Shown: piece after piece, positions 1-64,000 of the stretch | Layout of the letters: each line of letters begins with the position of its first letter | Numbering within the stretch: position 1 is the first letter of the stretch | DNA from: Flavobacterium sp. | GTDB taxonomy: Bacteria > Bacteroidota > Bacteroidia > Flavobacteriales > Flavobacteriaceae | NCBI RefSeq assembly: GCF_027484945.1 | Contig: NZ_JAIXRZ010000062.1 | Location: forward strand, 1 to 64,000 | Reading direction: 5' to 3' | DNA length: 64,000 nt | Translations under genes and position numbers: made by a program | The notes under the pieces: generated by a model | Database searches by the model: none | What the model saw: the letters and a program-made list of their open reading frames with translations, nothing else | Told to the model about the DNA's origin: nothing

Positions 1-1560
1 AGTAGCTGTACCACAATTGTCAGTAGCTGTTAGCGTAGCAGCCGCAGGAACGTTATTACATTCCACAGTTACATTTGCCGGTGTTGATTCTACAAACGAA
101 GGAGCTATAGTATCTTGAATAGTAAATGTAGCTGAAGTAGTAGCGGTATTTCCACATAAATCGGTTGCAGTAAATACGACAGTAATCGCTGTAGAACAAT
201 CCAAATTTGATGTATTGAAGTTGTTTGTCCAAGTGACAGCGCCACAAGCATCAACAGCCGTTGCTCCACCATTGTTATTTAACCAATCTTGTAAATTTGA
301 GGCATTATCTGCTACATCACATTGAATAGTATGACTAACGGCTGGATTCGTAATCACCGGCGCTGTAGTATCTTGTACAGTTACCACTTGAGTCGCTGTA
401 GTGGAATTACCACAGGCGTCAGTTGCAGTCCAGGTGCGTGTTATAGTATAGTTGCTTGGACAATTGCCAGGGGTAGTTGTTTCATTAAATGTTACACTTG
501 CTTTACTACAATTGTCGAATGCTGTTAATGTTGCAGCAGATGGTACATTTGAACAATCAACTGTAATATTAGCTGGTATCGATTGGACGAAAGAAGGAGC
601 GGTAGTATCTTGTACTGTTACCACTTGAGTAACAATAGTCGTATTTCCACATACATCAGTCGCAGTCCATGTACGAGTTATTGTAAAATTACTAGGACAA
701 TTGCCAGGGGTAGTCGTTTCATTAAAAGAAACACTTACTTTGCCACAATTATCAATAGCTGTTAATGATTCGGCAACTGGAATAGCATTACATTCTACAG
801 TAATAGTAGCAGGTACAGTTTGAACAAAAGTTGGAGCAATCGTATCTTGTACTGTAATAATTTGAGAAACGGTAGTGAAATTGCCACAAACATCGGTAGC
901 AGTCCATGTTCGAGTTAACGTATAATTACTAGGGCAGTTACCCGTTGTAATCGATTCATTAAATGTTACGTTAGCATTTCCACAGTTATCGGTAGCTGTA
1001 AGTGTTGCTGCTGTAGGAACGTTGTTACATTCAACGGTAACATTTGCAGGAGCTGTACCTACAAACGATGGTGCCGTAGTATCTTGAACGGTTACTACTT
1101 GGGTAGCAGTTGCCGTATTACCACATGCGTCTGTTGCGATCCAGGTACGTGTTAAGGTATAGCTGTTTGGACAATTGCCTGCAGTAGTTATTTCATTAAA
1201 CGATACAGTAACTTCTCCACAATTATCAGTTGCTGTTAATGAAGCTACTGAAGGAATGTTGTTACATTCAACGGTTACATCAACAGGTATCGATTTGAAA
1301 AATACTGGTGCCGTAGTATCTTGAACGGTTACTACTTGCGTTGCTGTTGTAGTATTGCCACAAGCATCAGTAGCGGTCCAAGTACGTGTCAATGAGTAAT
1401 TTCCAGGACAATTCCCTGCAGTAGTTAATTCTGAAAATCCAACACTTACAAAACCACAATTATCAGTAGCCGTAAGTGTTACAGCTGAGGGTATAGCCTC
1501 ACATGTTGTCGTAATATTTACTGGTAGCGCCTCGTTAAATTGCGGTGCTTGGGAATCAGA
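1..1560 (-). repeat. Tandem 237-bp coding repeats (HYR-like modules)
   Basis: The phrase GTAGTATCTTG and its variants recur at about 603, 840, 1077 and 1314, an exact 237-bp step that equals 79 codons. One divergent module near 110-365 is longer (about 257 bp). The copies differ at many synonymous and nonsynonymous sites, so they are old duplications and not a fresh expansion. Confidence 0.85.
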
Positions 1561-4119
1561 TACTGTAATTGTAACGGTAGCTATATCACAGTTGGTTGGA
1601 TTTAATAATTCACAAATTTGGTAAGTAATCGAATAAACACCACAGGCTAAAGTATTCGATAATTGAACAGATCCTGTCGAATTTAATGTTATATTTTGAT
1701 TTGAAGTCGATACTAATGTCAAACTTACGGTTGATAAATTCACAGGCAGCCCGTTAAGTAAATCATTAGTTAGTACATTGCCCGTTAAATTTCCTGAGGT
1801 TGAACAATCGATGGAATAATTATCATCAATAGCGATTATTGGTGGAGCAGTAACGGTAATAAATACAATTGCTGTATCGCAATATTCAGGATACGTTAAA
1901 TCACATATTTGATAAACCAACTCATAGGTTCCGGCAGGAGTATTTGGAGCAACAATTACACTAGTGCGCGATAATGAAATCCCAGGATTTGTAGATGAAA
2001 TGAAGGAAATAGAAACTGTATTGGTTGTTGCGGGGTTATTATTATGCGTATCATTGTTGAGTACATTTGAAACAGCAACACCACCAGTTGCGCTACTAAT
2101 TGGAGTCCCTTGGTCATCAACGGCATCAATTAATACAAGACATTGTGTTAAAGTAAAGGGAATATTACATCCTGTACTTCCAGGTGGTACTGCATAAAAT
2201 TGAAAAGTCCCAGGTAATAAAGGTAATGGATTTTGTAATGAATATTGAATCGTTTGAGAAGTAATTGGATATTGATTATAAAAATTGGATCCTGCAGGGA
2301 AAAATCCAGCAATTTCAGAAATAGAAATGGTTGTATTGGTTGAACAATAATTGAAATTTCTAACACCTGTAAATCCTGAACAATTACTATTTACATAGTT
2401 CGTTCCATTAATGGTAATTGTAATATCTTGGGTAATTGGTTCATTTGAACAAGGTCCAGAATTTAGATATCCTTGAATCAACGGTTTATTCATTTCAGAA
2501 TTTGTAATAGCTCCCGTTCCTGTCATATATCCGTTGATATTGATAATATTTGAACAACTGGGGTTACTTAAAATACTACAATCGGTTGTAGCTCTGAATT
2601 TAAAAGTAAGACGGGCGAGTAATTGATCTGGAGTTGTAGGAAGTGGTAATGTTCCAAAATCCCATACAATCGACCCAGTTGGACCTAAATTGGGGTTGAA
2701 AAAGATTTGGTTTGGCGAAGGTAAAGGTGTAAAAAAGATACTACCCGCTGCTGAATTGGCAACATAACTCGCATTGTAGGGAATAGGGATTATTATTTGT
2801 GTATTATTTACAGCTTCCGTTCCTAAGTTTTTTATATCAACTGAAAACGTCATTTCTTGATTGGGTTCAATTGAATAAGGGCCTGAAGTAACCGGTACAT
2901 TATTTAATTGGGTAACGCTTAATATCCCTTCAGTTTCGGGTACATAAGCATCGACCGCTAATACAATATTAAAAATTGAATACACATCGCCACCACTACC
3001 GTATTGAAAGTTAGTGGTGGTTTGGTTATTGCCTATTATACTGTTGTTGATATTATTGAGATTGAACATCGCAATGTCAATACCTGTATTATTTACTAAG
3101 TTTGGAGTCCTTGTATTGCCTCCGGTAGCAATTGATGAGTTAAAAAAATTGGTTGCCGTATTTCCACTATGCGATAAAGTAGTGTAAGTAGCACTGGCGA
3201 GGTTTTGAATTCGGAAGAAATCACCCGTCAAGCTCACATCACCTTCAGAAGCCATAACGCCTAATTTAACCCCTACATTTCCAGTTTGCACCGTATTGAA
3301 ACCCGATACAGGAAGGCTGTTTGTCGTAGATCCATTCATGTGAGCAAAACCATCAAAAATAGTAATGTCACGATTTTTCATTTTTGAGTTTTCATAAACC
3401 ACTACAATACCCCAACCGCCAGAATAGCCTGTACCACCTCCATTTCCATCACGAAGTGCAAGGTCAGCAGCTGTATAACTACCTAAACCATTTTGACGAA
3501 CATAATCGGTAATTTCTGTATATCCGGTATAGATATAATCACCATTATTGGAATTTGTAGCATAATAAATGTCGGAAGCAGTTGCTTGAAAAGTCGTATA
3601 ACTGGTTGCAGCAGGACCGCGTAAAAGAACGGTGCGCTTATCAAATGTTTTCGTGTATGAAGTTCCTGCAATTGTTTTCGTTACCGTGAATGTATTTGTA
3701 GCATTACCCGATTGATTAGCACGTCCAGTCCAGTATAATCCAGCATATACAATTCGAGAACACGAAGGGATTGAACCATTTTCTGATGCAATGGATAACG
3801 TAGCTGAGGAAGAGTTGAACGTAGGACTGCCACCCAAACCGGTAATAGTATTACCATCAACATCAACATAAACCATAGTGTTGTTGTTGTTATTGGTCGT
3901 GTTGCTGTAATTTTGTAACGTCAAATTGGTGTTACCAATCATGGTAAAGTCACCTTTGATGTTATAAATTGTTTTAGCAGGGGTATACGAGGAGGTCCGC
4001 TGTGTAAAAGGAACATATACCTGAGCATGTAAACTACCCAATACTCCAAAAAGCATGAATAGCTGCAGGAGTAAAAATCGAGTTGGGTTGAACTTGAGTG
4101 ACATATCGTTGTTTTTCAT
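1..4119 (-). CDS. Large secreted repeat protein, C-terminus beyond window edge
   Basis: The ORF track misses this gene because it has no stop inside the window, but the minus strand is open from an ATG at 4119 to base 1 (1373 codons). It begins with a signal peptide (LLLQLFMLFGVLGSLHAQ). About 750 residues of non-repetitive, Asn/Thr/Ser-rich extracellular sequence follow, then DUF11-like stretches around the middle. From about residue 850 there are tandem 79-residue HYR-like modules built around ATDNCG, TRTWTATDACGN and TVQDTTAP. Such proteins in Bacteroidetes are usually surface adhesins or gliding-associated proteins exported by the type IX system; the sorting domain would lie outside the window. 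It follows the small secreted gene at 4150-4668 with about a 30-bp gap, so the two are probably co-transcribed. The function as an adhesin is inference. Confidence 0.85.
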   Translation of the reverse strand, partial: MKNNDMSLKFNPTRFLLLQLFMLFGVLGSLHAQVYVPFTQRTSSYTPAKTIYNIKGDFTMIGNTNLTLQNYSNTTNNNNNTMVYVDVDGNTITGLGGSPTFNSSSATLSIASENGSIPSCSRIVYAGLYWTGRANQSGNATNTFTVTKTIAGTSYTKTFDKRTVLLRGPAATSYTTFQATASDIYYATNSNNGDYIYTGYTEITDYVRQNGLGSYTAADLALRDGNGGGTGYSGGWGIVVVYENSKMKNRDITIFDGFAHMNGSTTNSLPVSGFNTVQTGNVGVKLGVMASEGDVSLTGDFFRIQNLASATYTTLSHSGNTATNFFNSSIATGGNTRTPNLVNNTGIDIAMFNLNNINNSIIGNNQTTTNFQYGSGGDVYSIFNIVLAVDAYVPETEGILSVTQLNNVPVTSGPYSIEPNQEMTFSVDIKNLGTEAVNNTQIIIPIPYNASYVANSAAGSIFFTPLPSPNQIFFNPNLGPTGSIVWDFGTLPLPTTPDQLLARLTFKFRATTDCSILSNPSCSNIININGYMTGTGAITNSEMNKPLIQGYLNSGPCSNEPITQDITITINGTNYVNSNCSGFTGVRNFNYCSTNTTISISEIAGFFPAGSNFYNQYPITSQTIQYSLQNPLPLLPGTFQFYAVPPGSTGCNIPFTLTQCLVLIDAVDDQGTPISSATGGVAVSNVLNNDTHNNNPATTNTVSISFISSTNPGISLSRTSVIVAPNTPAGTYELVYQICDLTYPEYCDTAIVFITVTAPPIIAIDDNYSIDCSTSGNLTGNVLTNDLLNGLPVNLSTVSLTLVSTSNQNITLNSTGSVQLSNTLACGVYSITYQICELLNPTNCDIATVTITVSDSQAPQFNEALPVNITTTCEAIPSAVTLTATDNCGFVSVGFSELTTAGNCPGNYSLTRTWTATDACGNTTTATQVVTVQDTTAPVFFKSIPVDVTVECNNIPSVASLTATDNCGEVTVSFNEITTAGNCPNSYTLTRTWIATDACGNTATATQVVTVQDTTAPSFVGTAPANVTVECNNVPTAATLTATDNCGNANVTFNESITTGNCPSNYTLTRTWTATDVCGNFTTVSQIITVQDTIAPTFVQTVPATITVECNAIPVAESLTAIDNCGKVSVSFNETTTPGNCPSNFTITRTWTATDVCGNTTIVTQVVTVQDTTAPSFVQSIPANITVDCSNVPSAATLTAFDNCSKASVTFNETTTPGNCPSNYTITRTWTATDACGNSTTATQVVTVQDTTAPVITNPAVSHTIQCDVADNASNLQDWLNNNGGATAVDACGAVTWTNNFNTSNLDCSTAITVVFTATDLCGNTATTSATFTIQDTIAPSFVESTPANVTVECNNVPAAATLTATDNCGTAT

Positions 4120-4149
4120 GGTATTCTACTTTTAAGTTCGGTTGCTAGT

Positions 4150-4668
4150 TTAAGACCCCATGTCGCTTTTGAAAACGACAATGTAATCTGAACCGGATGA
4201 AGTAACTACTTTAGAAATTTGTTGCAAAGTGTAGGGAAACGTTGCTAATATATATACATACTTTAACTTTGGAAATCCTGTTAAAGAGGCTAAATTAAGT
4301 GTATTAGTAATTTGAGATGAATTATCAATTCGTATTGTAATCAGTTCAATAGTTGCTTTTTCAAAATTAGCGTTCGGTAATTGTAAAAACCCATTGATGT
4401 CGGTATATAAATTGACTGGACTCGTACCATAGGTTTTTGCTTCATTGTTTTCAAAATAAACCGAAGATTGCACCTCATATACTAAATCGTTCAGACGAAG
4501 TTGATCGGAACCCTTAGAATTATTTAAATAATTATCCAAAAGTTGAATCGAAGTAACTTTAGAAGGAACAACTTGCTGCGCATGAACAATAGTTTGCATT
4601 GAAAAGAGAATGAGTATACCCCCAATTAAATTTCTCAAAAACGAATAGGAACCAATTGATTTATCCAT
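4150..4668 (-). CDS. Small secreted protein of unknown function
   Basis: The 172-residue product has a hydrophobic N-terminal segment ending in VHAQ, typical of a signal peptide cleaved by signal peptidase I. The mature part is Asn/Ser/Leu-rich with no motif I recognise. It sits directly upstream of the giant repeat protein on the same strand, with a gap of about 30 bp, which suggests one transcript. Many flavobacterial adhesins have a small secreted partner, but a partner role here is inference from position only. Confidence 0.7.
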   Translation of the reverse strand: MDKSIGSYSFLRNLIGGILILFSMQTIVHAQQVVPSKVTSIQLLDNYLNNSKGSDQLRLNDLVYEVQSSVYFENNEAKTYGTSPVNLYTDINGFLQLPNANFEKATIELITIRIDNSSQITNTLNLASLTGFPKLKYVYILATFPYTLQQISKVVTSSGSDYIVVFKSDMGS

Positions 4669-5052
4669 GTTTAATTTATTAAGATTGAATAGGTTATCTA
4701 ATTTGTGAAAACCGCTGTAAAGTTAACACTATTCAAAGTTATATTGATGTATTTTTTATGTTATTATTTTATCTATAAACTACACTAATATTCGACGTAA
4801 TACCTTTTCCACTTTCAAATTAAATCTATATCGACAAATTTTATCAATTTATCGTATCAAATGATCGGTATTTTCGACTGCTTTGTATTAAAATTAACCT
4901 TGATTTAATAGCAAACTATAAACAATGCTTAATTTTAACAGTCCGAAAGTACCCCGTATTTTTTAATCAACAAAAAAATATATCGACAAAATGCATAAAA
5001 AACGGATAAAACAAATAAAAAATATAATTTAACATAAAATTTCTTACAAAAA
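4669..5052. other. Gene-free divergent promoter region
   Basis: This 384-bp, very AT-rich stretch separates the secreted-protein pair (minus) from the polyphosphate operon (plus). I see no ORF, RNA-like helix or strong repeat. A weak TAACTTTA-type box near 4710 on the minus strand could serve the secreted pair; no clear TAnnTTTG box precedes the plus-strand operon. Confidence 0.6.
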
Positions 5053-5547
5053 ATGACTTTATTCCTTTCTTTGGTTCGGCATGCAAAATCATCGTGGGTA
5101 TTCCCAGTAGAAGATTTTCAAAGACCACTAGCTGAAATAGGTATTGAACGAGCGTTAAAACTGCAAAAAATAATTGAAGTCGAACTCGTAAAAGCGGATG
5201 TTATCTATTCGAGTTCTGCAGTTCGTGCAAAAGAAACAGCCTCTATATTACTCAAAGGACTCGATTTTGAGTACAGTAAGCTAAAGATAAGCCATGAGCT
5301 ATACACTTTTGACTGCATCAATCTTGAAAAATTTGTTAAAAATCTCGATTCTTCTAATACCCATGTTTTTCTTTTGGGACATAATACGGCTATTACAGAT
5401 TTTGTTAATAAATTTGGGGACCGATATATTGAAAATGTTCCTACATCGGGTTGGGTAACCCTTGCGTTTGAAGCCGAAAATTGGTATCAAATTCATTCTG
5501 GAAAAACAATCCGATTTCGTTCACATAGAGACAACTACCATGAATAA
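5053..5547 (+). CDS. SixA-type histidine phosphatase
   Basis: The 164-residue protein starts with SLVRHAKS, the RHG-type phosphohistidine motif of the histidine phosphatase superfamily. It also has the second conserved block (SSSAVRAKETA) and the late catalytic histidine in LLGHN. Length fits the SixA family of small cytoplasmic phosphatases. Its last codons overlap the start of ppk1 by 8 bases, so the two are translationally linked. The substrate is not shown by the sequence. SixA acts on phosphohistidine of signalling proteins in E. coli, and the link to polyphosphate genes here is positional. Confidence 0.88.
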   Translation: MTLFLSLVRHAKSSWVFPVEDFQRPLAEIGIERALKLQKIIEVELVKADVIYSSSAVRAKETASILLKGLDFEYSKLKISHELYTFDCINLEKFVKNLDSSNTHVFLLGHNTAITDFVNKFGDRYIENVPTSGWVTLAFEAENWYQIHSGKTIRFRSHRDNYHE

Positions 5548-7654
5548 TGATAATAGAAATAGTTTTATTGACCGCGAAAAAAGTTGGTTAACGTTTAATG
5601 CCCGAGTTCTTCAAGAAGCTGCTGACCCAACGGTTCCCTTACTTGACCGTTTTCGGTTTTTAGGAATTTTTTCAAATAATTTGGACGAATTTTTTAGAGT
5701 GCGTTTTGCAGCCATTCGCCGATTAAGTCTATCGGGACAAACCGGTGAAAAAATACTTGGCGGTATTACTGCTCAACAATTAGTTAAAGATATAACTGAA
5801 ATCGTAATCAAGCAACAAACGGAAAGTTTACGTGTGCTAAATGCAATAGAAAAGCAATTGGAAAAAGAAAATATTCGCATTGTTAATGAAACCCAACTGC
5901 ACCAAGAACATCAAAATTTTGTTCATGATTTTTTTATTCAAAGCGTTAGCCCTGAATTGGTTACGGTTATCTTAAACGATCTTGCAGAGTTCCCGCTTTT
6001 AAAAGATACTTCGGGTTATTTGGCCGTTAAATTGGTCATGCGAAAAGAAGAGAAACCAAAATTTTTCAATCGTGTTTTACCCAATGAAATTCGCTACGCA
6101 ATCATCGAGATTCCTAAAAATATAAACCGTGTGGTGGTTTTGCCATCTATTGCAGATAAACAATACATTATGCTTTTGGATGATGTAATCCGCTACAATC
6201 TGAATTCTATTTTTAATGTATTTGATTACGAAAGTATTTCAGCGCACATGATCAAGATTACGCGTGATGCACAGCTTGATATCGATAGTGATTTAAATAA
6301 AAGTATGTTGCAAAAAATAGCCACCTCGGTTAAAGAACGCCGTGTGGGAGAGCCTGTTCGTTTTGTATATGATGCTACTATTGATAAAGACACGTTGAAT
6401 TTCTTTTTAAATCGAATGGGTATTGATAAGTCGGATAGTATCATTCCCGGAGGACGTTACCATAATCGTCGGGATTATATGGACTTTCCTAATTTAGGAC
6501 GATTTGATTTATTGTACCAAAAAAAGAAACCGCTTCCGGTTCCTGGATTATCTTTAGAAGGAAATGTGTTGTCTAAAATCGCCAAAAAAGACTACCTTGT
6601 TTATGCACCCTTTCAGTCGTTTGCGTATGTAATTAAATTCTTAAGGGAAGCTGCTTTAGATCCAAAAGTTACTTCGATTAAAATTACGTTGTATCGTTTG
6701 GCAAAAAATTCACAAATCATTAGTTCGTTAATAAATGCGGCTCGAAATGGAAAACGGGTTGTTGTACAAATAGAACTTCAGGCAAGATTTGATGAAGAAA
6801 GCAATATTTCCTATTCAGAAATGATGCAGCAAGAGGGAATCGAACTTATTTTTGGGATTAAAGGACTAAAAGTTCATAGTAAAATTTGTGTTGTTGAACG
6901 CATTGAAGATCAGAAAATTAAACGCTATGGGTTTATATCGACTGGGAATTTTAATGAGGCTTCGGCAAAAGTATATACTGATTTAACGTTGTTTACCTCT
7001 CATCAGCAAATTCTTAAAGATGTTGCTAAAATTTTTGAATTTTTTGATATAAACTACCGCTTACACCGCTACAAGCACTTAATTGTATCGCCTCATTATA
7101 CGCGTAACCGCATGTATAAATTAATCGATCGTGAAATTCTCAATGCTGCATTAGGAAAACCCGCCTATATGGATTTGAAAATGAATTCGTTATCTGATTT
7201 TGAAATGATTGAAAAATTGTATGAAGCGAGTAACGCAGGTGTAAAGATTCGTTTACAAATACGTGGAATTTGCTCGTTAATCCCCGGAGTAAAAGGCATG
7301 AGTGAAAATATTGAAGCGATTAGTATAGTGGATAATTTACTTGAACATGCGCGTGTATTTATTTTTGGGAATGAAGGCAATCCCGATATTTACATTTCCT
7401 CAGCTGATTTTATGACACGTAATCTTGATGGAAGGGTAGAAGTGACCTGTCCAATTTATCAAGAGGACATTAAAAAAATTATAATCGATACGTTTGAAAT
7501 TGGTTGGAAAGGTAACGTAAAGGCACGATTTCATTCGAACAAACTCGATAATCAATACCGTCAACGCAAATCTGACGAACCCGTTTTTCGTGCCCAATAT
7601 GAAATGTACGATTACTTTAAAAATTTGTATGAAGATCAGTTGTTGCTATCCTAA
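5540..7654 (+). CDS. ppk1: Polyphosphate kinase 1
   Basis: The product makes long-chain polyphosphate from ATP at the membrane or cytosol. The track starts at 5462, but the ATG at 5540 (MNNDNRNSFIDREKSWL) gives the conserved PPK1 N-terminus and a normal length of 704 residues; the 26 earlier residues only re-read sixA. Family marks include SWLTFNARVLQEA, the phospholipase-D-like segment KVHSKICVV with the autophosphorylated histidine, STGNFNE, and a second histidine-containing region near LEHARVFIFGN. It overlaps the SixA-type gene and is followed 17 bp later by ppx, which forms a synthesis and degradation operon. Confidence 0.96.
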   Translation: MNNDNRNSFIDREKSWLTFNARVLQEAADPTVPLLDRFRFLGIFSNNLDEFFRVRFAAIRRLSLSGQTGEKILGGITAQQLVKDITEIVIKQQTESLRVLNAIEKQLEKENIRIVNETQLHQEHQNFVHDFFIQSVSPELVTVILNDLAEFPLLKDTSGYLAVKLVMRKEEKPKFFNRVLPNEIRYAIIEIPKNINRVVVLPSIADKQYIMLLDDVIRYNLNSIFNVFDYESISAHMIKITRDAQLDIDSDLNKSMLQKIATSVKERRVGEPVRFVYDATIDKDTLNFFLNRMGIDKSDSIIPGGRYHNRRDYMDFPNLGRFDLLYQKKKPLPVPGLSLEGNVLSKIAKKDYLVYAPFQSFAYVIKFLREAALDPKVTSIKITLYRLAKNSQIISSLINAARNGKRVVVQIELQARFDEESNISYSEMMQQEGIELIFGIKGLKVHSKICVVERIEDQKIKRYGFISTGNFNEASAKVYTDLTLFTSHQQILKDVAKIFEFFDINYRLHRYKHLIVSPHYTRNRMYKLIDREILNAALGKPAYMDLKMNSLSDFEMIEKLYEASNAGVKIRLQIRGICSLIPGVKGMSENIEAISIVDNLLEHARVFIFGNEGNPDIYISSADFMTRNLDGRVEVTCPIYQEDIKKIIIDTFEIGWKGNVKARFHSNKLDNQYRQRKSDEPVFRAQYEMYDYFKNLYEDQLLLS

Positions 7655-7671
7655 TAACACCCCAAATTTGT

Positions 7672-8562
7672 ATGATTACTATTAAAAAATACGCAGCAAT
7701 TGACATTGGTTCCAACGCGATGCGCTTGTTGATTACGAATATCGTCGAACAAGAGGGTAAAGAAACCCAATTTAATAAATCGGCTTTGATTCGCGTTCCC
7801 ATTCGCTTAGGTCAAGATGCGTTTACCTCTGGAATTATTTCGGATGAAAATAAAATTCGTATGGCCGATGCGATGCTCGCTTTCCGCCTTTTAATGAAGG
7901 TCTATAAAGTAGAGCGTTACAAAGCATGTGCAACATCGGCAATGCGCGATGCGATTAATGGAAAGGAAATCACCCAATTTATCAAAGAGCAAGCCGAAAT
8001 TGATATCGCAATTATCGATGGGAAAACAGAAGCCGCCATCATTGCTTCTTCAGATTTGCATGTGTTTATCGCATCGGCTCAAACCTATTTGTATATCGAT
8101 GTGGGCGGTGGAAGCACCGAATTTTCTCTTTTCTCTGAAGGAAAAATGGTCGTTTCAAAATCGTTTCGCAATGGAACTGTTCGTTTGATTAATGATATGG
8201 TGTCAGCGGACACATGGATAGAAATCGAATCTTGGATTAAAGAAGTGTGTACTCCTTTTGAGGAAATTATCCTTATAGGATCAGGAGGAAATATCAATAA
8301 ATTGTTCAAATTGTCTGGAAAATTACAAGATGAGCCCTTGTCTTATTTTTATTTAAATTCCCAATACCATTATTTAAATTCACTCACGTATGAACAGCGT
8401 ATTGCTGAACTAGGTTTAAATACCGATCGCGCAGATGTAATTATTCCTGCAATTCGTATCTATCTTAATGCGATGAAATGGAGTAGGGCTCGTAAATTGT
8501 TTGTGCCTAAAATTGGTCTTTCGGATGGAATAGTTAAAGCCATGTATTACAATAAAATATAA
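7672..8562 (+). CDS. ppx: Exopolyphosphatase, Ppx/GppA family
   Basis: The 296-residue protein carries the ASKHA-fold phosphate-1 motif AAIDIGSNAMRLLI at the N-terminus and the phosphate-2 motif IDVGGGSTEFSLF near residue 140. The length matches the short Ppx form lacking the C-terminal HD domain of E. coli Ppx. It should remove terminal phosphate from polyphosphate or act on pppGpp; sequence alone does not tell which. It is the third gene of the SixA-ppk1-ppx operon, so cells can both build and trim polyphosphate from one transcript. Confidence 0.92.
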   Translation: MITIKKYAAIDIGSNAMRLLITNIVEQEGKETQFNKSALIRVPIRLGQDAFTSGIISDENKIRMADAMLAFRLLMKVYKVERYKACATSAMRDAINGKEITQFIKEQAEIDIAIIDGKTEAAIIASSDLHVFIASAQTYLYIDVGGGSTEFSLFSEGKMVVSKSFRNGTVRLINDMVSADTWIEIESWIKEVCTPFEEIILIGSGGNINKLFKLSGKLQDEPLSYFYLNSQYHYLNSLTYEQRIAELGLNTDRADVIIPAIRIYLNAMKWSRARKLFVPKIGLSDGIVKAMYYNKI

Positions 8563-8571
8563 ATCGATAGT

Positions 8572-9573
8572 ATGAAAAAATATTTTGGATTTCTTTGTTT
8601 TTTAGGATTGTTTTGGAGTTGTCAAGATTTAAAATCTCCTACGAATTATCATTTTGATTCGGCCAAAGGAATTAAAACAGGTGGGGTTCAAATAGTTGAA
8701 ATTAAATCGGGTGAAAAAACGTTTAAAATTTGGACCAAACGTATTGGAAATAATCCAAAAATCAAGTTATTATTATTAAATGGTGGACCAGGCATGTCGC
8801 ATGAATATTTTGAATGCTTCGATAGTTTTTTGCCCAATGCAGCCATTGAATATATCTATTATGATCAATTGGGCACTGGATTTTCTGACAATCCAAATGA
8901 TACTACCTATTGGGATTTAAATCGTTATGTTGAAGAGGTAGAACAGGTTCGCAAAGCATTAGATTTAACAAACGATAATTTTTATGTATTGGGTCATTCT
9001 TGGGGAGGTATTTTAGCAATGCAATATGCTTTAAAATATCAATCCAATTTAAAGGGGTTAATTGTTTCAAATATGATGGCAAGTTGTCCAAAATATGGAG
9101 CGTATTCGAAAGTTTTGGAAAAACAAATGGACCCAAAAGTGTTGCAACAAATCCAAAAACTTGAAGCAGCAAAAGATTATACTAATCCGCAGTATATGAA
9201 ACTATTAATGGAAAATTATTATAACCAACATATACTTCGATTACCTGTAAATCAGTGGCCAGAACCTGTTAACAGGGCATTTGGTCGTCTAAATTCGTCG
9301 CTATATATTACCATGCAAGGCCCCAGTGAGTTAGGTGTTTCTGGAAAGTTGGCCAACTGGGATGTAGCTGATCAATTAAAGAGTATACAGGTGCCAACCC
9401 TGGTAATAGGTGCGCGCTATGACACTATGGATCCTAAATACATGGAATGGATGGCCAATCAATTTCCAAACGGTTCTTTTTTATACTGCCCAAACGGGAG
9501 TCATATGGCACTTTATGATGATCAAGAAACGTATATGAACGGGCTCATCAATTTCTTGAAAACCGACCGTTAA
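8572..9573 (+). CDS. Lipoprotein alpha/beta hydrolase, proline iminopeptidase family
   Basis: The 333-residue protein starts with a lipoprotein signal ending in FWSC, so it should be lipid-anchored in an envelope membrane. The alpha/beta hydrolase marks are the oxyanion loop LNGGPG, the segment DQLGTGFSD, the nucleophile elbow GHSWGG with the catalytic serine, an acid in GARYDTMD and the histidine in GSHMALYDD. The pattern fits peptidase family S33. It follows ppx by 9 bp and may be read from the same transcript, though its role is unrelated. Its stop overlaps the convergent dnaX tau extension by 4 bases. Confidence 0.88.
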   Translation: MKKYFGFLCFLGLFWSCQDLKSPTNYHFDSAKGIKTGGVQIVEIKSGEKTFKIWTKRIGNNPKIKLLLLNGGPGMSHEYFECFDSFLPNAAIEYIYYDQLGTGFSDNPNDTTYWDLNRYVEEVEQVRKALDLTNDNFYVLGHSWGGILAMQYALKYQSNLKGLIVSNMMASCPKYGAYSKVLEKQMDPKVLQQIQKLEAAKDYTNPQYMKLLMENYYNQHILRLPVNQWPEPVNRAFGRLNSSLYITMQGPSELGVSGKLANWDVADQLKSIQVPTLVIGARYDTMDPKYMEWMANQFPNGSFLYCPNGSHMALYDDQETYMNGLINFLKTDR

Positions 9574-10250
9574 AGTTCCAAATCAAAAAACTTTTTTAAC
9601 AATTCAAGATTTGGATTAATTTCATTCAATCGATTGAATTTATCTTGGGGAGTAAAGGGAACTTTGCTTTTTACTTCTTCATTGACCTCAATTTCTAACG
9701 TGATTTCGTGGTTGTGTAATTTAGCACGTAAAAAGGCAACCAATTCGGGTTTCTCTTTTTCAAAATCCAATTTTGAACCTTCGTTAGGTAATGAATGAAT
9801 AACCGTTGTGCCTTCAATTTTCGGGTCGTTGATACGCAATAAGGCTTCCATAATTTTATGCCCTTTGTCATTCAAACGATCGGCATATTTGTACCATTGT
9901 TCCAACAATTCGGTCGCTGTAAATTTTTCTGTAGGCAATTGCTTTGATTCCTCACGAAGATTGCTTTTTTGTTGTTCCATCAACTCTTTTCGTGCCCGTA
10001 TACTCGAAAGGGATAAAACCGATACTTTACCTCCAGCTTCTTTTTCTACCAATTGATTCGTTGTTGGTTTTTCAGGAGTTATTGAAGTTGTGGGCTCCAA
10101 TGTTTTTGAAACTGCAGGAGATTCATTCTCGGGAACTACAACAGCTGTTGCCTCGATAACAGGGGTTTGTTTTTTTTCCACCGGTTGATTAACAACGGTA
10201 ATTGAATATCCCGAATTTCGAAAATACGTATGAGGAATTATGAAATTAAC
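9570..10250 (-). CDS. dnaX: DnaX tau-specific C-terminal extension, -1 frame
   Basis: This frame continues dnaX in the -1 frame after the A10 tract at 10251-10260. From 10250 to the stop at 9570 there is no interruption, and the junction residues after the shift read KKVNFIIPHTYF. The track lists it as a separate 203-residue ORF starting at a GTG (10181), which is unlikely to be a real start. The region is Pro/Thr/Glu-rich at first and ends in a compact helical domain (about the last 120 residues), as expected of tau domains that bind the polymerase core. Joined to the upstream part by a -1 shift it yields a 583-residue tau, the normal length for flavobacteria. Confidence 0.85.
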   Translation of the reverse strand, partial: VNFIIPHTYFRNSGYSITVVNQPVEKKQTPVIEATAVVVPENESPAVSKTLEPTTSITPEKPTTNQLVEKEAGGKVSVLSLSSIRARKELMEQQKSNLREESKQLPTEKFTATELLEQWYKYADRLNDKGHKIMEALLRINDPKIEGTTVIHSLPNEGSKLDFEKEKPELVAFLRAKLHNHEITLEIEVNEEVKSKVPFTPQDKFNRLNEINPNLELLKKFFDLEL

Positions 10251-11320
10251 TTTTTTTTTTCTCCATCAAAGTCGATGGAGCACAATTGCATCAAGGTAAG
10301 TTCGACTAATAAGCGTTGGTTTTGAGAAGATTTAAACTTCAAGTCACAAGCATTAGCCATTTCCATTGCTTGTAATAAAAAAGAGAATTCACATTTTTGC
10401 GCTTGTTCACCATATAATTTTTGGGCATGCGCTCCAGCTTCTAACAAAGGAAGCGTTACTGGATTTTTGCAAACCATCAATTCTCGAAAATGCGATGCTA
10501 ATCCTGTGATAAAATGGTGTCCGTCAAAGCCTTTAGAAAGAATGGTATTGTATTCAATAAGCGTTTGTGGAATATTGTGTGCCAAAATTAATTCGGTCAT
10601 CGCAATATAGGTTTCAAAATCCAGTACATTGAGATTTTCAGTAACGGCTTGACGGGTTAAATTCTTTCCGCAAAACGAAACTATACGATCAAAGATTGAC
10701 AAGGCATCTCGCATTGCACCATCAGCTTTTTGCGCAATAATATGCAATGCGTCATCTTCAAATTGAATCGCTTGATTGCGTGCTACTTCGGCCAAATGTT
10801 CTTTGGCATCTTTTACGGTAATACGTTTAAAATCAAAAATCTGACAACGCGATAAAATCGTCGGTATAATTTTGTGTTTTTCAGTAGTAGCTAAAATAAA
10901 AATGGCATGTTTAGGAGGCTCCTCTAAGGTCTTAAGAAAAGCATTAAACGCCGCCGTCGACAACATATGAACCTCATCAATAATATAGACTTTATATTGA
11001 CCGGTTTGTGGTGGTATTCGCACTTGGTCAATCAAGTTGCGAATGTCATCTACAGAATTATTGGATGCGGCATCTAATTCAAATACGTTGAAGGCAAAAT
11101 CTTCATTTGGGTCATCATAGCCCGGTTGGTTGATTTTACGTGCTAAAATTCGAGCACAAGTAGTTTTCCCAACTCCGCGAGGCCCTGTAAATAATAAGGC
11201 TTGTGCAAGATGATTGGTTTCTATAGCATTCAGTAAAGTATTGGTAATTGCCTGTTGACCCACAACATCTTTAAAGGTTTGCGGGCGGTATTTACGGGCA
11301 GATACTACAAACTGTTCCAT
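10238..11320 (-). CDS. dnaX: DNA polymerase III gamma form (DnaX AAA+ part)
   Basis: The clamp-loader ATPase starts at the ATG at 11320 (MEQFVVSARKYRPQTF); the seven extra residues in the track are not conserved. It has the Walker A motif GPRGVGKTT, DEVHML, and the sensor region ILATTEKHKI, followed by the lid and collar domains. The four-cysteine zinc module of E. coli DnaX is not present. Read in frame 0 it ends after 360 residues, four codons beyond an A10 tract, so the frame-0 product would be a gamma-like protein while a -1 shift would make tau. Confidence 0.93.
   Translation of the reverse strand: MEQFVVSARKYRPQTFKDVVGQQAITNTLLNAIETNHLAQALLFTGPRGVGKTTCARILARKINQPGYDDPNEDFAFNVFELDAASNNSVDDIRNLIDQVRIPPQTGQYKVYIIDEVHMLSTAAFNAFLKTLEEPPKHAIFILATTEKHKIIPTILSRCQIFDFKRITVKDAKEHLAEVARNQAIQFEDDALHIIAQKADGAMRDALSIFDRIVSFCGKNLTRQAVTENLNVLDFETYIAMTELILAHNIPQTLIEYNTILSKGFDGHHFITGLASHFRELMVCKNPVTLPLLEAGAHAQKLYGEQAQKCEFSFLLQAMEMANACDLKFKSSQNQRLLVELTLMQLCSIDFDGEKKKLIS
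10251..10260 (-). promoter_or_regulatory. A10 slippery tract in dnaX
   Basis: Ten consecutive A (minus strand) precede G, read as GAA AAA AAA AAG in frame 0. The frame-0 stop comes four codons later. Slipping back by one base opens the tau frame. E. coli dnaX uses ribosomal frameshifting at A AAA AAG, and Thermus dnaX uses transcriptional slippage on an A-run. Either is possible here, as is a homopolymer error in the assembly. Confidence 0.7.
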
Positions 11321-11493
11321 AGTGAATAATTGGATATACAAATATAGTTTTTTTAAGAAATCTAGTGTAGGTTATAATTCCTTTTTCCCGAAAACTTATT
11401 CACAACGGTTACCTTCAATTTTTCGCTACAGGATTGGTTTTGACCCTTTTTAATTATTAAAATTCAACCGTTACAATTCCAAGTATTTAAATG

Positions 11494-11501
11494 TATCTTT
11501 G
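11494..11501 (+). promoter_or_regulatory. TATCTTTG promoter box of rnpB
   Basis: A perfect TAnnTTTG (-7) element of the Bacteroidetes primary sigma factor lies 4 bases before the first base of the RNase P RNA. TTAC at about the right distance upstream (19 bp) is a weak match to the -33 TTG. Confidence 0.7.
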
Positions 11502-11505
11502 CAGT

Positions 11506-11814
11506 GCAGACCGCCTTATCGCTGTCCCGTTTTCGGGAGGGAGGAAAGTCCGGACACCAAAGAGTAGCATAGCGGGTAACGCCCGTCTCTTGTCTTTAGC
11601 GGCAAGAAGGACAAGTGCAACAGAAAGAATGTACAGTTCGGCTGTAGTGAAATCAGGTAAACTCTATGCGGTGCAATGCCATGTATACCGACAGTTAAGG
11701 GTTACTCGTCCGTTGTCGGGGGGTAGGCAGATGGATCTTGTTAGTAATAACAGGACTAGATAAATGATAAGGGTTCCGAGTATTCGGAATACAGAATCCG
11801 GCTTATAGGTCTGC
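11506..11814 (+). ncRNA. rnpB: RNase P RNA component
   Basis: This is the catalytic RNA that trims tRNA 5' ends. The hallmarks are the conserved P4-side segment GAGGAAAGTCCGGACACC near the 5' end and ACAGAATCCGGCTTATAGG near the 3' end. The outer helix GCAGACC (11506-11512) pairs with GGTCTGC (11808-11814). A run of T follows at once and serves as terminator, overlapping the stop of the convergent rsmD. The ORF at 11491-11763 lies within this RNA and is not a gene. Confidence 0.96.
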
Positions 11815-11818
11815 TTTT

Positions 11819-12367
11819 TTATTCTTCTTCAGAATACGCAAAAAACGAAAAAACCGATGCTCCATAATTGCGATCAAACGAAAAGTTTTGGAGTTGTTCC
11901 ATTTTAGTATTTTTAGAATGTTCCACTACTAAAACTCCTTCTTCATCCAACAAGTCTTGTACAAAAATTAATTCCACCAAACGGTGAAAATCCTTCTCGG
12001 CCATATCGTACGGTGGATCTGCAAAAATCACATCATAGTTTCCGCGGTGCCGCTCCAAAAATTTGAAAACATCACTTTTTATAGCCGTAATATTCAAGTC
12101 CAATTCGCGTGCCGTTTTTTTGATATAATTAACACAACCAAAATCCGCATCGATGCTCGTAATAGCTGCACATCCTCTCGAACCAAATTCATAACTTATA
12201 TTTCCTGTTCCTGAAAATAAATCGAGGACTTTTAGTTCTGAAAAGTGAAATTGATTGTTTAAAATATTGAATAAGGATTCCTTACTCATATCTGTAGTTG
12301 GACGAACGGGTAAGTTTTTGGGTGCAGTTAAGCGCCGTCCTTTGTATTTGCCAGAAATGATTCTCAC
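11819..12367 (-). CDS. rsmD: 16S rRNA (guanine-N2) methyltransferase RsmD
   Basis: The 182-residue SAM-dependent enzyme modifies 16S rRNA (G966 in E. coli). It shows the RsmD start RIISGKYKGRRL, the SAM loop VLDLFSGTGNISYE, and the catalytic motif FADPPYDM. Translation begins with GTG at 12367, and its GTGA start overlaps the stop of the DUF3822 gene by 4 bases, so the two are translationally coupled. The 3' end meets the rnpB terminator head-on. Confidence 0.95.
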   Translation of the reverse strand: MRIISGKYKGRRLTAPKNLPVRPTTDMSKESLFNILNNQFHFSELKVLDLFSGTGNISYEFGSRGCAAITSIDADFGCVNYIKKTARELDLNITAIKSDVFKFLERHRGNYDVIFADPPYDMAEKDFHRLVELIFVQDLLDEEGVLVVEHSKNTKMEQLQNFSFDRNYGASVFSFFAYSEEE

Positions 12368-13167
12368 GCGTGCACAAGAATAAAATGATGACGGTTTTCC
12401 ATTTCGGTGCGCCCATTGGTTATCATCGCAGTGGATAGAAAGTTTACGTTGCGAACGTAGGAATAAACCATGGAATATAAGGGATCCTCTTCATTGATGT
12501 TGCCCAATAAATCAATCGAAAACAATTCTGGATTCAAATGCAGTTGCTCTGCTGTGAACAAGATGTAGTAGATAAAATCTTCGGGTGTTTTATAGTCAAA
12601 TGAATTATAGAATTGCAATTTTCGATTTTCAATAACAATAATTTCAAAATGACCGTTGTTCACATGGACAAACATTTTTCGATCCGCAGTATTTTTAGAG
12701 TAATCCAATAACTTTTGAACCAATAGTGTATGGGCATGTTGATAGTCAAACGTACCATATTGGTCGATAAAAAAGTTATTCATATTCACATAAGGAATAT
12801 ATACATTTTCCATCTCGTAATTGGGTATACTATCATAGGTGAAATAATCGGTTTCAAAAACCTTGGTATTGTACTGAAGATAGCTTCCAATAAAATCTTT
12901 ATCAAACAAAGCACTCGGGACAAAGGTACAGAGGCCATTACAGTGAATAATTTTGATTTCATCATAGCGATTGCGTAATTCTGGATGATCATGGAAAACA
13001 ACCGCAAATAAATCTTCAATTTTTGAACTGCGTTGGAACGAAGTGAAAGGAATGTCCTTTAATAGCACAATTTTATCCGTAATTCCATCAAAAACTGCAA
13101 ACGACAAACCGCTCAGGGATACCTGAATAGCGAGACGTTTATATGTTTTTTCAATAATGTTTTGCAT
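12364..13167 (-). CDS. DUF3822 family protein
   Basis: The 267-residue protein (ATG at 13167, MQNIIEKTYKRL) resembles the DUF3822 family, which is found next to rsmD in Flavobacteria and has an actin-like ASKHA look but no established function. The track extends the frame to a TTG at 13188, which I reject in favour of the ATG. It overlaps rsmD by 4 bases, so both are made from one message. A link to ribosome maturation is only suggested by the conserved neighbourhood. Confidence 0.8.
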   Translation of the reverse strand: MQNIIEKTYKRLAIQVSLSGLSFAVFDGITDKIVLLKDIPFTSFQRSSKIEDLFAVVFHDHPELRNRYDEIKIIHCNGLCTFVPSALFDKDFIGSYLQYNTKVFETDYFTYDSIPNYEMENVYIPYVNMNNFFIDQYGTFDYQHAHTLLVQKLLDYSKNTADRKMFVHVNNGHFEIIVIENRKLQFYNSFDYKTPEDFIYYILFTAEQLHLNPELFSIDLLGNINEEDPLYSMVYSYVRNVNFLSTAMITNGRTEMENRHHFILVHA

Positions 13168-13250
13168 TGCGTTGGAGTGGAATGACAAACTTACGAAATA
13201 TTGTTAATATAAGCTTGTGTTGATGTGCTTCAAATTCAAATCACCTCGAC

Positions 13251-13258
13251 TATCTTTG
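13251..13258 (+). promoter_or_regulatory. TATCTTTG promoter box before the RecD-like helicase
   Basis: A perfect TAnnTTTG box ends only 8 bases before the ATG at 13267. Transcription would then start at or almost at the start codon, giving a very short or absent leader. Confidence 0.65.
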
Positions 13259-13266
13259 TGGTTTGC

Positions 13267-14682
13267 ATGAAAAACTTTTATCAGCATTTATACCATTCGT
13301 TTCCGTTTCAACCTACGTTGAAGCAGGAAGTTTTTTTTCAAAAAATTGCCCATTACATCACGGACTCCAATGATGATCGAATTTTTGTATTAAAAGGTTA
13401 TGCTGGAACGGGTAAAACATCTGTAATTGCAACATTAGTGAATTGTTTGGCTGCGGTTAATTACAAATCGGTTTTGTTAGCACCAACGGGTCGAGCAGCG
13501 AAAGTTATTGCCAATTATTCTCAAAAACCGGCCTATACGATCCATAAAAAAATATATTTTCCAAAGAAGTCTGCTGCTGGTGTGACGTTTACGATACAGC
13601 AAAACAAACACAAAAACACGCTGTTTATTGTCGATGAGGCCTCAATGATTGCCGATCATGAGCATAGTTCAGGTAGTTCCCAAAACGGTTCGTTGTTGGA
13701 TGATTTAATTTTCTATGTTTATAATAATCAACAATGTAAATTGATTCTTTTGGGCGATACGGCGCAATTGCCACCGGTTAACCGTATCGATTCACCCGCA
13801 TTGAACACCGATACATTGGCCTTGCATTACGATAAAAAAGTCGATACGATTGAACTTGATGAAGTTATGCGTCAAGAGGAAAAATCGGGAATTTTATATA
13901 ATGCAACACAGTTGCGTGAATTGTTATTAGATGATTTTTTTGAAGGATTTCAGTTCCAATTACGTGGATTTAAGGATATTATTCGATTGGAAGATGGCGA
14001 TGAAATTCAAGATGCAATTAATAGTGCTTATGCTAATTTTTCGATTGAGGATACGGCTTTTATTGTTCGATCCAATAAACGCGCCAATCAATATAATGAA
14101 CAGATTCGTGCGCGAATTCTCTTTAAGGAAAGTATGTTAGCTGCAGGTGATTTTCTCATGGTGGTCAAGAATAATTATTTTTGGTTGAATGAGACTGATG
14201 CTGCCGGATTTATAGCAAATGGGGATATTATAGAAGTGTTGGAAATTTACAGTTATAAATCGTTGTATGATTTTCAGTTCGCCCGCGTAAAAATTCGAAT
14301 GGTCGATTATCCCGATCAATTGCCTTTTGAAACGGTCTTGATTTTGGATACGCTCAAAAGTGAAGCACCATCACTTACCTATGAACAAACCAATCGTTTG
14401 TATGAGGAAGTCTTGTTGGATTATGAGGATGAGCCATCAAAGTATAAAAAAATGGAAAAGTTGAAGCAGAATGAATACTTCAACGGACTCCAAGTAAAAT
14501 TTTCTTATGCAATTACCTGTCATAAATCGCAAGGAGGGCAGTGGAATACCGTCTTTGTTGAACAGCCCTATATGCCCGAAGGGATGAATGCCGATTATGT
14601 CCGATGGTTATATACGGCAATGACCCGAGCAAAAGATCGGTTATATTTGATCGGATTTAAAAATGATTTTTTTGAGGAATAA
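13267..14682 (+). CDS. RecD-like ATP-dependent DNA helicase (UvrD/Tra superfamily 1)
   Basis: Start chosen at 13267 (MKNFYQHLYHSF), just after a promoter box. The 471-residue protein has Walker A (GYAGTGKTS), motif Ia (LAPTGRAAK), motif II (FIVDEASMI), motif III (LGDTAQLPPV), and the C-terminal UvrD-like motifs KFSYAITCHKSQGGQW and YTAMTRAKDRLYLIG. It belongs to the small RecD-like/Dda-type helicases common in Bacteroidetes, without the N-terminal domain of RecD2. It probably acts in DNA repair or replication restart; no partner RecBC is visible nearby. Confidence 0.9.
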   Translation: MKNFYQHLYHSFPFQPTLKQEVFFQKIAHYITDSNDDRIFVLKGYAGTGKTSVIATLVNCLAAVNYKSVLLAPTGRAAKVIANYSQKPAYTIHKKIYFPKKSAAGVTFTIQQNKHKNTLFIVDEASMIADHEHSSGSSQNGSLLDDLIFYVYNNQQCKLILLGDTAQLPPVNRIDSPALNTDTLALHYDKKVDTIELDEVMRQEEKSGILYNATQLRELLLDDFFEGFQFQLRGFKDIIRLEDGDEIQDAINSAYANFSIEDTAFIVRSNKRANQYNEQIRARILFKESMLAAGDFLMVVKNNYFWLNETDAAGFIANGDIIEVLEIYSYKSLYDFQFARVKIRMVDYPDQLPFETVLILDTLKSEAPSLTYEQTNRLYEEVLLDYEDEPSKYKKMEKLKQNEYFNGLQVKFSYAITCHKSQGGQWNTVFVEQPYMPEGMNADYVRWLYTAMTRAKDRLYLIGFKNDFFEE

Positions 14683-14729
14683 AAAAAGCAGATCTACGGA
14701 CCGACTTTTGGGATGATTTACTATTAAAA

Positions 14730-15440
14730 TTATTCGTGCATGGTGTGATAGACATTCATCACATCATCATCTTCTTCAATTTTTTCCAACAACTTTTCGA
14801 CATCGGCAACTTGTTCAGCGGTCAATTCTTTGGTTACCTGCGGGATACGTTCAAATCCAGAAGATAAAATTTCAATCCCTTCTGCTTCTAAATGTTTTTG
14901 AATCGAGCCAAAACTTTCAAAAGGGGCATACATTAATATACCGTCTTCATCTGCAAAGATTTCTTCAACGCCAAAATCGATCATCTCCAATTCCAATTCT
15001 TCAATATCTTGTCCGGTATTTGGGATGCGAAAATTACAAGTATGATCAAACATAAACTCGACTGATCCTTGTGTACCTAAGGTGCCATTACACTTATTAA
15101 AATAACTCCGGATATTGGCAACCGTTCGGTTGTTGTTGTCTGTTGCGGTTTCAATTAGAATCGCAATTCCATGCGGCGCATACCCTTCAAATAATACTTC
15201 TTTATAGTTAGCCGTGTCTTTATCGGATGCTTTTTTTATGGCGCGCTCAACATTTTCTTTGGGCATGTTTGCCGCTTTTGCATTTTGCATTACCGCTCGC
15301 AATCGTGCATTCGATTCCGGATTTGGACCTCCCTCTTTTACAGCAATTACAATGTCTTTTCCAATTCGAGTAAACGTTTTTGCCATTGCTGACCAACGTT
15401 TCATTTTACGGGCTTTTCTAAATTCAAACGCTCTTCCCAT
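14730..15440 (-). CDS. yebC: YebC/PmpR family protein (TACO1-like)
   Basis: The real start is the ATG at 15440 (MGRAFEFRKARKMKRW), giving 236 residues; the track's longer start adds nonconserved residues. Family marks include ARNRA-like motif SNARLRAVMQNAKAANMPKENVERAI and the acidic C-terminal domain with VEKLLEKIEEDDDVMNVYH. Members act as transcription regulators or translation factors at difficult proline stretches. It is convergent with the helicase gene and lies downstream of gcvT on the same strand. Confidence 0.93.
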   Translation of the reverse strand: MGRAFEFRKARKMKRWSAMAKTFTRIGKDIVIAVKEGGPNPESNARLRAVMQNAKAANMPKENVERAIKKASDKDTANYKEVLFEGYAPHGIAILIETATDNNNRTVANIRSYFNKCNGTLGTQGSVEFMFDHTCNFRIPNTGQDIEELELEMIDFGVEEIFADEDGILMYAPFESFGSIQKHLEAEGIEILSSGFERIPQVTKELTAEQVADVEKLLEKIEEDDDVMNVYHTMHE

Positions 15441-15527
15441 AGTTGCGATTATTTTGCAGTTTATGATTTTAATTACGTAAAGCAAAGGTAAACTTTTCGC
15501 TAGAAAAGTCAAAAACCGTAGTACGTC

Positions 15528-16610
15528 TTATTTCTTATAAAATGGCATTTTAACCACCTTAGCGGCTACTTGGTTGTTTCTGATTTTAATAAAGATTGGG
15601 CTATCAACAGTAGCAAATTCAGACTTTACATACCCCATACCAATTCCTTTTCCTAAAGTTGGTGCCATTGTGCCCGAAGTGACAATTCCAATGCTGTTCC
15701 CCTGTGCATCTACAATTTCATAATCATGCCGGGGAATACCACGATCCAACAACTCAAAACCAACTAATTTGCGCTGCACCCCATTTTCTTTTTGTGATTT
15801 TAATTCAGTACAGTTGGTAAATTCTTTGGTAAATTTGGTAATCCAACCCAGTCCAGCTTCAATAGGAGAGGTGTTGTCATTGATATCGTTACCATATAAA
15901 CAAAAACCCATTTCTAACCGAAGGGTATCGCGCGCAGCAAGTCCTATCGGTTTAATTCCAAATGCAGCCCCAGCTTCAAATACTTTGGTCCACAATTGTT
16001 CAACGTCAGCGTTTTTACAATACAATTCAAAACCACCCGAGCCAGTATAACCAGTAGCCGAAATAATTACATCTTCAATTCCAGCAAATGTGCCTACTTT
16101 GAAATGGTAATACTGAATCGCTGCTAAATCTACAGAGGTTAGCGATTGCATCGCTTCAATGGCTTTTGGACCTTGAATTGCTAATAACGAATAGTCATCG
16201 GATAGATTTTGCATCGTTGCTCCGTTGGAGTTGTGTGAAGCAATCCAATTCCAGTCTTTTTCTATGTTAGAAGCATTTACAACTAATAAATAGTGTGTTT
16301 CTTCCAAGCGGTAAACAATCAAGTCGTCTACAATTCCTCCATTTTCATTAGGTAAACATGAATATTGTGCGCGACCGACCTCCAAAACTGAAGCGTCATT
16401 AGAAGTAACACGTTGTATTAATTCTAAAGCGTTCGGACCCGAAATTAAGAATTCACCCATGTGCGAAACATCAAAAACACCGACTCCATTTCGAACCGTT
16501 TCATGTTCGCTATTAACCCCTTCATATTGAACAGGCATGTTGTATCCGGCAAAAGGAACCATTTTTGCACCTAATTGCTCATGTATGTGTGATAAAGCAG
16601 TATTTTTCAT
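15528..16610 (-). CDS. gcvT: Glycine cleavage system T protein (aminomethyltransferase)
   Basis: The 360-residue enzyme moves the methylene group of aminomethylated H protein to tetrahydrofolate. Family marks: [13 protein letters not shown] near the N-terminus, [37 protein letters not shown], and [12 protein letters not shown]. The length is typical. gcvH and gcvP are not in the window, so the system is scattered as is usual in Flavobacteria. Gene lpdA (18.0 kb) could supply the L subunit. Confidence 0.96.
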
Positions 16611-16743
16611 TATATCGATGTTGGTTTGTGGCGCAAAAGTAAGAAATAAAGAAACAACAGCAATTAAAATTCAGTTTCAAATTTGCTAGAAGTCAAACAC
16701 CAATAAGGCTTCAAAAACACGAAACATTTCCTATCTTCGCTCT

Positions 16744-17007
16744 ATGAAATCATCCATTATTTGCGTTGGTGCTACTCTCGTCGATGAAATTTATTTCAGT
16801 CAGTCCCCAATGGTACTAGAAACTTCGAATCCAGCAAAAGGCACGATGCGTTTTGGAGGTGTAATGGCCAATGTAGCGCGTCATCTCGCAGCATTAAAAA
16901 TTCCGAATACATTGATCACCGCTTTAGGAGATGATGCATATGGAAATGAAATTTATCATCATTTTAAAGCTTCTGTATCCCCATATGATAGAACACTTGA
17001 AAACTAA
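16744..17007 (+). pseudogene. psuK: Truncated pseudouridine kinase (PfkB family), N-terminal fragment
   Basis: The 87 residues match the N-terminal quarter of a PfkB-type sugar kinase: SIICVGATLVDEI, then GGVMANVARHLAALK and TALGDDAYGNE. The rest, including the catalytic aspartate motif near the C-terminus, is missing. The frame ends in an unrelated tail (SPYDRTLEN), and psuG begins 9 bp later. A TATCTTCG box just upstream (16733-16740) may still drive psuG. An internal deletion that removed about 200 codons is the simplest explanation. PsuK normally phosphorylates pseudouridine to give the PsuG substrate. Confidence 0.82.
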
Positions 17008-17016
17008 ATTTTATCC

Positions 17017-17928
17017 ATGAATTCCTTTCTCCAATTAAGTCCAGAAGTTGCCGACGCAATCGCAACAAACAAACCTATTGTTGCCTTAGAATCCACTATT
17101 ATTTCCCATGGTATGCCTTGGCCTCAAAATGCTCAGACCGCAAAAGCAGTAGAAGGAGTTGTTCGCGCTCATGGTGCTGTGCCGGCTACTATTGCAATTC
17201 GCAATGGCTATTGCCGTGTAGGATTGTCTGATACTGAACTTGATGATTTTGCACAATCTTCAGGAGTGTGGAAAGTTAGTCTTCGCGATATGCCCTATGT
17301 GATTGCACAAAAAATAGACGGTGCTACAACAGTGGCTACAACCATGCATATTGCGGCTATGGCTGGTATTTCAATTTTTGCAACGGGAGGTATTGGTGGT
17401 GTCCATCGTGGTGCAACCACAACCATGGATATCTCTGCTGATTTAACAGCGATGAGTCGCACCAATGTTGCCATAGTTGCAGCGGGTGTAAAATCGATAT
17501 TGGATATTGGTTTAACTTTAGAATATTTAGAAACTTTAGGGGTGCCGGTTGTTACATACGGCCAATCTGAGTTTCCAAGTTTCTACTCATCAAAGAGTGG
17601 TTTTCAATCGCCTATGAGTGAAAATTCTATTACTGGATTAGCCCAAATGCTTAAAGTGAAATGGGGTTTAGCTTTAGAGGGTTCGGTTCTTATTGCTAAT
17701 CCAGTTCCACAGGCCTATGAGATGCCAATGGAAGCAGTTGAAACACATATTTTGGAAGCATTAAATACGGCAAATACGATGGGAATTAAAGGTAAAGAGG
17801 TTACTCCCTTTATTTTAAAACATATTGCCGAACATACCCAAGGGGAGAGTTTAGAAGCAAATATTGCATTAATAAAAAATAATGCAAAACTGGCCGCTGA
17901 ACTGGCAGTTGCCTATTCGAAACTTTAA
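17017..17928 (+). CDS. psuG: Pseudouridine-5'-phosphate glycosidase
   Basis: PsuG cleaves pseudouridine 5'-phosphate into uracil and ribose 5-phosphate. The 303-residue sequence carries PIVALESTIISHGMPWPQN, the conserved TVATTMHIAAMAGI region with FATGGIGGVHRGA, and SVLIANPVP. It seems intact. The kinase that makes its substrate is reduced to a fragment directly upstream, so either the kinase function comes from elsewhere or this gene is on the way to loss. Confidence 0.95.
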   Translation: MNSFLQLSPEVADAIATNKPIVALESTIISHGMPWPQNAQTAKAVEGVVRAHGAVPATIAIRNGYCRVGLSDTELDDFAQSSGVWKVSLRDMPYVIAQKIDGATTVATTMHIAAMAGISIFATGGIGGVHRGATTTMDISADLTAMSRTNVAIVAAGVKSILDIGLTLEYLETLGVPVVTYGQSEFPSFYSSKSGFQSPMSENSITGLAQMLKVKWGLALEGSVLIANPVPQAYEMPMEAVETHILEALNTANTMGIKGKEVTPFILKHIAEHTQGESLEANIALIKNNAKLAAELAVAYSKL

Positions 17929-17997
17929 GGAGGCTTATTTAGTATTAAAAAGTTGTTATTTATTTTAAATCGTCCTCTTTAAGCCAAAAAACATTTG

Positions 17998-18005
17998 TAA
18001 TTTTG
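17998..18005 (+). promoter_or_regulatory. TAATTTTG promoter box of lpdA
   Basis: A TAnnTTTG element lies 40 bp before the lpdA ATG, leaving room for a normal short leader. Confidence 0.55.
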
Positions 18006-18044
18006 CCCTAGAATTGATAAAACACTTTAGAAAATTAGAACGAT

Positions 18045-19448
18045 ATGAGTCAGTTTGATGTTACTATAATTGGATCCGGTCCTGGAGGATATGTGGCGGC
18101 AATCCGATGTGCACAGTTAGGTTTTAAAACCGCAATTATTGAAAAATACAGCACCTTAGGAGGGACTTGTTTAAATGTAGGTTGTATTCCCTCGAAGGCT
18201 TTATTAGCTTCTTCCCATCATTTTGAAGAATTGCAACATTTTGCTGATCATGGAATTGAAGTAAGTGGTGCTATTTCGGTTAATCTTGCAAAAATGATTG
18301 AACGAAAACAACAAGTAGTCGAGCAAACGTGTGGCGGTATTAAATTCTTGATGGATAAAAATAAAATTACCGTTTTTGAAGGTGTGGGCTCTTTTGTGGA
18401 TGCAACCCATATTAATGTTGCAAAAAAAGATGGTTCAAATTCTGTATTGGAATCCAAGTATACAATAATCGCTACAGGATCTAAACCTGCAACATTACCG
18501 TTTATTTCGATTGATAAAGAACGTATCATCACTTCTACTGAAGCATTGAAATTAAACGAGATTCCAAAACATTTAGTAATTATTGGGGGTGGAGTTATCG
18601 GTATCGAATTGGGACAAGTGTATTTGCGATTGGGAGCTCAGGTTTCTGTTGTAGAGTATTTGGATCGAATTATTCCTAGTATGGATGCAGGTTTATCCAA
18701 AGAATTAACTAAAGTCTTGAAAAAGCAAGGCATGAAGTTTTACACTTCGCATAAAGTAAAAGAAGTTACCCGAAAAGGAAAGGCTGTAACGGTTAAAGCA
18801 GATGATGCTAAAGGAAATGAATTGGTACTCGAGGGCGATTACTGTTTAGTTGCAGTGGGTCGTCGTCCCTATACAGATGGATTAAATGCAGAAGCGGCCG
18901 GTGTTAAAATTACCGAACGTGGTCAAGTAGAAGTCAATGATCATTTGCAAACTACCGCTGCTAATATCTATGCTATAGGTGATGTTGTGCGAGGAGCAAT
19001 GTTGGCTCACAAGGCAGAAGAAGAAGGAGTAATGGTGGCTGAATATTTGGCGGGTCAACGTCCACATATTGACTATAATTTAATTCCAGGTGTGGTATAT
19101 ACCTGGCCTGAAGTGGCTGGTGTAGGAAAAACGGAAGAGCAATTGAAAGAAGCTGGAGTTGCCTATAAAGCAGGAAGTTTTCCTTTCAAAGCATTGGGTC
19201 GCGCACGCGCTAGCGCTGATTTAGACGGTTTTGTAAAGGTATTAGCCGATGCAAAAACCGATGAGATTTTAGGTATGCACATGATTGGTGCCCGTTGTGC
19301 CGACCTTATAGCTGAAGCGGTTATAGCGATGGAATTCCGTGCTTCAGCAGAAGATTTAACGCGAATGTCACATGCGCATCCAACCTTTGCTGAGGCGATA
19401 AAAGAAGCGGCATTGGCTGCTACCGAAAATCGAGCTCTACATGTGTAA
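18045..19448 (+). CDS. lpdA: Dihydrolipoyl dehydrogenase
   Basis: The 467-residue flavoprotein has the FAD-binding start VTIIGSGPGGYVAAIRC, the redox disulfide GGTCLNVGCIPSKALL, the NAD-binding GGGVIGIELGQVY, and the C-terminal base HAHPTFAEA. It reoxidises lipoamide in 2-oxoacid dehydrogenases and the glycine cleavage system; gcvT lies 1.4 kb upstream on the other strand. A strong hairpin terminator follows the stop. Confidence 0.97.
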   Translation: MSQFDVTIIGSGPGGYVAAIRCAQLGFKTAIIEKYSTLGGTCLNVGCIPSKALLASSHHFEELQHFADHGIEVSGAISVNLAKMIERKQQVVEQTCGGIKFLMDKNKITVFEGVGSFVDATHINVAKKDGSNSVLESKYTIIATGSKPATLPFISIDKERIITSTEALKLNEIPKHLVIIGGGVIGIELGQVYLRLGAQVSVVEYLDRIIPSMDAGLSKELTKVLKKQGMKFYTSHKVKEVTRKGKAVTVKADDAKGNELVLEGDYCLVAVGRRPYTDGLNAEAAGVKITERGQVEVNDHLQTTAANIYAIGDVVRGAMLAHKAEEEGVMVAEYLAGQRPHIDYNLIPGVVYTWPEVAGVGKTEEQLKEAGVAYKAGSFPFKALGRARASADLDGFVKVLADAKTDEILGMHMIGARCADLIAEAVIAMEFRASAEDLTRMSHAHPTFAEAIKEAALAATENRALHV

Positions 19449-19457
19449 ACATAAAAA

Positions 19458-19480
19458 AAATCCCGCTTTTAGCGGGATTT
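19458..19480. terminator. Bidirectional terminator between lpdA and the NO-sensing operon
   Basis: AAATCCCGC and GCGGGATTT form a perfect 9-bp stem with a TTTTA loop, with A-rich sequence on one side and T-rich on the other. It can end both the plus-strand lpdA transcript and the minus-strand operon. Confidence 0.9.
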
Positions 19481-19504
19481 TTATTGCTAATTCCTTTAAA
19501 AAAA

Positions 19505-19900
19505 TTAATTGACAGAATCACAAATCGTATCAACCATTTCTTTTGTCATGGGTTTGTTTAAATAATTTTTAACGATAGGATATTTTTTAGCACGCTCAAT
19601 ATCATCATAATTGGCAGAGGATGTCATAATATAAATGCTAACATTTTCATTAAATGCCTTTGGGTTTTGTTGAATTTGATCTAAAAATCCAAATCCATTA
19701 AGAACAGGCATATTCAAATCTAAAAAGACAACAATTTTCTTATCAATTTGCTCAAGCATTCCTGTTAATTTTTTTAGCGCAATTGTTGCATCATTATACA
19801 ACGCTATAGAGGAAGTACATTTACCTAAATCCAAATACATTTTCCCAAGACGTAAAAAAATATCGTCGTCGTCAATAACAAAAAAGTTGGTGTTTTTCAT
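19505..19900 (-). CDS. Single-domain response regulator receiver
   Basis: Start chosen at the ATG at 19900 (MKNTNFFVIDDDDIF), giving 131 residues. The receiver has the acidic cluster IDDDD, the phosphoacceptor aspartate in FLDLNMP, the conserved Ser/Thr in MTSS and the lysine in NKPMT. There is no output domain, so it must pass the signal by protein contact or to a phosphotransfer partner. It starts 1 bp after the stop of the HNOBA kinase and is the last gene of the operon. It is therefore the probable phosphoacceptor of that kinase. Confidence 0.9.
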   Translation of the reverse strand: MKNTNFFVIDDDDIFLRLGKMYLDLGKCTSSIALYNDATIALKKLTGMLEQIDKKIVVFLDLNMPVLNGFGFLDQIQQNPKAFNENVSIYIMTSSANYDDIERAKKYPIVKNYLNKPMTKEMVDTICDSVN

Positions 19901-19901
19901 T

Positions 19902-21023
19902 TTAAGCCATTTGCTGATTAGGCAAAGATAAGGTAAAAGTAGTTCCAATTCCTTTTTTTGAAATAACCGATACGGTTCCGTTTAAAAATCGAACCATTTC
20001 TTTTATAACGTACAATCCGATACCATTTCCTTGAGATTTTACTGAAGCCCTGTAAAATAATTTAAAGATGTCTTTTAAGTTTTTCTCGTCAATTCCTTCT
20101 CCGTTGTCGCTAATTTCAATAACTAAATCATCGGACTTAACATGGATTTTAATTGCAATAAATGAATTGTTTTCTGGTTTAGAATATTTAATTGCATTAG
20201 AAATTAAATTATTCAGGATTGTGCGAATTCTAAAAGAATCTGAAACCATAGGGGAATCTTCAATAATCGTTAAATTTAAGGGAATATTGGACTGATAAAT
20301 AATTTGATAATTGGAATAGATCTCTTCAATCAAAGCTGTTATATCAATTTTAGATAATTTTAGTTCGATTTTGTCATTCTTGGTCAGTTCGTTTAAATGG
20401 ATAATCGTTCGGTCTAATTTTTTTAGCGTATGCAAAACATCGGGAAGATTTTCATGTACTAATGAATCGGGTAGTTGAAGTAACCCAATACTTGCTAAAA
20501 GGGGTGCCCTAAAATCATGTGTTATTGCATAAATAATCGAATCCAACCGTTCGTTGATTTTTTCCAACGTTTCATTTTTTTGCTTTAAATCTGCAATCAT
20601 TTTGTTAGAGTCTTCCATTGATAATAGATTTTGATTCATCATCAAAATAGTATCAATAGCGGTATCGTGTAGTGCAAAATCAGTGACGACTAAGTTGTTT
20701 TCATTCATATTTTCCATGGCCATTAACCATGGAGATCCACAAAACCAAAGTTCATCATCCAACTCATGATGAATAATAAATTGTCCCTTAAAGCGAAGGG
20801 TGTTTGGACTGTTTTTTAATTCAATAATAAATACTTGATTGCTAAATTCAACAATCGAATCAAACGAATACGTAACCCCGAAATTTGGTCGAATAAATCG
20901 GAAATAGGTTTCAAAAGAACCTTCCGCACTCAATAATTTTTCCATACTAGGTCCGCGCTCAATGATCAACAAATCACGATCGAGACGTAAAAAAAATGGA
21001 AATAGTTTTTTGAGTGTTTGCAT
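19902..21023 (-). CDS. Soluble histidine kinase with N-terminal HNOBA domain
   Basis: The 373-residue protein has no membrane segment. Residues 1 to about 130 match the heme-NO-binding-associated (HNOBA) domain of soluble guanylate cyclases: LIIERGPSMEKLL, FRFIRPNFGV, LRFKGQFI, CGSPW and the conserved end DFALHDTAIDTILMMNQ. A coiled coil (about 131-165) links it to a histidine kinase with H169 in ITHDFRAP, N-box LNNLISNAIKYS, and G-boxes ISDNGEGI and GNGIGLYVIKEM. The H-NOX gene lies 17 bp upstream, so the HNOBA domain is the likely docking point for H-NOX. Confidence 0.9.
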   Translation of the reverse strand: MQTLKKLFPFFLRLDRDLLIIERGPSMEKLLSAEGSFETYFRFIRPNFGVTYSFDSIVEFSNQVFIIELKNSPNTLRFKGQFIIHHELDDELWFCGSPWLMAMENMNENNLVVTDFALHDTAIDTILMMNQNLLSMEDSNKMIADLKQKNETLEKINERLDSIIYAITHDFRAPLLASIGLLQLPDSLVHENLPDVLHTLKKLDRTIIHLNELTKNDKIELKLSKIDITALIEEIYSNYQIIYQSNIPLNLTIIEDSPMVSDSFRIRTILNNLISNAIKYSKPENNSFIAIKIHVKSDDLVIEISDNGEGIDEKNLKDIFKLFYRASVKSQGNGIGLYVIKEMVRFLNGTVSVISKKGIGTTFTLSLPNQQMA

Positions 21024-21040
21024 ATGCTAATCAAAAAGAT

Positions 21041-21586
21041 TTAAAAAATAATTTCAAATACATTTTTGTGATAGTCATCTTCGTTTCCTATTTCGATCAT
21101 TGTAATCGTACATTCGGAGTCAAAGAAGATTTTTAATCCTTCTAATATACCTGTAACAAAAGGGTATAAGCCAGGTCGTTTCGAATAATAATTTAAATGA
21201 ATCGTAGTTTCATTCAGTTGATTTACTTTGAATTCTGGGGGTACAATATTTGGGTAATAAAGCATTACACGACTGTGAAAATTCGGAAGTTGAATTAAAA
21301 ATTCCCGTAAATCATTTCCAACTGATCGTAATAAAACCTCATACTTCTGTTTGGCAATGGTTAATACCCAGTATTTACCAAATTCAAATAAAATATCGTT
21401 TAGATCAATGTTTAATATTTTCGAGGCGTTGATCGCCAAATCATAGGTAATACTATCCGAATAGTTTTGATTGTTGTAGAAGGTGGTATCTTGGCAGTTT
21501 GCTGCAATTCGAATTTCTTCCCATGCGTCATTTCCAAAACGTTCAATGATTAATCCTTCTATCGCTTGATTAACAACTCCATGCAT
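21041..21586 (-). CDS. H-NOX heme-binding NO sensor
   Basis: The 181-residue protein starts MHGVVNQAIEGLI as H-NOX domains do. It has the proximal heme ligand histidine at residue 104 (FHSRVMLYYP), the proline pair at VPPEF, and the heme-propionate motif YxSxR at residues 133-137 (YYSKR). It should bind heme and sense nitric oxide in the cytosol. The order H-NOX, HNOBA-kinase, receiver on one strand with short gaps shows a full signalling unit. The absence of a distal-pocket tyrosine, which decides between NO and O2 sensing, cannot be settled by eye. Confidence 0.92.
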   Translation of the reverse strand: MHGVVNQAIEGLIIERFGNDAWEEIRIAANCQDTTFYNNQNYSDSITYDLAINASKILNIDLNDILFEFGKYWVLTIAKQKYEVLLRSVGNDLREFLIQLPNFHSRVMLYYPNIVPPEFKVNQLNETTIHLNYYSKRPGLYPFVTGILEGLKIFFDSECTITMIEIGNEDDYHKNVFEIIF

Positions 21587-21787
21587 AATTGAATGATTTT
21601 TCTTAAAATTAAATTAAATTAATCGAATAACCTAATTTTAGTATGATTATTTAAGTAAACAAATGTTAAAATATAAAAAATGCAGGATTTTTGTTAAATT
21701 GTTAAACTGCTATTTGGCGTAATTGTCTGAAAATTAGACAGCGAAACAATTTATGTTGTGTACTATAAATTAATAGGAGTTAAGCAA

Positions 21788-22669
21788 CTAGTTTTTTATT
21801 TGAAGTTCTTGCGTGGGTCGATTGTTCCAATTGCGCTCCAATTGCTCTAAAAGCAAAAAATACTGTGAGCCTGCAGATGCATTATCGGCGACTACTTTAC
21901 ACCACGTTTTAAATGGTTCTTCCTTCTTTTGAAGGTAAAAATAATACGCCATACTCGCGCCGATCTCACTTTTTAAATTCGCATCTTGTGTTCGCTCTAA
22001 ACATTGCTGATACGTTTTCTCTGCCATTGTAGTCATCCCCGAATTTAAAAACGCAAAGGCCAATTCTTTATAAAACAAAGGTTCGTTTGGGTTGTGTTCC
22101 ATCGCTTTTGGAAGTAATGCGATGGTTAGGTCATATCGGCGTTGGCCATTGTAACAATAGGCTAATTGGATTTCGAGATCCGGGAAATGTGCTTGTTGTT
22201 GGTGCAATTGTTCTAAAAACGGTTGTGCGCGCTCAAATTCACGATCATCATTTAGATATTTACCCGTTAAAAAAAGACGTTGTTCGGACGTGTATTGATA
22301 ATAAGCTACACTATTGGGTTGAATTGGAAGGTTCAATAGTGCACAATGCTCATTGTTGAGTTCGGCCAACTTAAAATTGTAAGCTCTACCTAATCGGATG
22401 CGATGCAATTCATTGGTGTCAATACCATCTGAAATCAATTCATTGTTGGGTCCAAAGTGAAAGCTTTTTTCGTAATGTGCAAAAATTCCTTCTTTGGGGT
22501 CTAAATAAATATATGCAGCAACAAAGCTACCGTTAGTTTTTAAAGAAGGGAAGGCTACATGCCGGTTTACTAAATCGGCATAATGCTTATCAAACACTAA
22601 AGAAGGTGTTTGCTGTGAATACAAATTTTGGATTACTGTTATAAAAAAAAGAGCAATTAGTTTCTTCAT
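21788..22669 (-). CDS. Secreted TPR-repeat protein
   Basis: The 293-residue protein has a signal peptide (MKKLIALFFITVIQNLYSQ). Its second half holds tetratricopeptide-like helix pairs, seen at ERAQPFLEQL, YDLTIALLPKAMEHNPNEPLFYKELAFAFLN and MAEKTYQQCLER. TPR arrays mediate protein contacts; no enzyme motif is visible. It overlaps the DoxX gene upstream by 4 bases (ATGA), so they form a pair. The function is unknown. Confidence 0.75.
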   Translation of the reverse strand: MKKLIALFFITVIQNLYSQQTPSLVFDKHYADLVNRHVAFPSLKTNGSFVAAYIYLDPKEGIFAHYEKSFHFGPNNELISDGIDTNELHRIRLGRAYNFKLAELNNEHCALLNLPIQPNSVAYYQYTSEQRLFLTGKYLNDDREFERAQPFLEQLHQQQAHFPDLEIQLAYCYNGQRRYDLTIALLPKAMEHNPNEPLFYKELAFAFLNSGMTTMAEKTYQQCLERTQDANLKSEIGASMAYYFYLQKKEEPFKTWCKVVADNASAGSQYFLLLEQLERNWNNRPTQELQIKN

Positions 22670-23046
22670 GGTTGAAATGAAAACAATTCACGGTAATGCG
22701 CGCGCTGCTGAAAAAGTAGAAATAGATTGGCGCCCAATACAAAAAAGGCAATAGCAAGATTGGCGCGATCAATACAAAGATGGATAAAAAAGATATTTAT
22801 TGCTATTGGAAATAACACTAAGGGAACTAAACGGGGAAATTTATTGCTAAGTAAAAATAGGCCACAAATCAATTCTAAACTTTTTACCAATGGATAAAGG
22901 TAGCTGGAGGCAATAAACCCTGCATTCAATGTTGCTATTGCTCTATTCGGCTCCTCCGTACTCGATAAATTAAAAAAGTAGGCAATCGATGCAAACACCA
23001 TTAAGCCTCCATAAAGCATACGAATAACAATTCCCGTAATTTTCAT
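22666..23046 (-). CDS. DoxX-like integral membrane protein
   Basis: The protein of about 126 residues (ATG at 23046, or 23058 for four more residues) has four hydrophobic helices in the DoxX/MauE-like arrangement, starting ITGIVIRMLYGGLMVFASI. The family is tied to redox and membrane processes, but substrates are mostly unknown. It is the first gene of a pair with the TPR protein and overlaps its start. Confidence 0.72.
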   Translation of the reverse strand: MKITGIVIRMLYGGLMVFASIAYFFNLSSTEEPNRAIATLNAGFIASSYLYPLVKSLELICGLFLLSNKFPRLVPLVLFPIAINIFFIHLCIDRANLAIAFFVLGANLFLLFQQRAHYRELFSFQP

Positions 23047-23237
23047 AATTAAGTGCAATTGGTTTCTTCAAAAGTATAAAAAAATAGATAATCTCAATAC
23101 TCATTTTTGGTTTTATAGGGCTTATGCCTTGCAATGGTTAAATAAAAACTGCAACTATTTTTTTCGTATGACATATTTTTAAAAACAGTATCCCGTTTTA
23201 AAGGAGTTGTTGCATTTTTAATCCCAAAAAAAGAGTG

Positions 23238-23245
23238 TATTTTTG
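23238..23245 (+). promoter_or_regulatory. TATTTTTG promoter box of pabB
   Basis: A perfect TAnnTTTG box ends 5 bases before the pabB ATG at 23251. The predicted transcript would be leaderless or nearly so. Confidence 0.6.
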
Positions 23246-23250
23246 ACCCT

Positions 23251-24543
23251 ATGCGAACGTATCAAGAACATTTACTCGAAAATCCCGAAAAATCCAAAGC
23301 GCAATTGTTGCAATGGGCACAATCGTTTCGTGAGGTGGTTTTACTGGATTCCAATCAATATCCGCAAACCTATAGTTCGTTTGACTGGTTATTGGCAGTT
23401 GATGCGTTTACTTCGATACAAACCGATTACCATCAGGCTTTTGATAATTTGCATCAGTACCAATCCCAAACGCGCGATTGGCTAGTAGGATATTTGACCT
23501 ATGATTTAAAGAATGCAACCGAAAAATTAGATTCGCAAAACGCGGATTGTCTGGGCTTTCCCGATTTGTTTTTTTTCCAACCTAAGAAAATATTTTGCTG
23601 TAAAGGTAATATTCTAACGGTTTCGTATTTGTATTGCTGCGATGATGAACTTGAATCTGATTGGCTTTCGGTCCTTCAAATGGATATCGAATTGCAAGCT
23701 AAGGTAAGTCCACTAGCGATACAACAACGAATTACAGCATCAGAGTACGAACTTCGATTTGGAAAATTACAAGATTATATTCAGCGCGGATCGATTTATG
23801 AGGCCAATTTTTGTATGGAGTTTTTTGCCCAACCCGCAGTTATCGAACCTCGGGTAGTTTATCAAAAATTGAATGCGCTTTCAGCTCCTCCTTTTGCTGT
23901 CTTTTTTAAAAAGGATTCCCAGTATTTGCTTTCGGCCTCTCCTGAACGTTATTTGCGCAAAGAAGGAAATAAAATCATTTCTCAACCGATCAAAGGAACT
24001 GCAAAACGCAGTGACGATATGCAATACGATGCGCTATTAAAAGCAGCTTTGGAGGTTAATGCTAAAGAACGTTCGGAGAATATTATGATTGTGGATTTGG
24101 TTCGAAATGATTTATCCCGAACTGCAACGAAAGATTCTGTGCATGTGGAAGAATTGTGTGCCGTGTATTCTTTTAAACAAGTCCACCAAATGATTTCGAC
24201 AATTGTTGCCGAAGTAAATCCATCAATTGCTCCTGTTGATATAATTAAATCAACTTTTCCCATGGGTAGTATGACGGGTGCCCCCAAAATTTCTGCTATA
24301 CAAATCATAGAGGAGTTGGAGTCAACAAAACGCGGAGTTTACAGTGGAGCTGTTGGATATTTTACACCCGAAGGAGATTTTGATTTCAATGTAGTGATTC
24401 GCAGTATTTTGTATAATGCGCGCAACCACTATTTATCTTTTTCAGTGGGTAGTGCAGTTACTGCTAAAGCAAATGCAGCCGAGGAATATGCAGAATGTTT
24501 GCTTAAAGCAAAAGCGATGCGTGAAGTATTGGGTGATCATTAA
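23251..24543 (+). CDS. pabB: Aminodeoxychorismate/anthranilate synthase component I
   Basis: The 430-residue chorismate-binding enzyme has a weakly conserved N-terminal half and a catalytic half with YIQRGSIYEANFCMEF, LLSASPERYLR, QPIKGTAKR, NIMIVDLVRNDLSR, and MGSMTGAPKISAI. The motif PIKGTAKR fits PabB, which uses a lysine nucleophile, better than TrpE. It should make 4-amino-4-deoxychorismate for folate. No glutaminase partner is in the window. The tilS gene follows 16 bp later but has its own promoter box. Confidence 0.9.
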   Translation: MRTYQEHLLENPEKSKAQLLQWAQSFREVVLLDSNQYPQTYSSFDWLLAVDAFTSIQTDYHQAFDNLHQYQSQTRDWLVGYLTYDLKNATEKLDSQNADCLGFPDLFFFQPKKIFCCKGNILTVSYLYCCDDELESDWLSVLQMDIELQAKVSPLAIQQRITASEYELRFGKLQDYIQRGSIYEANFCMEFFAQPAVIEPRVVYQKLNALSAPPFAVFFKKDSQYLLSASPERYLRKEGNKIISQPIKGTAKRSDDMQYDALLKAALEVNAKERSENIMIVDLVRNDLSRTATKDSVHVEELCAVYSFKQVHQMISTIVAEVNPSIAPVDIIKSTFPMGSMTGAPKISAIQIIEELESTKRGVYSGAVGYFTPEGDFDFNVVIRSILYNARNHYLSFSVGSAVTAKANAAEEYAECLLKAKAMREVLGDH

Positions 24544-24548
24544 TTCTG

Positions 24549-24556
24549 TATCTTTG
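24549..24556 (+). promoter_or_regulatory. TATCTTTG promoter box of tilS
   Basis: A perfect -7 box with TTG 17 bp upstream (24529-24531) overlaps the pabB 3' end. The box ends 3 bases before the tilS ATG at 24560, so the mRNA is probably leaderless. Confidence 0.65.
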
Positions 24557-24559
24557 AAA

Positions 24560-25867
24560 ATGCTGCATTCGTTTCAAAATCATATTCGTCAACACCTTCC
24601 GTTTTTAGAAACGAAAAAATTAATTATTGCAGTCAGTGGAGGTATCGATAGTATGGTGTTGTTGCATTTATGCCAGGAATTGAATTGTACGCTGGCAGTT
24701 GCACACTGCAATTTTAGTTTGCGGGATGTTGAAAGTGATGCGGATGAAATCTTTGTTAGAGACTATTGTCAAGTTCATAAAATTCCTTTTTTTTTAAATC
24801 GATTTTCTACAGCAGCATTTGCAAAAACGATGGGCCTATCCATTCAAATGACAGCACGTCAGCTGCGTTACGATTGGTTTGAAACCCTTCGTGTACGTGA
24901 AGGATTTGATTATGTTTTAACCGCACATCAAGCCGATGATGTAGTCGAAACATTTATGATTAATCTCACGCGAGGCACGGGTATCGAAGGTCTTGCGGGT
25001 ATACCTATACAAAATGGTGTTGTGGTGCGCCCTCTATTATCGTTTTCGCGTAATGAAATTGAAAAATATGCTGCGGAACATTTGATTTCTTGGCGTGAAG
25101 ATTCGAGTAATAGTGAAAATTATTACCAGCGCAATAGGATTCGGCATGAAGTGTTACCAGTATTAAAAGCTATGAATCCTTCATTTTTAGAAAATTTTCA
25201 AAAAACAATGGATTATGTTCAGGATACCAAGAACATGGTCAATTGGGCAATCGATGCGTTTTTAGAAAAAGCAGTACGGCAACATGGGCAAGAATTTCAT
25301 TTGGATTTAAATCTGTTAAATGCGTTACCAGCTCCCCGTGCAGTATTGTATTATTGGTTGAAAAAGTACGGATTTACAGCGTGGGACGATGTGTATCGTT
25401 TAACGGAAGCTGCAACAGGAAAACAAATTTTTTCTCCTGATTTTACGTTATTAAAAAACCGCACACATTTAATTTTACATGCGCGCCAAACGATTTCGTA
25501 TCCACCGGTTTTAATTGAAAAAACTACCACTGCAATTGATTTTCCTATAAAATTAGCTTTTTGTAACCAAAGTGACCTTTCAATAACCGATGCAAATACT
25601 ATCTTTGTCGATGCTGATTTATTACAATATCCCTTAGTTTTACGAAGGTGGGAGGAAGGAGATGTTTTTAAGCCTTTTGGATTGAAGGGTATGAAGAAAT
25701 TGAGCAAATATTTTAAAGACGAGAAATTTAGTTTGATTGATAAAGAGCGGCAATGGTTATTGTGCTCCGAAAATACAATTGTTTGGGTTGTTGGCAAACG
25801 CACTGATGACCGATTCAAGATTACCAATAATACCATTAATAAACTCAAAATTACCTATTCAGAATGA
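24560..25867 (+). CDS. tilS: tRNA(Ile)-lysidine synthase
   Basis: TilS changes C34 of the tRNA-Ile CAU anticodon to lysidine so that it reads AUA. The start at 24560 (MLHSFQNHIRQHL) gives 435 residues; the track start is inside pabB. Marks: the PP-loop ATP motif AVSGGIDSMVLL, HCNFSLRD, HQADDVVETFMINLTRGTG, and RNRIRHEVLP. The C-terminal domain ends LLCSENTIVWVVGKRTDDRF. Its stop overlaps the start of dsbD by 4 bases. Confidence 0.95.
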   Translation: MLHSFQNHIRQHLPFLETKKLIIAVSGGIDSMVLLHLCQELNCTLAVAHCNFSLRDVESDADEIFVRDYCQVHKIPFFLNRFSTAAFAKTMGLSIQMTARQLRYDWFETLRVREGFDYVLTAHQADDVVETFMINLTRGTGIEGLAGIPIQNGVVVRPLLSFSRNEIEKYAAEHLISWREDSSNSENYYQRNRIRHEVLPVLKAMNPSFLENFQKTMDYVQDTKNMVNWAIDAFLEKAVRQHGQEFHLDLNLLNALPAPRAVLYYWLKKYGFTAWDDVYRLTEAATGKQIFSPDFTLLKNRTHLILHARQTISYPPVLIEKTTTAIDFPIKLAFCNQSDLSITDANTIFVDADLLQYPLVLRRWEEGDVFKPFGLKGMKKLSKYFKDEKFSLIDKERQWLLCSENTIVWVVGKRTDDRFKITNNTINKLKITYSE

Positions 25868-27861
25868 GATCTATTTTTTTTACAGTTTTAACTGTTTTAA
25901 GTACGGTTACAACATTCGGTCAAATCAAAAATCCAGTTAAATGGACTTCAAAAACCGAACAACTTTCTGAAACCGAATTTAATCTCATTGTCAGTGGTAC
26001 AATTGAAGACGGCTGGCACGTATATTCTCAATTCACTCCAGACGGGGGTTCGTTGCCCATGCTACTAACGTTTAAAGGGGCTAAAGGCAATTTTGAATTG
26101 ATCGGAATTGCCAAAGAAAGTCCGTATAAAAAAGTATACAGCCCTATTTTTGAAGTCAATGAATACTTGTTTGAACATAAAGTTGTCGTTACCCAAAAAG
26201 TGAAAATCACCAATCCAAAGTTGCAAGCGATAAAGCTCAATTTGGAATACCAAGTGTGTAAGGAGCAATGTATCAATGATTCGAAAGATTTTACCTTTGC
26301 GTTACCTGAAATTTCGTCTATTGCAGTCACAGAGACTCAAACTCCAGCGGATACTACTGCTTTAGCCGTAGATTCAGCAATAACCACTACTCAAAAATCG
26401 GTGAAAAATATTCCAGCTGAACCAAAAGAAGCTAAAAAGCCGGTAGAGGATAAAAGTATTTGGTCCATTTTCTTTTTATCGTTTTTGGGTGGGTTAGCGG
26501 CTTTATTCACCCCATGTGTGTTTCCTATGGTTCCGATGACGGTTAGTTTCTTTACGAAGCAGAGTAAAACTCCAGCCCAAGGAAAACGTAATGCTATACT
26601 TTATGGGATTTCTATAATTGTGATTTATATCCTTTTAGGTTCAATTGTTACCGCTATTTTTGGTGCCGATGCGCTAAATTCGCTTTCTACGAATGTGTGG
26701 TTTAACTTAATTTTCTTTGCGTTACTGGTCTTTTTTGCGGCCTCGTTTTTAGGTGCATTTGAAATTGTATTACCCAATTCGTGGGCAAATAAAGTCGACC
26801 GTCAAGCCGATCGTGGCGGTTTTATTGGGATTTTATTTATGGCATTGGCATTGGCAATAGTTTCGTTTTCTTGCACCGGACCTATCGTTGGAAATTTATT
26901 AGTAATTTCTGCATCCAAAGGAGGAATAGCTCCATTGATTGGGATGTTTGGATTTTCATTAGCATTAGCCCTTCCATTTATGTTGTTTGCTTTATTCCCA
27001 AGTTGGATGAATGCTTTACCAAAATCGGGCGGATGGTTAAATACCGTAAAAGTTTCGTTAGGATTTTTAGAATTGGCCTTAGCGTTTAAATTTTTATCCA
27101 ATGCCGACTTAGTTTTACAAAAGCACTATTTTGAACGGGAATTATTTTTAGCCGTTTGGATCATCATTTTTGGTGCTTGGGCCATATATTTATTTGGAAA
27201 GCTTACCTTACCGCATGATAGTCCCGTTACTCATTTGTCCGTTGGACGTTTATTTATGGGATTATTGGTTGCTATTTTTACGGTATATTTAATCCCGGGT
27301 CTTTGGGGTGCACCCTTAAAATTGATTTCTGGTTTTCCACCTCCGATGCACTATAGTGAAAGTCCGAATGGATTTTCGGGTAATGTTTCAGAAGATACAA
27401 CCACACTACCGGAAGGAGCCCATATTGGACCTCAAGGTATTGTAACTTTTGATGATTATGAAAAGGGGTTGGCCTATGCAAAAAGTGTGAATAAACCTGT
27501 GTTTTTAGATTTCACGGGGGATGCTTGTGTGAATTGCCGCAAGATGGAAGAAAATGTTTGGCCCTCGGAAGAAATTTTACCTTTGTTAAAAAATAAGGTG
27601 GTCTTGATTTCACTGATTTGTGATCGAAAAATTGATTTACCCCAATCGAAACAATATATCTCTAAAACCACTGGTAAAGAGATTATTACTATTGGTAATA
27701 AATGGAGTGATTTTCAAATTACCCGTTACCAAAATAATGCACAACCCTTATATGTGATTCAAACTCCTGATGGCAAAGACTTAAGTAAGCCAATAGGGTA
27801 TACACCAGATGTCAATGAATATAAAAAATGGCTGCAAGAAGGAATTAATTCTTTTAAATGA
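25864..27861 (+). CDS. dsbD: Thiol:disulfide interchange protein DsbD
   Basis: The 665-residue membrane protein carries electrons from cytosolic thioredoxin to the periplasm. It has a signal peptide, an N-terminal DsbD-alpha-like domain with CKEQC (near residue 135), a multi-helix core with the redox cysteines in FTPCVFPMVPMT and SFSCTGPIVG, and a C-terminal thioredoxin domain with the active site CVNC. All three redox centres are present. It overlaps tilS by ATGA, though the two functions are unrelated. Confidence 0.94.
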   Translation: MRSIFFTVLTVLSTVTTFGQIKNPVKWTSKTEQLSETEFNLIVSGTIEDGWHVYSQFTPDGGSLPMLLTFKGAKGNFELIGIAKESPYKKVYSPIFEVNEYLFEHKVVVTQKVKITNPKLQAIKLNLEYQVCKEQCINDSKDFTFALPEISSIAVTETQTPADTTALAVDSAITTTQKSVKNIPAEPKEAKKPVEDKSIWSIFFLSFLGGLAALFTPCVFPMVPMTVSFFTKQSKTPAQGKRNAILYGISIIVIYILLGSIVTAIFGADALNSLSTNVWFNLIFFALLVFFAASFLGAFEIVLPNSWANKVDRQADRGGFIGILFMALALAIVSFSCTGPIVGNLLVISASKGGIAPLIGMFGFSLALALPFMLFALFPSWMNALPKSGGWLNTVKVSLGFLELALAFKFLSNADLVLQKHYFERELFLAVWIIIFGAWAIYLFGKLTLPHDSPVTHLSVGRLFMGLLVAIFTVYLIPGLWGAPLKLISGFPPPMHYSESPNGFSGNVSEDTTTLPEGAHIGPQGIVTFDDYEKGLAYAKSVNKPVFLDFTGDACVNCRKMEENVWPSEEILPLLKNKVVLISLICDRKIDLPQSKQYISKTTGKEIITIGNKWSDFQITRYQNNAQPLYVIQTPDGKDLSKPIGYTPDVNEYKKWLQEGINSFK

Positions 27862-28036
27862 TAATAATTCCCAAGTCTAAGTCTGCAACCAAAAGTTTGA
27901 CGAATTTATAAGTAATTTTGATAGTAAAACGCTGTTCACCTTACTGCGTTAAGTAGGCTCAGTTCTATCGAATTTCAAATCAATTTCGTATCTTCGTAAT
28001 TCAATATTATTTATAAGCCTTAATAAAGTACATGCC

Positions 28037-28639
28037 ATGTTAGTAAAAGTTTATGGAAGCGCCGTCTTTGGCGTAGAAGCCACTACGATTACCGTAGAAG
28101 TTAACGTCGATAAAGGCGTTGGATACCACCTTGTTGGATTACCCGACAACGCGATTAAAGAAAGTAGTTATCGAATTGCAGCTGCATTAAAAAATAACGG
28201 ATTTGAATTACCCGTTAAAAAAATCACAATCAATATGGCGCCTGCCGATTTACGAAAGGAGGGTTCGGCCTATGATTTAACGCTAGCAATAGGAATTTTA
28301 GTGGCCAGTAGTCAGCTACAAACAGCCGATGTCGATCGCTATATCATTATGGGTGAATTATCGTTAGATGGAAGCCTTCAACCGATTCGAGGTGCTTTAC
28401 CTATTGCCATAAAAGCCCAAGAAGAGGGATTTAAAGGAATTATCCTGCCACTTCAAAATGCACAAGAAGCAGCAATTGTAGACGAATTGGATGTTTATGG
28501 AGTAGAAAATGTGATGCAGGTCATCGATTTTTTTTCTGGAAAATTAGAATTGAATCCCGTTAAAGTCGAATCGCGCGATGCTTTTTTTAAAGCACAAGAT
28601 TTTCCTGATTTTGATTTTGCTGATGTCAAAGGGAACTAA
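28037..28639 (+). pseudogene. yifB: YifB/ComM Mg-chelatase-like ATPase, 5' fragment (interrupted)
   Basis: The 200-residue frame is the N-terminal Lon-S5-like domain of YifB/ComM: MLVKVYGSAVFGVEA, YHLVGLPDNAIKES, and KITINMAPADLRKEGSAYDL. It runs to the family phrase DFADVKG and then stops two codons after entering foreign DNA. The AAA+ half lies 16.3 kb away at 44962. Joined at GTCAAAGG the two parts restore one frame of about 511 residues, the usual length. A TATCTTCG box (27989-27996) precedes it. ComM is a branch-migration helicase for natural transformation in other bacteria. Confidence 0.95.
28625..28632 (+). repeat. Left attachment core, GTCAAAGG (attL)
   Basis: This copy encodes the VKG of the conserved DVKGQE phrase of YifB and is identical to 44962-44969. 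Sequence to its left is yifB, and to its right foreign. Confidence 0.85.
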
Positions 28640-28957
28640 AATCAAATTATAAAGTATTGTAAAACAAATACTTAATAACATTATATATTAGAAGTGTCTT
28701 ATTTATGTCTTGTTTTAGTAATAAAATATTCTATATTTATAATAAAAGTAGAATATGAAAAAGATAAGGTCAAATATGGTCTTCCTGATTGAAATTCCTG
28801 ATTTTTAATTAAAAGAAGATTTACTTGAAAGTGTAAAAAAAAATACTTGATTTGATGGAAAATAAGAAGTTCATTAAGAGTTTAAATTCTAAACACGAAG
28901 AGGGTTTAGATATAAAACGTGATAATGGTTATTTTTTATAATAAGTGAATGTGATTG
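28640..28957. other. Gene-poor left end of the element
   Basis: This 318-bp AT-rich stretch has no convincing gene. It holds the arm-site-like pair at 28695-28711. Two plus-strand mini-ORFs, 28755-28808 (17 residues) and 28855-28941 (28 residues, starting MENKKFIKSL), lie in broken frames and may be remnants of one short decayed gene; I do not recognise it. Confidence 0.5.
28695..28711 (+). promoter_or_regulatory. Candidate left arm-type integrase sites, TGTCTT-N5-TGTCTT
   Basis: Two TGTCTT words spaced by 11 bp lie about 63 bp inside the left core. The same pair with the same spacing occurs inside the right end (44848-44864), next to the integrase start. Pairs of short direct repeats inside both ends are typical of arm-type binding sites of tyrosine integrases. 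Confidence 0.5.
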
Positions 28958-29620
28958 TTAAATTAAATTCTTTAAGGGATTACCTTTTTTTTCTTGAAAC
29001 AAGACATTTAATAATTCTAAAATTACTTCATCACCCATTTCATTTATTTCTCTTCCAATAAAACGAATGGTAGTAAAATCATTTTCCTTTTCTAATAATT
29101 TTCTAGACCTCTTATTATCCTTTGTTAGATGTTCTTTTGTAGAATGAAATTCATAACCATCACATTCAATACAGAAAGTTCTAACTAACTTAGTTTTATT
29201 AAATAAAAATATTCCAAAATCTAAGATGAAATGTTTTTTTTTGGTTGTATCTTCTTGTTCTAAATAATGAACTTTATGTTGAGGTTTTATTTTAATAAAT
29301 TTAGTGTATTTATTAAATCCAAATCCTGAATAGTATATTATTAAGTATTTTTTTTCAAATCTATACTTAAAAGAACTATTAAAATCATTATCACTTTGAT
29401 AATTACCTTCATCATCAAAAAGAAAATCACCTTTATTATTTAATTTATCATAACTAAATGTTAATTTATAATTTTGACTAAAAACTGACATATCATTAAC
29501 AGAATTTATTAAAACATACTCAATAATTTTTAATAAAAATTGTTTTTCAATTGGACTTTCACATAGTTCAATTACTTCATTTATCTTATTTTCTAATTTT
29601 GAATAATAATGACTTAACAT
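28958..29620 (-). CDS. PD-(D/E)XK-type nuclease-like protein (DUF559/Vsr-like)
   Basis: The 220-residue protein has the layout of Vsr/DUF559-type endonucleases: SPIEKQF (E25) near the start, FILDFGIF with D134, then IECDGYEFH with E152 and D154, and KLLEKENDFTTIRFIGREI. This suggests a metal-dependent nuclease fold. It is the last gene of the restriction operon, beginning 1 bp after the hsdR stop, so it is probably made together with the restriction subunit. Whether it cuts DNA with the R-M system, acts as an accessory defence nuclease, or is inactive is unknown. Confidence 0.7.
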   Translation of the reverse strand: MLSHYYSKLENKINEVIELCESPIEKQFLLKIIEYVLINSVNDMSVFSQNYKLTFSYDKLNNKGDFLFDDEGNYQSDNDFNSSFKYRFEKKYLIIYYSGFGFNKYTKFIKIKPQHKVHYLEQEDTTKKKHFILDFGIFLFNKTKLVRTFCIECDGYEFHSTKEHLTKDNKRSRKLLEKENDFTTIRFIGREINEMGDEVILELLNVLFQEKKGNPLKNLI

Positions 29621-29621
29621 T

Positions 29622-32570
29622 TTATAATCCTTTTTGTTTCAAATAATCATTAAACATCACATCAATCAACATCGGTAGGACTTTTGGATTATTGACTTTC
29701 TTATAAAAATCCATTCTGTCAGAATAGTAATCACCGATATAATCACCAAATATTTCTTTGAAATATTCTTTTTTATCATCGTGAGAATTATTCCCCCTCA
29801 CAATAACATCTAATTCATTATTTTTAAATAACTTGGTTCCAACATCTTGAAGACACAATTTATCCCCATCTTTTAAATCCATACCAAACACCTCATTTAT
29901 TCTTTTGATGATTTCAGATAATAGTTCTTTTTCTTCCACACCAATACTTTTAGAACCTGTATCGGACATCGGGTCTAATTCCCCTTTTTTATCCTCTAAC
30001 GATAATTTCTCTTTACCTACGTATTGTATTCGTAATGAGTTCAAATCAATAGTATCGGTGATGGATAATCTTTCCCCTTCTTTTTTTGGTAGTTTTTTGT
30101 TTAGGAACCTCAAAAAGATATAAAGTTTCTCCCATCGTATTTCTGTGAAAGATGATATTTGAGAGATATATGAATACAGACGAATAAATGATTGAATAGT
30201 AGATTTGAACTCTTCTTTGATTTCCTCACTATCCAAATTTCTCCATTTATCTACCACCTCATCAACGATTGAATGTAGTTTCTCATCTGTATCTGTTTTT
30301 CTATAAAACTCCTCACAGAAATCGTTTATTTTATTTTGATTGAATAATTGGAATGTCTCAACCTTGTATTCCAAATCATAAAGTTTATCAGGGTCAGTTT
30401 CACCGGTTAATTCTGTGGTGGTATAGAATGGTTGAAATGAGGTTATAATGTCCTCTGTTTCATTTACAAAGTCCAAAACAAAAGTTTCTGTCTTACCTGA
30501 TTTTGTCCTGTTTAGTCTTGATAGTGTCTGGACACACTGAACTCCCCCTAATTTTTTATTTACATACATAGAACACAACATAGGTTCGTCAAACCCTGTT
30601 TGGAATTTATTGGAAACAATCAAAATTCTATATCTTGGGTCTTTGAAAGACGATGGAATATCAGTTCCAACCATTCCGTTAGAGTTGTTTAATGATACTT
30701 CGGTATTCTCAATCCCGTTATGAAAAATTGTTCCACTAAAACCAACTAAACAAGAATAGGGAAGGTTTTTTTGTTTCATTTGTTTCACCATCTCCTCTTG
30801 AAATAAAACACAAAGTTTTCTTGAACTTACAACCACCATACTTCTTCCTTTTCCTTCCAATTCTTTTGATGTTTTATTTACAAAGTGTTCCAAAATGATA
30901 GAAACTTTTTGTCGTATTACTTCGGGGTGATTATCTACATAATTCACCAACTCCCTTTTAACCTTTCCTTCCGGAAGTTCTATATCTTCTTTTCCTTCTT
31001 TTTGTAGAACTTTGAAGTATCTTTTATATGTCGTATAATTACTTAATACATCTAATGTGAAACCCTCGTGAATAGATTGTTTCATCGTATAAGAATGGAA
31101 TGGGACAAATGTTCCTTCCGGTGTTTTTCTTCCAAAAAGTTCAAGGGTTTTGTTTTTTGGTGTTCCTGTAAAACCAAAAAAACTAATATGATTTTGTTTT
31201 CCTCTACTTTCTATCTCCTCACGGATTAAATCTTCATAAGTATAATCAGTATCTTCGTCATCGTCAATCTCTTTGGATAAAGATTTTTTTAGATGTTTGG
31301 AACTTTCCCCACTTTGAGAAGAATGGACTTCATCTACAATTACACCAAAAGTATTTCCTTTAAGTTTTGAAATTGTCTCAGATATGACCGGGAATTTTTG
31401 GATTGTGGTAATAATAATATCTTTACCTTTTTCCAAATACTCTTTTAATTGGGATGAATTTATATCTACCGGATTAACAACTCCGTCTGTTTGTTGTAAG
31501 TCCTTTAATGTCTTTTGTAATTGTTTGTCTAAAACCTTTCTGTCCGTAATAACGATGATAGTATCAAATAACCTCTTTTTATCCTCTTTATTACGATAAA
31601 GTGAGGTTAAGGTATGAGACAACCATCCGATACTATAACTCTTCCCTGAACCGGTTGTATGTTGTATTAAGTAGTTGTGTCCGACACCTTCTTTTTTTAT
31701 TGTATTTTGAAGATTTCTTATCACTTCCAATTGGTGAAATCTTGGAAAAATTAAAACCTTGAATTTGGTTTCAACCACCTTTCCTTGTTTATCGTCCCAA
31801 TCTCTATCTTTTTCTTCTACAACAACTAAATAATTTTGGATAATGTCTAATAGTGAGTTGGGGGTCAATATTTCGTTCCACAGGAATTCGGTTCTGTAAT
31901 CACCATCAACTATTGGATTTGAAATTCCTTTGTTATATGGTAAGAATTTTGTTTTTGAACCTTTTAATTGGGAAGTCATACTTACCAGGTCATTATCAAT
32001 ACAAAAATGGACGAAACATCGTTGGAAGTTTAATAATGGTTCCTTCGGGTCTCTGTCGTGTTTATATTGATATTCAGAGTTTTTGATGTTCTGTCCGGTA
32101 AGTTGGTTTTTTAGTTCCATCATGATAATTGGAATACCATTTAAGAACAAAACCATATCAATTGAGTTTTTATTTCTGTTGGAGTAGTATAACTGACGAA
32201 CCACCACAAATCTATTCTTTTGGTGTAGGTCAATATGGTCTTGGTTCATTCCACTTTTTGGTTCAAAATAAACCAAGTCAAAAGAACAACCACGAGTAGA
32301 AAGACCTTTTCGGAGAGTTTCAACAATACCTCTTTTTCCGATTGTGTCGTTTATGGTTTTACATAAATGACTATCTGTTGAACTATCAAATTGGGAATAC
32401 AATTTGTCGTATTCTTCCGGTTGGGTGTCTTTAATAAAACCTATAACATCCTCTATGATTAAACATAAGTCCTTATCATATTCGGTGTATAATTTTGAGG
32501 TATAACCTTGATTATTGAGGGATTTTTCTATCCACTCCTCAAATCTATATTCTGATAGTTTTTTACTCAT
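29622..32570 (-). CDS. hsdR: Type I restriction enzyme, R subunit
   Basis: The 982-residue subunit cleaves DNA after ATP-driven translocation. It has the N-terminal nuclease motif D138 (IDMVLFLNGIP) and E152-L-K154, Walker A at about 306-311 (TGSGKS), a DEAD-like box VDEVHSS, motif III FFGFTGTPKN, and a late helicase segment TGFDEPMLCSMYVNKKLGG with QTLSRLNRT. All catalytic residues I would expect are present. It is separated from hsdS by a small unknown gene and is followed by a second nuclease-like gene. Confidence 0.96.
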   Translation of the reverse strand: MSKKLSEYRFEEWIEKSLNNQGYTSKLYTEYDKDLCLIIEDVIGFIKDTQPEEYDKLYSQFDSSTDSHLCKTINDTIGKRGIVETLRKGLSTRGCSFDLVYFEPKSGMNQDHIDLHQKNRFVVVRQLYYSNRNKNSIDMVLFLNGIPIIMMELKNQLTGQNIKNSEYQYKHDRDPKEPLLNFQRCFVHFCIDNDLVSMTSQLKGSKTKFLPYNKGISNPIVDGDYRTEFLWNEILTPNSLLDIIQNYLVVVEEKDRDWDDKQGKVVETKFKVLIFPRFHQLEVIRNLQNTIKKEGVGHNYLIQHTTGSGKSYSIGWLSHTLTSLYRNKEDKKRLFDTIIVITDRKVLDKQLQKTLKDLQQTDGVVNPVDINSSQLKEYLEKGKDIIITTIQKFPVISETISKLKGNTFGVIVDEVHSSQSGESSKHLKKSLSKEIDDDEDTDYTYEDLIREEIESRGKQNHISFFGFTGTPKNKTLELFGRKTPEGTFVPFHSYTMKQSIHEGFTLDVLSNYTTYKRYFKVLQKEGKEDIELPEGKVKRELVNYVDNHPEVIRQKVSIILEHFVNKTSKELEGKGRSMVVVSSRKLCVLFQEEMVKQMKQKNLPYSCLVGFSGTIFHNGIENTEVSLNNSNGMVGTDIPSSFKDPRYRILIVSNKFQTGFDEPMLCSMYVNKKLGGVQCVQTLSRLNRTKSGKTETFVLDFVNETEDIITSFQPFYTTTELTGETDPDKLYDLEYKVETFQLFNQNKINDFCEEFYRKTDTDEKLHSIVDEVVDKWRNLDSEEIKEEFKSTIQSFIRLYSYISQISSFTEIRWEKLYIFLRFLNKKLPKKEGERLSITDTIDLNSLRIQYVGKEKLSLEDKKGELDPMSDTGSKSIGVEEKELLSEIIKRINEVFGMDLKDGDKLCLQDVGTKLFKNNELDVIVRGNNSHDDKKEYFKEIFGDYIGDYYSDRMDFYKKVNNPKVLPMLIDVMFNDYLKQKGL

Positions 32571-32586
32571 TATATACTAAGGTTAT

Positions 32587-33036
32587 TTATTTGTAGATTT
32601 TAAAACATTCAATAAATTCATTCTCAAATATAGGTTTGTTAAACTCTTCAACCTCACCATTTACTTTTATAATGAATATTTCATAATTAGGTTTCATATC
32701 TTCCATCATTCCTGATATAGAGAAACGATATGATAAAATACTATCATCTTTACCTTTTAAAATAGTCCAAGAACCATATTCTGAACCTTTGTATGGTAAT
32801 GAATAACAGAGAATGAAATATCTTTCTGTAAAGAATTTTTCTAAGGTTTCTTTTTGTTTTTCAGTTTTTACTAATTGGGACAACTCATTATTTAAAAAAT
32901 CTATTAGTTCCACTTTTGGTTTAAAATATTCATTTCCACTATGAATAATAATTTTTTCACCTGTGAAACGATGTGTTGTTTCTTTTCTAGTATATTTTGG
33001 GTTAATAACTTCGTATAATAAATTGATTTTATACAT
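32587..33036 (-). CDS. Unknown protein between hsdS and hsdR
   Basis: The 149-residue soluble protein, rich in charged and aromatic residues, has no motif I recognise. It begins 15 bp after hsdS and ends 16 bp before hsdR, with the same codon bias as the rest of the operon, so it is translated with them. Candidates are an anti-restriction or control factor or a passenger gene. I cannot choose among them from the sequence. Confidence 0.7.
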   Translation of the reverse strand: MYKINLLYEVINPKYTRKETTHRFTGEKIIIHSGNEYFKPKVELIDFLNNELSQLVKTEKQKETLEKFFTERYFILCYSLPYKGSEYGSWTILKGKDDSILSYRFSISGMMEDMKPNYEIFIIKVNGEVEEFNKPIFENEFIECFKIYK

Positions 33037-33051
33037 ATATTAAAAATAATA

Positions 33052-34371
33052 TTAAACAACCTTTATTTTACCGGTGATTACCTCAGAAATAAGAGATTGT
33101 CGGTATTCTTTTAATAACTCTATTTTCTTTTGTTCCATCGAAACCAAATCATCAATTTCTTTGGTATGTGTATCCAAATAATCAACGATTTCTTGTTGTT
33201 CTTGAATGTTTGGAAATGATATTTTGAAGTTTTTAATATTTTCCCCCGTCAATCCTTCTCTATTACCTCCTGTTTGGAAATAATCAACTTGTGTTTGTCC
33301 TACTTTTGATTGAAGAATATAATTCAAGAAAAACGGGGAAAGTTTCTCCTTTTTTGTTCTAATAATACATACGTGTTGATTTACATTCATTTCATCTTCA
33401 TTTAATACAACACAACATCTCCCAATAGAACCACCTGTTATGTTAAGTAATAAATCATTAAAAATGACTTTACTACCACTCATTCCTATATGAGTTTCAT
33501 TAGTTATTCTACTAACATCATCCAATCTAAGTCCATTAAAATGGACGTTTTGACTTCTTATGAAAATAACCCCTTCATCAACATAAACCTCACTTCCACC
33601 TCTTGGGGTAATTCCTGAACCAACTTTATTCACGTAATATCGTAAAGTGGTATTATTCCAAATCTCGGGTATTTCTCCAATCCATTCCACACCACTATCT
33701 TTCATCTTCACATTAGGGTTTAGTCCTTTGGTGATTACTTGATTGATAAGTGTGGTTCTTTGTTCTTTTAATAGTTCTACCTTTCTTTGTTTGGTTGAAA
33801 TGAGTTTGTCAATAATGGTGGTTTTCTCGTCAAGGTAATTAACGATTTGTTCTTGTTCTTGGATTGGGGGAAGTATAGTATTGAAATTCCTAATTAAAGA
33901 AATTGATACCCCACCAATCAAACCACTTAATGATGAGTGAAATTGTAATTGAAAAAGAGGTGTTTGAATATAGTAATATTGAAATTTACTATTTGTTTTA
34001 GGTTCAAAACAACATAGTTTATTTACAAAATATACATCTTGTTCTAAATACCCCATTTTTTTTCCTGAACTACCACCTTCAATACATATGAGAAACGAAC
34101 CTTTTTTACCCAACTTAAAAGAGGTGTTTGATTTTGGTATTCTTAATCCATTATCATATTCTATACTCTGTGAGTTATAATCAATATCTTTGGTGGAGAC
34201 ATATGGTATATCATCTATATTTGAACTATCAAATAATTCTTTTTGATTATCGTTCAAACTACTCCCATTATATAAATTTGAGATGTATTTAAGTTTAATT
34301 AAATCCCAATTTTCAGGAATATCTCCAATCCATTCCACACCGGAAGGTTTATATGAATTATATTGTTCCAT
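33052..34371 (-). CDS. hsdS: Type I restriction enzyme, S (specificity) subunit
   Basis: The 439-residue protein has two target recognition domains. Each begins with a YKPSGVEWIGDIPENW-like signature (residues about 8-24, and SGVEWIGEIPEIW about 225), and each is followed by a conserved coiled-coil spacer (YLDEKTTIIDKLI, YLDTHTKEIDDLV, then EQRTTLINQVITKG). The two spacers are themselves repeats. The ATG overlaps the stop of the upstream DUF5655 gene by one base (TGATG), so it is translated by reinitiation. The recognised sequence cannot be read off. Confidence 0.93.
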   Translation of the reverse strand: MEQYNSYKPSGVEWIGDIPENWDLIKLKYISNLYNGSSLNDNQKELFDSSNIDDIPYVSTKDIDYNSQSIEYDNGLRIPKSNTSFKLGKKGSFLICIEGGSSGKKMGYLEQDVYFVNKLCCFEPKTNSKFQYYYIQTPLFQLQFHSSLSGLIGGVSISLIRNFNTILPPIQEQEQIVNYLDEKTTIIDKLISTKQRKVELLKEQRTTLINQVITKGLNPNVKMKDSGVEWIGEIPEIWNNTTLRYYVNKVGSGITPRGGSEVYVDEGVIFIRSQNVHFNGLRLDDVSRITNETHIGMSGSKVIFNDLLLNITGGSIGRCCVVLNEDEMNVNQHVCIIRTKKEKLSPFFLNYILQSKVGQTQVDYFQTGGNREGLTGENIKNFKISFPNIQEQQEIVDYLDTHTKEIDDLVSMEQKKIELLKEYRQSLISEVITGKIKVV

Positions 34372-35294
34372 CAGTCCTGTTTTTTATAAGATTGGGTTAT
34401 TAAAAACATAACATAATCCAACTCATCATTTGGACTTAATCTTAATTCATAATCACCATTACCCCAGTGTCCTTGACTACTCATATCTTTTGTTAAATTC
34501 TTGGGGTCGTCTAATTGTCCTTTCTTCAAATTAACCAATATTCTCAAATGGTCTGTGTAAAATACAACATCACAGAATGGTCTTTTCTTTCTAAATCCTA
34601 TGTATTCTTTTCGTGGTATTATTTCAACCTCTCCAAGATTTAATATTCTATCTTTAAGTTCGTTGTATAAATCCACAACTTTTTCATCCCGTCTAACATT
34701 TTTCTTGAAATGGTATTCTTCGGTATAAACTTTAACCTCTTTTGATACTTGATTAACAACATTTGATTTATCGTCTGATATAGTTGAAATACTTTCGTCC
34801 GATGTCGTCTTGTGTTGAACCAATCCAATCATATTGTTTTCATACTTCTTAACTTCCCACAATTCAAATGGAACATCCTTAAAGTTAATGGAGTGTTTTT
34901 GGTATTCGGTAAAGTGTGGTGATACAAATATGACCTTTGATTGTGTCCAATCAATATCATCTCGTTTTAATAACCCTCCACAATTTTCATTATATTCAAG
35001 TATGAAGTCAGATTTATTGTTTAACATTAAAGACATATAGGTATATCCTTGGTCTATGACTGAAAAGTTCCGGTCTTTTTTGTATTCAATAATAACGAAA
35101 GATTTGTTTTCACTATCGTATCCAAGAGTATCAATACGGAAACTCTTTATAGAGAACTCCGATTTAACAAATTGTAGATTAAATAATTCTTCCAAGTTCT
35201 TTTCAAACAGAACTTGTATTTCCTTTTCCAAATCAAATTTGATGTTGGAAACAGGTTTTAATTTTGTCTTGTCTTGTATGGAGTATAGTTTCAT
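34371..35294 (-). CDS. DUF5655 family nuclease-like protein
   Basis: The 307-residue protein has an N-terminal half like the DUF5655/NucS-like family with a possible PD-(D/E)XK core: D55 in FRIDTLGYD and E70-Y-K72 in VIIEYKKDRN. The C-terminal quarter has the DUF5655 repeat-like region (PFCDVVFYTDHLRI, VNLKKGQLDDP, GHWGNGDYEL). Its ATG overlaps the hsdM stop by one base and its stop overlaps the hsdS start by one base, so it lies within the core R-M operon. Such genes are frequent beside type I systems, but the function is not established. Confidence 0.78.
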   Translation of the reverse strand: MKLYSIQDKTKLKPVSNIKFDLEKEIQVLFEKNLEELFNLQFVKSEFSIKSFRIDTLGYDSENKSFVIIEYKKDRNFSVIDQGYTYMSLMLNNKSDFILEYNENCGGLLKRDDIDWTQSKVIFVSPHFTEYQKHSINFKDVPFELWEVKKYENNMIGLVQHKTTSDESISTISDDKSNVVNQVSKEVKVYTEEYHFKKNVRRDEKVVDLYNELKDRILNLGEVEIIPRKEYIGFRKKRPFCDVVFYTDHLRILVNLKKGQLDDPKNLTKDMSSQGHWGNGDYELRLSPNDELDYVMFLITQSYKKQD

Positions 35295-36997
35295 TATTTA
35301 ACCAATTCATTCATTAAACCATCACTCTCTTTTTCCAACTCCAATAAATCTTTTAACACATCCTGAAACGAACGGAGTGGAGTGTATTTGTAGAAGTATT
35401 TGGTAAAGTTAATTTCATAACCCACCTGTGTTTTGTCCTTATCCACCCAAGAATTTGGAAGATGTGGTTTAACCTCTTTTTCAAAATAATCATCAATATC
35501 AACATCAAGTGGTATTCTTTCAGTATCTCTTAATGAACCATCAGGTTTAAGATTTCCTTTTTTATCCATAACCACTTTACCATCTTGAACCAAAGGTTGT
35601 TCTATGGTAAGTTTTTTGTATCCAAAATACTCGTTGGAATAAATTTTGGAGATTTCATTTTCTTTGAAGTCCTCATATACTTTAAGGATGTAATTTCTTC
35701 CCTGTTCTGATATTTCTTTTCTCTTGTTCCCCAAAGATTTTTTGAGTGGTCTAAAATAGTTTGAACCATCTATGAGTTGAATTTTACCTCGTCTCTCTTT
35801 TGATTTTTTCTTACCTAAAATCCATAGGTAGGTTGTAATACCTGTGTTGAAGAAAAGTTGGTCGGGAAGTTGAACGATACATTCTAACCAGTCATTTTCA
35901 ATAATCCATCTTCTTATTTCACTCTCACCGGAACCACTATCACCACTAAAAAGAGGGGAACCATTAAATACAATACCAATACGGGAATTATTGTCCTTGA
36001 ACTTTGAGATTAGATGTTGAAGGAATAACAAAGAACCATCAGAACTTCTTGGTGTTCCCACCGAAAATCTACCATTTGGATTTTGACTTTCAGTTTTTAC
36101 AAAATCTTCTTCCGACTTCCACGAAACACCGAATGGGGGGTTCGTAATTTGATAATCAAACTTTTTATCAATAAATTTATCATCGGATAATGAAGACCCC
36201 AATTTAATATTGTCCGGGTTCTCTCCTGTAATCAAAAAGTCAGATTTACAGATTGAGTATGTTTGGGGGTTAAGTTCCTGACCGAATAGATTTATTATAA
36301 CCTTATCTGACATATTTTCTTCAACCCATCTTTTCCCAAGTGTTAATATACCACCTGTCCCACAACAACAATCAAAAATGGAACGGATAAGTCCATCACC
36401 TTTTAGATTGTCTTTACTTCCGGACATAACCAAAGAAACAAGTAATGATATAATATCTCTCGGGGTGTAATGTTCCCCTGATGTTTCATTACTCATCTCA
36501 GAGAATTTACGTAATAATTCCTCAAATATCATCCCCATCGTATGATTATCTACCACGTTCGGGTGAAAATCAACTTCCGATAGTTTATCAATTAAAATAT
36601 AGAGTTTGTTATTTTTTAATAGTTTTTCAACCGGTTTATCCAATTGGAAGTTTTCCAAAATTTCAAAGACATTTTGTGAATATCCGTTGATGTAATTATT
36701 AAAGTTAATTTTAAGACCTGATGTGTCCCCCTTTAATCTGTTCAAATCATAATTTGAATGATTAAAGAACACCAATCCTGTTTTCTTCTTGATGATGGGT
36801 GAGATATCATCAATATCATTTTTAAGTTGTTGGTATAGTGATATTACTTCCTCCTTGTGGGGTTCAATAATACAATCTAATCTTCGTAATACTATAAATG
36901 GAATTATTACATCTCCATATTCGTGAGGTTTGAATAAACCTCTTAATACATCATCACAGATGTTCCATATAAGAGAAGATACTTCTTGGTGTTTCAT
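35294..36997 (-). CDS. hsdM: Type I restriction enzyme, M (methylase) subunit
   Basis: The 567-residue N6-adenine methylase has the SAM-binding motif I as DCCCGTGGIL (CCC in place of the usual PAC), and the catalytic motif IV NPPFGVSW. An N-terminal helical domain (VSSLIWNICDDVLRG) fits HsdM, and a C-terminal tail contains the region that docks HsdS. It is the first gene of the operon hsdM-DUF5655-hsdS-unknown-hsdR-nuclease, all on the minus strand. With hsdS and hsdR it should make a full R2M2S complex. Confidence 0.95.
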   Translation of the reverse strand: MKHQEVSSLIWNICDDVLRGLFKPHEYGDVIIPFIVLRRLDCIIEPHKEEVISLYQQLKNDIDDISPIIKKKTGLVFFNHSNYDLNRLKGDTSGLKINFNNYINGYSQNVFEILENFQLDKPVEKLLKNNKLYILIDKLSEVDFHPNVVDNHTMGMIFEELLRKFSEMSNETSGEHYTPRDIISLLVSLVMSGSKDNLKGDGLIRSIFDCCCGTGGILTLGKRWVEENMSDKVIINLFGQELNPQTYSICKSDFLITGENPDNIKLGSSLSDDKFIDKKFDYQITNPPFGVSWKSEEDFVKTESQNPNGRFSVGTPRSSDGSLLFLQHLISKFKDNNSRIGIVFNGSPLFSGDSGSGESEIRRWIIENDWLECIVQLPDQLFFNTGITTYLWILGKKKSKERRGKIQLIDGSNYFRPLKKSLGNKRKEISEQGRNYILKVYEDFKENEISKIYSNEYFGYKKLTIEQPLVQDGKVVMDKKGNLKPDGSLRDTERIPLDVDIDDYFEKEVKPHLPNSWVDKDKTQVGYEINFTKYFYKYTPLRSFQDVLKDLLELEKESDGLMNELVK

Positions 36998-37075
36998 TTT
37001 TAATATTTTAATGAAACAAAAATATACATAAAAAATCTAATATCCCAGAGTTAAATTATGTAAGATTATTTCTAA

Positions 37076-37603
37076 CTACAAAATCCACCAATTTATCTCC
37101 CGCGAATTATAATATACTTCCTTAATAATATAGTTTTCAAGGGTATAATCGTCTGTTTTAGAATATATCTTTACTGAATATACAAAACCTTCGTCCCATA
37201 GTAAATCAACGGATTTAGTGAGGTCAGAATAGTTGGTTGATGTTTTGAGTAAGATATGTATGTGTGGTCTGTCTTTTTTCTCTATAACATAAAATACTCT
37301 TTCAACATCTACAACACTCTTTAATCTATTAATAAATCGTTCAGTCAGTTTATTGATATGTCTTTTTGTTAGTATTTCTCTTGTTGTTAATGTTATGAAG
37401 TAGTTATATTCCTGTTCTTTTAGGAAGTGTTTTAATGATGTTTTATATAAATCATTCTTGATATATGATGGAGTTTTATTTAATTCGTTTTCAAGTTTTT
37501 TTCTCAACCGGTAGTTTCTTTGGTTGGTTCTGTTCTGATGTTTTCTTCTTTCTTTGTATTTGACTTCTTCTTCAATTGTTTTTATCTTTTTATTCCTTCC
37601 CAT
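37076..37603 (-). CDS. HUH-type replication initiator-like protein (Rep_1-like)
   Basis: The 175-residue protein has a Lys/Arg-rich start and then the three motifs of HUH endonucleases: motif 1 YFITLTT (68-74), motif 2 RPHIHILL with the HUH pair H114 and H116, and motif 3 YIIK with Y158 as candidate nucleophile and K161. The pattern resembles pC194/pUB110-type rolling-circle initiators, though the protein is shorter than most (about 230-310). It stands between hsdM and the unknown genes with its own hairpin 27 bp upstream. Activity is inferred from motifs only. Confidence 0.75.
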   Translation of the reverse strand: MGRNKKIKTIEEEVKYKERRKHQNRTNQRNYRLRKKLENELNKTPSYIKNDLYKTSLKHFLKEQEYNYFITLTTREILTKRHINKLTERFINRLKSVVDVERVFYVIEKKDRPHIHILLKTSTNYSDLTKSVDLLWDEGFVYSVKIYSKTDDYTLENYIIKEVYYNSREINWWIL

Positions 37604-37629
37604 ATTTATTGATTACTATGTTTATAGAT

Positions 37630-37657
37630 GGGGATATTCTTATCAAGTGATGTCCCC
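37630..37657 (-). other. Candidate rolling-circle origin (dso) hairpin with CTTGATA loop
   Basis: Arms GGGGATAT (37630-37637) and ATGTCCCC (37650-37657) pair over 8 bp with one G-T wobble, leaving a 12-base loop. On the minus strand, the Rep coding strand, the loop reads CACTTGATAAGA. CTTG|ATA is the nick sequence of pC194-type plasmids and of phiX174. The hairpin starts 27 bp upstream of the HUH gene. A second small inverted repeat (GACTA / TAGTC, 37658-37675) lies beside it. Confidence 0.6.
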
Positions 37658-37854
37658 GACTACATATAAATAGTCCAATTAGAAAAAAAGTAAATTTATT
37701 TTGATTTTTTTTTCGTCCGGGAAGTATTGTAAATAAAGGGATTGTTGTTTTTTTTGAAAAAAACTTCATTTTTTTTTGATTACTCCCCTTGACTATGAAT
37801 TTTATTTCACCTATTCATTTCACATATAAAATTATTAACTAAAAAAATTAAAGT

Positions 37855-38154
37855 ATGGAAGTAAAATTATTGACGAACGGACAAAGTGAGATTAAAAAAA
37901 TTTCAATTAAAACATTAAAAAAATTAAGTGATTATAATTTTGGGAAACTTAATAGAAATATTGATATTGATGTTTTAGAAAAGGTTTATAAAATTAAAAA
38001 ATTTAATAAAGTAGAATTACAGACCATTTTAATACATCATCATTTTATGGGAAAATTAACTAAACCACATTATAGATGTTGGGTAAAGGTTCAAGGTTTG
38101 AATATTTTAGGTTTTCAAGATATTTTCATAAATCAGTGGGAAGAGTTAAAATAA
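37855..38154 (+). CDS. Unknown small basic protein
   Basis: The 99-residue, lysine-rich, very AT-rich gene starts a plus-strand cassette of four genes. There is a plausible A/G-rich site upstream of the ATG. It has no recognisable domain. The pattern KLTKPHYRCWVKVQG is conserved-looking, but I cannot place it. Its gene ends 42 bp before the next one. Confidence 0.55.
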   Translation: MEVKLLTNGQSEIKKISIKTLKKLSDYNFGKLNRNIDIDVLEKVYKIKKFNKVELQTILIHHHFMGKLTKPHYRCWVKVQGLNILGFQDIFINQWEELK

Positions 38155-38196
38155 AATTATATTATTAAGTTTGTAAATTAAAAAAAAATAGAAATT

Positions 38197-38619
38197 ATGA
38201 AATTACAAGAATTAAAAAAAGTTGAAACAATTGAGGATTTTAGAGAAACCTTATTAAAATTATTTGTCTCAAATCCTGAAAAAAGAGAGATTTACTTAAA
38301 ACCAACACTTCTTTCTGAATTTTATTCGGAAATGAATAAAAGACCATTCTATTATTCAGTTGATAAAATTAATTCCTTAACTGATTTTTATAGATTGGAT
38401 TGTATGGGTATGGTTAAAATTAAAGACAAGAAATTCCAAACAACCGATAATGTGTGGGATTTGAATGAAGAAGAAATAATGAATTTAGAAATTGTTGAAG
38501 ATAATAATGAATTTATAAGTAAGGTTAAAAATTCATCTTGGTTTATGATTGGAAATGGAAAACCAAATATGATACTTCAAAATATATGTAGTGGTGATTT
38601 TATTAGAAATAATAAATAA
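38197..38619 (+). CDS. Unknown soluble protein
   Basis: The 140-residue acidic protein shows mixed helices and strands, with the segment SVDKINSLTDFYRLDCMGM in the middle. No family is recognised. It follows the 99-residue gene on the same strand by 42 bp and precedes the two membrane proteins. An element-specific role is likely but untestable here. Confidence 0.55.
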   Translation: MKLQELKKVETIEDFRETLLKLFVSNPEKREIYLKPTLLSEFYSEMNKRPFYYSVDKINSLTDFYRLDCMGMVKIKDKKFQTTDNVWDLNEEEIMNLEIVEDNNEFISKVKNSSWFMIGNGKPNMILQNICSGDFIRNNK

Positions 38620-38742
38620 GAATTGGAGTTGTTATATAATTAGTTATAATTAATTTTATAACAGAAAACTTATAATTCTATTGTGATTTTTTTAATTTTG
38701 AAGTTAATTTTAGTTTGTATGTTAAATTAATACGATTTATAA

Positions 38743-38982
38743 ATGGGTTATTTTTTATTTTCTGTTTTATTTTTAGTTGGACTCTCTTTTGTTTTTACTT
38801 TAATTTCAGTATTTTTTTCATCAAGAGAAGAAAATAAAAATGGAAGTTCAAGTTTTATGGAAAAATTTACTAGAATACTAATTGTGTTAATTATTATTAT
38901 GGTTATTGGTTTTCTTAGTGAAAAGTGTGGTTGTTCCTCCGAAGATGAACCTGATTACCCTATGAAATATCAACCTGATTAA
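38743..38982 (+). CDS. Small membrane protein
   Basis: The 79-residue protein has two hydrophobic helices (about 3-25 and 45-62) separated by a charged stretch (SSREENKNGSSS), and a short tail with CGCSSEDEPD. A TAATTTTG promoter-like box at about 38691-38698 lies 45 bp upstream. Small membrane proteins of this type occur in abortive-infection systems, immunity and plasmid maintenance modules, but none is recognised here. Confidence 0.5.
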   Translation: MGYFLFSVLFLVGLSFVFTLISVFFSSREENKNGSSSFMEKFTRILIVLIIIMVIGFLSEKCGCSSEDEPDYPMKYQPD

Positions 38983-38987
38983 TTTTT

Positions 38988-39003
38988 ATAACTTATACTT
39001 TTG
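38988..39003 (+). promoter_or_regulatory. AACTTATACTTTTG promoter/operator element, copy 1
   Basis: ATAACTTATACTTTTG includes TACTTTTG, a perfect TAnnTTTG box, 29 bp before the next ATG. The same AACTTATACTTTTG string recurs at 40680-40693, upstream of the small recombinase. This suggests a shared regulator for both genes. Confidence 0.5.
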
Positions 39004-39031
39004 TTATAGGTCTTAAAATAATTTAGTTATA

Positions 39032-39394
39032 ATGAATAAAAATTTAAAGTCATTTTTATACACATTATTTTTTTTATACATATTGTATTTGTGTATCAAA
39101 GGTTTAGTAAAACTTTTTTGGAAACCGAAAAATCAAGATGAATTAATGTCAAAAACAAAATTTGTATTTATTTTGTTTTTGTTATTCAGTTTTTGTTTTA
39201 TTTTAATAGTTCATCATTTATTTGAATACGAACAGGTAAATCGTATATACAAAGGGTATTTATATTCAGTATTTGTTTTGTTAATAGTTGGAATTTTAAA
39301 TAACGAAATTTTTAATTTTGGATTTAAAAATTCAAACGACAAGAAATTAGACATTAATGAATTATTTGATTACTACAATAAGTCAAAAAAATAA
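39032..39394 (+). CDS. Unknown membrane protein
   Basis: The 120-residue protein has about three hydrophobic helices (residues about 8-27, 43-62 and 77-92) with charged loops and a hydrophilic C-terminal tail. It is preceded by the shared AACTTATACTTTTG element and converges with the 390-residue gene, the stops being directly adjacent (39394 and 39395). The function is unknown. Confidence 0.5.
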   Translation: MNKNLKSFLYTLFFLYILYLCIKGLVKLFWKPKNQDELMSKTKFVFILFLLFSFCFILIVHHLFEYEQVNRIYKGYLYSVFVLLIVGILNNEIFNFGFKNSNDKKLDINELFDYYNKSKK

Positions 39395-40567
39395 TTAATT
39401 TTTGTAAATAAATTTTACTCCAAGTTTATTAATTATATAACCAAATCCAACCCAAAAAGTTAGTTTTATTAAAAAGGGGAAAACACCAAAAAAATTAATA
39501 TTTGAAAATAAAATAAGAGTAAGTAATACCAAAAACAAATAAATACTCAAATATAAAAACTCTAACTTAATAAAATTACCAAATAACTTTACTTTATTAT
39601 TTTTCTTAATAGATGTTAATTCAATATTGAAGGAGTTTAAGACATCTTTAATTTCTTTTATCTTAAAACTAATTTCAACGGAGGAATTATTTTTCAAAAA
39701 GAATGTTGTATTTTTTAGATTTTTATGATAGATATTATCTTTGAGAAAAAATATTTTATTTTTATGATACAATTTAAAATCAATAGTATTTTCTCTAATT
39801 TCTGACACTTCACATATTGTATTGAACTCTATTCCTATAAAATTTTCTATTCCTTTCTTTTTGGTATTAAATTCTTCTAATTTTTTTTCATTAAACACCT
39901 TGTTTTGGAATGAGTTTAAATCAGATTTTGTTTGTCTAGATTGGTATCTTAATTCATCTAATTCTAATAAAACATATAATAAATCTTTGAAGGAATTTAT
40001 CTTTGAATAAATTTGTTCTTGATTTTGAATTTCTATTTGAGGTTGTTTTTTTAATTCTAATTTTAGACTTTCAATATCTTGACTAAATACTTTTTCCTCA
40101 ATTAATTTAAATTCAAATATTTCAATAATTATATTTACACAATTATGGGAACATTGTTGTTGATTATTTAAATTTACACTTTCGACTGATTTTATAAAAC
40201 CAGATATTTCTATTTTAATTATATCACCTTCATCTAACTTTTTAATTATTTCAAGTAAATCATTTTTTACTATTATTTGAAAATTAAAAGATATTACATC
40301 TGAATTATAAACATATCCACTTGTTTTCCTTACTACATATCTTTGATTTATATTATATTTTTCTACAAAATGAATATTATTATTTTCAAACGATATTCCA
40401 AATGGTTTTTTATAGGTTATTGTATCTATTATTTGGTAATCTTTTATTATCTCTATCCATTCATAATCAAATAATTTTTTAAATTTTAAATGTTCTTCAA
40501 AACTTTCGGGATATTTTATGTTTTCACAATAATCAATTATATTATTTTTTAATTCTATCAATTTCAT
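39395..40567 (-). CDS. Unknown protein with C-terminal membrane hairpin
   Basis: The 390-residue protein is soluble-looking for about 320 residues, with a Lys/Glu-rich coiled region (about 155-225), then two hydrophobic helices near the C-terminus (FLYLSIYLFLVLLTLILF and FFGVFPFLIKLTFWVGFGY). The N-terminal part contains strand-rich segments such as FGISFENNNIHFV. I do not recognise the family. It is divergent from the small recombinase, with the AACTTATAC repeat cluster between. Confidence 0.55.
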   Translation of the reverse strand: MKLIELKNNIIDYCENIKYPESFEEHLKFKKLFDYEWIEIIKDYQIIDTITYKKPFGISFENNNIHFVEKYNINQRYVVRKTSGYVYNSDVISFNFQIIVKNDLLEIIKKLDEGDIIKIEISGFIKSVESVNLNNQQQCSHNCVNIIIEIFEFKLIEEKVFSQDIESLKLELKKQPQIEIQNQEQIYSKINSFKDLLYVLLELDELRYQSRQTKSDLNSFQNKVFNEKKLEEFNTKKKGIENFIGIEFNTICEVSEIRENTIDFKLYHKNKIFFLKDNIYHKNLKNTTFFLKNNSSVEISFKIKEIKDVLNSFNIELTSIKKNNKVKLFGNFIKLEFLYLSIYLFLVLLTLILFSNINFFGVFPFLIKLTFWVGFGYIINKLGVKFIYKN

Positions 40568-40605
40568 CTCAACTTATTTTTTGTAAATTTAAATAAATTA
40601 CAAAG

Positions 40606-40634
40606 AACTTATACAATTGTCATAAGTATAAGTT
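40606..40634. promoter_or_regulatory. AACTTATAC inverted repeat, pair 1
   Basis: AACTTATAC (40606-40614) and its complement GTATAAGTT (40626-40634) are separated by 11 bp. The pair lies just upstream of the 390-residue gene on the minus strand. Together with the pair at 40678-40720 it suggests an operator for a dimeric regulator, or binding sites of the recombinase. Confidence 0.5.
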
Positions 40635-40639
40635 AAAAA

Positions 40640-40664
40640 AACCTGACTATCAATTAGTTAGGTT
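40640..40664. terminator. Hairpin terminator between divergent genes
   Basis: AACCTGACTA and TAGTTAGGTT form a 10-bp stem (one G-T wobble) with a 5-base loop, flanked by A-rich and T-rich runs. Its place between two divergent genes is odd; it could block readthrough in both directions or attenuate a leader transcript from the left repeat. Confidence 0.65.
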
Positions 40665-40677
40665 TTTTTATGATGTT

Positions 40678-40720
40678 ATAACTTATACTTTTGTTGATTT
40701 TATATAAAAGTATAAGTTAT
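40678..40720. promoter_or_regulatory. AACTTATAC inverted repeat, pair 2, over the recombinase promoter
   Basis: Perfect 15-bp arms ATAACTTATACTTTT (40678-40692) and AAAAGTATAAGTTAT (40706-40720) flank a 13-base spacer. The inner AACTTATAC words are spaced 21 bp apart, 10 more than in pair 1, that is one helical turn. TACTTTTG boxes occur at 40686-40693 and again at 40726-40733, so a bound regulator would cover the promoter. Confidence 0.55.
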
Positions 40721-40748
40721 TTTATTACTTTTGTAAAAAAAAAAGATT

Positions 40749-41339
40749 ATGAGTAGATTAGGTCAGAACACTACAACTTCATTTATAGAATGGAACGATT
40801 TTATATCTCTAATAACACGATTGGAGAATGATAAAGAGTATAAATTTTGTTTGTTAATCTCTATCGGTGTTTTTACGGGGGTTAGAATATCAGACCTTTT
40901 AACTTTAAAATTTTCACATATTCTAAATGAAGATGTCTTTTTACTTACCGAAAAGAAGACAAAAAAAGATAGAAGTATTAAGGTTAATTCCACCTTGAAA
41001 GAGATAGTCCAAAGAATTTACAATAAGTCCGATATTTCAAACCAAGATGAACTTATATTTCTGAATAAGTATGGAACCAAGAGTATTGATAAGTCCTATG
41101 TGAATGTTAAACTTAAAGAATTGTTCTCTAAATACAGAATTAGGGTAAAAGGGAATGTATCCACTCATACATTTAGAAAAACACTTGGGAGAAGGGTTGT
41201 TGAAGTGAGTAATTATTCAAATGAGAGTTTGGTTCTATTGATGGAGTTGTTCGGACACTCTAATATGGGAATTACAAAACGATATTTGGGTATTACAAAA
41301 GACGAAATACATAATGTATATGATTGTTTAACTTTTTAA
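40749..41339 (+). CDS. Small tyrosine recombinase (catalytic domain only)
   Basis: The 196-residue protein has the full set of catalytic residues: R46 (GVRISDL), a lysine in the TEKKTKKDR hairpin (about 69-70), H140-x-x-R143 (HTFRK), H170 (FGHSN) and the nucleophile Y179. It lacks the usual N-terminal core-binding domain, so it may act as a small recombinase on plasmid-like or resolution sites, or be a reduced integrase. A TACTTTTG box at 40726-40733 and the AACTTATAC palindromes lie upstream. It is separate from the large integrase. Confidence 0.88.
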   Translation: MSRLGQNTTTSFIEWNDFISLITRLENDKEYKFCLLISIGVFTGVRISDLLTLKFSHILNEDVFLLTEKKTKKDRSIKVNSTLKEIVQRIYNKSDISNQDELIFLNKYGTKSIDKSYVNVKLKELFSKYRIRVKGNVSTHTFRKTLGRRVVEVSNYSNESLVLLMELFGHSNMGITKRYLGITKDEIHNVYDCLTF

Positions 41340-41353
41340 TTAAACCCCGTTAG

Positions 41354-41713
41354 ATGAAAGAACAAGATTTATATTGTAGGATAATAAATAAGTTGTTGAA
41401 CCAGTTGATGAAAAAAAAATATAATTATGACTTTGTGTTTTATCTACACCCGGTTCAACACTTATTAAATAGAGAATTAAACTCTGATTTTTATTCAATT
41501 GATGAAATTGTATCAGTTAATATAAAAACATCAATCAGAATGTTTGAATATGATATTTTAACTAATGAAATTAAAGATTGTTTGAATTTAATTATACCTA
41601 TGGTAGAAGGTTCTGAATACAGGGAAATAAACAAAGTCAAACTTAAAATTAAATCACCGATTGTCTCCGGAACTCTTGTCCGAACAATCCCCACGATGAA
41701 ACAACAAAATTAG
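41354..41713 (+). CDS. Unknown protein downstream of the small recombinase
   Basis: The 119-residue protein follows the recombinase by 14 bp on the same strand, so they are co-transcribed. It has no recognised motif. Its 3' end overlaps the convergent gene at 41649-42119 by 65 bp, which is unusual. Composition is typical of the element (Lys/Ile/Asn-rich). Confidence 0.5.
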   Translation: MKEQDLYCRIINKLLNQLMKKKYNYDFVFYLHPVQHLLNRELNSDFYSIDEIVSVNIKTSIRMFEYDILTNEIKDCLNLIIPMVEGSEYREINKVKLKIKSPIVSGTLVRTIPTMKQQN

Positions 41714-42119
41714 ATTTGAATGTTTGTTTTAGTATTTCATCGTCATTAAATGAGATTTCTATTTTGGTAGGTTTTATGATTTTTGAAATTCTTGATTTCA
41801 TCTCCAATTCGTTGAACTTTTTATTGAGTTCAATAAAAATGTTTATCTCTACTTTGTCGTTGTGAATAGTAGAATGGTGAAGTCCATTTTTACCTATCAA
41901 ATTAAAAAAAACTCTGTTATTAGGAAGGTTTGGAGAAAGTGAGTTTTTGTTGTTCCGTAATTTTTTAAGGAACTCACCGATTGTATTACATTTTCTGTAA
42001 AAATCTTGAATATCAAAAGTTAATTGTATGATACAATAATCTTTATTTTTTATTTCAATTTCTTTTTCTTGTTTTAATTCTTCTAATATTGACTTTATCC
42101 TTTGAGTTAATTTATTCAT
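41649..42119 (-). CDS. Unknown protein, minus strand
   Basis: The 156-residue protein has a helical, Lys/Glu-rich start (about 1-40) and a strand-rich rest. It resembles no family I know. It converges on the gene at 41354-41713 and overlaps it by 65 bp at the 3' end. Upstream lie the hairpins at 42142-42193. Confidence 0.5.
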   Translation of the reverse strand: MNKLTQRIKSILEELKQEKEIEIKNKDYCIIQLTFDIQDFYRKCNTIGEFLKKLRNNKNSLSPNLPNNRVFFNLIGKNGLHHSTIHNDKVEINIFIELNKKFNELEMKSRISKIIKPTKIEISFNDDEILKQTFKSNFVVSSWGLFGQEFRRQSVI

Positions 42120-42141
42120 TAAAATAGTGATGGTTTCGTCA

Positions 42142-42193
42142 AAGGGATAATCCCTTTTGTTTATTTATAGGTAAATAGGACTATAAAGTCCTA
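42142..42193. other. Two compact hairpins upstream of the 156-residue gene
   Basis: AAAGGGAT and ATCCCTTT (about 42141-42157) form one inverted repeat, and TAGGACT (42176-42182) and AGTCCTA (42187-42193) a second with a 4-base loop. They could be a terminator for the gene at 42241-42834 (minus strand) or part of a structured origin. Neither has a clear T-run. Confidence 0.5.
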
Positions 42194-42240
42194 AACTACT
42201 CCTAAAAGTTTCCAGAGAAAAGGTTGGATTATGGGGGTGT

Positions 42241-42834
42241 TTAATCCTCGTTGTGTAATTCAAAATTAGGGAAATCTAATAAATTTCCATTTTCATCAAA
42301 ATTTAACCACTGAACCGGAAGTAAAGGTATTTGTCTTATTTCGTCCATATTTAACCCAACTACATTTTCCAAATAATCAACTCTTTTTTTAGTGAATTGT
42401 TGTTGATTATAGTTTATGAATATGATATGTAATAACATATCCATAGACGAACAATCAATTTGTCCTTTATCGTTGTCTATGGTGTAGTATATTATTTTTA
42501 GTATAGGGAAATTTTCTTCATAACTAAACTTTACCTTGAAGAATGTATTTGTCCCCAAGAATAAGTGTTTATCTCTATCTATTAGGTTTTTTATTCCTTC
42601 AAATGAGAAATATTCTTCCGTATCAATACACAACTTAACTACTCTTTCAATCATATTAAATTTCATCGGAAAAGTAATTACTTTTTCAGTTAAAACTATC
42701 TGTTCTATTATTTGAAAAATCTCTTTTGAGTTTTTATTCTTGTTAGGGAATTGTGGGAAATCGTCTATGTAATGTGTGTTGTTTTCTATGTCTTTTACAA
42801 CATCAAATCCATTTATTGTAAATTTTTTTTTCAT
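42241..42834 (-). CDS. Unknown protein
   Basis: The 197-residue protein is acidic and mostly helical/strand mixed. No motif is recognised. It is oriented like the large integrase gene (43043-44845) and lies downstream of it, with the G-rich block between. The C-terminal segment LPVQWLNFDENGNLLDFPNF looks compact and perhaps conserved, but I cannot assign it. Confidence 0.5.
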   Translation of the reverse strand: MKKKFTINGFDVVKDIENNTHYIDDFPQFPNKNKNSKEIFQIIEQIVLTEKVITFPMKFNMIERVVKLCIDTEEYFSFEGIKNLIDRDKHLFLGTNTFFKVKFSYEENFPILKIIYYTIDNDKGQIDCSSMDMLLHIIFINYNQQQFTKKRVDYLENVVGLNMDEIRQIPLLPVQWLNFDENGNLLDFPNFELHNED

Positions 42835-42936
42835 AAAAAGGTCTTTAACTATAAGTAGTTAGTTTTTATGGAAAAGTCAATTTATAACTCAAAATTTTAG
42901 AAATTTTTTTTGAGGATTTTGTTTAAGATATAGTCC

Positions 42937-43017
42937 CCCATATTTTCACTTTATGGGGTAAGGGGTCTATAAGTGGGAGGATACAAGGGGGGATGGGAGG
43001 AGGTGGAGATTACCACC
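42937..43017. other. G-rich structured block between two hairpins
   Basis: CCCCATA / TATGGGG (42937-42959, 9-base loop) opens the block. Five G runs of 3-6 bases follow (42956-42997), then GGTGG / CCACC (43002-43017, 6-base loop). In surrounding DNA that is extremely A+T-rich this is a sharp exception. A G-quadruplex is possible on the plus strand, though two of the loops are 9 bases, longer than the usual limit. Confidence 0.6.
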
Positions 43018-43042
43018 ACAAAGTAAGTAGGGTTATAATTGT

Positions 43043-44845
43043 TTATTTTTTTATTTTTCCAAAACTATCGGATAATCTTTTACCCATATCATCAATCCTT
43101 GTGTTTATAAAACTTTGTATGTATGATTGTGTGGTTGATATGTGTTGATGTCCTAATGAAACAGATAAGTCATATAGGTTTATGTCTTTATTGTTTTTAA
43201 TTAAAATAGATGTATATGAATGTCTTGATTTGTGGGAAGTTAAATTAGGTATTCCAATTTGTTTTCCCATTATTTTAAGAAGTTGATTGTAATAACTTCT
43301 TCTCCCCGAAAGTTTATTGTATTGATATTCATTCATCTTTTCAAACATCTTTTCATTTTTAATATCTAAAAAGTCCTTATCTTCAAGTAAAGGAAAAATA
43401 AAATTATTTGAATATTCATCATCCATCAAAATTTCCTTTACAATACCTATCATCTTTGAATATAAATTTTTGTGTAAATTATCAATAGAATTTAACCTTA
43501 ATTCAATTTTTTTATTTACCCTATCTTCAACTAAATTTCTCAGATTTTTTAAGTAATTTAATTCAACATCTTCTAATAACATATTTTTTATATAATTAGA
43601 TTTATTGACTTCATCCATACTTTTTTCAAATTTTCTAAAAGGATTAACAGAATAACTACCATCATAAACATCTGTTTTTTTATGAGTAAGATGTTTAATT
43701 ATTATATCACATTCTTTTAATGATGTTATGATGTTTTTACCATCATTCTGTTTGAAAAATTTAATGTAATTTTCATCTACATAACTAATTTTAATTTTTA
43801 CATTATTGTTTAATAAATTGTAATCCACTTTCTTGTTTTTTTCAATAAAAAACAATCCATATTGGTAGTTTATTTTTCTAATGTATTCATATGTTTCTTT
43901 TAATTCATTTGAAATAAATTTTTCCGGTAAGTAGTTGAAAATTATTTGTAATGGTTTTTCATATAATAGTATATTGATAGGATGTTTTGTCTTCAACATT
44001 ATTTTTTTTATCCTAATTTCATCACCATTTATATTTAAGTTATTCCAACGAAGGGTCATCAAGTCAGACACACGTAATCCGTGATTAAAGAATTGGAATA
44101 AGAAAAAATTTCTAACATCGTTAATTGATAATAGTTGAGAATATCTACTATCTAACTCTCTTTTTTTTCCTTTGTTTTTTCCACTTTTAATTACATCGTA
44201 TAATTCAGAATATAAGATTGTATTTATTTGGTCTTCATCCAAAAAATCAACATCAACCCTCCTTATAGTAGTTTTAATATTGTTGAATGGGTTTGGGTAG
44301 TATATATAATATCTTTGGTTTATTGATTTTGAAATAAACGACTTAAATGTTTTTGTTTTATAGGAAATACTATTATCAACAATTCCCCTGTCTTTTTTCA
44401 ACCAAACTATCCATTCATTTATATAATCTTCGTTTATGTCTTTGAATAATACGTCTTCCTTATTAAATTTTGTTTTGTTAAATAACTTTACTAAAAATAA
44501 TATGTTCTTATATTTTTGAGAAGTTCCTACACTCTTACAATTCGGTAATAATTTAGTTTCAACAAAAAACACTAATGATTTTTTTTCATCAGAAATAAAA
44601 TCTGTCCTTTTTACAATACTATATTTATTGATGTATTTTTCAATTTCATCATTATAAAACTGATAATCGGTAAGGGTGTGTTTAACACGTTGTTTAGTTT
44701 CGTCCCAGTGTCTTTTATGAATTGGAGGAAGTTTTAATGAAGTAATCTTAGTTTTACCTATATCAGTTAATCTCTCACTTACTCTCAAATACCCCTGTTT
44801 TTTATCAGGACTATTGGATTTCCAAACAATTTTTATTTTATTCAT
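43043..44845 (-). CDS. Large tyrosine integrase adjacent to right end
   Basis: The 600-residue protein has the catalytic R258 (HGLRVSDLMTL), H538-x-x-R541 (HKSRH), H566 (GHQH) and Y575 (QSYIQ). An N-terminal arm-binding and core-binding region precedes it. R258 and H538 are 280 residues apart, where Bacteroidetes integrases usually have about 100, so the catalytic domain carries a large insertion. The gene lies 117 bp inside attR and is transcribed away from it. Its start overlaps the candidate arm sites at 44848-44864. It is the likely integrase of the element. Confidence 0.9.
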   Translation of the reverse strand: MNKIKIVWKSNSPDKKQGYLRVSERLTDIGKTKITSLKLPPIHKRHWDETKQRVKHTLTDYQFYNDEIEKYINKYSIVKRTDFISDEKKSLVFFVETKLLPNCKSVGTSQKYKNILFLVKLFNKTKFNKEDVLFKDINEDYINEWIVWLKKDRGIVDNSISYKTKTFKSFISKSINQRYYIYYPNPFNNIKTTIRRVDVDFLDEDQINTILYSELYDVIKSGKNKGKKRELDSRYSQLLSINDVRNFFLFQFFNHGLRVSDLMTLRWNNLNINGDEIRIKKIMLKTKHPINILLYEKPLQIIFNYLPEKFISNELKETYEYIRKINYQYGLFFIEKNKKVDYNLLNNNVKIKISYVDENYIKFFKQNDGKNIITSLKECDIIIKHLTHKKTDVYDGSYSVNPFRKFEKSMDEVNKSNYIKNMLLEDVELNYLKNLRNLVEDRVNKKIELRLNSIDNLHKNLYSKMIGIVKEILMDDEYSNNFIFPLLEDKDFLDIKNEKMFEKMNEYQYNKLSGRRSYYNQLLKIMGKQIGIPNLTSHKSRHSYTSILIKNNKDINLYDLSVSLGHQHISTTQSYIQSFINTRIDDMGKRLSDSFGKIKK

Positions 44846-44847
44846 TA

Positions 44848-44864
44848 TGTCTTAATTGTGTCTT
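44848..44864 (+). promoter_or_regulatory. Candidate right arm-type integrase sites, TGTCTT-N5-TGTCTT
   Basis: This pair has the same word and 11-bp spacing as at the left end and sits 3 bp upstream of the integrase ATG. Integrase bound here would also block its own promoter, giving autoregulation. It lies about 98 bp from the right core. Confidence 0.5.
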
Positions 44865-44949
44865 AAAAAAGAAACAAAAATAACATTTATTTTATAAAAT
44901 ACAAAACATAATTAACTGATTATAATTTAATTAAGTATGGGTAAAAGTA

Positions 44950-44957
44950 TATCTTTG
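44950..44957 (+). promoter_or_regulatory. Outward TATCTTTG box at the right end
   Basis: A perfect -7 box within 12 bp of the right core points out of the element into the yifB 3' fragment. Its upstream -33 region has only a weak TTTA. If active it would transcribe the AAA+ half of yifB from an ATG 35 bp downstream (44992). Confidence 0.5.
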
Positions 44958-44961
44958 TGTC

Positions 44962-44969
44962 GTCAAAGG
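44962..44969 (+). repeat. Right attachment core, GTCAAAGG (attR)
   Basis: Second copy of the 8-bp core. The sequence to its right reads on as GGT CAA GAG, which restores the DVKGQE phrase of YifB. To its left an imperfect inverted arm CTTTG (44953-44957) faces CAAAG (44964-44968), as in tyrosine-recombinase core sites. Confidence 0.85.
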
Positions 44970-45909
44970 TCAAGAGTCGATTAAACGCTGTATGGAAATT
45001 GCGGCAGCTGGCGGTCATAATATTATTCTCATCGGTCCTCCAGGCGCTGGTAAAACGATGTTGGCCAAACGATTACCCAGTATTTTACCTCCAATGACGC
45101 TTCGGGAGGCATTGGAAACAACCAAGATTCATAGTGTAGCTGGCAAGGTCAAGGAGGTCGGACTTATTAGTCAACGTCCGTTTCGGAATCCACACCATAC
45201 CGCTTCTTCAGTCTCGTTGGTTGGTGGAGGAAGTTATCCGCAGCCAGGTGAAATTTCGTTAGCTCATAACGGGGTATTGTTCTTGGATGAGTTACCCGAG
45301 TTTAAAAGGGAAGTGTTGGAGGTTATGCGACAGCCTCTTGAAGACCGAGAAGTGACGATTTCACGAGCAAAATTCACCATTACCTATCCGTCTTCATTTA
45401 TGTTGGTAGCGAGCATGAATCCGAGTCCGGGTGGGTATTTTAATGATCCTAATGCTGCGGTTACCACATCACCATCCGAAATGCAACGCTACTTAAGTAA
45501 AATTTCAGGTCCACTTTTGGACCGAATCGACATTCATATTGAAGTCACTCCAGTGCCTTTTGATAAGTTGGCCGACCGGCAGCGATCGGAGGGGAGTTCT
45601 ATCATTCGCGAACGCGTAATTGCCGCCCGTGAACTCCAAACCCAGCGCTTTTCTGACATACCATCGATTCATTACAATGCACAAATGAATACACAATTAA
45701 TACGCACCTATTGTGATTTGGACACAACCTCACTAACTTTGTTGAAAAGTGCAATGGAACGATTGAATTTGTCTGCACGTGCCTATGATCGAATTTTAAA
45801 AGTAGCCCGAACCATTGCCGATCTCGAAGCATCGCCAACTGTTCAAGCTTCACATATCGCTGAGGCCATTCAATACCGCAGTTTAGATCGTGAAGGTTGG
45901 TTGGGATAA
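44962..45909 (+). pseudogene. yifB: YifB/ComM ATPase, 3' fragment (interrupted)
   Basis: This frame holds the AAA+ half of Yif[20 protein letters not shown], Walker [13 protein letters not shown], the family phrase [18 protein letters not shown], Walker [10 protein letters not shown] and the C-terminal Mg-chelatase domain. The first in-frame ATG is 44992. It is complete in itself and could be translated if transcribed by the outward box just upstream, but it lacks the N-terminal domain and is not likely to be a working ComM. Confidence 0.93.
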
Positions 45910-45920
45910 AACTTTATATT

Positions 45921-46838
45921 ATGAAACCATTTTTTTTGACACTGTGTATTGCGCTTAGTATGAGTGCTCAAGAGCTGCCTAAAGTATTTTCGGGATCGAT
46001 CCAACGATTGACCGATTTTAATTCAAAATTTGTTACTTCACGCAACATCGATATTTGGTTGCCCGAAGGGTATACAGAAAGTAAAAAATACAGTGTTTTG
46101 TATATGCATGACGGTCAAATGTTGTATGATCCTTCAACTACTTGGAATAAGCAAGCTTGGGAAGTTGACGACGTGATGACCGAATTGGTGCAAAAGGGTA
46201 GCGTTCAAAACTGCATTGTAGTAGGGATATGGAATGGGGGAGTGACGCGTCATGCGGATTATTTTCCTCAAAAACCATTTGAGCAACTCAGTCAAAAGCA
46301 ACAAGATTCATTATATTCAGTGAACCGTCCTAACGGAAATTCGGTTTTTCAAAAATATACCGTCCAATCCGACAAGTATTTGATGTTTATTGTAACCGAA
46401 TTGAAACCTTTTATTGATAGTCATTTTGCAGTTTATACCGATGTAGCTCATACGTTTATAGCGGGTAGCAGTATGGGCGGATTGATTTCGATGTACGCCC
46501 TTTGTGAGTATCCCAAAATTTTTGGTGGTGCGGCCTGTTTATCAACCCATTGGCCGGGAGTTTTTTCGGTTGAAAACAACCCGATTCCTAAGCAATTTAT
46601 TCGGTATTTGGAAAAACATTTACCCAAAACCAACTCTTGTAAAATCTACTTCGATTTTGGTACGGCCACATTAGATGCTTTATATGAACCGTATCAAAAG
46701 ATGGTGGATCAGGTTTTATTGACAAAAGGTTGGTGTGAAAATCATTGGATAACACGAAAATTTGAAGGTGAAGATCATAGTGAGAAGGCATGGAACAAAC
46801 GACTACCTATTCCATTAACCCATTTGTTGGGAAATTAA
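45921..46838 (+). CDS. Secreted esterase, EsD/enterochelin-esterase-like
   Basis: The start at 45921 (MKPFFLTLCIALSMSAQ) gives a signal peptide; the track's earlier start is inside yifB. The 305-residue protein has the fold of putative esterases: LYMHDGQMLYD, the nucleophile motif GSSMGGLIS, a catalytic acid region near FDFGTAT and the histidine in EGEDHSEKAW. It is a hydrolase of unknown substrate in the periplasm or exported. It follows yifB by 11 bp and is co-directional with it, so the island insertion could affect its expression. Confidence 0.87.
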   Translation: MKPFFLTLCIALSMSAQELPKVFSGSIQRLTDFNSKFVTSRNIDIWLPEGYTESKKYSVLYMHDGQMLYDPSTTWNKQAWEVDDVMTELVQKGSVQNCIVVGIWNGGVTRHADYFPQKPFEQLSQKQQDSLYSVNRPNGNSVFQKYTVQSDKYLMFIVTELKPFIDSHFAVYTDVAHTFIAGSSMGGLISMYALCEYPKIFGGAACLSTHWPGVFSVENNPIPKQFIRYLEKHLPKTNSCKIYFDFGTATLDALYEPYQKMVDQVLLTKGWCENHWITRKFEGEDHSEKAWNKRLPIPLTHLLGN

Positions 46839-46927
46839 AGTTTGAAGTTGCTGCTTTCTATGAAATACCTATGAAAATTAATTTGTTTTTTTACTCCTTA
46901 TTTTGTTGTAAGCTTAAATGACTCACA

Positions 46928-48262
46928 TTAAAATTGAAAAATTTTAAAAACTTTTTTTATACATTTTAATTTGTTTTTATAAGGTGCATATCGGAGAGGA
47001 ATATCCATACTGAAGGGCTTATAGACGCATGCTTTACGGTGGGAAAACGTTTCAAATCCCCAACGTCCATGGTAAGCGCCGTTGCCACTATTTCCAACAC
47101 CTCCAAAAGGGAGTCGGCTATTATTGAAATGGATTATGGTGTCGTTAATGCAGCCCCCACCAAACGAATAGCGCTTAAAAAGGCTTTTTGCCCAGCTTAG
47201 ATTATTTGAGAATACATATAATGCTAAGGGTTTTTCATAAGTAGAAATCCAATCATGAATTTCACTTTCATTAGTATATGAAATAATGGGGAGAATAGGT
47301 CCAAAGATTTCATCTTGCATTACCTTGCTGTTTTTTGTAGGGTTGCCAAGAAGCGTCGGACCCATATACCGTGAATTTTCATCACAATCGCCACCATAAA
47401 GCAAATCGCCATCCTTTAAAAACTGCTGTAGACGTTCCCAATTTTTAGTATTGATTATACGTGTATAATCGGGCGATTCTTTGGGATTAACACCATATGC
47501 ACGTTCAATTTCTACTATCAGAGCAGCGGTTAATTTTTTATAGATCGATTCTTTTACCAAAATATAGTCGGGAGCAATACAGGTTTGCCCAGCATTGATA
47601 AATTTTCCCCAAACTAATCGTTTTGCCGTTACGCGAATATTGGTATCATCTGAAATTATGCAAGGGTTTTTGCCCCCGAGTTCAAGTGTGCAAGGGGTGA
47701 GGTGAGTGGCAGCAGCTTGAGCAACAATTTTGCCAACCGCAACACTGCCGGTGAAAAAAATATAATCCCATCGTTGTTGTAATAAATTTTGTGTTGGTGC
47801 AACACCTCCTTCAATTACTTGAACTTCTTCAGGATTAAACACCTCTTCAATAATATTTCGAATTATCGAGGAAACTGTAGGGGTAAGTTCAGAGGGTTTA
47901 AGTACAACAGTATTTCCTGCGGCTATTGCGGCTATCATAGGGGCTATCGCTAATTGAAACGGATAGTTCCAAGGCGCAATAATGAGTACTTTTCCATAGG
48001 GTTCAAAATAGATGCGATCTACCGATGGAAAATTGAGTATTGAAGGCCATTTTCGTTGGGGTTTGCTCCATTGGTCGATATGGCGCAGCGTGTGTTTAAT
48101 GGATGATAAAACATAAGCAGTTTCTGTAACAACCGCTTCAAATTCGGGCTTATTAAAATCGGTTGCAAGAGCCTCAATTATCGCTTTTTCATTCGATTCA
48201 ATACACCGATACAAAGCTTTGAGTTTTTGCTTGCGGTAGCTGATATGTTCGTGTAAATTCAT
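46928..48262 (-). CDS. Aldehyde dehydrogenase, class 3 type
   Basis: The 444-residue NAD(P)-dependent enzyme oxidises aldehydes. It has PWNYPFQLAIAPMIAAIAAGN, the glycine motif FTGSVAVGKIV, the catalytic glutamate in ELGGKNPCI, the catalytic cysteine in NAGQTCIAPDY and EIFGPILPI. The short length and the hydrophobic, basic C-terminus suggest a class 3/fatty-aldehyde type. It stands alone between the esterase and the RluA-type gene. Confidence 0.94.
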   Translation of the reverse strand: MNLHEHISYRKQKLKALYRCIESNEKAIIEALATDFNKPEFEAVVTETAYVLSSIKHTLRHIDQWSKPQRKWPSILNFPSVDRIYFEPYGKVLIIAPWNYPFQLAIAPMIAAIAAGNTVVLKPSELTPTVSSIIRNIIEEVFNPEEVQVIEGGVAPTQNLLQQRWDYIFFTGSVAVGKIVAQAAATHLTPCTLELGGKNPCIISDDTNIRVTAKRLVWGKFINAGQTCIAPDYILVKESIYKKLTAALIVEIERAYGVNPKESPDYTRIINTKNWERLQQFLKDGDLLYGGDCDENSRYMGPTLLGNPTKNSKVMQDEIFGPILPIISYTNESEIHDWISTYEKPLALYVFSNNLSWAKSLFKRYSFGGGCINDTIIHFNNSRLPFGGVGNSGNGAYHGRWGFETFSHRKACVYKPFSMDIPLRYAPYKNKLKCIKKVFKIFQF

Positions 48263-48451
48263 CTTAAAATATACCTATGCGCCAACCAAATAAAGGTCAG
48301 CTTGACAACCCGATTCCGACATAATGTTCTTGCACTTTACCACTGAAATTTACAAAAAACAAAAAATTGGAGGTGCCGTTTTTTCGTCAATCAATATAGG
48401 GATTTGTATTAAAGTTAGCAACTTTTTTTAATGAATCAAAAAATCCATATA

Positions 48452-49144
48452 CTAAGCTAAAGTATTCCAAAGCGAATCTTTGGGAGGAGGGGCGGTAATC
48501 GTAATAGATTCTTTTGTTACGGGATGTATAAAATGTAATTTATGTGCGTGTAGATGGATACCACCATCGGGATTACTTCGGTCAAAACCATATTTTAAAT
48601 CGCCCTTTATTGGACATCCAATTGCAGCGAGTTGGGCACGAATTTGATGGTGACGCCCTGTGTGAAGTTCAATTTCTAAAGCAAAATACCGATCCAGTTT
48701 TTGTAGAATTCGATATGATAAACTTGCCATTTTACTCTCGGAAACTTCTTTGATATAGGCTTTTGAGGTATTGTTTTTAGTGTTACGCTTTAAATAGTGA
48801 ATGATTGTGTCTTCTGACTTTGGTGGATTGTTTTTCACTATTGCCCAATACGTTTTTTGCGTTTCACGATTCCGGAATATTGCATTCATACGTTCCAACG
48901 CTTTTGAAGTTCGCGCAAATAAAACCAGCCCTGTAGTCGGCCGATCCAAACGATGCACTACACCCAAGAAAACTTCACCGGGTTTATGATACTTATTTTT
49001 GAGATATAATTTAACGATTTCAGAAAGCGGTTGATCTTGAGTTTTATCCCCTTGAACAATGTCGCCAACACGTTTGTTGACTACAACAAGATGGTTGTCT
49101 TCATACAATACGTCTAAATTGTCTGGTGTACTCAATAGCTTCAT
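48452..49144 (-). CDS. RluA-family RNA pseudouridine synthase
   Basis: The 230-residue enzyme converts uridines in RNA to pseudouridine. It shows VLYEDNHLVVVNK, the catalytic aspartate motif GVVHRLDRPTTGLVLFARTS, and GRHHQIRAQLAAIGCPIKGD. The S4 domain of some RluA members is absent. The target base cannot be told from sequence. It is interesting beside the truncated psuK and psuG elsewhere in the window, but there is no direct link. Confidence 0.94.
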   Translation of the reverse strand: MKLLSTPDNLDVLYEDNHLVVVNKRVGDIVQGDKTQDQPLSEIVKLYLKNKYHKPGEVFLGVVHRLDRPTTGLVLFARTSKALERMNAIFRNRETQKTYWAIVKNNPPKSEDTIIHYLKRNTKNNTSKAYIKEVSESKMASLSYRILQKLDRYFALEIELHTGRHHQIRAQLAAIGCPIKGDLKYGFDRSNPDGGIHLHAHKLHFIHPVTKESITITAPPPKDSLWNTLA

Positions 49145-49243
49145 GAAAAAATCGAATTAACTGCAGTTGTAGGGTAAATGAATGGGTTTAACAGTTAGCG
49201 AATAAGCAATCAAAAATCATCTTCAAATCTTCAAATCCTCAAA

Positions 49244-50062
49244 TCAATACTGCTCATTTGCATTAGGAAAGTCAACAGCTTTGACATCACTTACATACTG
49301 TCCAATGGCTTTGGTCATGTCTTCATACAAATTCATGTAACGGCGTAAAAAGCGCGGACTAAATTCATGGGTCATACCAATCATATCGTGCAATACCAAT
49401 ACTTGTCCATCAACACCGCTACCAGCTCCAATTCCAATTACGGGAATTTGGATACTCTCAGCTACTTTTTGTGCCAACTTAGCAGGGATTTTTTCCAAAA
49501 CAAGAGCGAAACACCCCAACCGCTCTAAAAGTTTAGCATCTTCTATCAATTTGTCTGCTTCGGCTTCTTCTTTGGCGCGAACCGTGTACGTTCCAAATTT
49601 ATAAATGGATTGTGGCGTTAAGCCCAAATGACCCATAACCGGTATTCCGGCATTTAATATTTTTTTAATCGAATCTTTAATTTCGGAGCCACCCTCTAAT
49701 TTAACGGCATGACCACCACTTTCTTTCATAATTCGGATAGACGAACGCAACGCCTCTTTCGGATCGGATTGGTAAGTACCAAAGGGTAAATCTACAACAA
49801 CCAACGCACGATCGATTGCACGAACAACGGAAGAGGCATGGTAAATCATCTGATCAAGAGTAATGGGTAGCGTCGTTTCATGACCAGCCATCACATTACT
49901 TGCCGAGTCGCCTACTAATATTACATCAACACCAGCCGTATCGACTATTTTTGCCATCGTATAATCATAAGCTGTAAGCATGGAAATTTTTTCTCCATTG
50001 GCTTTCATGTCCACAAGTGATTTTGTGGTGATTTTTTTATAATCTTTTTTTGCGACTGACAT
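49244..50062 (-). CDS. panB: 3-methyl-2-oxobutanoate hydroxymethyltransferase
   Basis: PanB makes ketopantoate, the first step to pantothenate and CoA. The start at 50062 ([15 protein letters not shown]) gives 272 residues. Family marks: [52 protein letters not shown], and [19 protein letters not shown]. It lies downstream of nothing related in the window, so panC and panD must be elsewhere. Confidence 0.96.
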
Positions 50063-50166
50063 GTTTTTATTTTTTGTACTATTGTGCGCTGTAAAAATAC
50101 TAAATTGCATTAGTTTAATTATGAAAACCTACGATTTTATATCGTAAGTTATTTTGAATTTTACAC

Positions 50167-50607
50167 TTGATGAAAGCCCTACTTATTGTATTTACTTGTT
50201 TATTATCCCATGCAGTTCAAGGGCAAGAGCTTGAAGTTAAGCAAACAATAGCATTTTTTTTTGAGGGTTTTCATCAGCGGGATACGGTAAAAATGCAATC
50301 GGTATGCAGTAAAAATCTTCGATTACAGTCAATATTGGAATCAAAAACAAAAGGCAATCAACTTTCGGATCAAACCCCTGCTGAATTTTTCAATTCCATT
50401 GCAAAAATACCTTTAGAAGTTCGTTTTGAAGAGCGATTATTGAGTTATTCGATTCAAATTGACCATTCAATGGCAACCGTTTGGGCACCCTACGAATTTT
50501 ATTTAAACGGGCAGTTAAGTCATTCTGGAGTGAATGTATTTACGTTGTATAAAGAAATGGACACTTGGAAGATTATTAATATTATAGATACCCGACGTCG
50601 ATTATGA
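50167..50607 (+). CDS. Secreted SnoaL/NTF2-like protein (DUF4440-like)
   Basis: The 146-residue protein has a signal peptide (MMKALLIVFTCLLSHAVQGQ) and the small alpha-beta NTF2-like pattern, with a first helix (TIAFFFEGFHQRD) and the terminal strand motif YKEMDTWKIINIIDTRR. Such proteins often bind small ligands or are of unknown function. It overlaps the outer-membrane barrel gene by 4 bases (ATGA), so they are co-translated. Confidence 0.78.
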   Translation: MMKALLIVFTCLLSHAVQGQELEVKQTIAFFFEGFHQRDTVKMQSVCSKNLRLQSILESKTKGNQLSDQTPAEFFNSIAKIPLEVRFEERLLSYSIQIDHSMATVWAPYEFYLNGQLSHSGVNVFTLYKEMDTWKIINIIDTRRRL

Positions 50608-51629
50608 GAAACTGGATTTTATTTTTTATTCCCTTTTTAAGTTTAGGACAAAAGGATTCGTTGCAATTGGAATTTGGTGGATTCTTAGACACTTATTATT
50701 CGTATGATATTGATGCGCCAAAAGGCGAACAAAAGTTACCTTTCATGTATAATTACAATCGTCATAATGAATTTGCGGTCAATTTAGCGCTACTTAAAGC
50801 TAAAATCACTTATAAAAATTGTTATGCTTCTATTGCTTTGCAAGCAGGTACCTATGTGATGGATAATTATGCTAATGAAAACGTAAAGTACCTAAATGAA
50901 GCCTATGTAGGTACGTATTTGGATCAAGCGAAAAAGCATAATATAGAAATCGGTATATTACCAAGTTATATCGGTTTTGAGTCGGCGGCTAGTTTAAATA
51001 ATCCAACGTTGACTCGTTCTATTTTAGCGGATAATTCGCCTTATTTTATGACGGGTATATGGTACCATTATAATCCCAATTCCCGATGGAGTATTGGGAT
51101 GTTGGTCATGAATGGTTGGCAACGAATTCAAAAACCAGAGCGTTCAGCTGCCCCTGCTTTGGGTACGCAAGTTAGCTATAAACCCAGCTCGAAACACCTG
51201 CTAAATTGGAGTAGCTATGCCGGAAAAGAACAGTATGCTGCATTTTCAGGAATGCGTTGGTTTGAAAATTTCTATTGGGATGCCCAGTGGAGTCCAAATT
51301 GGCGGACAATTTTGGGAGTTGATTTGGGAATACAAAATACGCCCGATGGATCTAAAAATTGGTGGTCGCCTATTGCGATTACACAATATCAAGCGAATTC
51401 CCAATGGCAAATGGCATTACGATTAGAATACTATAGTGATCCCCATCAAATGATTATTGCAACAGGGCAACCATTTGCGACTTGGGGGAGTTCAGTAAAT
51501 GTAGATTACACCTTAAATAAATACTTCAAATACCGCATTGAAACGCGCTATTTGTCTGCCACCGAGTCAGTTCTAAATTCGGCCAATTCGAACTTGTTTT
51601 TTACTACGGGATTAGTGCTTGGTTTTTAA
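50604..51629 (+). CDS. Porin-like outer-membrane beta-barrel protein
   Basis: The 341-residue protein has a short signal (RNWILFFIPFLSLG) and alternating hydrophobic strands rich in Trp and Tyr, ending in an aromatic-leucine-glycine-phenylalanine C-terminus ([10 protein letters not shown]) that fits a barrel. It looks like the putative beta-barrel porin-2 family of Bacteroidetes. It probably allows small molecules through the outer membrane, with no known substrate. Its stop overlaps the convergent sdaA stop by 4 bases. Confidence 0.82.
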   Translation: MRNWILFFIPFLSLGQKDSLQLEFGGFLDTYYSYDIDAPKGEQKLPFMYNYNRHNEFAVNLALLKAKITYKNCYASIALQAGTYVMDNYANENVKYLNEAYVGTYLDQAKKHNIEIGILPSYIGFESAASLNNPTLTRSILADNSPYFMTGIWYHYNPNSRWSIGMLVMNGWQRIQKPERSAAPALGTQVSYKPSSKHLLNWSSYAGKEQYAAFSGMRWFENFYWDAQWSPNWRTILGVDLGIQNTPDGSKNWWSPIAITQYQANSQWQMALRLEYYSDPHQMIIATGQPFATWGSSVNVDYTLNKYFKYRIETRYLSATESVLNSANSNLFFTTGLVLGF

Positions 51630-53050
51630 CAATCGGATAATCCTACGGTAATGGCTAAGCCCCCTTCTGAAGTCTCTTTGTATTTGTGGTTCATGTCTTT
51701 GGCAGTTTCCCACATGGTGTTGATGACTTTGTCAAGTGGAACTTTTGCGTTTTTAGCATCGGTTTCTAATGCCAATTCAGCCGCATTAATTGCCTTAATA
51801 GCACCCATCGTATTGCGTTCGATACACGGAATCTGAACCAAACCACCAATCGGATCACAGGTAAGACCAAGGTGATGTTCCATAGCAATCTCGGCCGCCA
51901 TTTGTACTTGTTCAGGAGTACCACCCATAAGTTCGCATAAGGCTCCAGCAGCCATCGCTGAAGATACCCCAATTTCAGCTTGACAACCTCCCATAGCTGC
52001 CGAAATGGTTGATCCTTTTTTAAATAAGGAACCGATTTCTCCAGCCACTAATAAAAACTGCTTTATTTCTTTTTCATCAGCTTGATGATTTTCAATAACC
52101 ATATAATACATGAGTACCGCAGGAATTACTCCAGCGCTACCATTGGTTGGTGCAGTGACAACACGTCCGAGCGCAGCATTTACTTCATTTACTGCCAATG
52201 CAAAACAACTTACCCATTTCAAGATTTGCCTAAATTTTACTTCGGTTTTTCGAATTACTGATAGCCATTCTTGCGGTGAGTTGTAGGGGAGATCACCAAT
52301 TAAATTGGTATGCATATCAAATGCCCGTCGGCGCACATTTAATCCGCCAGGTAAGGTGCCTTCTGTATGACAACCGATATACATACATTCCAACATCGTA
52401 TTCCAAATGCGCATCAGTTCAACGTGTATTTCTTCTTCCGAACGCATTGATTTTTCATTTTCGTATACAAGCGCTGAAATCGATTTATTTTGCTCATGAC
52501 AATAGTTCAATAAATCTTCTGCGGTTTGCGTCGGGTAGGGGAATGCACATTTTAAGGCGCTTTTTGATTGGGTATTGTTTCGCTCTTCTTTGACTACAAA
52601 TCCACCGCCAATTGAATAATACGTTTCTTCAACTGTAGCCAATCCTGCATAGGCAGTAAATCGAATGCCATTGGCATGGAACGGAAGAAAATTGCGGTTG
52701 AAAATAAGATCGGTTTCGATAGTAAATAGAATAGTGAATTGATTGTCGAGCTTGATTGAATTTTGACTTCGAATGGTATTTATTATCGAATCGATTTGCG
52801 CTACGGGAATATATTCAGGATCTTGACCGCTTAAACCCAACATTACGGCTAAATCGGTGGCATGGCCTTTTCCGGTTAAGGATAACGAACCATATAAATC
52901 AACTTGCACTCGCGCTACTTGATTCAATAGATTCTGCTCGCGAAGTACATTTAAAAACTGTTCTGCAGCGCGCCAAGGTCCGAGAGTGTGCGAACTAGAG
53001 GGGCCGACTCCTATTTTAAGCATGTCAAAAACCGAAATGCATTCTTCCAT
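51626..53050 (-). CDS. sdaA: L-serine ammonia-lyase, iron-sulfur dependent
   Basis: The 474-residue enzyme (start at 53050, [14 protein letters not shown]) deaminates L-serine to pyruvate. It has [14 protein letters not shown] in the beta domain, [45 protein letters not shown] and the cluster cysteine region [18 protein letters not shown]. Single-chain, both domains fused, as in Bacteroidetes and enterics. It is convergent with the porin gene. Confidence 0.95.
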
Positions 53051-53255
53051 AAGGAAATGAGTGTTAGTTACTATACAAATATAGGATAAAGTTCCGAGCA
53101 TTTTTCTAGAAAAAACGTTTTCGCAACCTAAATTATAAATTAAAACAAGTACTAATTTTGCAGCTACTCCTGTTCCAGATTCGTTTAAAATACTACGGAT
53201 TTAATCATGATAGTATAGTTTAGCTGAATTAAATAAGTAAAATTTAGAGATAAAA

Positions 53256-53326
53256 TGACATCTTGTCAGCAACTCGCTTTGATTTCTGACAAAATGAAGT
53301 CCATTTGGTAATGGCACAATAGTTGA
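53256..53326 (+). promoter_or_regulatory. Candidate sigma-54 promoter and inverted repeat upstream of dnaK
   Basis: TGGCAC-N5-TTGA at 53312-53326 matches the -24/-12 layout of sigma-54 (consensus TGGCAC-N5-TTGC) except for A in place of the last C. Upstream, TGACA-N3-TGTCA (53256-53268) and a TTGTCAG/CTGACAA pair (53263-53292) look like activator or repressor sites. A TAATTTTG box at about 53152-53159 offers an alternative housekeeping start. Confidence 0.4.
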
Positions 53327-53399
53327 CTAATGCATGATGTGCAAATGCACTGCCTACAATACGGAGGTATTACAATTGAATTAAAAGAAAAGTATAATC

Positions 53400-55286
53400 A
53401 TGGGAAAAATTATTGGTATCGATTTAGGTACAACAAATTCATGTGTAGCAGTTATGGAAGGTGGTGAGCCTGTAGTAATTGCAAATGCAGAAGGGAAAAG
53501 AACCACACCTTCAGTAATCGCTTTTGTTGAAGGGGGTGAGATTAAAGTTGGAGACCCTGCAAAACGTCAGGCTGTAACCAACCCGACCAAAACCATTGCG
53601 TCTATTAAGCGTTTTATGGGAAATAAGTATACAGAAAGTGCAAAAGAAGCATCAACAGTTGCTTATAAAGTAGTAAAAGGTGATAACGACACCCCTCGTG
53701 TAGACATCGATGGACGTTTGTATACACCCCAAGAGTTATCGGCTATGACGCTTCAAAAAATGAAAAAAACAGCTGAAGATTATTTGGGTCAGACTGTTAC
53801 AGAAGCCGTTATTACGGTTCCGGCTTATTTTAATGATGCACAGCGTCAAGCTACAAAAGAAGCGGGTGAAATTGCAGGTTTAAAAGTCATGCGTATCATC
53901 AACGAACCTACAGCTGCAGCATTAGCTTATGGATTGGATAAAGCTGGAAAAGATCAAAAAATTGCAGTATACGACTTAGGAGGCGGGACTTTCGATATTT
54001 CCATTTTGGAATTGGGTGACGGTGTTTTTGAAGTATTATCAACCAATGGGGATACCCATTTAGGTGGAGACGATTTCGACCAAGTTATCATCGATTGGAT
54101 GGCGAATGAATTTATGAGTGAAGAAAGCGTTGATTTGCGCAAAGACCCGATGGCATTACAGCGTTTGAAAGAAGCGGCTGAAAAAGCTAAAATCGAGTTA
54201 TCGTCTTCAACACAAACCGAAATTAACTTACCGTACATCACAGCTACGGCGAGCGGACCGAAACACATGGTGAAAACGTTAACCCGTGCGAAGTTTGAAC
54301 AGTTGGCTGACACCTTGGTTAAACGTTCGATGGAACCGGTAGCCAAAGCCTTGAAAGATGCTGGATTATCGACTTCTGATATTGATGAAGTAATCCTAGT
54401 GGGAGGTTCGACTCGTATTCCTGTTATCCAAGAACAAGTAGAAAAATTCTTCGGTAAAAAACCATCCAAAGGGGTAAATCCTGATGAAGTAGTAGCTGTT
54501 GGTGCAGCAATTCAAGGAGGTGTTTTAACTGGGGATGTGAAAGATGTCTTGTTATTGGATGTTACACCACTTTCCTTAGGAATTGAAACTATGGGGAATG
54601 TAATGACCAAGTTGATTGAAGCCAATACGACGATCCCTACTAAAAAATCACAAGTGTTTTCTACTGCGGCAGATAATCAACCGAGTGTGGAAATCCATGT
54701 ATTGCAAGGCGAGCGTACCATGGCGGCAGATAACAAAACAATTGGTCGTTTCCACTTGGATGGAATACCACCAGCGCCTCGCGGAGTACCACAAATTGAA
54801 GTGACATTTGATATTGACGCAAACGGTATTATTAAAGTATCGGCGACCGATAAAGGAACCGGTAAATCACATGATATTCGTATCGAAGCGTCTTCAGGTT
54901 TAACACCAGAGGAAATCGACCGTATGAAGAAAGAGGCAGAAATGAATGCCGATGCCGATCGTCAAGCGAAAGAGAAAGCGGATAAGTTGAACGAAGCCGA
55001 CAGTATGATTTTCCAAACAGAAAAACAATTGAGTGAGTACGGTGATAAATTATCGGAAGGTAACAAATCAACAATTACTGCAGCTTTGGATGAATTGAAA
55101 AAAGCGTATGAAACGAAAGACTTGGCAACCATTCAGCCCGCATTAGACGCAATTAATGAAGCATGGAAAAATGCTTCAGAGGAATTGTACAAAGCGCAAG
55201 CAGATGGTCAACCGCAAGAAGCACAACCTCAACAAGAAACTTCGGGTGATCAAACGCAGGATGTTGATTTTGAAGAAGTGAAGTAA
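53400..55286 (+). CDS. dnaK: Chaperone DnaK (Hsp70)
   Basis: The 628-residue chaperone has the phosphate-1 motif [51 protein letters not shown]-like [13 protein letters not shown], the linker [15 protein letters not shown] and a Gln/Glu-rich C-terminal tail. It uses ATP to fold proteins with DnaJ and GrpE, which are not in the window. A GGAGG ribosome site lies about 35 bp upstream of the start, and a stretch of 300 bp before it holds the promoter candidates. A terminator and a repeat array follow. Confidence 0.98.
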
Positions 55287-55311
55287 ATGCTATTTTAAAT
55301 TTTATATTTTA

Positions 55312-55335
55312 AACCTTCCTGCCGGCAGGAAGGTT
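55312..55335. repeat. Perfect 24-bp palindrome downstream of dnaK
   Basis: AACCTTCCTGCC and GGCAGGAAGGTT form a perfect palindrome with no loop. It may be a repetitive extragenic palindrome or a protein site. A proper loop terminator follows at 55343. Confidence 0.75.
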
Positions 55336-55342
55336 ATAAATT

Positions 55343-55370
55343 AGGCCAGACAGAAGTTTGGCCTTTTTTT
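55343..55370. terminator. Terminator of dnaK
   Basis: AGGCCA (55343-55348) and TGGCCT (55359-55364) pair over a 10-base loop, followed by eight or more T. Confidence 0.75.
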
Positions 55371-55416
55371 TGAAGAAAGAGCAAAGACCGTTGTGCAGAA
55401 AGAAGAAAGAAAAATT

Positions 55417-55567
55417 CTAACGACTAAAGTCTGAAAGTCTAGTCACTAATCACTAGTAACTCTAATGTCCAAAGTCTAGTCACTAATCACTAGTTACTAG
55501 TCACTCTGATGTCCAAAGTCTAGTCACTAGTTACTAATCACTAGTCACTCTTATGTCTAAAGTCTAA
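55417..55567. repeat. Heptanucleotide repeat array A
   Basis: Mosaic of 7-bp units such as TCACTAA, TCACTAG, TAACTCT and TGTCTAA. Higher-order blocks beginning GTCTAGTCACTA and ending in GTCCAAA or GTCTAAA are 37, 44 and 44 bp long, differing by whole heptamers, so the array grows in 7-bp steps. It lies between the convergent dnaK and blh 3' ends. Confidence 0.75.
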
Positions 55568-55575
55568 TTCAGATC

Positions 55576-56481
55576 TTACAAAAGTTGGGTCTTTTTTTGG
55601 ACTGTATTTTGCATCCAAGCAATAATTAAGGTGTGTGGAAAAGTAATTGCAGCCATTAACGAAAAGAATACCGCTTTGAAAAGCGTATCGTTATCGATTC
55701 CTATATAAGCAATTGCCATTCCACTAACCGCAATACTCCAGTATAAAATACTTGAACGTATGTAGGTGATCCAACTCGTGCGATTTTCAACTCCATATAA
55801 AAATTTAATTTGATCTTGTATTGAGGGTATACTGTGCCACAATACAAAGTACATGCTAAAACCCCAAATTAGTCCAGCATTATAAAAAAGAACAGCAAAT
55901 ACTACTAAATAGAAAAAGTTTATCCCTATTAAGGATCGAAATGAGGCATCATTTGAAGCTAAGATAGCCCCTAGAATAATAAGTAGTAAACCTGAGAAAA
56001 CAGTTATTTCAGTAAACAGTAAGTTGGAAAAACTAGATCGCGTAATAGTTTGAATGATGGCCAAGACTTCCTGCTCATGAAATGAAAATAAAATTCCCAA
56101 TACCAATAGGCCATACACACCTTGAAAAAGATGGCTAAACCATTTTTGTATGCGGTTGTTTTGTAATTTCCAATGTTGATTACCAAAGTGATAGCTGCTT
56201 ATAATTATAAAAAGCAACAAACCTAAAGCCGGGTATACATAAAAGAATGCCATACCTAATACAACAATACCACAATATTTGATTAAGTCAGCTAGTTTAT
56301 TTTTTTCAAAAAAACCACCTCTAATTTTTTTTACCAATACCAAATCATTAGCTCCATGTATGATTCCTAATAAGGATATTCCTACAAAACCAATAAGCTG
56401 TTGATTTTCAATAGTAATAAAATTTGAGAGCCATAACATGAAAAATGTCAATAGAATTCGGATATGAAGTGCATTTTCCAT
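55576..56481 (-). CDS. blh: Brp/Blh beta-carotene 15,15'-dioxygenase
   Basis: The 301-residue membrane protein splits beta-carotene to retinal. It has the family motifs GIIHGANDLVL, SSYHFGNQHW, LWHSIPS and FPHTLIIAW, whose histidines bind iron. Eight or so hydrophobic helices are seen. It is divergent from the proteorhodopsin gene, with a shared 124-bp promoter region, so the pigment and protein are likely expressed together. Beta-carotene synthesis genes are not in this window. Confidence 0.93.
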   Translation of the reverse strand: MENALHIRILLTFFMLWLSNFITIENQQLIGFVGISLLGIIHGANDLVLVKKIRGGFFEKNKLADLIKYCGIVVLGMAFFYVYPALGLLLFIIISSYHFGNQHWKLQNNRIQKWFSHLFQGVYGLLVLGILFSFHEQEVLAIIQTITRSSFSNLLFTEITVFSGLLLIILGAILASNDASFRSLIGINFFYLVVFAVLFYNAGLIWGFSMYFVLWHSIPSIQDQIKFLYGVENRTSWITYIRSSILYWSIAVSGMAIAYIGIDNDTLFKAVFFSLMAAITFPHTLIIAWMQNTVQKKTQLL

Positions 56482-56605
56482 GTAAATGTTGTTAAAATTG
56501 TTTAATAAATATAATTAAATTTTAGACAAATTAAATTGTTTGTGTTTGAACTTTTGTAAATTTACTTAAACAATAATCAAATAATAACTTCTAAAACTAC
56601 AAATT

Positions 56606-57331
56606 ATGACAAATTTCAGTTTAATGATTGGTTTGGTATCAAAAATGCAACCAACCGATTACATTGGGTTCACATTCTTTATTGGCTGTATGGCCATGAT
56701 GGCGGCTTCGGCCTTTTTCTTTTTATCGTTAAGTCAGTTTGACAAAAAATGGCGTACATCGGTATTGGTATCGGGTTTAATTACCTTTATTGCAGCGGTA
56801 CACTATTTGTACATGCGTGACTATTGGAGTGCTTTTGGTGAGTCTCCAACATTTTTCCGTTATGTGGATTGGGTATTAACGGTGCCATTAATGTGTTTGG
56901 AATTCTATTTAATTTTAAAAGTTGCAGGAGCCAAAACTTCTTTATTGTGGAAAATGATTGGCTATTCTTTAGTAATGTTGGTAACGGGTTACTTTGGAGA
57001 GGCTGTTGATCCAGGAAATGCAGCACTTTGGGGCTTAATTTCTGGTCTTGCTTATTTTATTATTGTTTATGAAATCTGGATGGGTGAGGCTGCTAAATTA
57101 GCTAAAGCTGCTGGCGGAGCTGTTTTGGATGCACACAAAATTTTATGTTGGTTTGTACTAGTTGGATGGGCTATTTATCCATTAGGTTATATGTTAGGTA
57201 CAGAAGGTTGGTACACGTCAATGTTAGGCAAAGGTAATGTTGATATTGCTTATAATATTGCTGACGCGATTAATAAAATTGGTTTTGGTTTAGTAAGTTA
57301 CAATTTAGCTGTAAAGTCTAGTAAAGACTAA
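56606..57331 (+). CDS. Proteorhodopsin, green-absorbing proton-pump type
   Basis: The 241-residue seven-helix protein has D88, T92 and E99 in helix C (RYVDWVLTVPLMCLEF), matching D97, T101 and E108 of the first proteorhodopsin, so it fits a proton pump. The spectral residue (position 105 in that numbering) is Met at 96, which predicts green absorption, as in other flavobacterial pumps. H66 (AAVHYLYM) matches the H75 partner, and K224 (INKIGFG) is the Schiff-base lysine. It should move protons out across the inner membrane in light. Confidence 0.97.
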   Translation: MTNFSLMIGLVSKMQPTDYIGFTFFIGCMAMMAASAFFFLSLSQFDKKWRTSVLVSGLITFIAAVHYLYMRDYWSAFGESPTFFRYVDWVLTVPLMCLEFYLILKVAGAKTSLLWKMIGYSLVMLVTGYFGEAVDPGNAALWGLISGLAYFIIVYEIWMGEAAKLAKAAGGAVLDAHKILCWFVLVGWAIYPLGYMLGTEGWYTSMLGKGNVDIAYNIADAINKIGFGLVSYNLAVKSSKD

Positions 57332-57354
57332 TCTAAAGTTTCATCCTAATATAA

Positions 57355-57384
57355 AAGACGAATTCTAATTTTAGTGTTCGTCTT
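57355..57384. terminator. Terminator of the proteorhodopsin gene
   Basis: AAGACGAA (57355-57362) pairs with TTCGTCTT (57377-57384) over a 14-base loop, followed by a run of T. Confidence 0.8.
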
Positions 57385-57422
57385 TTTTTTTTTTGGAATA
57401 GAGTGAATAGAGCAAAGAATAT

Positions 57423-57535
<113 letters not shown>

Positions 57536-57559
57536 AAGCATTTGGTCACCAGAAGATAT

Positions 57560-58603
57560 CTACTCGGTGATTTTGATTTCGAATAGTTTGTCCCAATTCT
57601 TACCAGTTACAAAAAAGGTTTTGGTGTCGGGGTTATAGGCAATACCGTTTAAGACGTCGGTATCGGGTAATTTAGTGATTTTAGTTTCCAAGCCCGATAA
57701 ATCCAATACACCTTCTACAGCACCTGTTTTCGGATCGATTACCACAATGGCTTTCTGCTGGTACACATTACTATATATTTTCCCATTTGCCCATTCCAAT
57801 TCGTTGAGCTGTTTTACTTTAGAATCTAATGAATATACATTAATGCTGCTCTCAATTTTAAAGGTTTCTGGATTTAAAGTATAAATTTTTTCAGAACCAT
57901 CCGATTGGTATAGATTTGTACCGTCATGGGTTAAACCCCAACCTTCAATCTGGCGGTCATACGTAAACTCTTTGAGTTTTTTAAAATTGGTCGCATCATA
58001 TACAAATCCTGTCGATTCTTGCCAGGTGAGTTGGTATACTTTTCCTTTTAAAATTGCAATTCCTTCTCCAAAATATTTTGGGTCTAGATTCGAACTCAAG
58101 TCGGCTTTCCCTGTTTTATAGTCGGTTCGCACTACTTTAGATTTACCATATTGTCCGGTTCCCTCATATAAAATACCTTCATAAAATTGCAATCCTTGGG
58201 TATACGAATTGATGTCGTGGGGATAGGTGTTGACAATGGTGTACTTTAGCAACTTGGGTTGGATTTTTGAAACCAATTCCAATCGAGTTGTATCGGCAGT
58301 AGATTTTTCATTGCTATATATCGTAGCAATTAAATCATGGTAGCCAAGTTTTTCAAGGTTTAGAGGAAATGAAAAGTCCAATTGCCCTTTTACCGAACCA
58401 ATGCGTTTGCTGTTTAATACATAGACAATACTATCAATGGGTAAATTGTTAGGGTTGATAATGGCTGCATTAACAGTCGCACCAGTGGTATAGGTTGCTT
58501 TTATTTTGGTGTCATCAATTTGAAATCCGGTTTCGGTACTTGAGCAACCAGTTAAAACAATACCGGTTAATAAAATGACTTTGAAGTATTTAATTGTTTT
58601 CAT
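57560..58603 (-). CDS. Glutaminyl-peptide cyclotransferase, lipoprotein
   Basis: The start at 58603 (MKTIKYFKVILLTGIVLTGCSS) gives a lipobox LTGC. The rest (347 residues) is a glutamine-cyclotransferase beta propeller with NTYPHDINSYTQGLQFYEG, YEGTGQYGKS, EGWGLTHDGTNLYQSDGS and LNELEWANGKIY. These cyclise N-terminal Gln to pyroglutamate on exported proteins. The earlier start in the track runs into the SRP RNA region and is rejected. Confidence 0.92.
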   Translation of the reverse strand: MKTIKYFKVILLTGIVLTGCSSTETGFQIDDTKIKATYTTGATVNAAIINPNNLPIDSIVYVLNSKRIGSVKGQLDFSFPLNLEKLGYHDLIATIYSNEKSTADTTRLELVSKIQPKLLKYTIVNTYPHDINSYTQGLQFYEGILYEGTGQYGKSKVVRTDYKTGKADLSSNLDPKYFGEGIAILKGKVYQLTWQESTGFVYDATNFKKLKEFTYDRQIEGWGLTHDGTNLYQSDGSEKIYTLNPETFKIESSINVYSLDSKVKQLNELEWANGKIYSNVYQQKAIVVIDPKTGAVEGVLDLSGLETKITKLPDTDVLNGIAYNPDTKTFFVTGKNWDKLFEIKITE

Positions 58604-58657
58604 TGAATATAGAATCGATAGAATCGTTGCAAATGTATTATTTATGCACATAAGATG

Positions 58658-58687
58658 TTGCAAAAAAATAAAAAGAATGTATCTTTG
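58658..58687 (+). promoter_or_regulatory. Promoter of the SRP RNA gene
   Basis: TTG (58658-58660), 19 bp, then TATCTTTG (58680-58687). This matches the Bacteroidetes -33/-7 consensus in both boxes and spacing and sits 4 bp before the RNA. Confidence 0.8.
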
Positions 58688-58691
58688 CAAC

Positions 58692-58785
58692 GGCAAGTCC
58701 TACACGACCAGCTCCTGCAAAATCCTCCAGGATGGGAACATAGCAAAGGTATGTGGTTGTAGCGGTGCGATGTAGGTCGCTTGCC
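58692..58785 (+). ncRNA. ffs: Signal recognition particle 4.5S RNA
   Basis: About 94 bases begin GGCAAG and end CTTGCC, which pair as the closing helix. The middle has the SRP apical loop pattern (CCTCCAGGATGGGAACATAG, AGCAAAGGTA) with the Ffh-binding GGAA-type region and tetraloop-containing hairpin. A T-run follows. It targets membrane proteins together with Ffh. It is transcribed divergently from the glutaminyl-cyclase gene and lies just upstream of the epimerase gene. Confidence 0.85.
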
Positions 58786-58826
58786 ATTTTTTTTTGAACT
58801 TTCCTTATCAAATTCTCTTCGTTTTT

Positions 58827-59825
58827 ATGGTTCTTCAATGGCATATCATAAAACTACAACTCAAAGAGGTTTTTTCTATAAGTTATGGTGATTACAATTT
58901 TCGAGAAGCCTTAATCGTTCGCTTGTCACATGCAGGTTATTCAGGATTTGGCGAATGTACGGCTATCAATTATTACCAAATAAATTTAGCTGAATTTGAA
59001 CGCTTGTTAGCCTATCATGAATCAACTATTACAGCCTTTGGAATTGATCATCCGTGTGAATTTTATTCGTTTTTATGTCATTTACAATTACCCGATTTTT
59101 TAAAATCGGCTTTAGATTGTGCCTATTGGGATTTATTTGGAAAGTTGGAAAAACGATCGTTTGTCGAAATGAATGGCATTTCTACAGCAATTTTGCCGCA
59201 ATCGAGTTGGACTATTTCAGTGGCTCCTGTGGAAATGCAAATGCAAAAAATGCAGGCTTCGGCATGGCCTAAGTTCAAAGTGAAATGCAATGGTTTTGAC
59301 CTCGTCGCCATTCAAACCTTAGTGGATTCGGGCTTTCCGATTTCCTTAGATTCTAATGCGAGTTTTACGCCTACAGATTGTTTGAGATTACCGCAAATTC
59401 AAGGAATAGAACGAATTCAATATGCAGAGCAACCTATGCCGGTTGGATATGAAAATTACAGGTATTTAACTGCTTCCGATTCTATTAATTGGATGGCGGA
59501 TGAAGAGGCGCAACATGTTTCCGATTTGGTTGCTTTACAACCCTATTACCAGAGTGTGAATGTAAAAGTGATGAAATGTGGCGGACTCACGCCTGCGCTC
59601 GAAATGGTGCGTACGGCCAAAGCGATGGGCTTCCAAGTCATGTTAGGGTGCATGACCGAATCGACGGTAGGCATTTCGGCAGGTGCGGTATTGGCCCCTT
59701 TGTGCGATTTTGCCGATTTGGATGGCTCTAATCTCATTGCGAATGATTGTGCAACAGGAACACAAATCAATAACGGAAATATAGAATTGGCTCTTTCACC
59801 AGGCTTAGGGATTCAATTAAAATAA
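58827..59825 (+). CDS. Dipeptide (L-Ala-D/L-Glu) epimerase, enolase superfamily
   Basis: The start at 58827 (MVLQWHIIKLQLKE) gives 332 residues; the longer track start runs into the SRP RNA terminator. Marks of the muconate-lactonizing-type subgroup are the KxK motif KFKVKC, the metal ligands at SLDSNAS, AEQP and ADEEA, and the second lysine in VNVKVMKCGG. In Bacteroidetes such enzymes epimerise dipeptides from peptidoglycan; the exact substrate is inferred. It is the first gene downstream of ffs. Confidence 0.88.
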   Translation: MVLQWHIIKLQLKEVFSISYGDYNFREALIVRLSHAGYSGFGECTAINYYQINLAEFERLLAYHESTITAFGIDHPCEFYSFLCHLQLPDFLKSALDCAYWDLFGKLEKRSFVEMNGISTAILPQSSWTISVAPVEMQMQKMQASAWPKFKVKCNGFDLVAIQTLVDSGFPISLDSNASFTPTDCLRLPQIQGIERIQYAEQPMPVGYENYRYLTASDSINWMADEEAQHVSDLVALQPYYQSVNVKVMKCGGLTPALEMVRTAKAMGFQVMLGCMTESTVGISAGAVLAPLCDFADLDGSNLIANDCATGTQINNGNIELALSPGLGIQLK

Positions 59826-59850
59826 ATATCTTTATCAAAAAATAACCAAA

Positions 59851-59955
59851 ATGAAATTTCAACCGATTGCTCCGATGATTTGGACGAGCGAACTAGAAGT
59901 TACTATTTCGCTTTTACTGCGAAATCTTGGGTTTTCATTTGGACAATTACAGTAA
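59851..59955 (+). pseudogene. Fragment of a VOC/glyoxalase-family gene
   Basis: A 34-residue frame (MKFQPIAPMIWTSELEVTIS, then RNLGFSFG) looks like the first beta-alpha unit of VOC-family proteins. It stops at TAA where repeat array C begins, so the rest of the gene has been lost. It follows the epimerase stop by 25 bp. Confidence 0.6.
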
Positions 59956-60084
59956 GCGGTGGGCAGTAGGCAGGATACAGTGAGCAGTGAGCAGGATACA
60001 GTATGCAGGATACAGTGAGCAGTAAAGTGTCAGTCTAACGTCTAATCACTAGTCACCAGTCACTAATCACTAGTCAACATTCAC
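59956..60084. repeat. Heptanucleotide repeat array C
   Basis: Units GTGAGCA, GGATACA and GTATGCA, then TCACTAG, TCACTAA and similar, keep a 7-bp period. The array starts at the stop codon of the VOC fragment and ends next to the SDR gene. Confidence 0.75.
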
Positions 60085-60093
60085 TTAAATAAA

Positions 60094-60897
60094 ATGAACA
60101 AAGTAGTTTTCATCACCGGAGGTTCTTCGGGTATTGGCCGAGCGATCGGTGAGTTTTTACAGGAAAAGGGATGTACGGTGTATGGAACGAGTCGTAACCC
60201 TGAGCGCGTCACCGATTCTAAAATAAAACTTTTAGAATTGGATGTGCGTAATCCAGTCACAATACAAGCTGCAGTACAGCAATTGTTGGTTGAAGCGGGT
60301 CGTATTGATGTATTGATTAACAATGCGGGCGTGGGCATTACGGGTCCGATTGAAGAAATTCCAACCGACGAAATTAAGAACAACTTTGAAACCAACGTTT
60401 TCGGTCCGATTGAAGTGATGAAAGCGGTGTTGCCCCACATGCGCGCACAGCGTTCGGGCTTAATCATAAATATTACCTCTATAGCTGGTTATATGGGCTT
60501 GCCCTATCGCGGCGTGTATTCGGCTTCCAAAGGGGCCTTAGAGTTAATTACCGAAGCGGTAAGCATTGAAGTGAAGGGGTTTGGTATTCACGTGACCAAT
60601 GTGGCGCCGGGTGATTTTGCGACCAACATTGCTGCCGGACGCTATCATGCGCCTGTCGTTGCGGGTTCGGCCTATGAGGCGACTTATGGCAAGACCTTGG
60701 CGGCGATGGACGAACATGTAGATTCGGGCAGTAATCCGTTGGAAATGGCCCAAGCGATTTATACGATTATGCAGGCCAAAAAGCCCAAATTGCATTATAA
60801 AATAGGCGCATTTATGCAGCGTTTTTCCATAGTGTTGAAACGTATTTTACCCGATCGAATGTATGAGAGGCTATTGATGAAGCATTATGGGGTGTGA
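60094..60897 (+). CDS. Short-chain dehydrogenase/reductase
   Basis: The 267-residue enzyme has the nucleotide-binding TGGSSGIGRAIG, the NNAGVG segment, the catalytic serine in NITSIAG and the YSASK motif with Tyr and Lys. The arrangement fits classical SDRs; the substrate is unknown. Its GC is higher than that of the neighbours, with many CG-rich codons in the second half, so it might be a transfer. It is bracketed by repeat arrays C and D. Confidence 0.9.
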   Translation: MNKVVFITGGSSGIGRAIGEFLQEKGCTVYGTSRNPERVTDSKIKLLELDVRNPVTIQAAVQQLLVEAGRIDVLINNAGVGITGPIEEIPTDEIKNNFETNVFGPIEVMKAVLPHMRAQRSGLIINITSIAGYMGLPYRGVYSASKGALELITEAVSIEVKGFGIHVTNVAPGDFATNIAAGRYHAPVVAGSAYEATYGKTLAAMDEHVDSGSNPLEMAQAIYTIMQAKKPKLHYKIGAFMQRFSIVLKRILPDRMYERLLMKHYGV

Positions 60898-61240
60898 GTT
60901 AGTGACTAGTGACTAGTAGTTAGTTGTAAGTCAAAAGTCGTAAGTCAAAAGTTGTAAGTCATAAGTCATAAGTCGTAAGTCGTAAGTCGTAAGTCGTAAG
61001 TCGTAAGTCTGAAAGTCGTAAGAAGTAAGTCGTAAGTCGTAAGTCAAAAGATGTAAGTCGTAAGTTGTAAGTCAAAAGTTGTAATTCGTAAGTAGTAAGT
61101 CGTAAGTCAAAAGTCGTAAGTCGTAAGTCGTAAGTCTGAAAGTCGCTAATCACTAGTTACTATTCACTAGTTGCTATTGACTAGTTACTAATCACTAATC
61201 ACTAATCACTAATCACTAATCACTAATCACTAATTACTAA
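60898..61240. repeat. Heptanucleotide repeat array D
   Basis: A long array with units GTAAGTC and CAAAAGT (complement of CGACTTA-type words), flanked by TGACTAG-type words at the start and (ACTAATC)n at the end. The units in the middle are inverted relative to arrays A-C. The ORF at 60959-61153 (minus) is only a translation of it, as shown by its DLRLTTY repeats. Confidence 0.85.
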
Positions 61241-61277
61241 AATCCAAACTAAATTTCTTCAATCAAAACCGGTGTTG

Positions 61278-61285
61278 TATTTTTG
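61278..61285 (+). promoter_or_regulatory. TATTTTTG promoter box of the structured RNA
   Basis: A TAnnTTTG box lies a few bases before the start of the structured RNA and would give a transcript starting near 61290. Confidence 0.6.
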
Positions 61286-61289
61286 CATT

Positions 61290-61392
61290 CGGATGCGCTA
61301 GGGATGGAGGGATTGTTGAAGCTCGCCCGAAGGATGAGGGTAGCGACTCCCGACAGCTCGACCCCGGAAGTATGAAGGGGTAGCGCCCGCTA
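61290..61392 (+). ncRNA. Structured noncoding RNA upstream of transaldolase
   Basis: GC-rich for this genome. A closing helix GCGCTA (61295-61300) pairs with TAGCGC (61381-61386), and an inner helix CCCC/GGGG (61362-61380) stacks directly on it. Conserved-looking words CTCGCCCGAAGGATGAGGG and GACTCCCGACAGC resemble, from memory, an RNA class common in Flavobacteria (flavo-1-like). It ends 37 bp before the tal ATG, so it could be a separate small RNA or a leader. I could not run a covariance search. Confidence 0.5.
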
Positions 61393-61429
61393 ATTGTATC
61401 ACGAAACACAACGATTTTAAATACATATT

Positions 61430-62086
61430 ATGAAATTTTTTATTGACACGGCGAATTTAAATGACATTCGCGAAGCGCAAGCCTTAGGGATTTTAGATGG
61501 GGTAACCACCAATCCTTCTTTAATGGCAAAAGAGGGGATTAAGGGAACTGATAACATTTTGAAGCATTATGTGGATATTTGCAACATTGTAGCAGGGGAT
61601 GTAAGTGCCGAAGTTAATGCTACCGATTATGAAGGGATGGTGCGTGAAGGGGAGCAATTGGCCGACCTTCATCCGCAGATAGTAGTGAAATTGCCTATGA
61701 CTAAAGACGGTGTGCGCGCCTGTAAATATTTTTCGGATAAAGGCATCAAAACGAATGTAACGTTGGTGTTCTCTGCGGGTCAGGCGCTATTAGCCGCTAA
61801 AGCAGGTGCGACTTATGTTTCGCCTTTCGTTGGACGTTTGGATGATATTTCGACCGACGGTTTGAACCTGATTCAAGAGATTCGTGAAATCTATGACAAC
61901 TATGGTTATGAAACCGAAATCTTAGCCGCTTCTGTGCGTCATACAATGCATATTGTGAACTGTGCGAAGATAGGTGCGGATGTGATGACGGGCCCGTTAT
62001 CAGCCATCTTAGGATTGTTGAAACACCCATTGACCGATATTGGTTTGGCGCAGTTTATAGCCGACTATCAAAAAGGAAATCAATAA
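61430..62086 (+). CDS. tal: Transaldolase / fructose-6-phosphate aldolase family
   Basis: The 218-residue TIM-barrel enzyme has [36 protein letters not shown] with the Schiff-base lysine, [11 protein letters not shown] and SPFVGRLDD. The short form fits TalB-like F6P-aldolase homologues; in Bacteroidetes they usually act as transaldolase in the pentose phosphate pathway. A bidirectional terminator follows. Confidence 0.95.
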
Positions 62087-62100
62087 GTAAGAAAATAAAA

Positions 62101-62123
62101 AAAGTCCCAATTTTTGGGACTTT
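62101..62123. terminator. Bidirectional terminator between tal and the thioredoxin-like gene
   Basis: AAAGTCCCAA and TTGGGACTTT form a perfect 10-bp stem with a 3-base T loop, flanked by A- and T-runs. Confidence 0.9.
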
Positions 62124-62124
62124 T

Positions 62125-63537
62125 TTATTTAAGGTCATCTTCAAAACGAATATCAAACATATTGGTAAATCCGTTTTTAATCGTTTTATCTTTGTTGATG
62201 ATGAGCGTTCGGTGAATTTTAGTGATAGCCCACTTGTTTTTAATATCTTCAAAATTATTGCAGTGGTATTGGCGAATTGAACCGAAGTCGTATTTTTCTA
62301 ACGCTTTTTTCCAGGTACTAAAACCGCTATCGAGGTTTATGGCAACGAATTCGTAATTGGGGTATTTCAGTTGAAGTTCTTTTGCTTTCTTATGGGCAGC
62401 AATTAAATGCGAACTTAATTTATCGCTCCAAAAAAACAGAATTGTATTTTTTTGAATAAGCTTTGAAGCTGGTAGGGATTTACCGTCAATTGATTGCACA
62501 AGTACATCGGGTAGTGGCTTTCCATTGGTTAATCGCCCAATCGCTTTTCCAAGCTTCAGGATTTCGTTTTTTTTACTCTTGTCTGTAGCTATTTTATAAT
62601 AATGCTTTAAAAATTCTTGGTTATTCACCATGTTTTGGTCTTCCAAAAGATATTGAAAAGCAATACTATTTACCACGATATTTTTAACCTTCTCATTTTT
62701 TAATAAGGTATCGGCAATTTTGAGCTTATTAATATTGGTTTTTAATGCCAAATCGACTTCGGTGAAATGATTGTGGTAATGAATCGACCCCACATTATTT
62801 AACATTAAATTGAGGTACAACACAAAAGGATTGAAGTCGGTTAACTTTTCATTGCTAAAGTCAATCGATTTTCGAAAGCCGTAATAATTTTTTGGTAGTT
62901 GATGGGTAACATCGTGACCCGTTCGCATTTTATGAATTATTGGATAAATTTCTTTGCGCGTATAGTGAGGGTAAAGAAACATACCTTGCGCATAAACATC
63001 AAAGTCATCAGTCCAATTGATTTCTTCTTTTTTGGATTGGTAAAATTTTCGATTAGCTTCATTTACTTTTTGAATGTAGGCATTGTATTTTTTTACATCA
63101 TAATCGTAAATTTCAAACATATTATTTTTCTCTTTTTCATTGCGCAAAAACATTTCCATAAGGAAATTGTTCTTTTGGTCCCCACGTCCACAAAAAACGA
63201 TCGATTGGTCGAAATCTTTAGAGTCGATATGCACCCTCAATGAATCGTTTTTATCAAAATAAACATACTGGTATTCAGGTTCATGTTTAAATGAATACAA
63301 TCCAGGCGCTAAAGAATCAAATTTTTTAAAAAAGGTGTTATCTTTATTTAAGGGTAGGGTATCAATTACTTTATTATTCTGGCAAAATAGAACATAGCGG
63401 TTTTGTGGATTCTCTACTTCACCACCAAAATAAGCCGTGTGATTGTCGGCTGCAAATTCACTTTTTTTACAAGAAGTGAACAGCGTCAAAAACACCGTAC
63501 ATAAAACAATATAGGTTGATGCGATTTTACTCTTCAT
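62125..63537 (-). CDS. Thioredoxin-fold lipoprotein lacking the active-site CXXC
   Basis: The start at 63537 (MKSKIASTYIVLCTVFLTLFTSC) gives a lipobox TSC and about 470 residues. Residues about 360-470 have the TlpA-like thioredoxin fold (VLVQSIDGKSLPASKL, FFWSDKLSSHLIAA, LKYPNYEFVAINLD), but the CXXC after FFW is replaced by SDKL, so redox activity in the usual way is unlikely. The first 300 residues are a strand-rich extracytoplasmic domain of unknown function. It is probably anchored in an envelope membrane. Confidence 0.75.
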   Translation of the reverse strand: MKSKIASTYIVLCTVFLTLFTSCKKSEFAADNHTAYFGGEVENPQNRYVLFCQNNKVIDTLPLNKDNTFFKKFDSLAPGLYSFKHEPEYQYVYFDKNDSLRVHIDSKDFDQSIVFCGRGDQKNNFLMEMFLRNEKEKNNMFEIYDYDVKKYNAYIQKVNEANRKFYQSKKEEINWTDDFDVYAQGMFLYPHYTRKEIYPIIHKMRTGHDVTHQLPKNYYGFRKSIDFSNEKLTDFNPFVLYLNLMLNNVGSIHYHNHFTEVDLALKTNINKLKIADTLLKNEKVKNIVVNSIAFQYLLEDQNMVNNQEFLKHYYKIATDKSKKNEILKLGKAIGRLTNGKPLPDVLVQSIDGKSLPASKLIQKNTILFFWSDKLSSHLIAAHKKAKELQLKYPNYEFVAINLDSGFSTWKKALEKYDFGSIRQYHCNNFEDIKNKWAITKIHRTLIINKDKTIKNGFTNMFDIRFEDDLK

Positions 63538-63678
63538 GCGATACTCCTGTTGCAACAAACAAAAGTATTCAGTTGTCGCATTAACTAGTGTTAACCATTA
63601 GTTAAACTTAGAGATTGAGATTATGTGGTTGAAATAAACACGATTTGTTTACATTTGAAACTAGAATTTACTTAAGAA

Positions 63679-64000
63679 ATGAATATTAGATTTGTATTTG
63701 GCTGTTTTATGTTTGCAATAGGTGTAGTGGCGCAGCAAAATGTATTTTATAATGGATTGGATGTAAGTGATTTATGCAAAAACTTTATCCAATGGCAGCA
63801 CTATAACGATAAGCAAATAGCACTATATTCCAATTTCGAACCGTTGGATGAAAACGGACAAGCGATTAGTCGTATGGAATTTATGCAAAAATTAGAATCG
63901 GGACTTTTTGTTTGTGTTGCTAATCCGTTACAAATGAATCAATACCGACTTTTTCGTTTGGATCACAATGCCAATCCGGGAGTGAGCGCTATTTTGAGCG
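63679..64000 (+). CDS. Secreted protein of unknown function, 3' end beyond window
   Basis: Open from an ATG at 63679 to the window end (107 codons) with a signal peptide MNIRFVFGCFMFAIGVVAQQ. The mature part has no known motif. It is divergent from the thioredoxin-like lipoprotein gene. The track omits it because it has no stop here. Confidence 0.65.
   Translation, partial: MNIRFVFGCFMFAIGVVAQQNVFYNGLDVSDLCKNFIQWQHYNDKQIALYSNFEPLDENGQAISRMEFMQKLESGLFVCVANPLQMNQYRLFRLDHNANPGVSAILS

Follow-up and report, generated by a model that had tools for sequence, protein, structure and literature searches.

A microvirus-type candidate origin hairpin beside a minimal HUH protein gene in a defence island integrated in comM

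Introduction

The pairing of an integrase with a rolling-circle initiator is already known from two kinds of integrative element. Actinobacterial AICEs such as pSAM2 combine a tyrosine integrase and a phiX174/pC194-type initiator, RepSA, with an FtsK-like transfer protein (PMC3218068). Streptococcal integrative and mobilisable elements (IMEs) that encode Rel_PHA00330 combine an integrase with a microvirus-type initiator, and most of them also have a TcpA coupling protein (PMC5357655). A single protein serves both replication and mobilisation in ICEs such as ICEBs1 (PMC5704250), and CTTGATA has been reported as the conserved nick site of Rep_1 plasmids (PMC10378824).

Here we analysed a window of 64,000 nucleotides of Flavobacterium DNA, in which an integrated element carries a short replication-initiator (Rep) gene. 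The initial annotation found the gene combination of the element unlike any family it could name; the same kind of combination occurs in both AICEs and streptococcal IMEs. The island differs in phylum, comM target, minimal nuclease, microvirus-type hairpin and defence cargo. The streptococcal IMEs belong to Firmicutes, and the likeness to them was drawn from gene content. Neither the FtsK-like protein nor RepSA of AICEs was found in the island. Within an incomplete literature coverage, we found no paper on such an arrangement in Bacteroidota.

Results

The island in comM and its cargo

The Rep gene sits inside an island of about 16.3 kb (28633-44969) that interrupts comM and has a GC content of 27%, against 37-38% in the flanks. 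The island is bordered by a direct repeat, and joining the flanks restores comM as 511 codons without a break, which bears out the earlier view of a comM-targeted tyrosine-integrase element. The 600-aa integrase adjoins the right junction, and together with the attachment sites it is a feature that the island shares with integrative and mobilisable elements and AICEs. The cargo consists of a type I restriction-modification (R-M) system, a PADLOC candidate defence protein encoded between HsdM and HsdS, and a weakly DUF559-like gene; small genes with no database match are also present. Pfam revealed no coupling protein, TraB/TcpA-like ATPase or other mobilisation gene among the ORFs tested, several of which were matchless, and no capsid gene was recognised in the element.

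Table 1 Features of the island and its borders in the window.
Feature	Position	Strand	Basis
comM 5' part (interrupted)	28037-28639	+	
attL core GTCAAAGG	28625-28632	.	
Cargo block	28958-36997	-	type I R-M, PDC-S18 and weakly DUF559-like gene
Weakly DUF559-like gene	28958-29620	-	
HsdR	29622-32570	-	type I R-M
HsdS	33052-34371	-	type I R-M
PDC-S18	34371-35294	-	PADLOC, E 4e-126
HsdM	35294-36997	-	type I R-M
Predicted minimal HUH endonuclease / rolling-circle initiator, 175 aa	37076-37603	-	PF23343, phrog_3419, microvirus Rep profile
Candidate origin hairpin GGGGACAT-CACTTGATAAGA-ATATCCCC	37630-37657	-	sequence, fold, loop likeness to microviruses
Second, short tyrosine recombinase, 196 aa	40749-41339	+	PF00589 (4.6e-18), phrog_216
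Tyrosine integrase at comM junction, 600 aa	43043-44845	-	PF00589 and PF13102; H538xxR541, Y575
attR core GTCAAAGG	44962-44969	.	
comM 3' part (interrupted)	44992-45909	+	

Because the element has two tyrosine recombinases, we also considered a strand-biased circularising element (SE). This identity was rejected: the defining gene set of SEs is intA-tfp-intB-srap, they have no gene for an HUH endonuclease, and none has been found outside Gammaproteobacteria (PMC10214605), while the element has an HUH gene.

A minimal HUH protein of the microvirus/G2P kind

Phage-type HUH initiators carry the motif YxxKYxxK, with two tyrosines four residues apart. The intact Rep gene encodes a protein with ITLT at position 70, HIH at 114 (H114-I-H116) and YIIK at 158 (Y158-I-I-K161). 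The protein matches the Pfam family PF23343 (REP_ORF2-G2P) at 31.6 bits, above the curated cut-off of 27.8, and phrog_3419 (rolling circle initiation) at E 9.5e-5, in keeping with its earlier description as an HUH protein. The further label of Rep_1-like did not hold, as PF01446 gave no match up to E 1 and the nearest proteins are microvirus initiators. In a tblastn search against phages, the only relatives were weakly similar microvirus replication initiators (best E 9e-3), and a profile built from 18 such initiators matched the protein at 24.5 bits. In the profile alignment, ITLT, RPHIHILL and LWDEGF meet the conserved motifs I and II and the LW..GF region, with RPHIHILL, an HxH following a hydrophobic strand, aligned to RpHYHiil.

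The third motif keeps YxxK but lacks a second tyrosine at the usual spacing: only YIIKE is present, and Y153 and Y158 lie five residues apart. Judged by its motifs, the protein would therefore fall outside the phage-type class, though not outside PF23343. Since it ends soon after motif III, it comprises little beyond the nuclease domain. Structure prediction had been proposed earlier as a check. The single-sequence AlphaFold model (pLDDT 65) has the order beta-alpha-beta-beta-alpha-beta, which is compatible with HUH but not specific to it, and Foldseek returned generic ferredoxin-like folds, with Y1 transposases among the weak matches (2ec2, 2a6m, E ~0.01). Family matches and motifs together assign the product to HUH proteins of the microvirus/G2P kind, not to Rep_1.

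No close homologue of the protein was found in 300 congener genomes, 395 genomes of the class or plasmids, or when GTDB and viral contigs were scanned by pattern; likewise, pattern scans of GTDB and IMG/VR revealed no close homologue of Rep or the integrase. Weak matches within the genus turned out to be unrelated proteins, DHH phosphoesterases among them, and one further candidate locus (L002) encoded a polyphosphate-kinase-like protein.

The candidate origin hairpin upstream of the Rep gene

The hairpin lies 26 bp from the Rep start codon. Read along the minus strand from 37657 to 37630, it consists of GGGGACAT, the loop CACTTGATAAGA and ATATCCCC, and the loop contains CTTGATA at 37647-37641 on the Rep strand, exactly as first annotated. 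The 8-bp stem described for it stands in position but not in full pairing: on the Rep strand 7 of 8 pairs form and one C.A mismatch remains, where the plus strand has G.T, and this makes for a weak fold of the Rep-strand hairpin (-4.1 kcal/mol; z -1.2 for 36 nt and -2.2 for 72 nt). A nick motif in a hairpin loop, near rep and on the rep strand, is the arrangement of a rolling-circle origin (dso), here with a weak stem. By sequence comparison, the predicted nick would fall between G at 37644 and A at 37643 (CTTG/ATA).

How exceptional the hairpin is was estimated with a definition fixed post hoc (stem of 8, at least 7 pairs, at least 4 of them G-C). Only two places in the 16.3-kb element comply, the Rep hairpin and one at 42934, and the probability of at least one such hairpin within 251 bp upstream of the Rep gene is P = 0.024 under these post hoc criteria. 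The score of the best CTTG-loop hairpin was reached in 2% of shuffles (P ~0.02). The word CTTGATA is not enriched, with 7 occurrences in the window against 10 expected, and Rfam gave no match. Taken alone, without comparison, the evidence from the hairpin is marginal.

Matching hairpins in microviruses

A Rep-strand hairpin with a CTTGA loop is present in 6 of the 7 microviruses nearest to the island protein, which served as discovery set, and in 9 of 15 fresh genomes taken down the ranking and chosen before their sequences were inspected. The opposite strand has such hairpins in 0/7 and 2/15, and 20 shuffles yielded them in 0-1 of 15. Among loop 5-mers CTTGA ranks first, a place that it shares with TTGAT in the second set. 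One example, in microvirus L045, is GCACGGGTAG[AACTTGATA]CTACCCGTGC; over both sets (L045-L066) the total is 15 of 22.

CTTGA-loop hairpins are likely a general origin signature of microviruses, and by analogy with CTTGATA in Rep_1 plasmids they may mark the nick sites of the initiators. The island shares with Microviridae (PHA00330/VP4-like initiators) the HUH family, motifs I and II, the LW..GF region and a Rep-strand hairpin with ACTTGATA in its loop. Unlike them, its protein is missing the C-terminal part and has no canonical YxxKYxxK, and its gene belongs to an integrated 16-kb element. It likewise shares the CTTGATA site, though not PF01446, with pC194-type plasmids.

A sister element and other Bacteroidota islands

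Another genome of the same genus contains a second comM-integrated element (L037), whose integrase is 38-40% identical. At 0.8 kb from this integrase lies the gene for a protein of 179 aa that contains HCHILLK and YLIKQ, has no Pfam match and scores -1.8 bits against the microvirus initiator profile; its motifs qualify it as HUH-like, and no relatives were found elsewhere in the 300 congeners. The hairpin TTCGTTTTA[CTTGTCAT]TAAAACGGA lies 118 nt upstream of the HUH-like gene on its strand, with CTTG in the loop, and was equalled in 0.3% of shuffles (P 0.003). The left flank of the locus (1-1001) is a repeat-protein gene, not comM, which could reflect cargo, rearrangement or misassembly.

In a distant Bacteroidota family, three loci (L040-L042) all combine an integrase of 412-432 aa with a 130-aa PF23343 protein. 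About 140 nt upstream of the HUH gene they have the hairpin GGCGTACCGGGG.../CCCCGGTACGCC, with a stem of 12-14 bp and a loop that contains CTTG in two of the three and CTTT in the third. They also have a MerR-like small ORF in common, and by eye their cargo differs: HNH and MazG-like genes; an AAA/OLD-like ATPase with a partner and a large NTPase; and a reverse transcriptase. A tyrosine recombinase is present in the same locus for 10 of the 16 chromosomal PF23343 loci found in Bacteroidota. No CTTG hairpin was seen just upstream of larger PF23343 proteins (L067-L072), so the arrangement is not universal.

Proposed mechanism and alternative readings

We consider it probable that a minimal HUH initiator nicks the element at this hairpin and thereby supports rolling-circle copying, and perhaps mobilisation, after excision. 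The 600-aa integrase would insert the element in comM and later excise the island, and the 175-aa protein would bind the hairpin upstream of its own gene and cut the Rep strand at CTTG/ATA through a tyrosine, most likely Y158. Host helicase and polymerase would then copy the excised circle by rolling circle and release a circle of single-stranded DNA that might be used for copy-up, maintenance or transfer. With the canonical second tyrosine lost, termination may be single-round and plasmid-like. The main support for the putative origin is comparative: the hairpins of microviruses, of the sister element and of the other islands make the rolling-circle origin first proposed for this site plausible.

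The protein might instead act mainly as a relaxase with the hairpin as oriT, the element being mobilised through the conjugation machine of another element. The PHA00330 initiators of streptococcal IMEs are indeed regarded as relaxases (PMC5357655, PMC5704250), and ICEBs1 can mobilise plasmids with Rep_1 proteins (PMC5704250); however, the Pfam search found no coupling-protein or mobilisation gene among the ORFs tested, and the nearest relatives of the protein are phage replication proteins, which leaves this reading unlikely. We judge it less probable again that the hairpin is incidental, or that it is regulatory and works as an operator in the gap that separates the divergent Rep gene and ORF 37855, with the HUH gene a decayed leftover of a phage or plasmid. 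The weak fold, the P of only 0.02 from the window alone and a protein that ends 14 residues past YIIK fit such an account. Yet the Rep gene is intact, no terminator-like site is present at the hairpin, the loop agrees with microvirus loops on the correct strand, and a like arrangement recurs in the sister element and in unrelated islands with equally minimal HUH proteins. In a last reading, the protein is a Y1 transposase of the RAYT/IS200 type and its target a REP-like hairpin. Such an enzyme would also be a short HUH protein with a single Y..K motif, and the weak structural matches noted above include Y1 transposases, but Y1_Tnp gave no Pfam match, replication initiators were matched instead, and no further copies of the hairpin were found in the element; this reading is scarcely credible.

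If the hairpin is a nick site of the proposed initiator, then integrative elements of Bacteroidota that carry defence genes are linked to a replication module of microvirus type, made up of the protein and its matching hairpin; the site also offers a precise predicted nick position for testing, and suggests a route to multiplication or movement for islands in which no relaxase is recognised. CTTGA-loop hairpins may also help to predict origins across the large collection of uncultured microviruses. It is conceivable, though less likely than not, that integrative defence islands of this sort make up a broad class in Bacteroidota, their core being a tyrosine integrase plus a stripped-down HUH nickase with its own CTTG-loop hairpin, a replicon module common to them and microviruses, with swappable cargo (restriction systems, reverse transcriptases and other defence).

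A second hairpin and a G-rich tract

The second hairpin of the element, CCCCATA[TTTTCACTT]TATGGGG (42931-42972), occupies the gap that separates the integrase from its neighbouring gene. It was not ranked as a copy of the origin by gapped local alignment. TAGTC and TCTATAA flank both this hairpin and, on its strand, the Rep hairpin, and no other site in the window has such flanks; the pattern was picked post hoc, with about 0.1 expected by chance, and the flanks are possibly an initiator-binding sequence. The same region, 42933-43033, is the sole G-rich tract in the AT-rich element (50-55% GC), and the GGGG runs on its plus strand possibly form a G-quadruplex.
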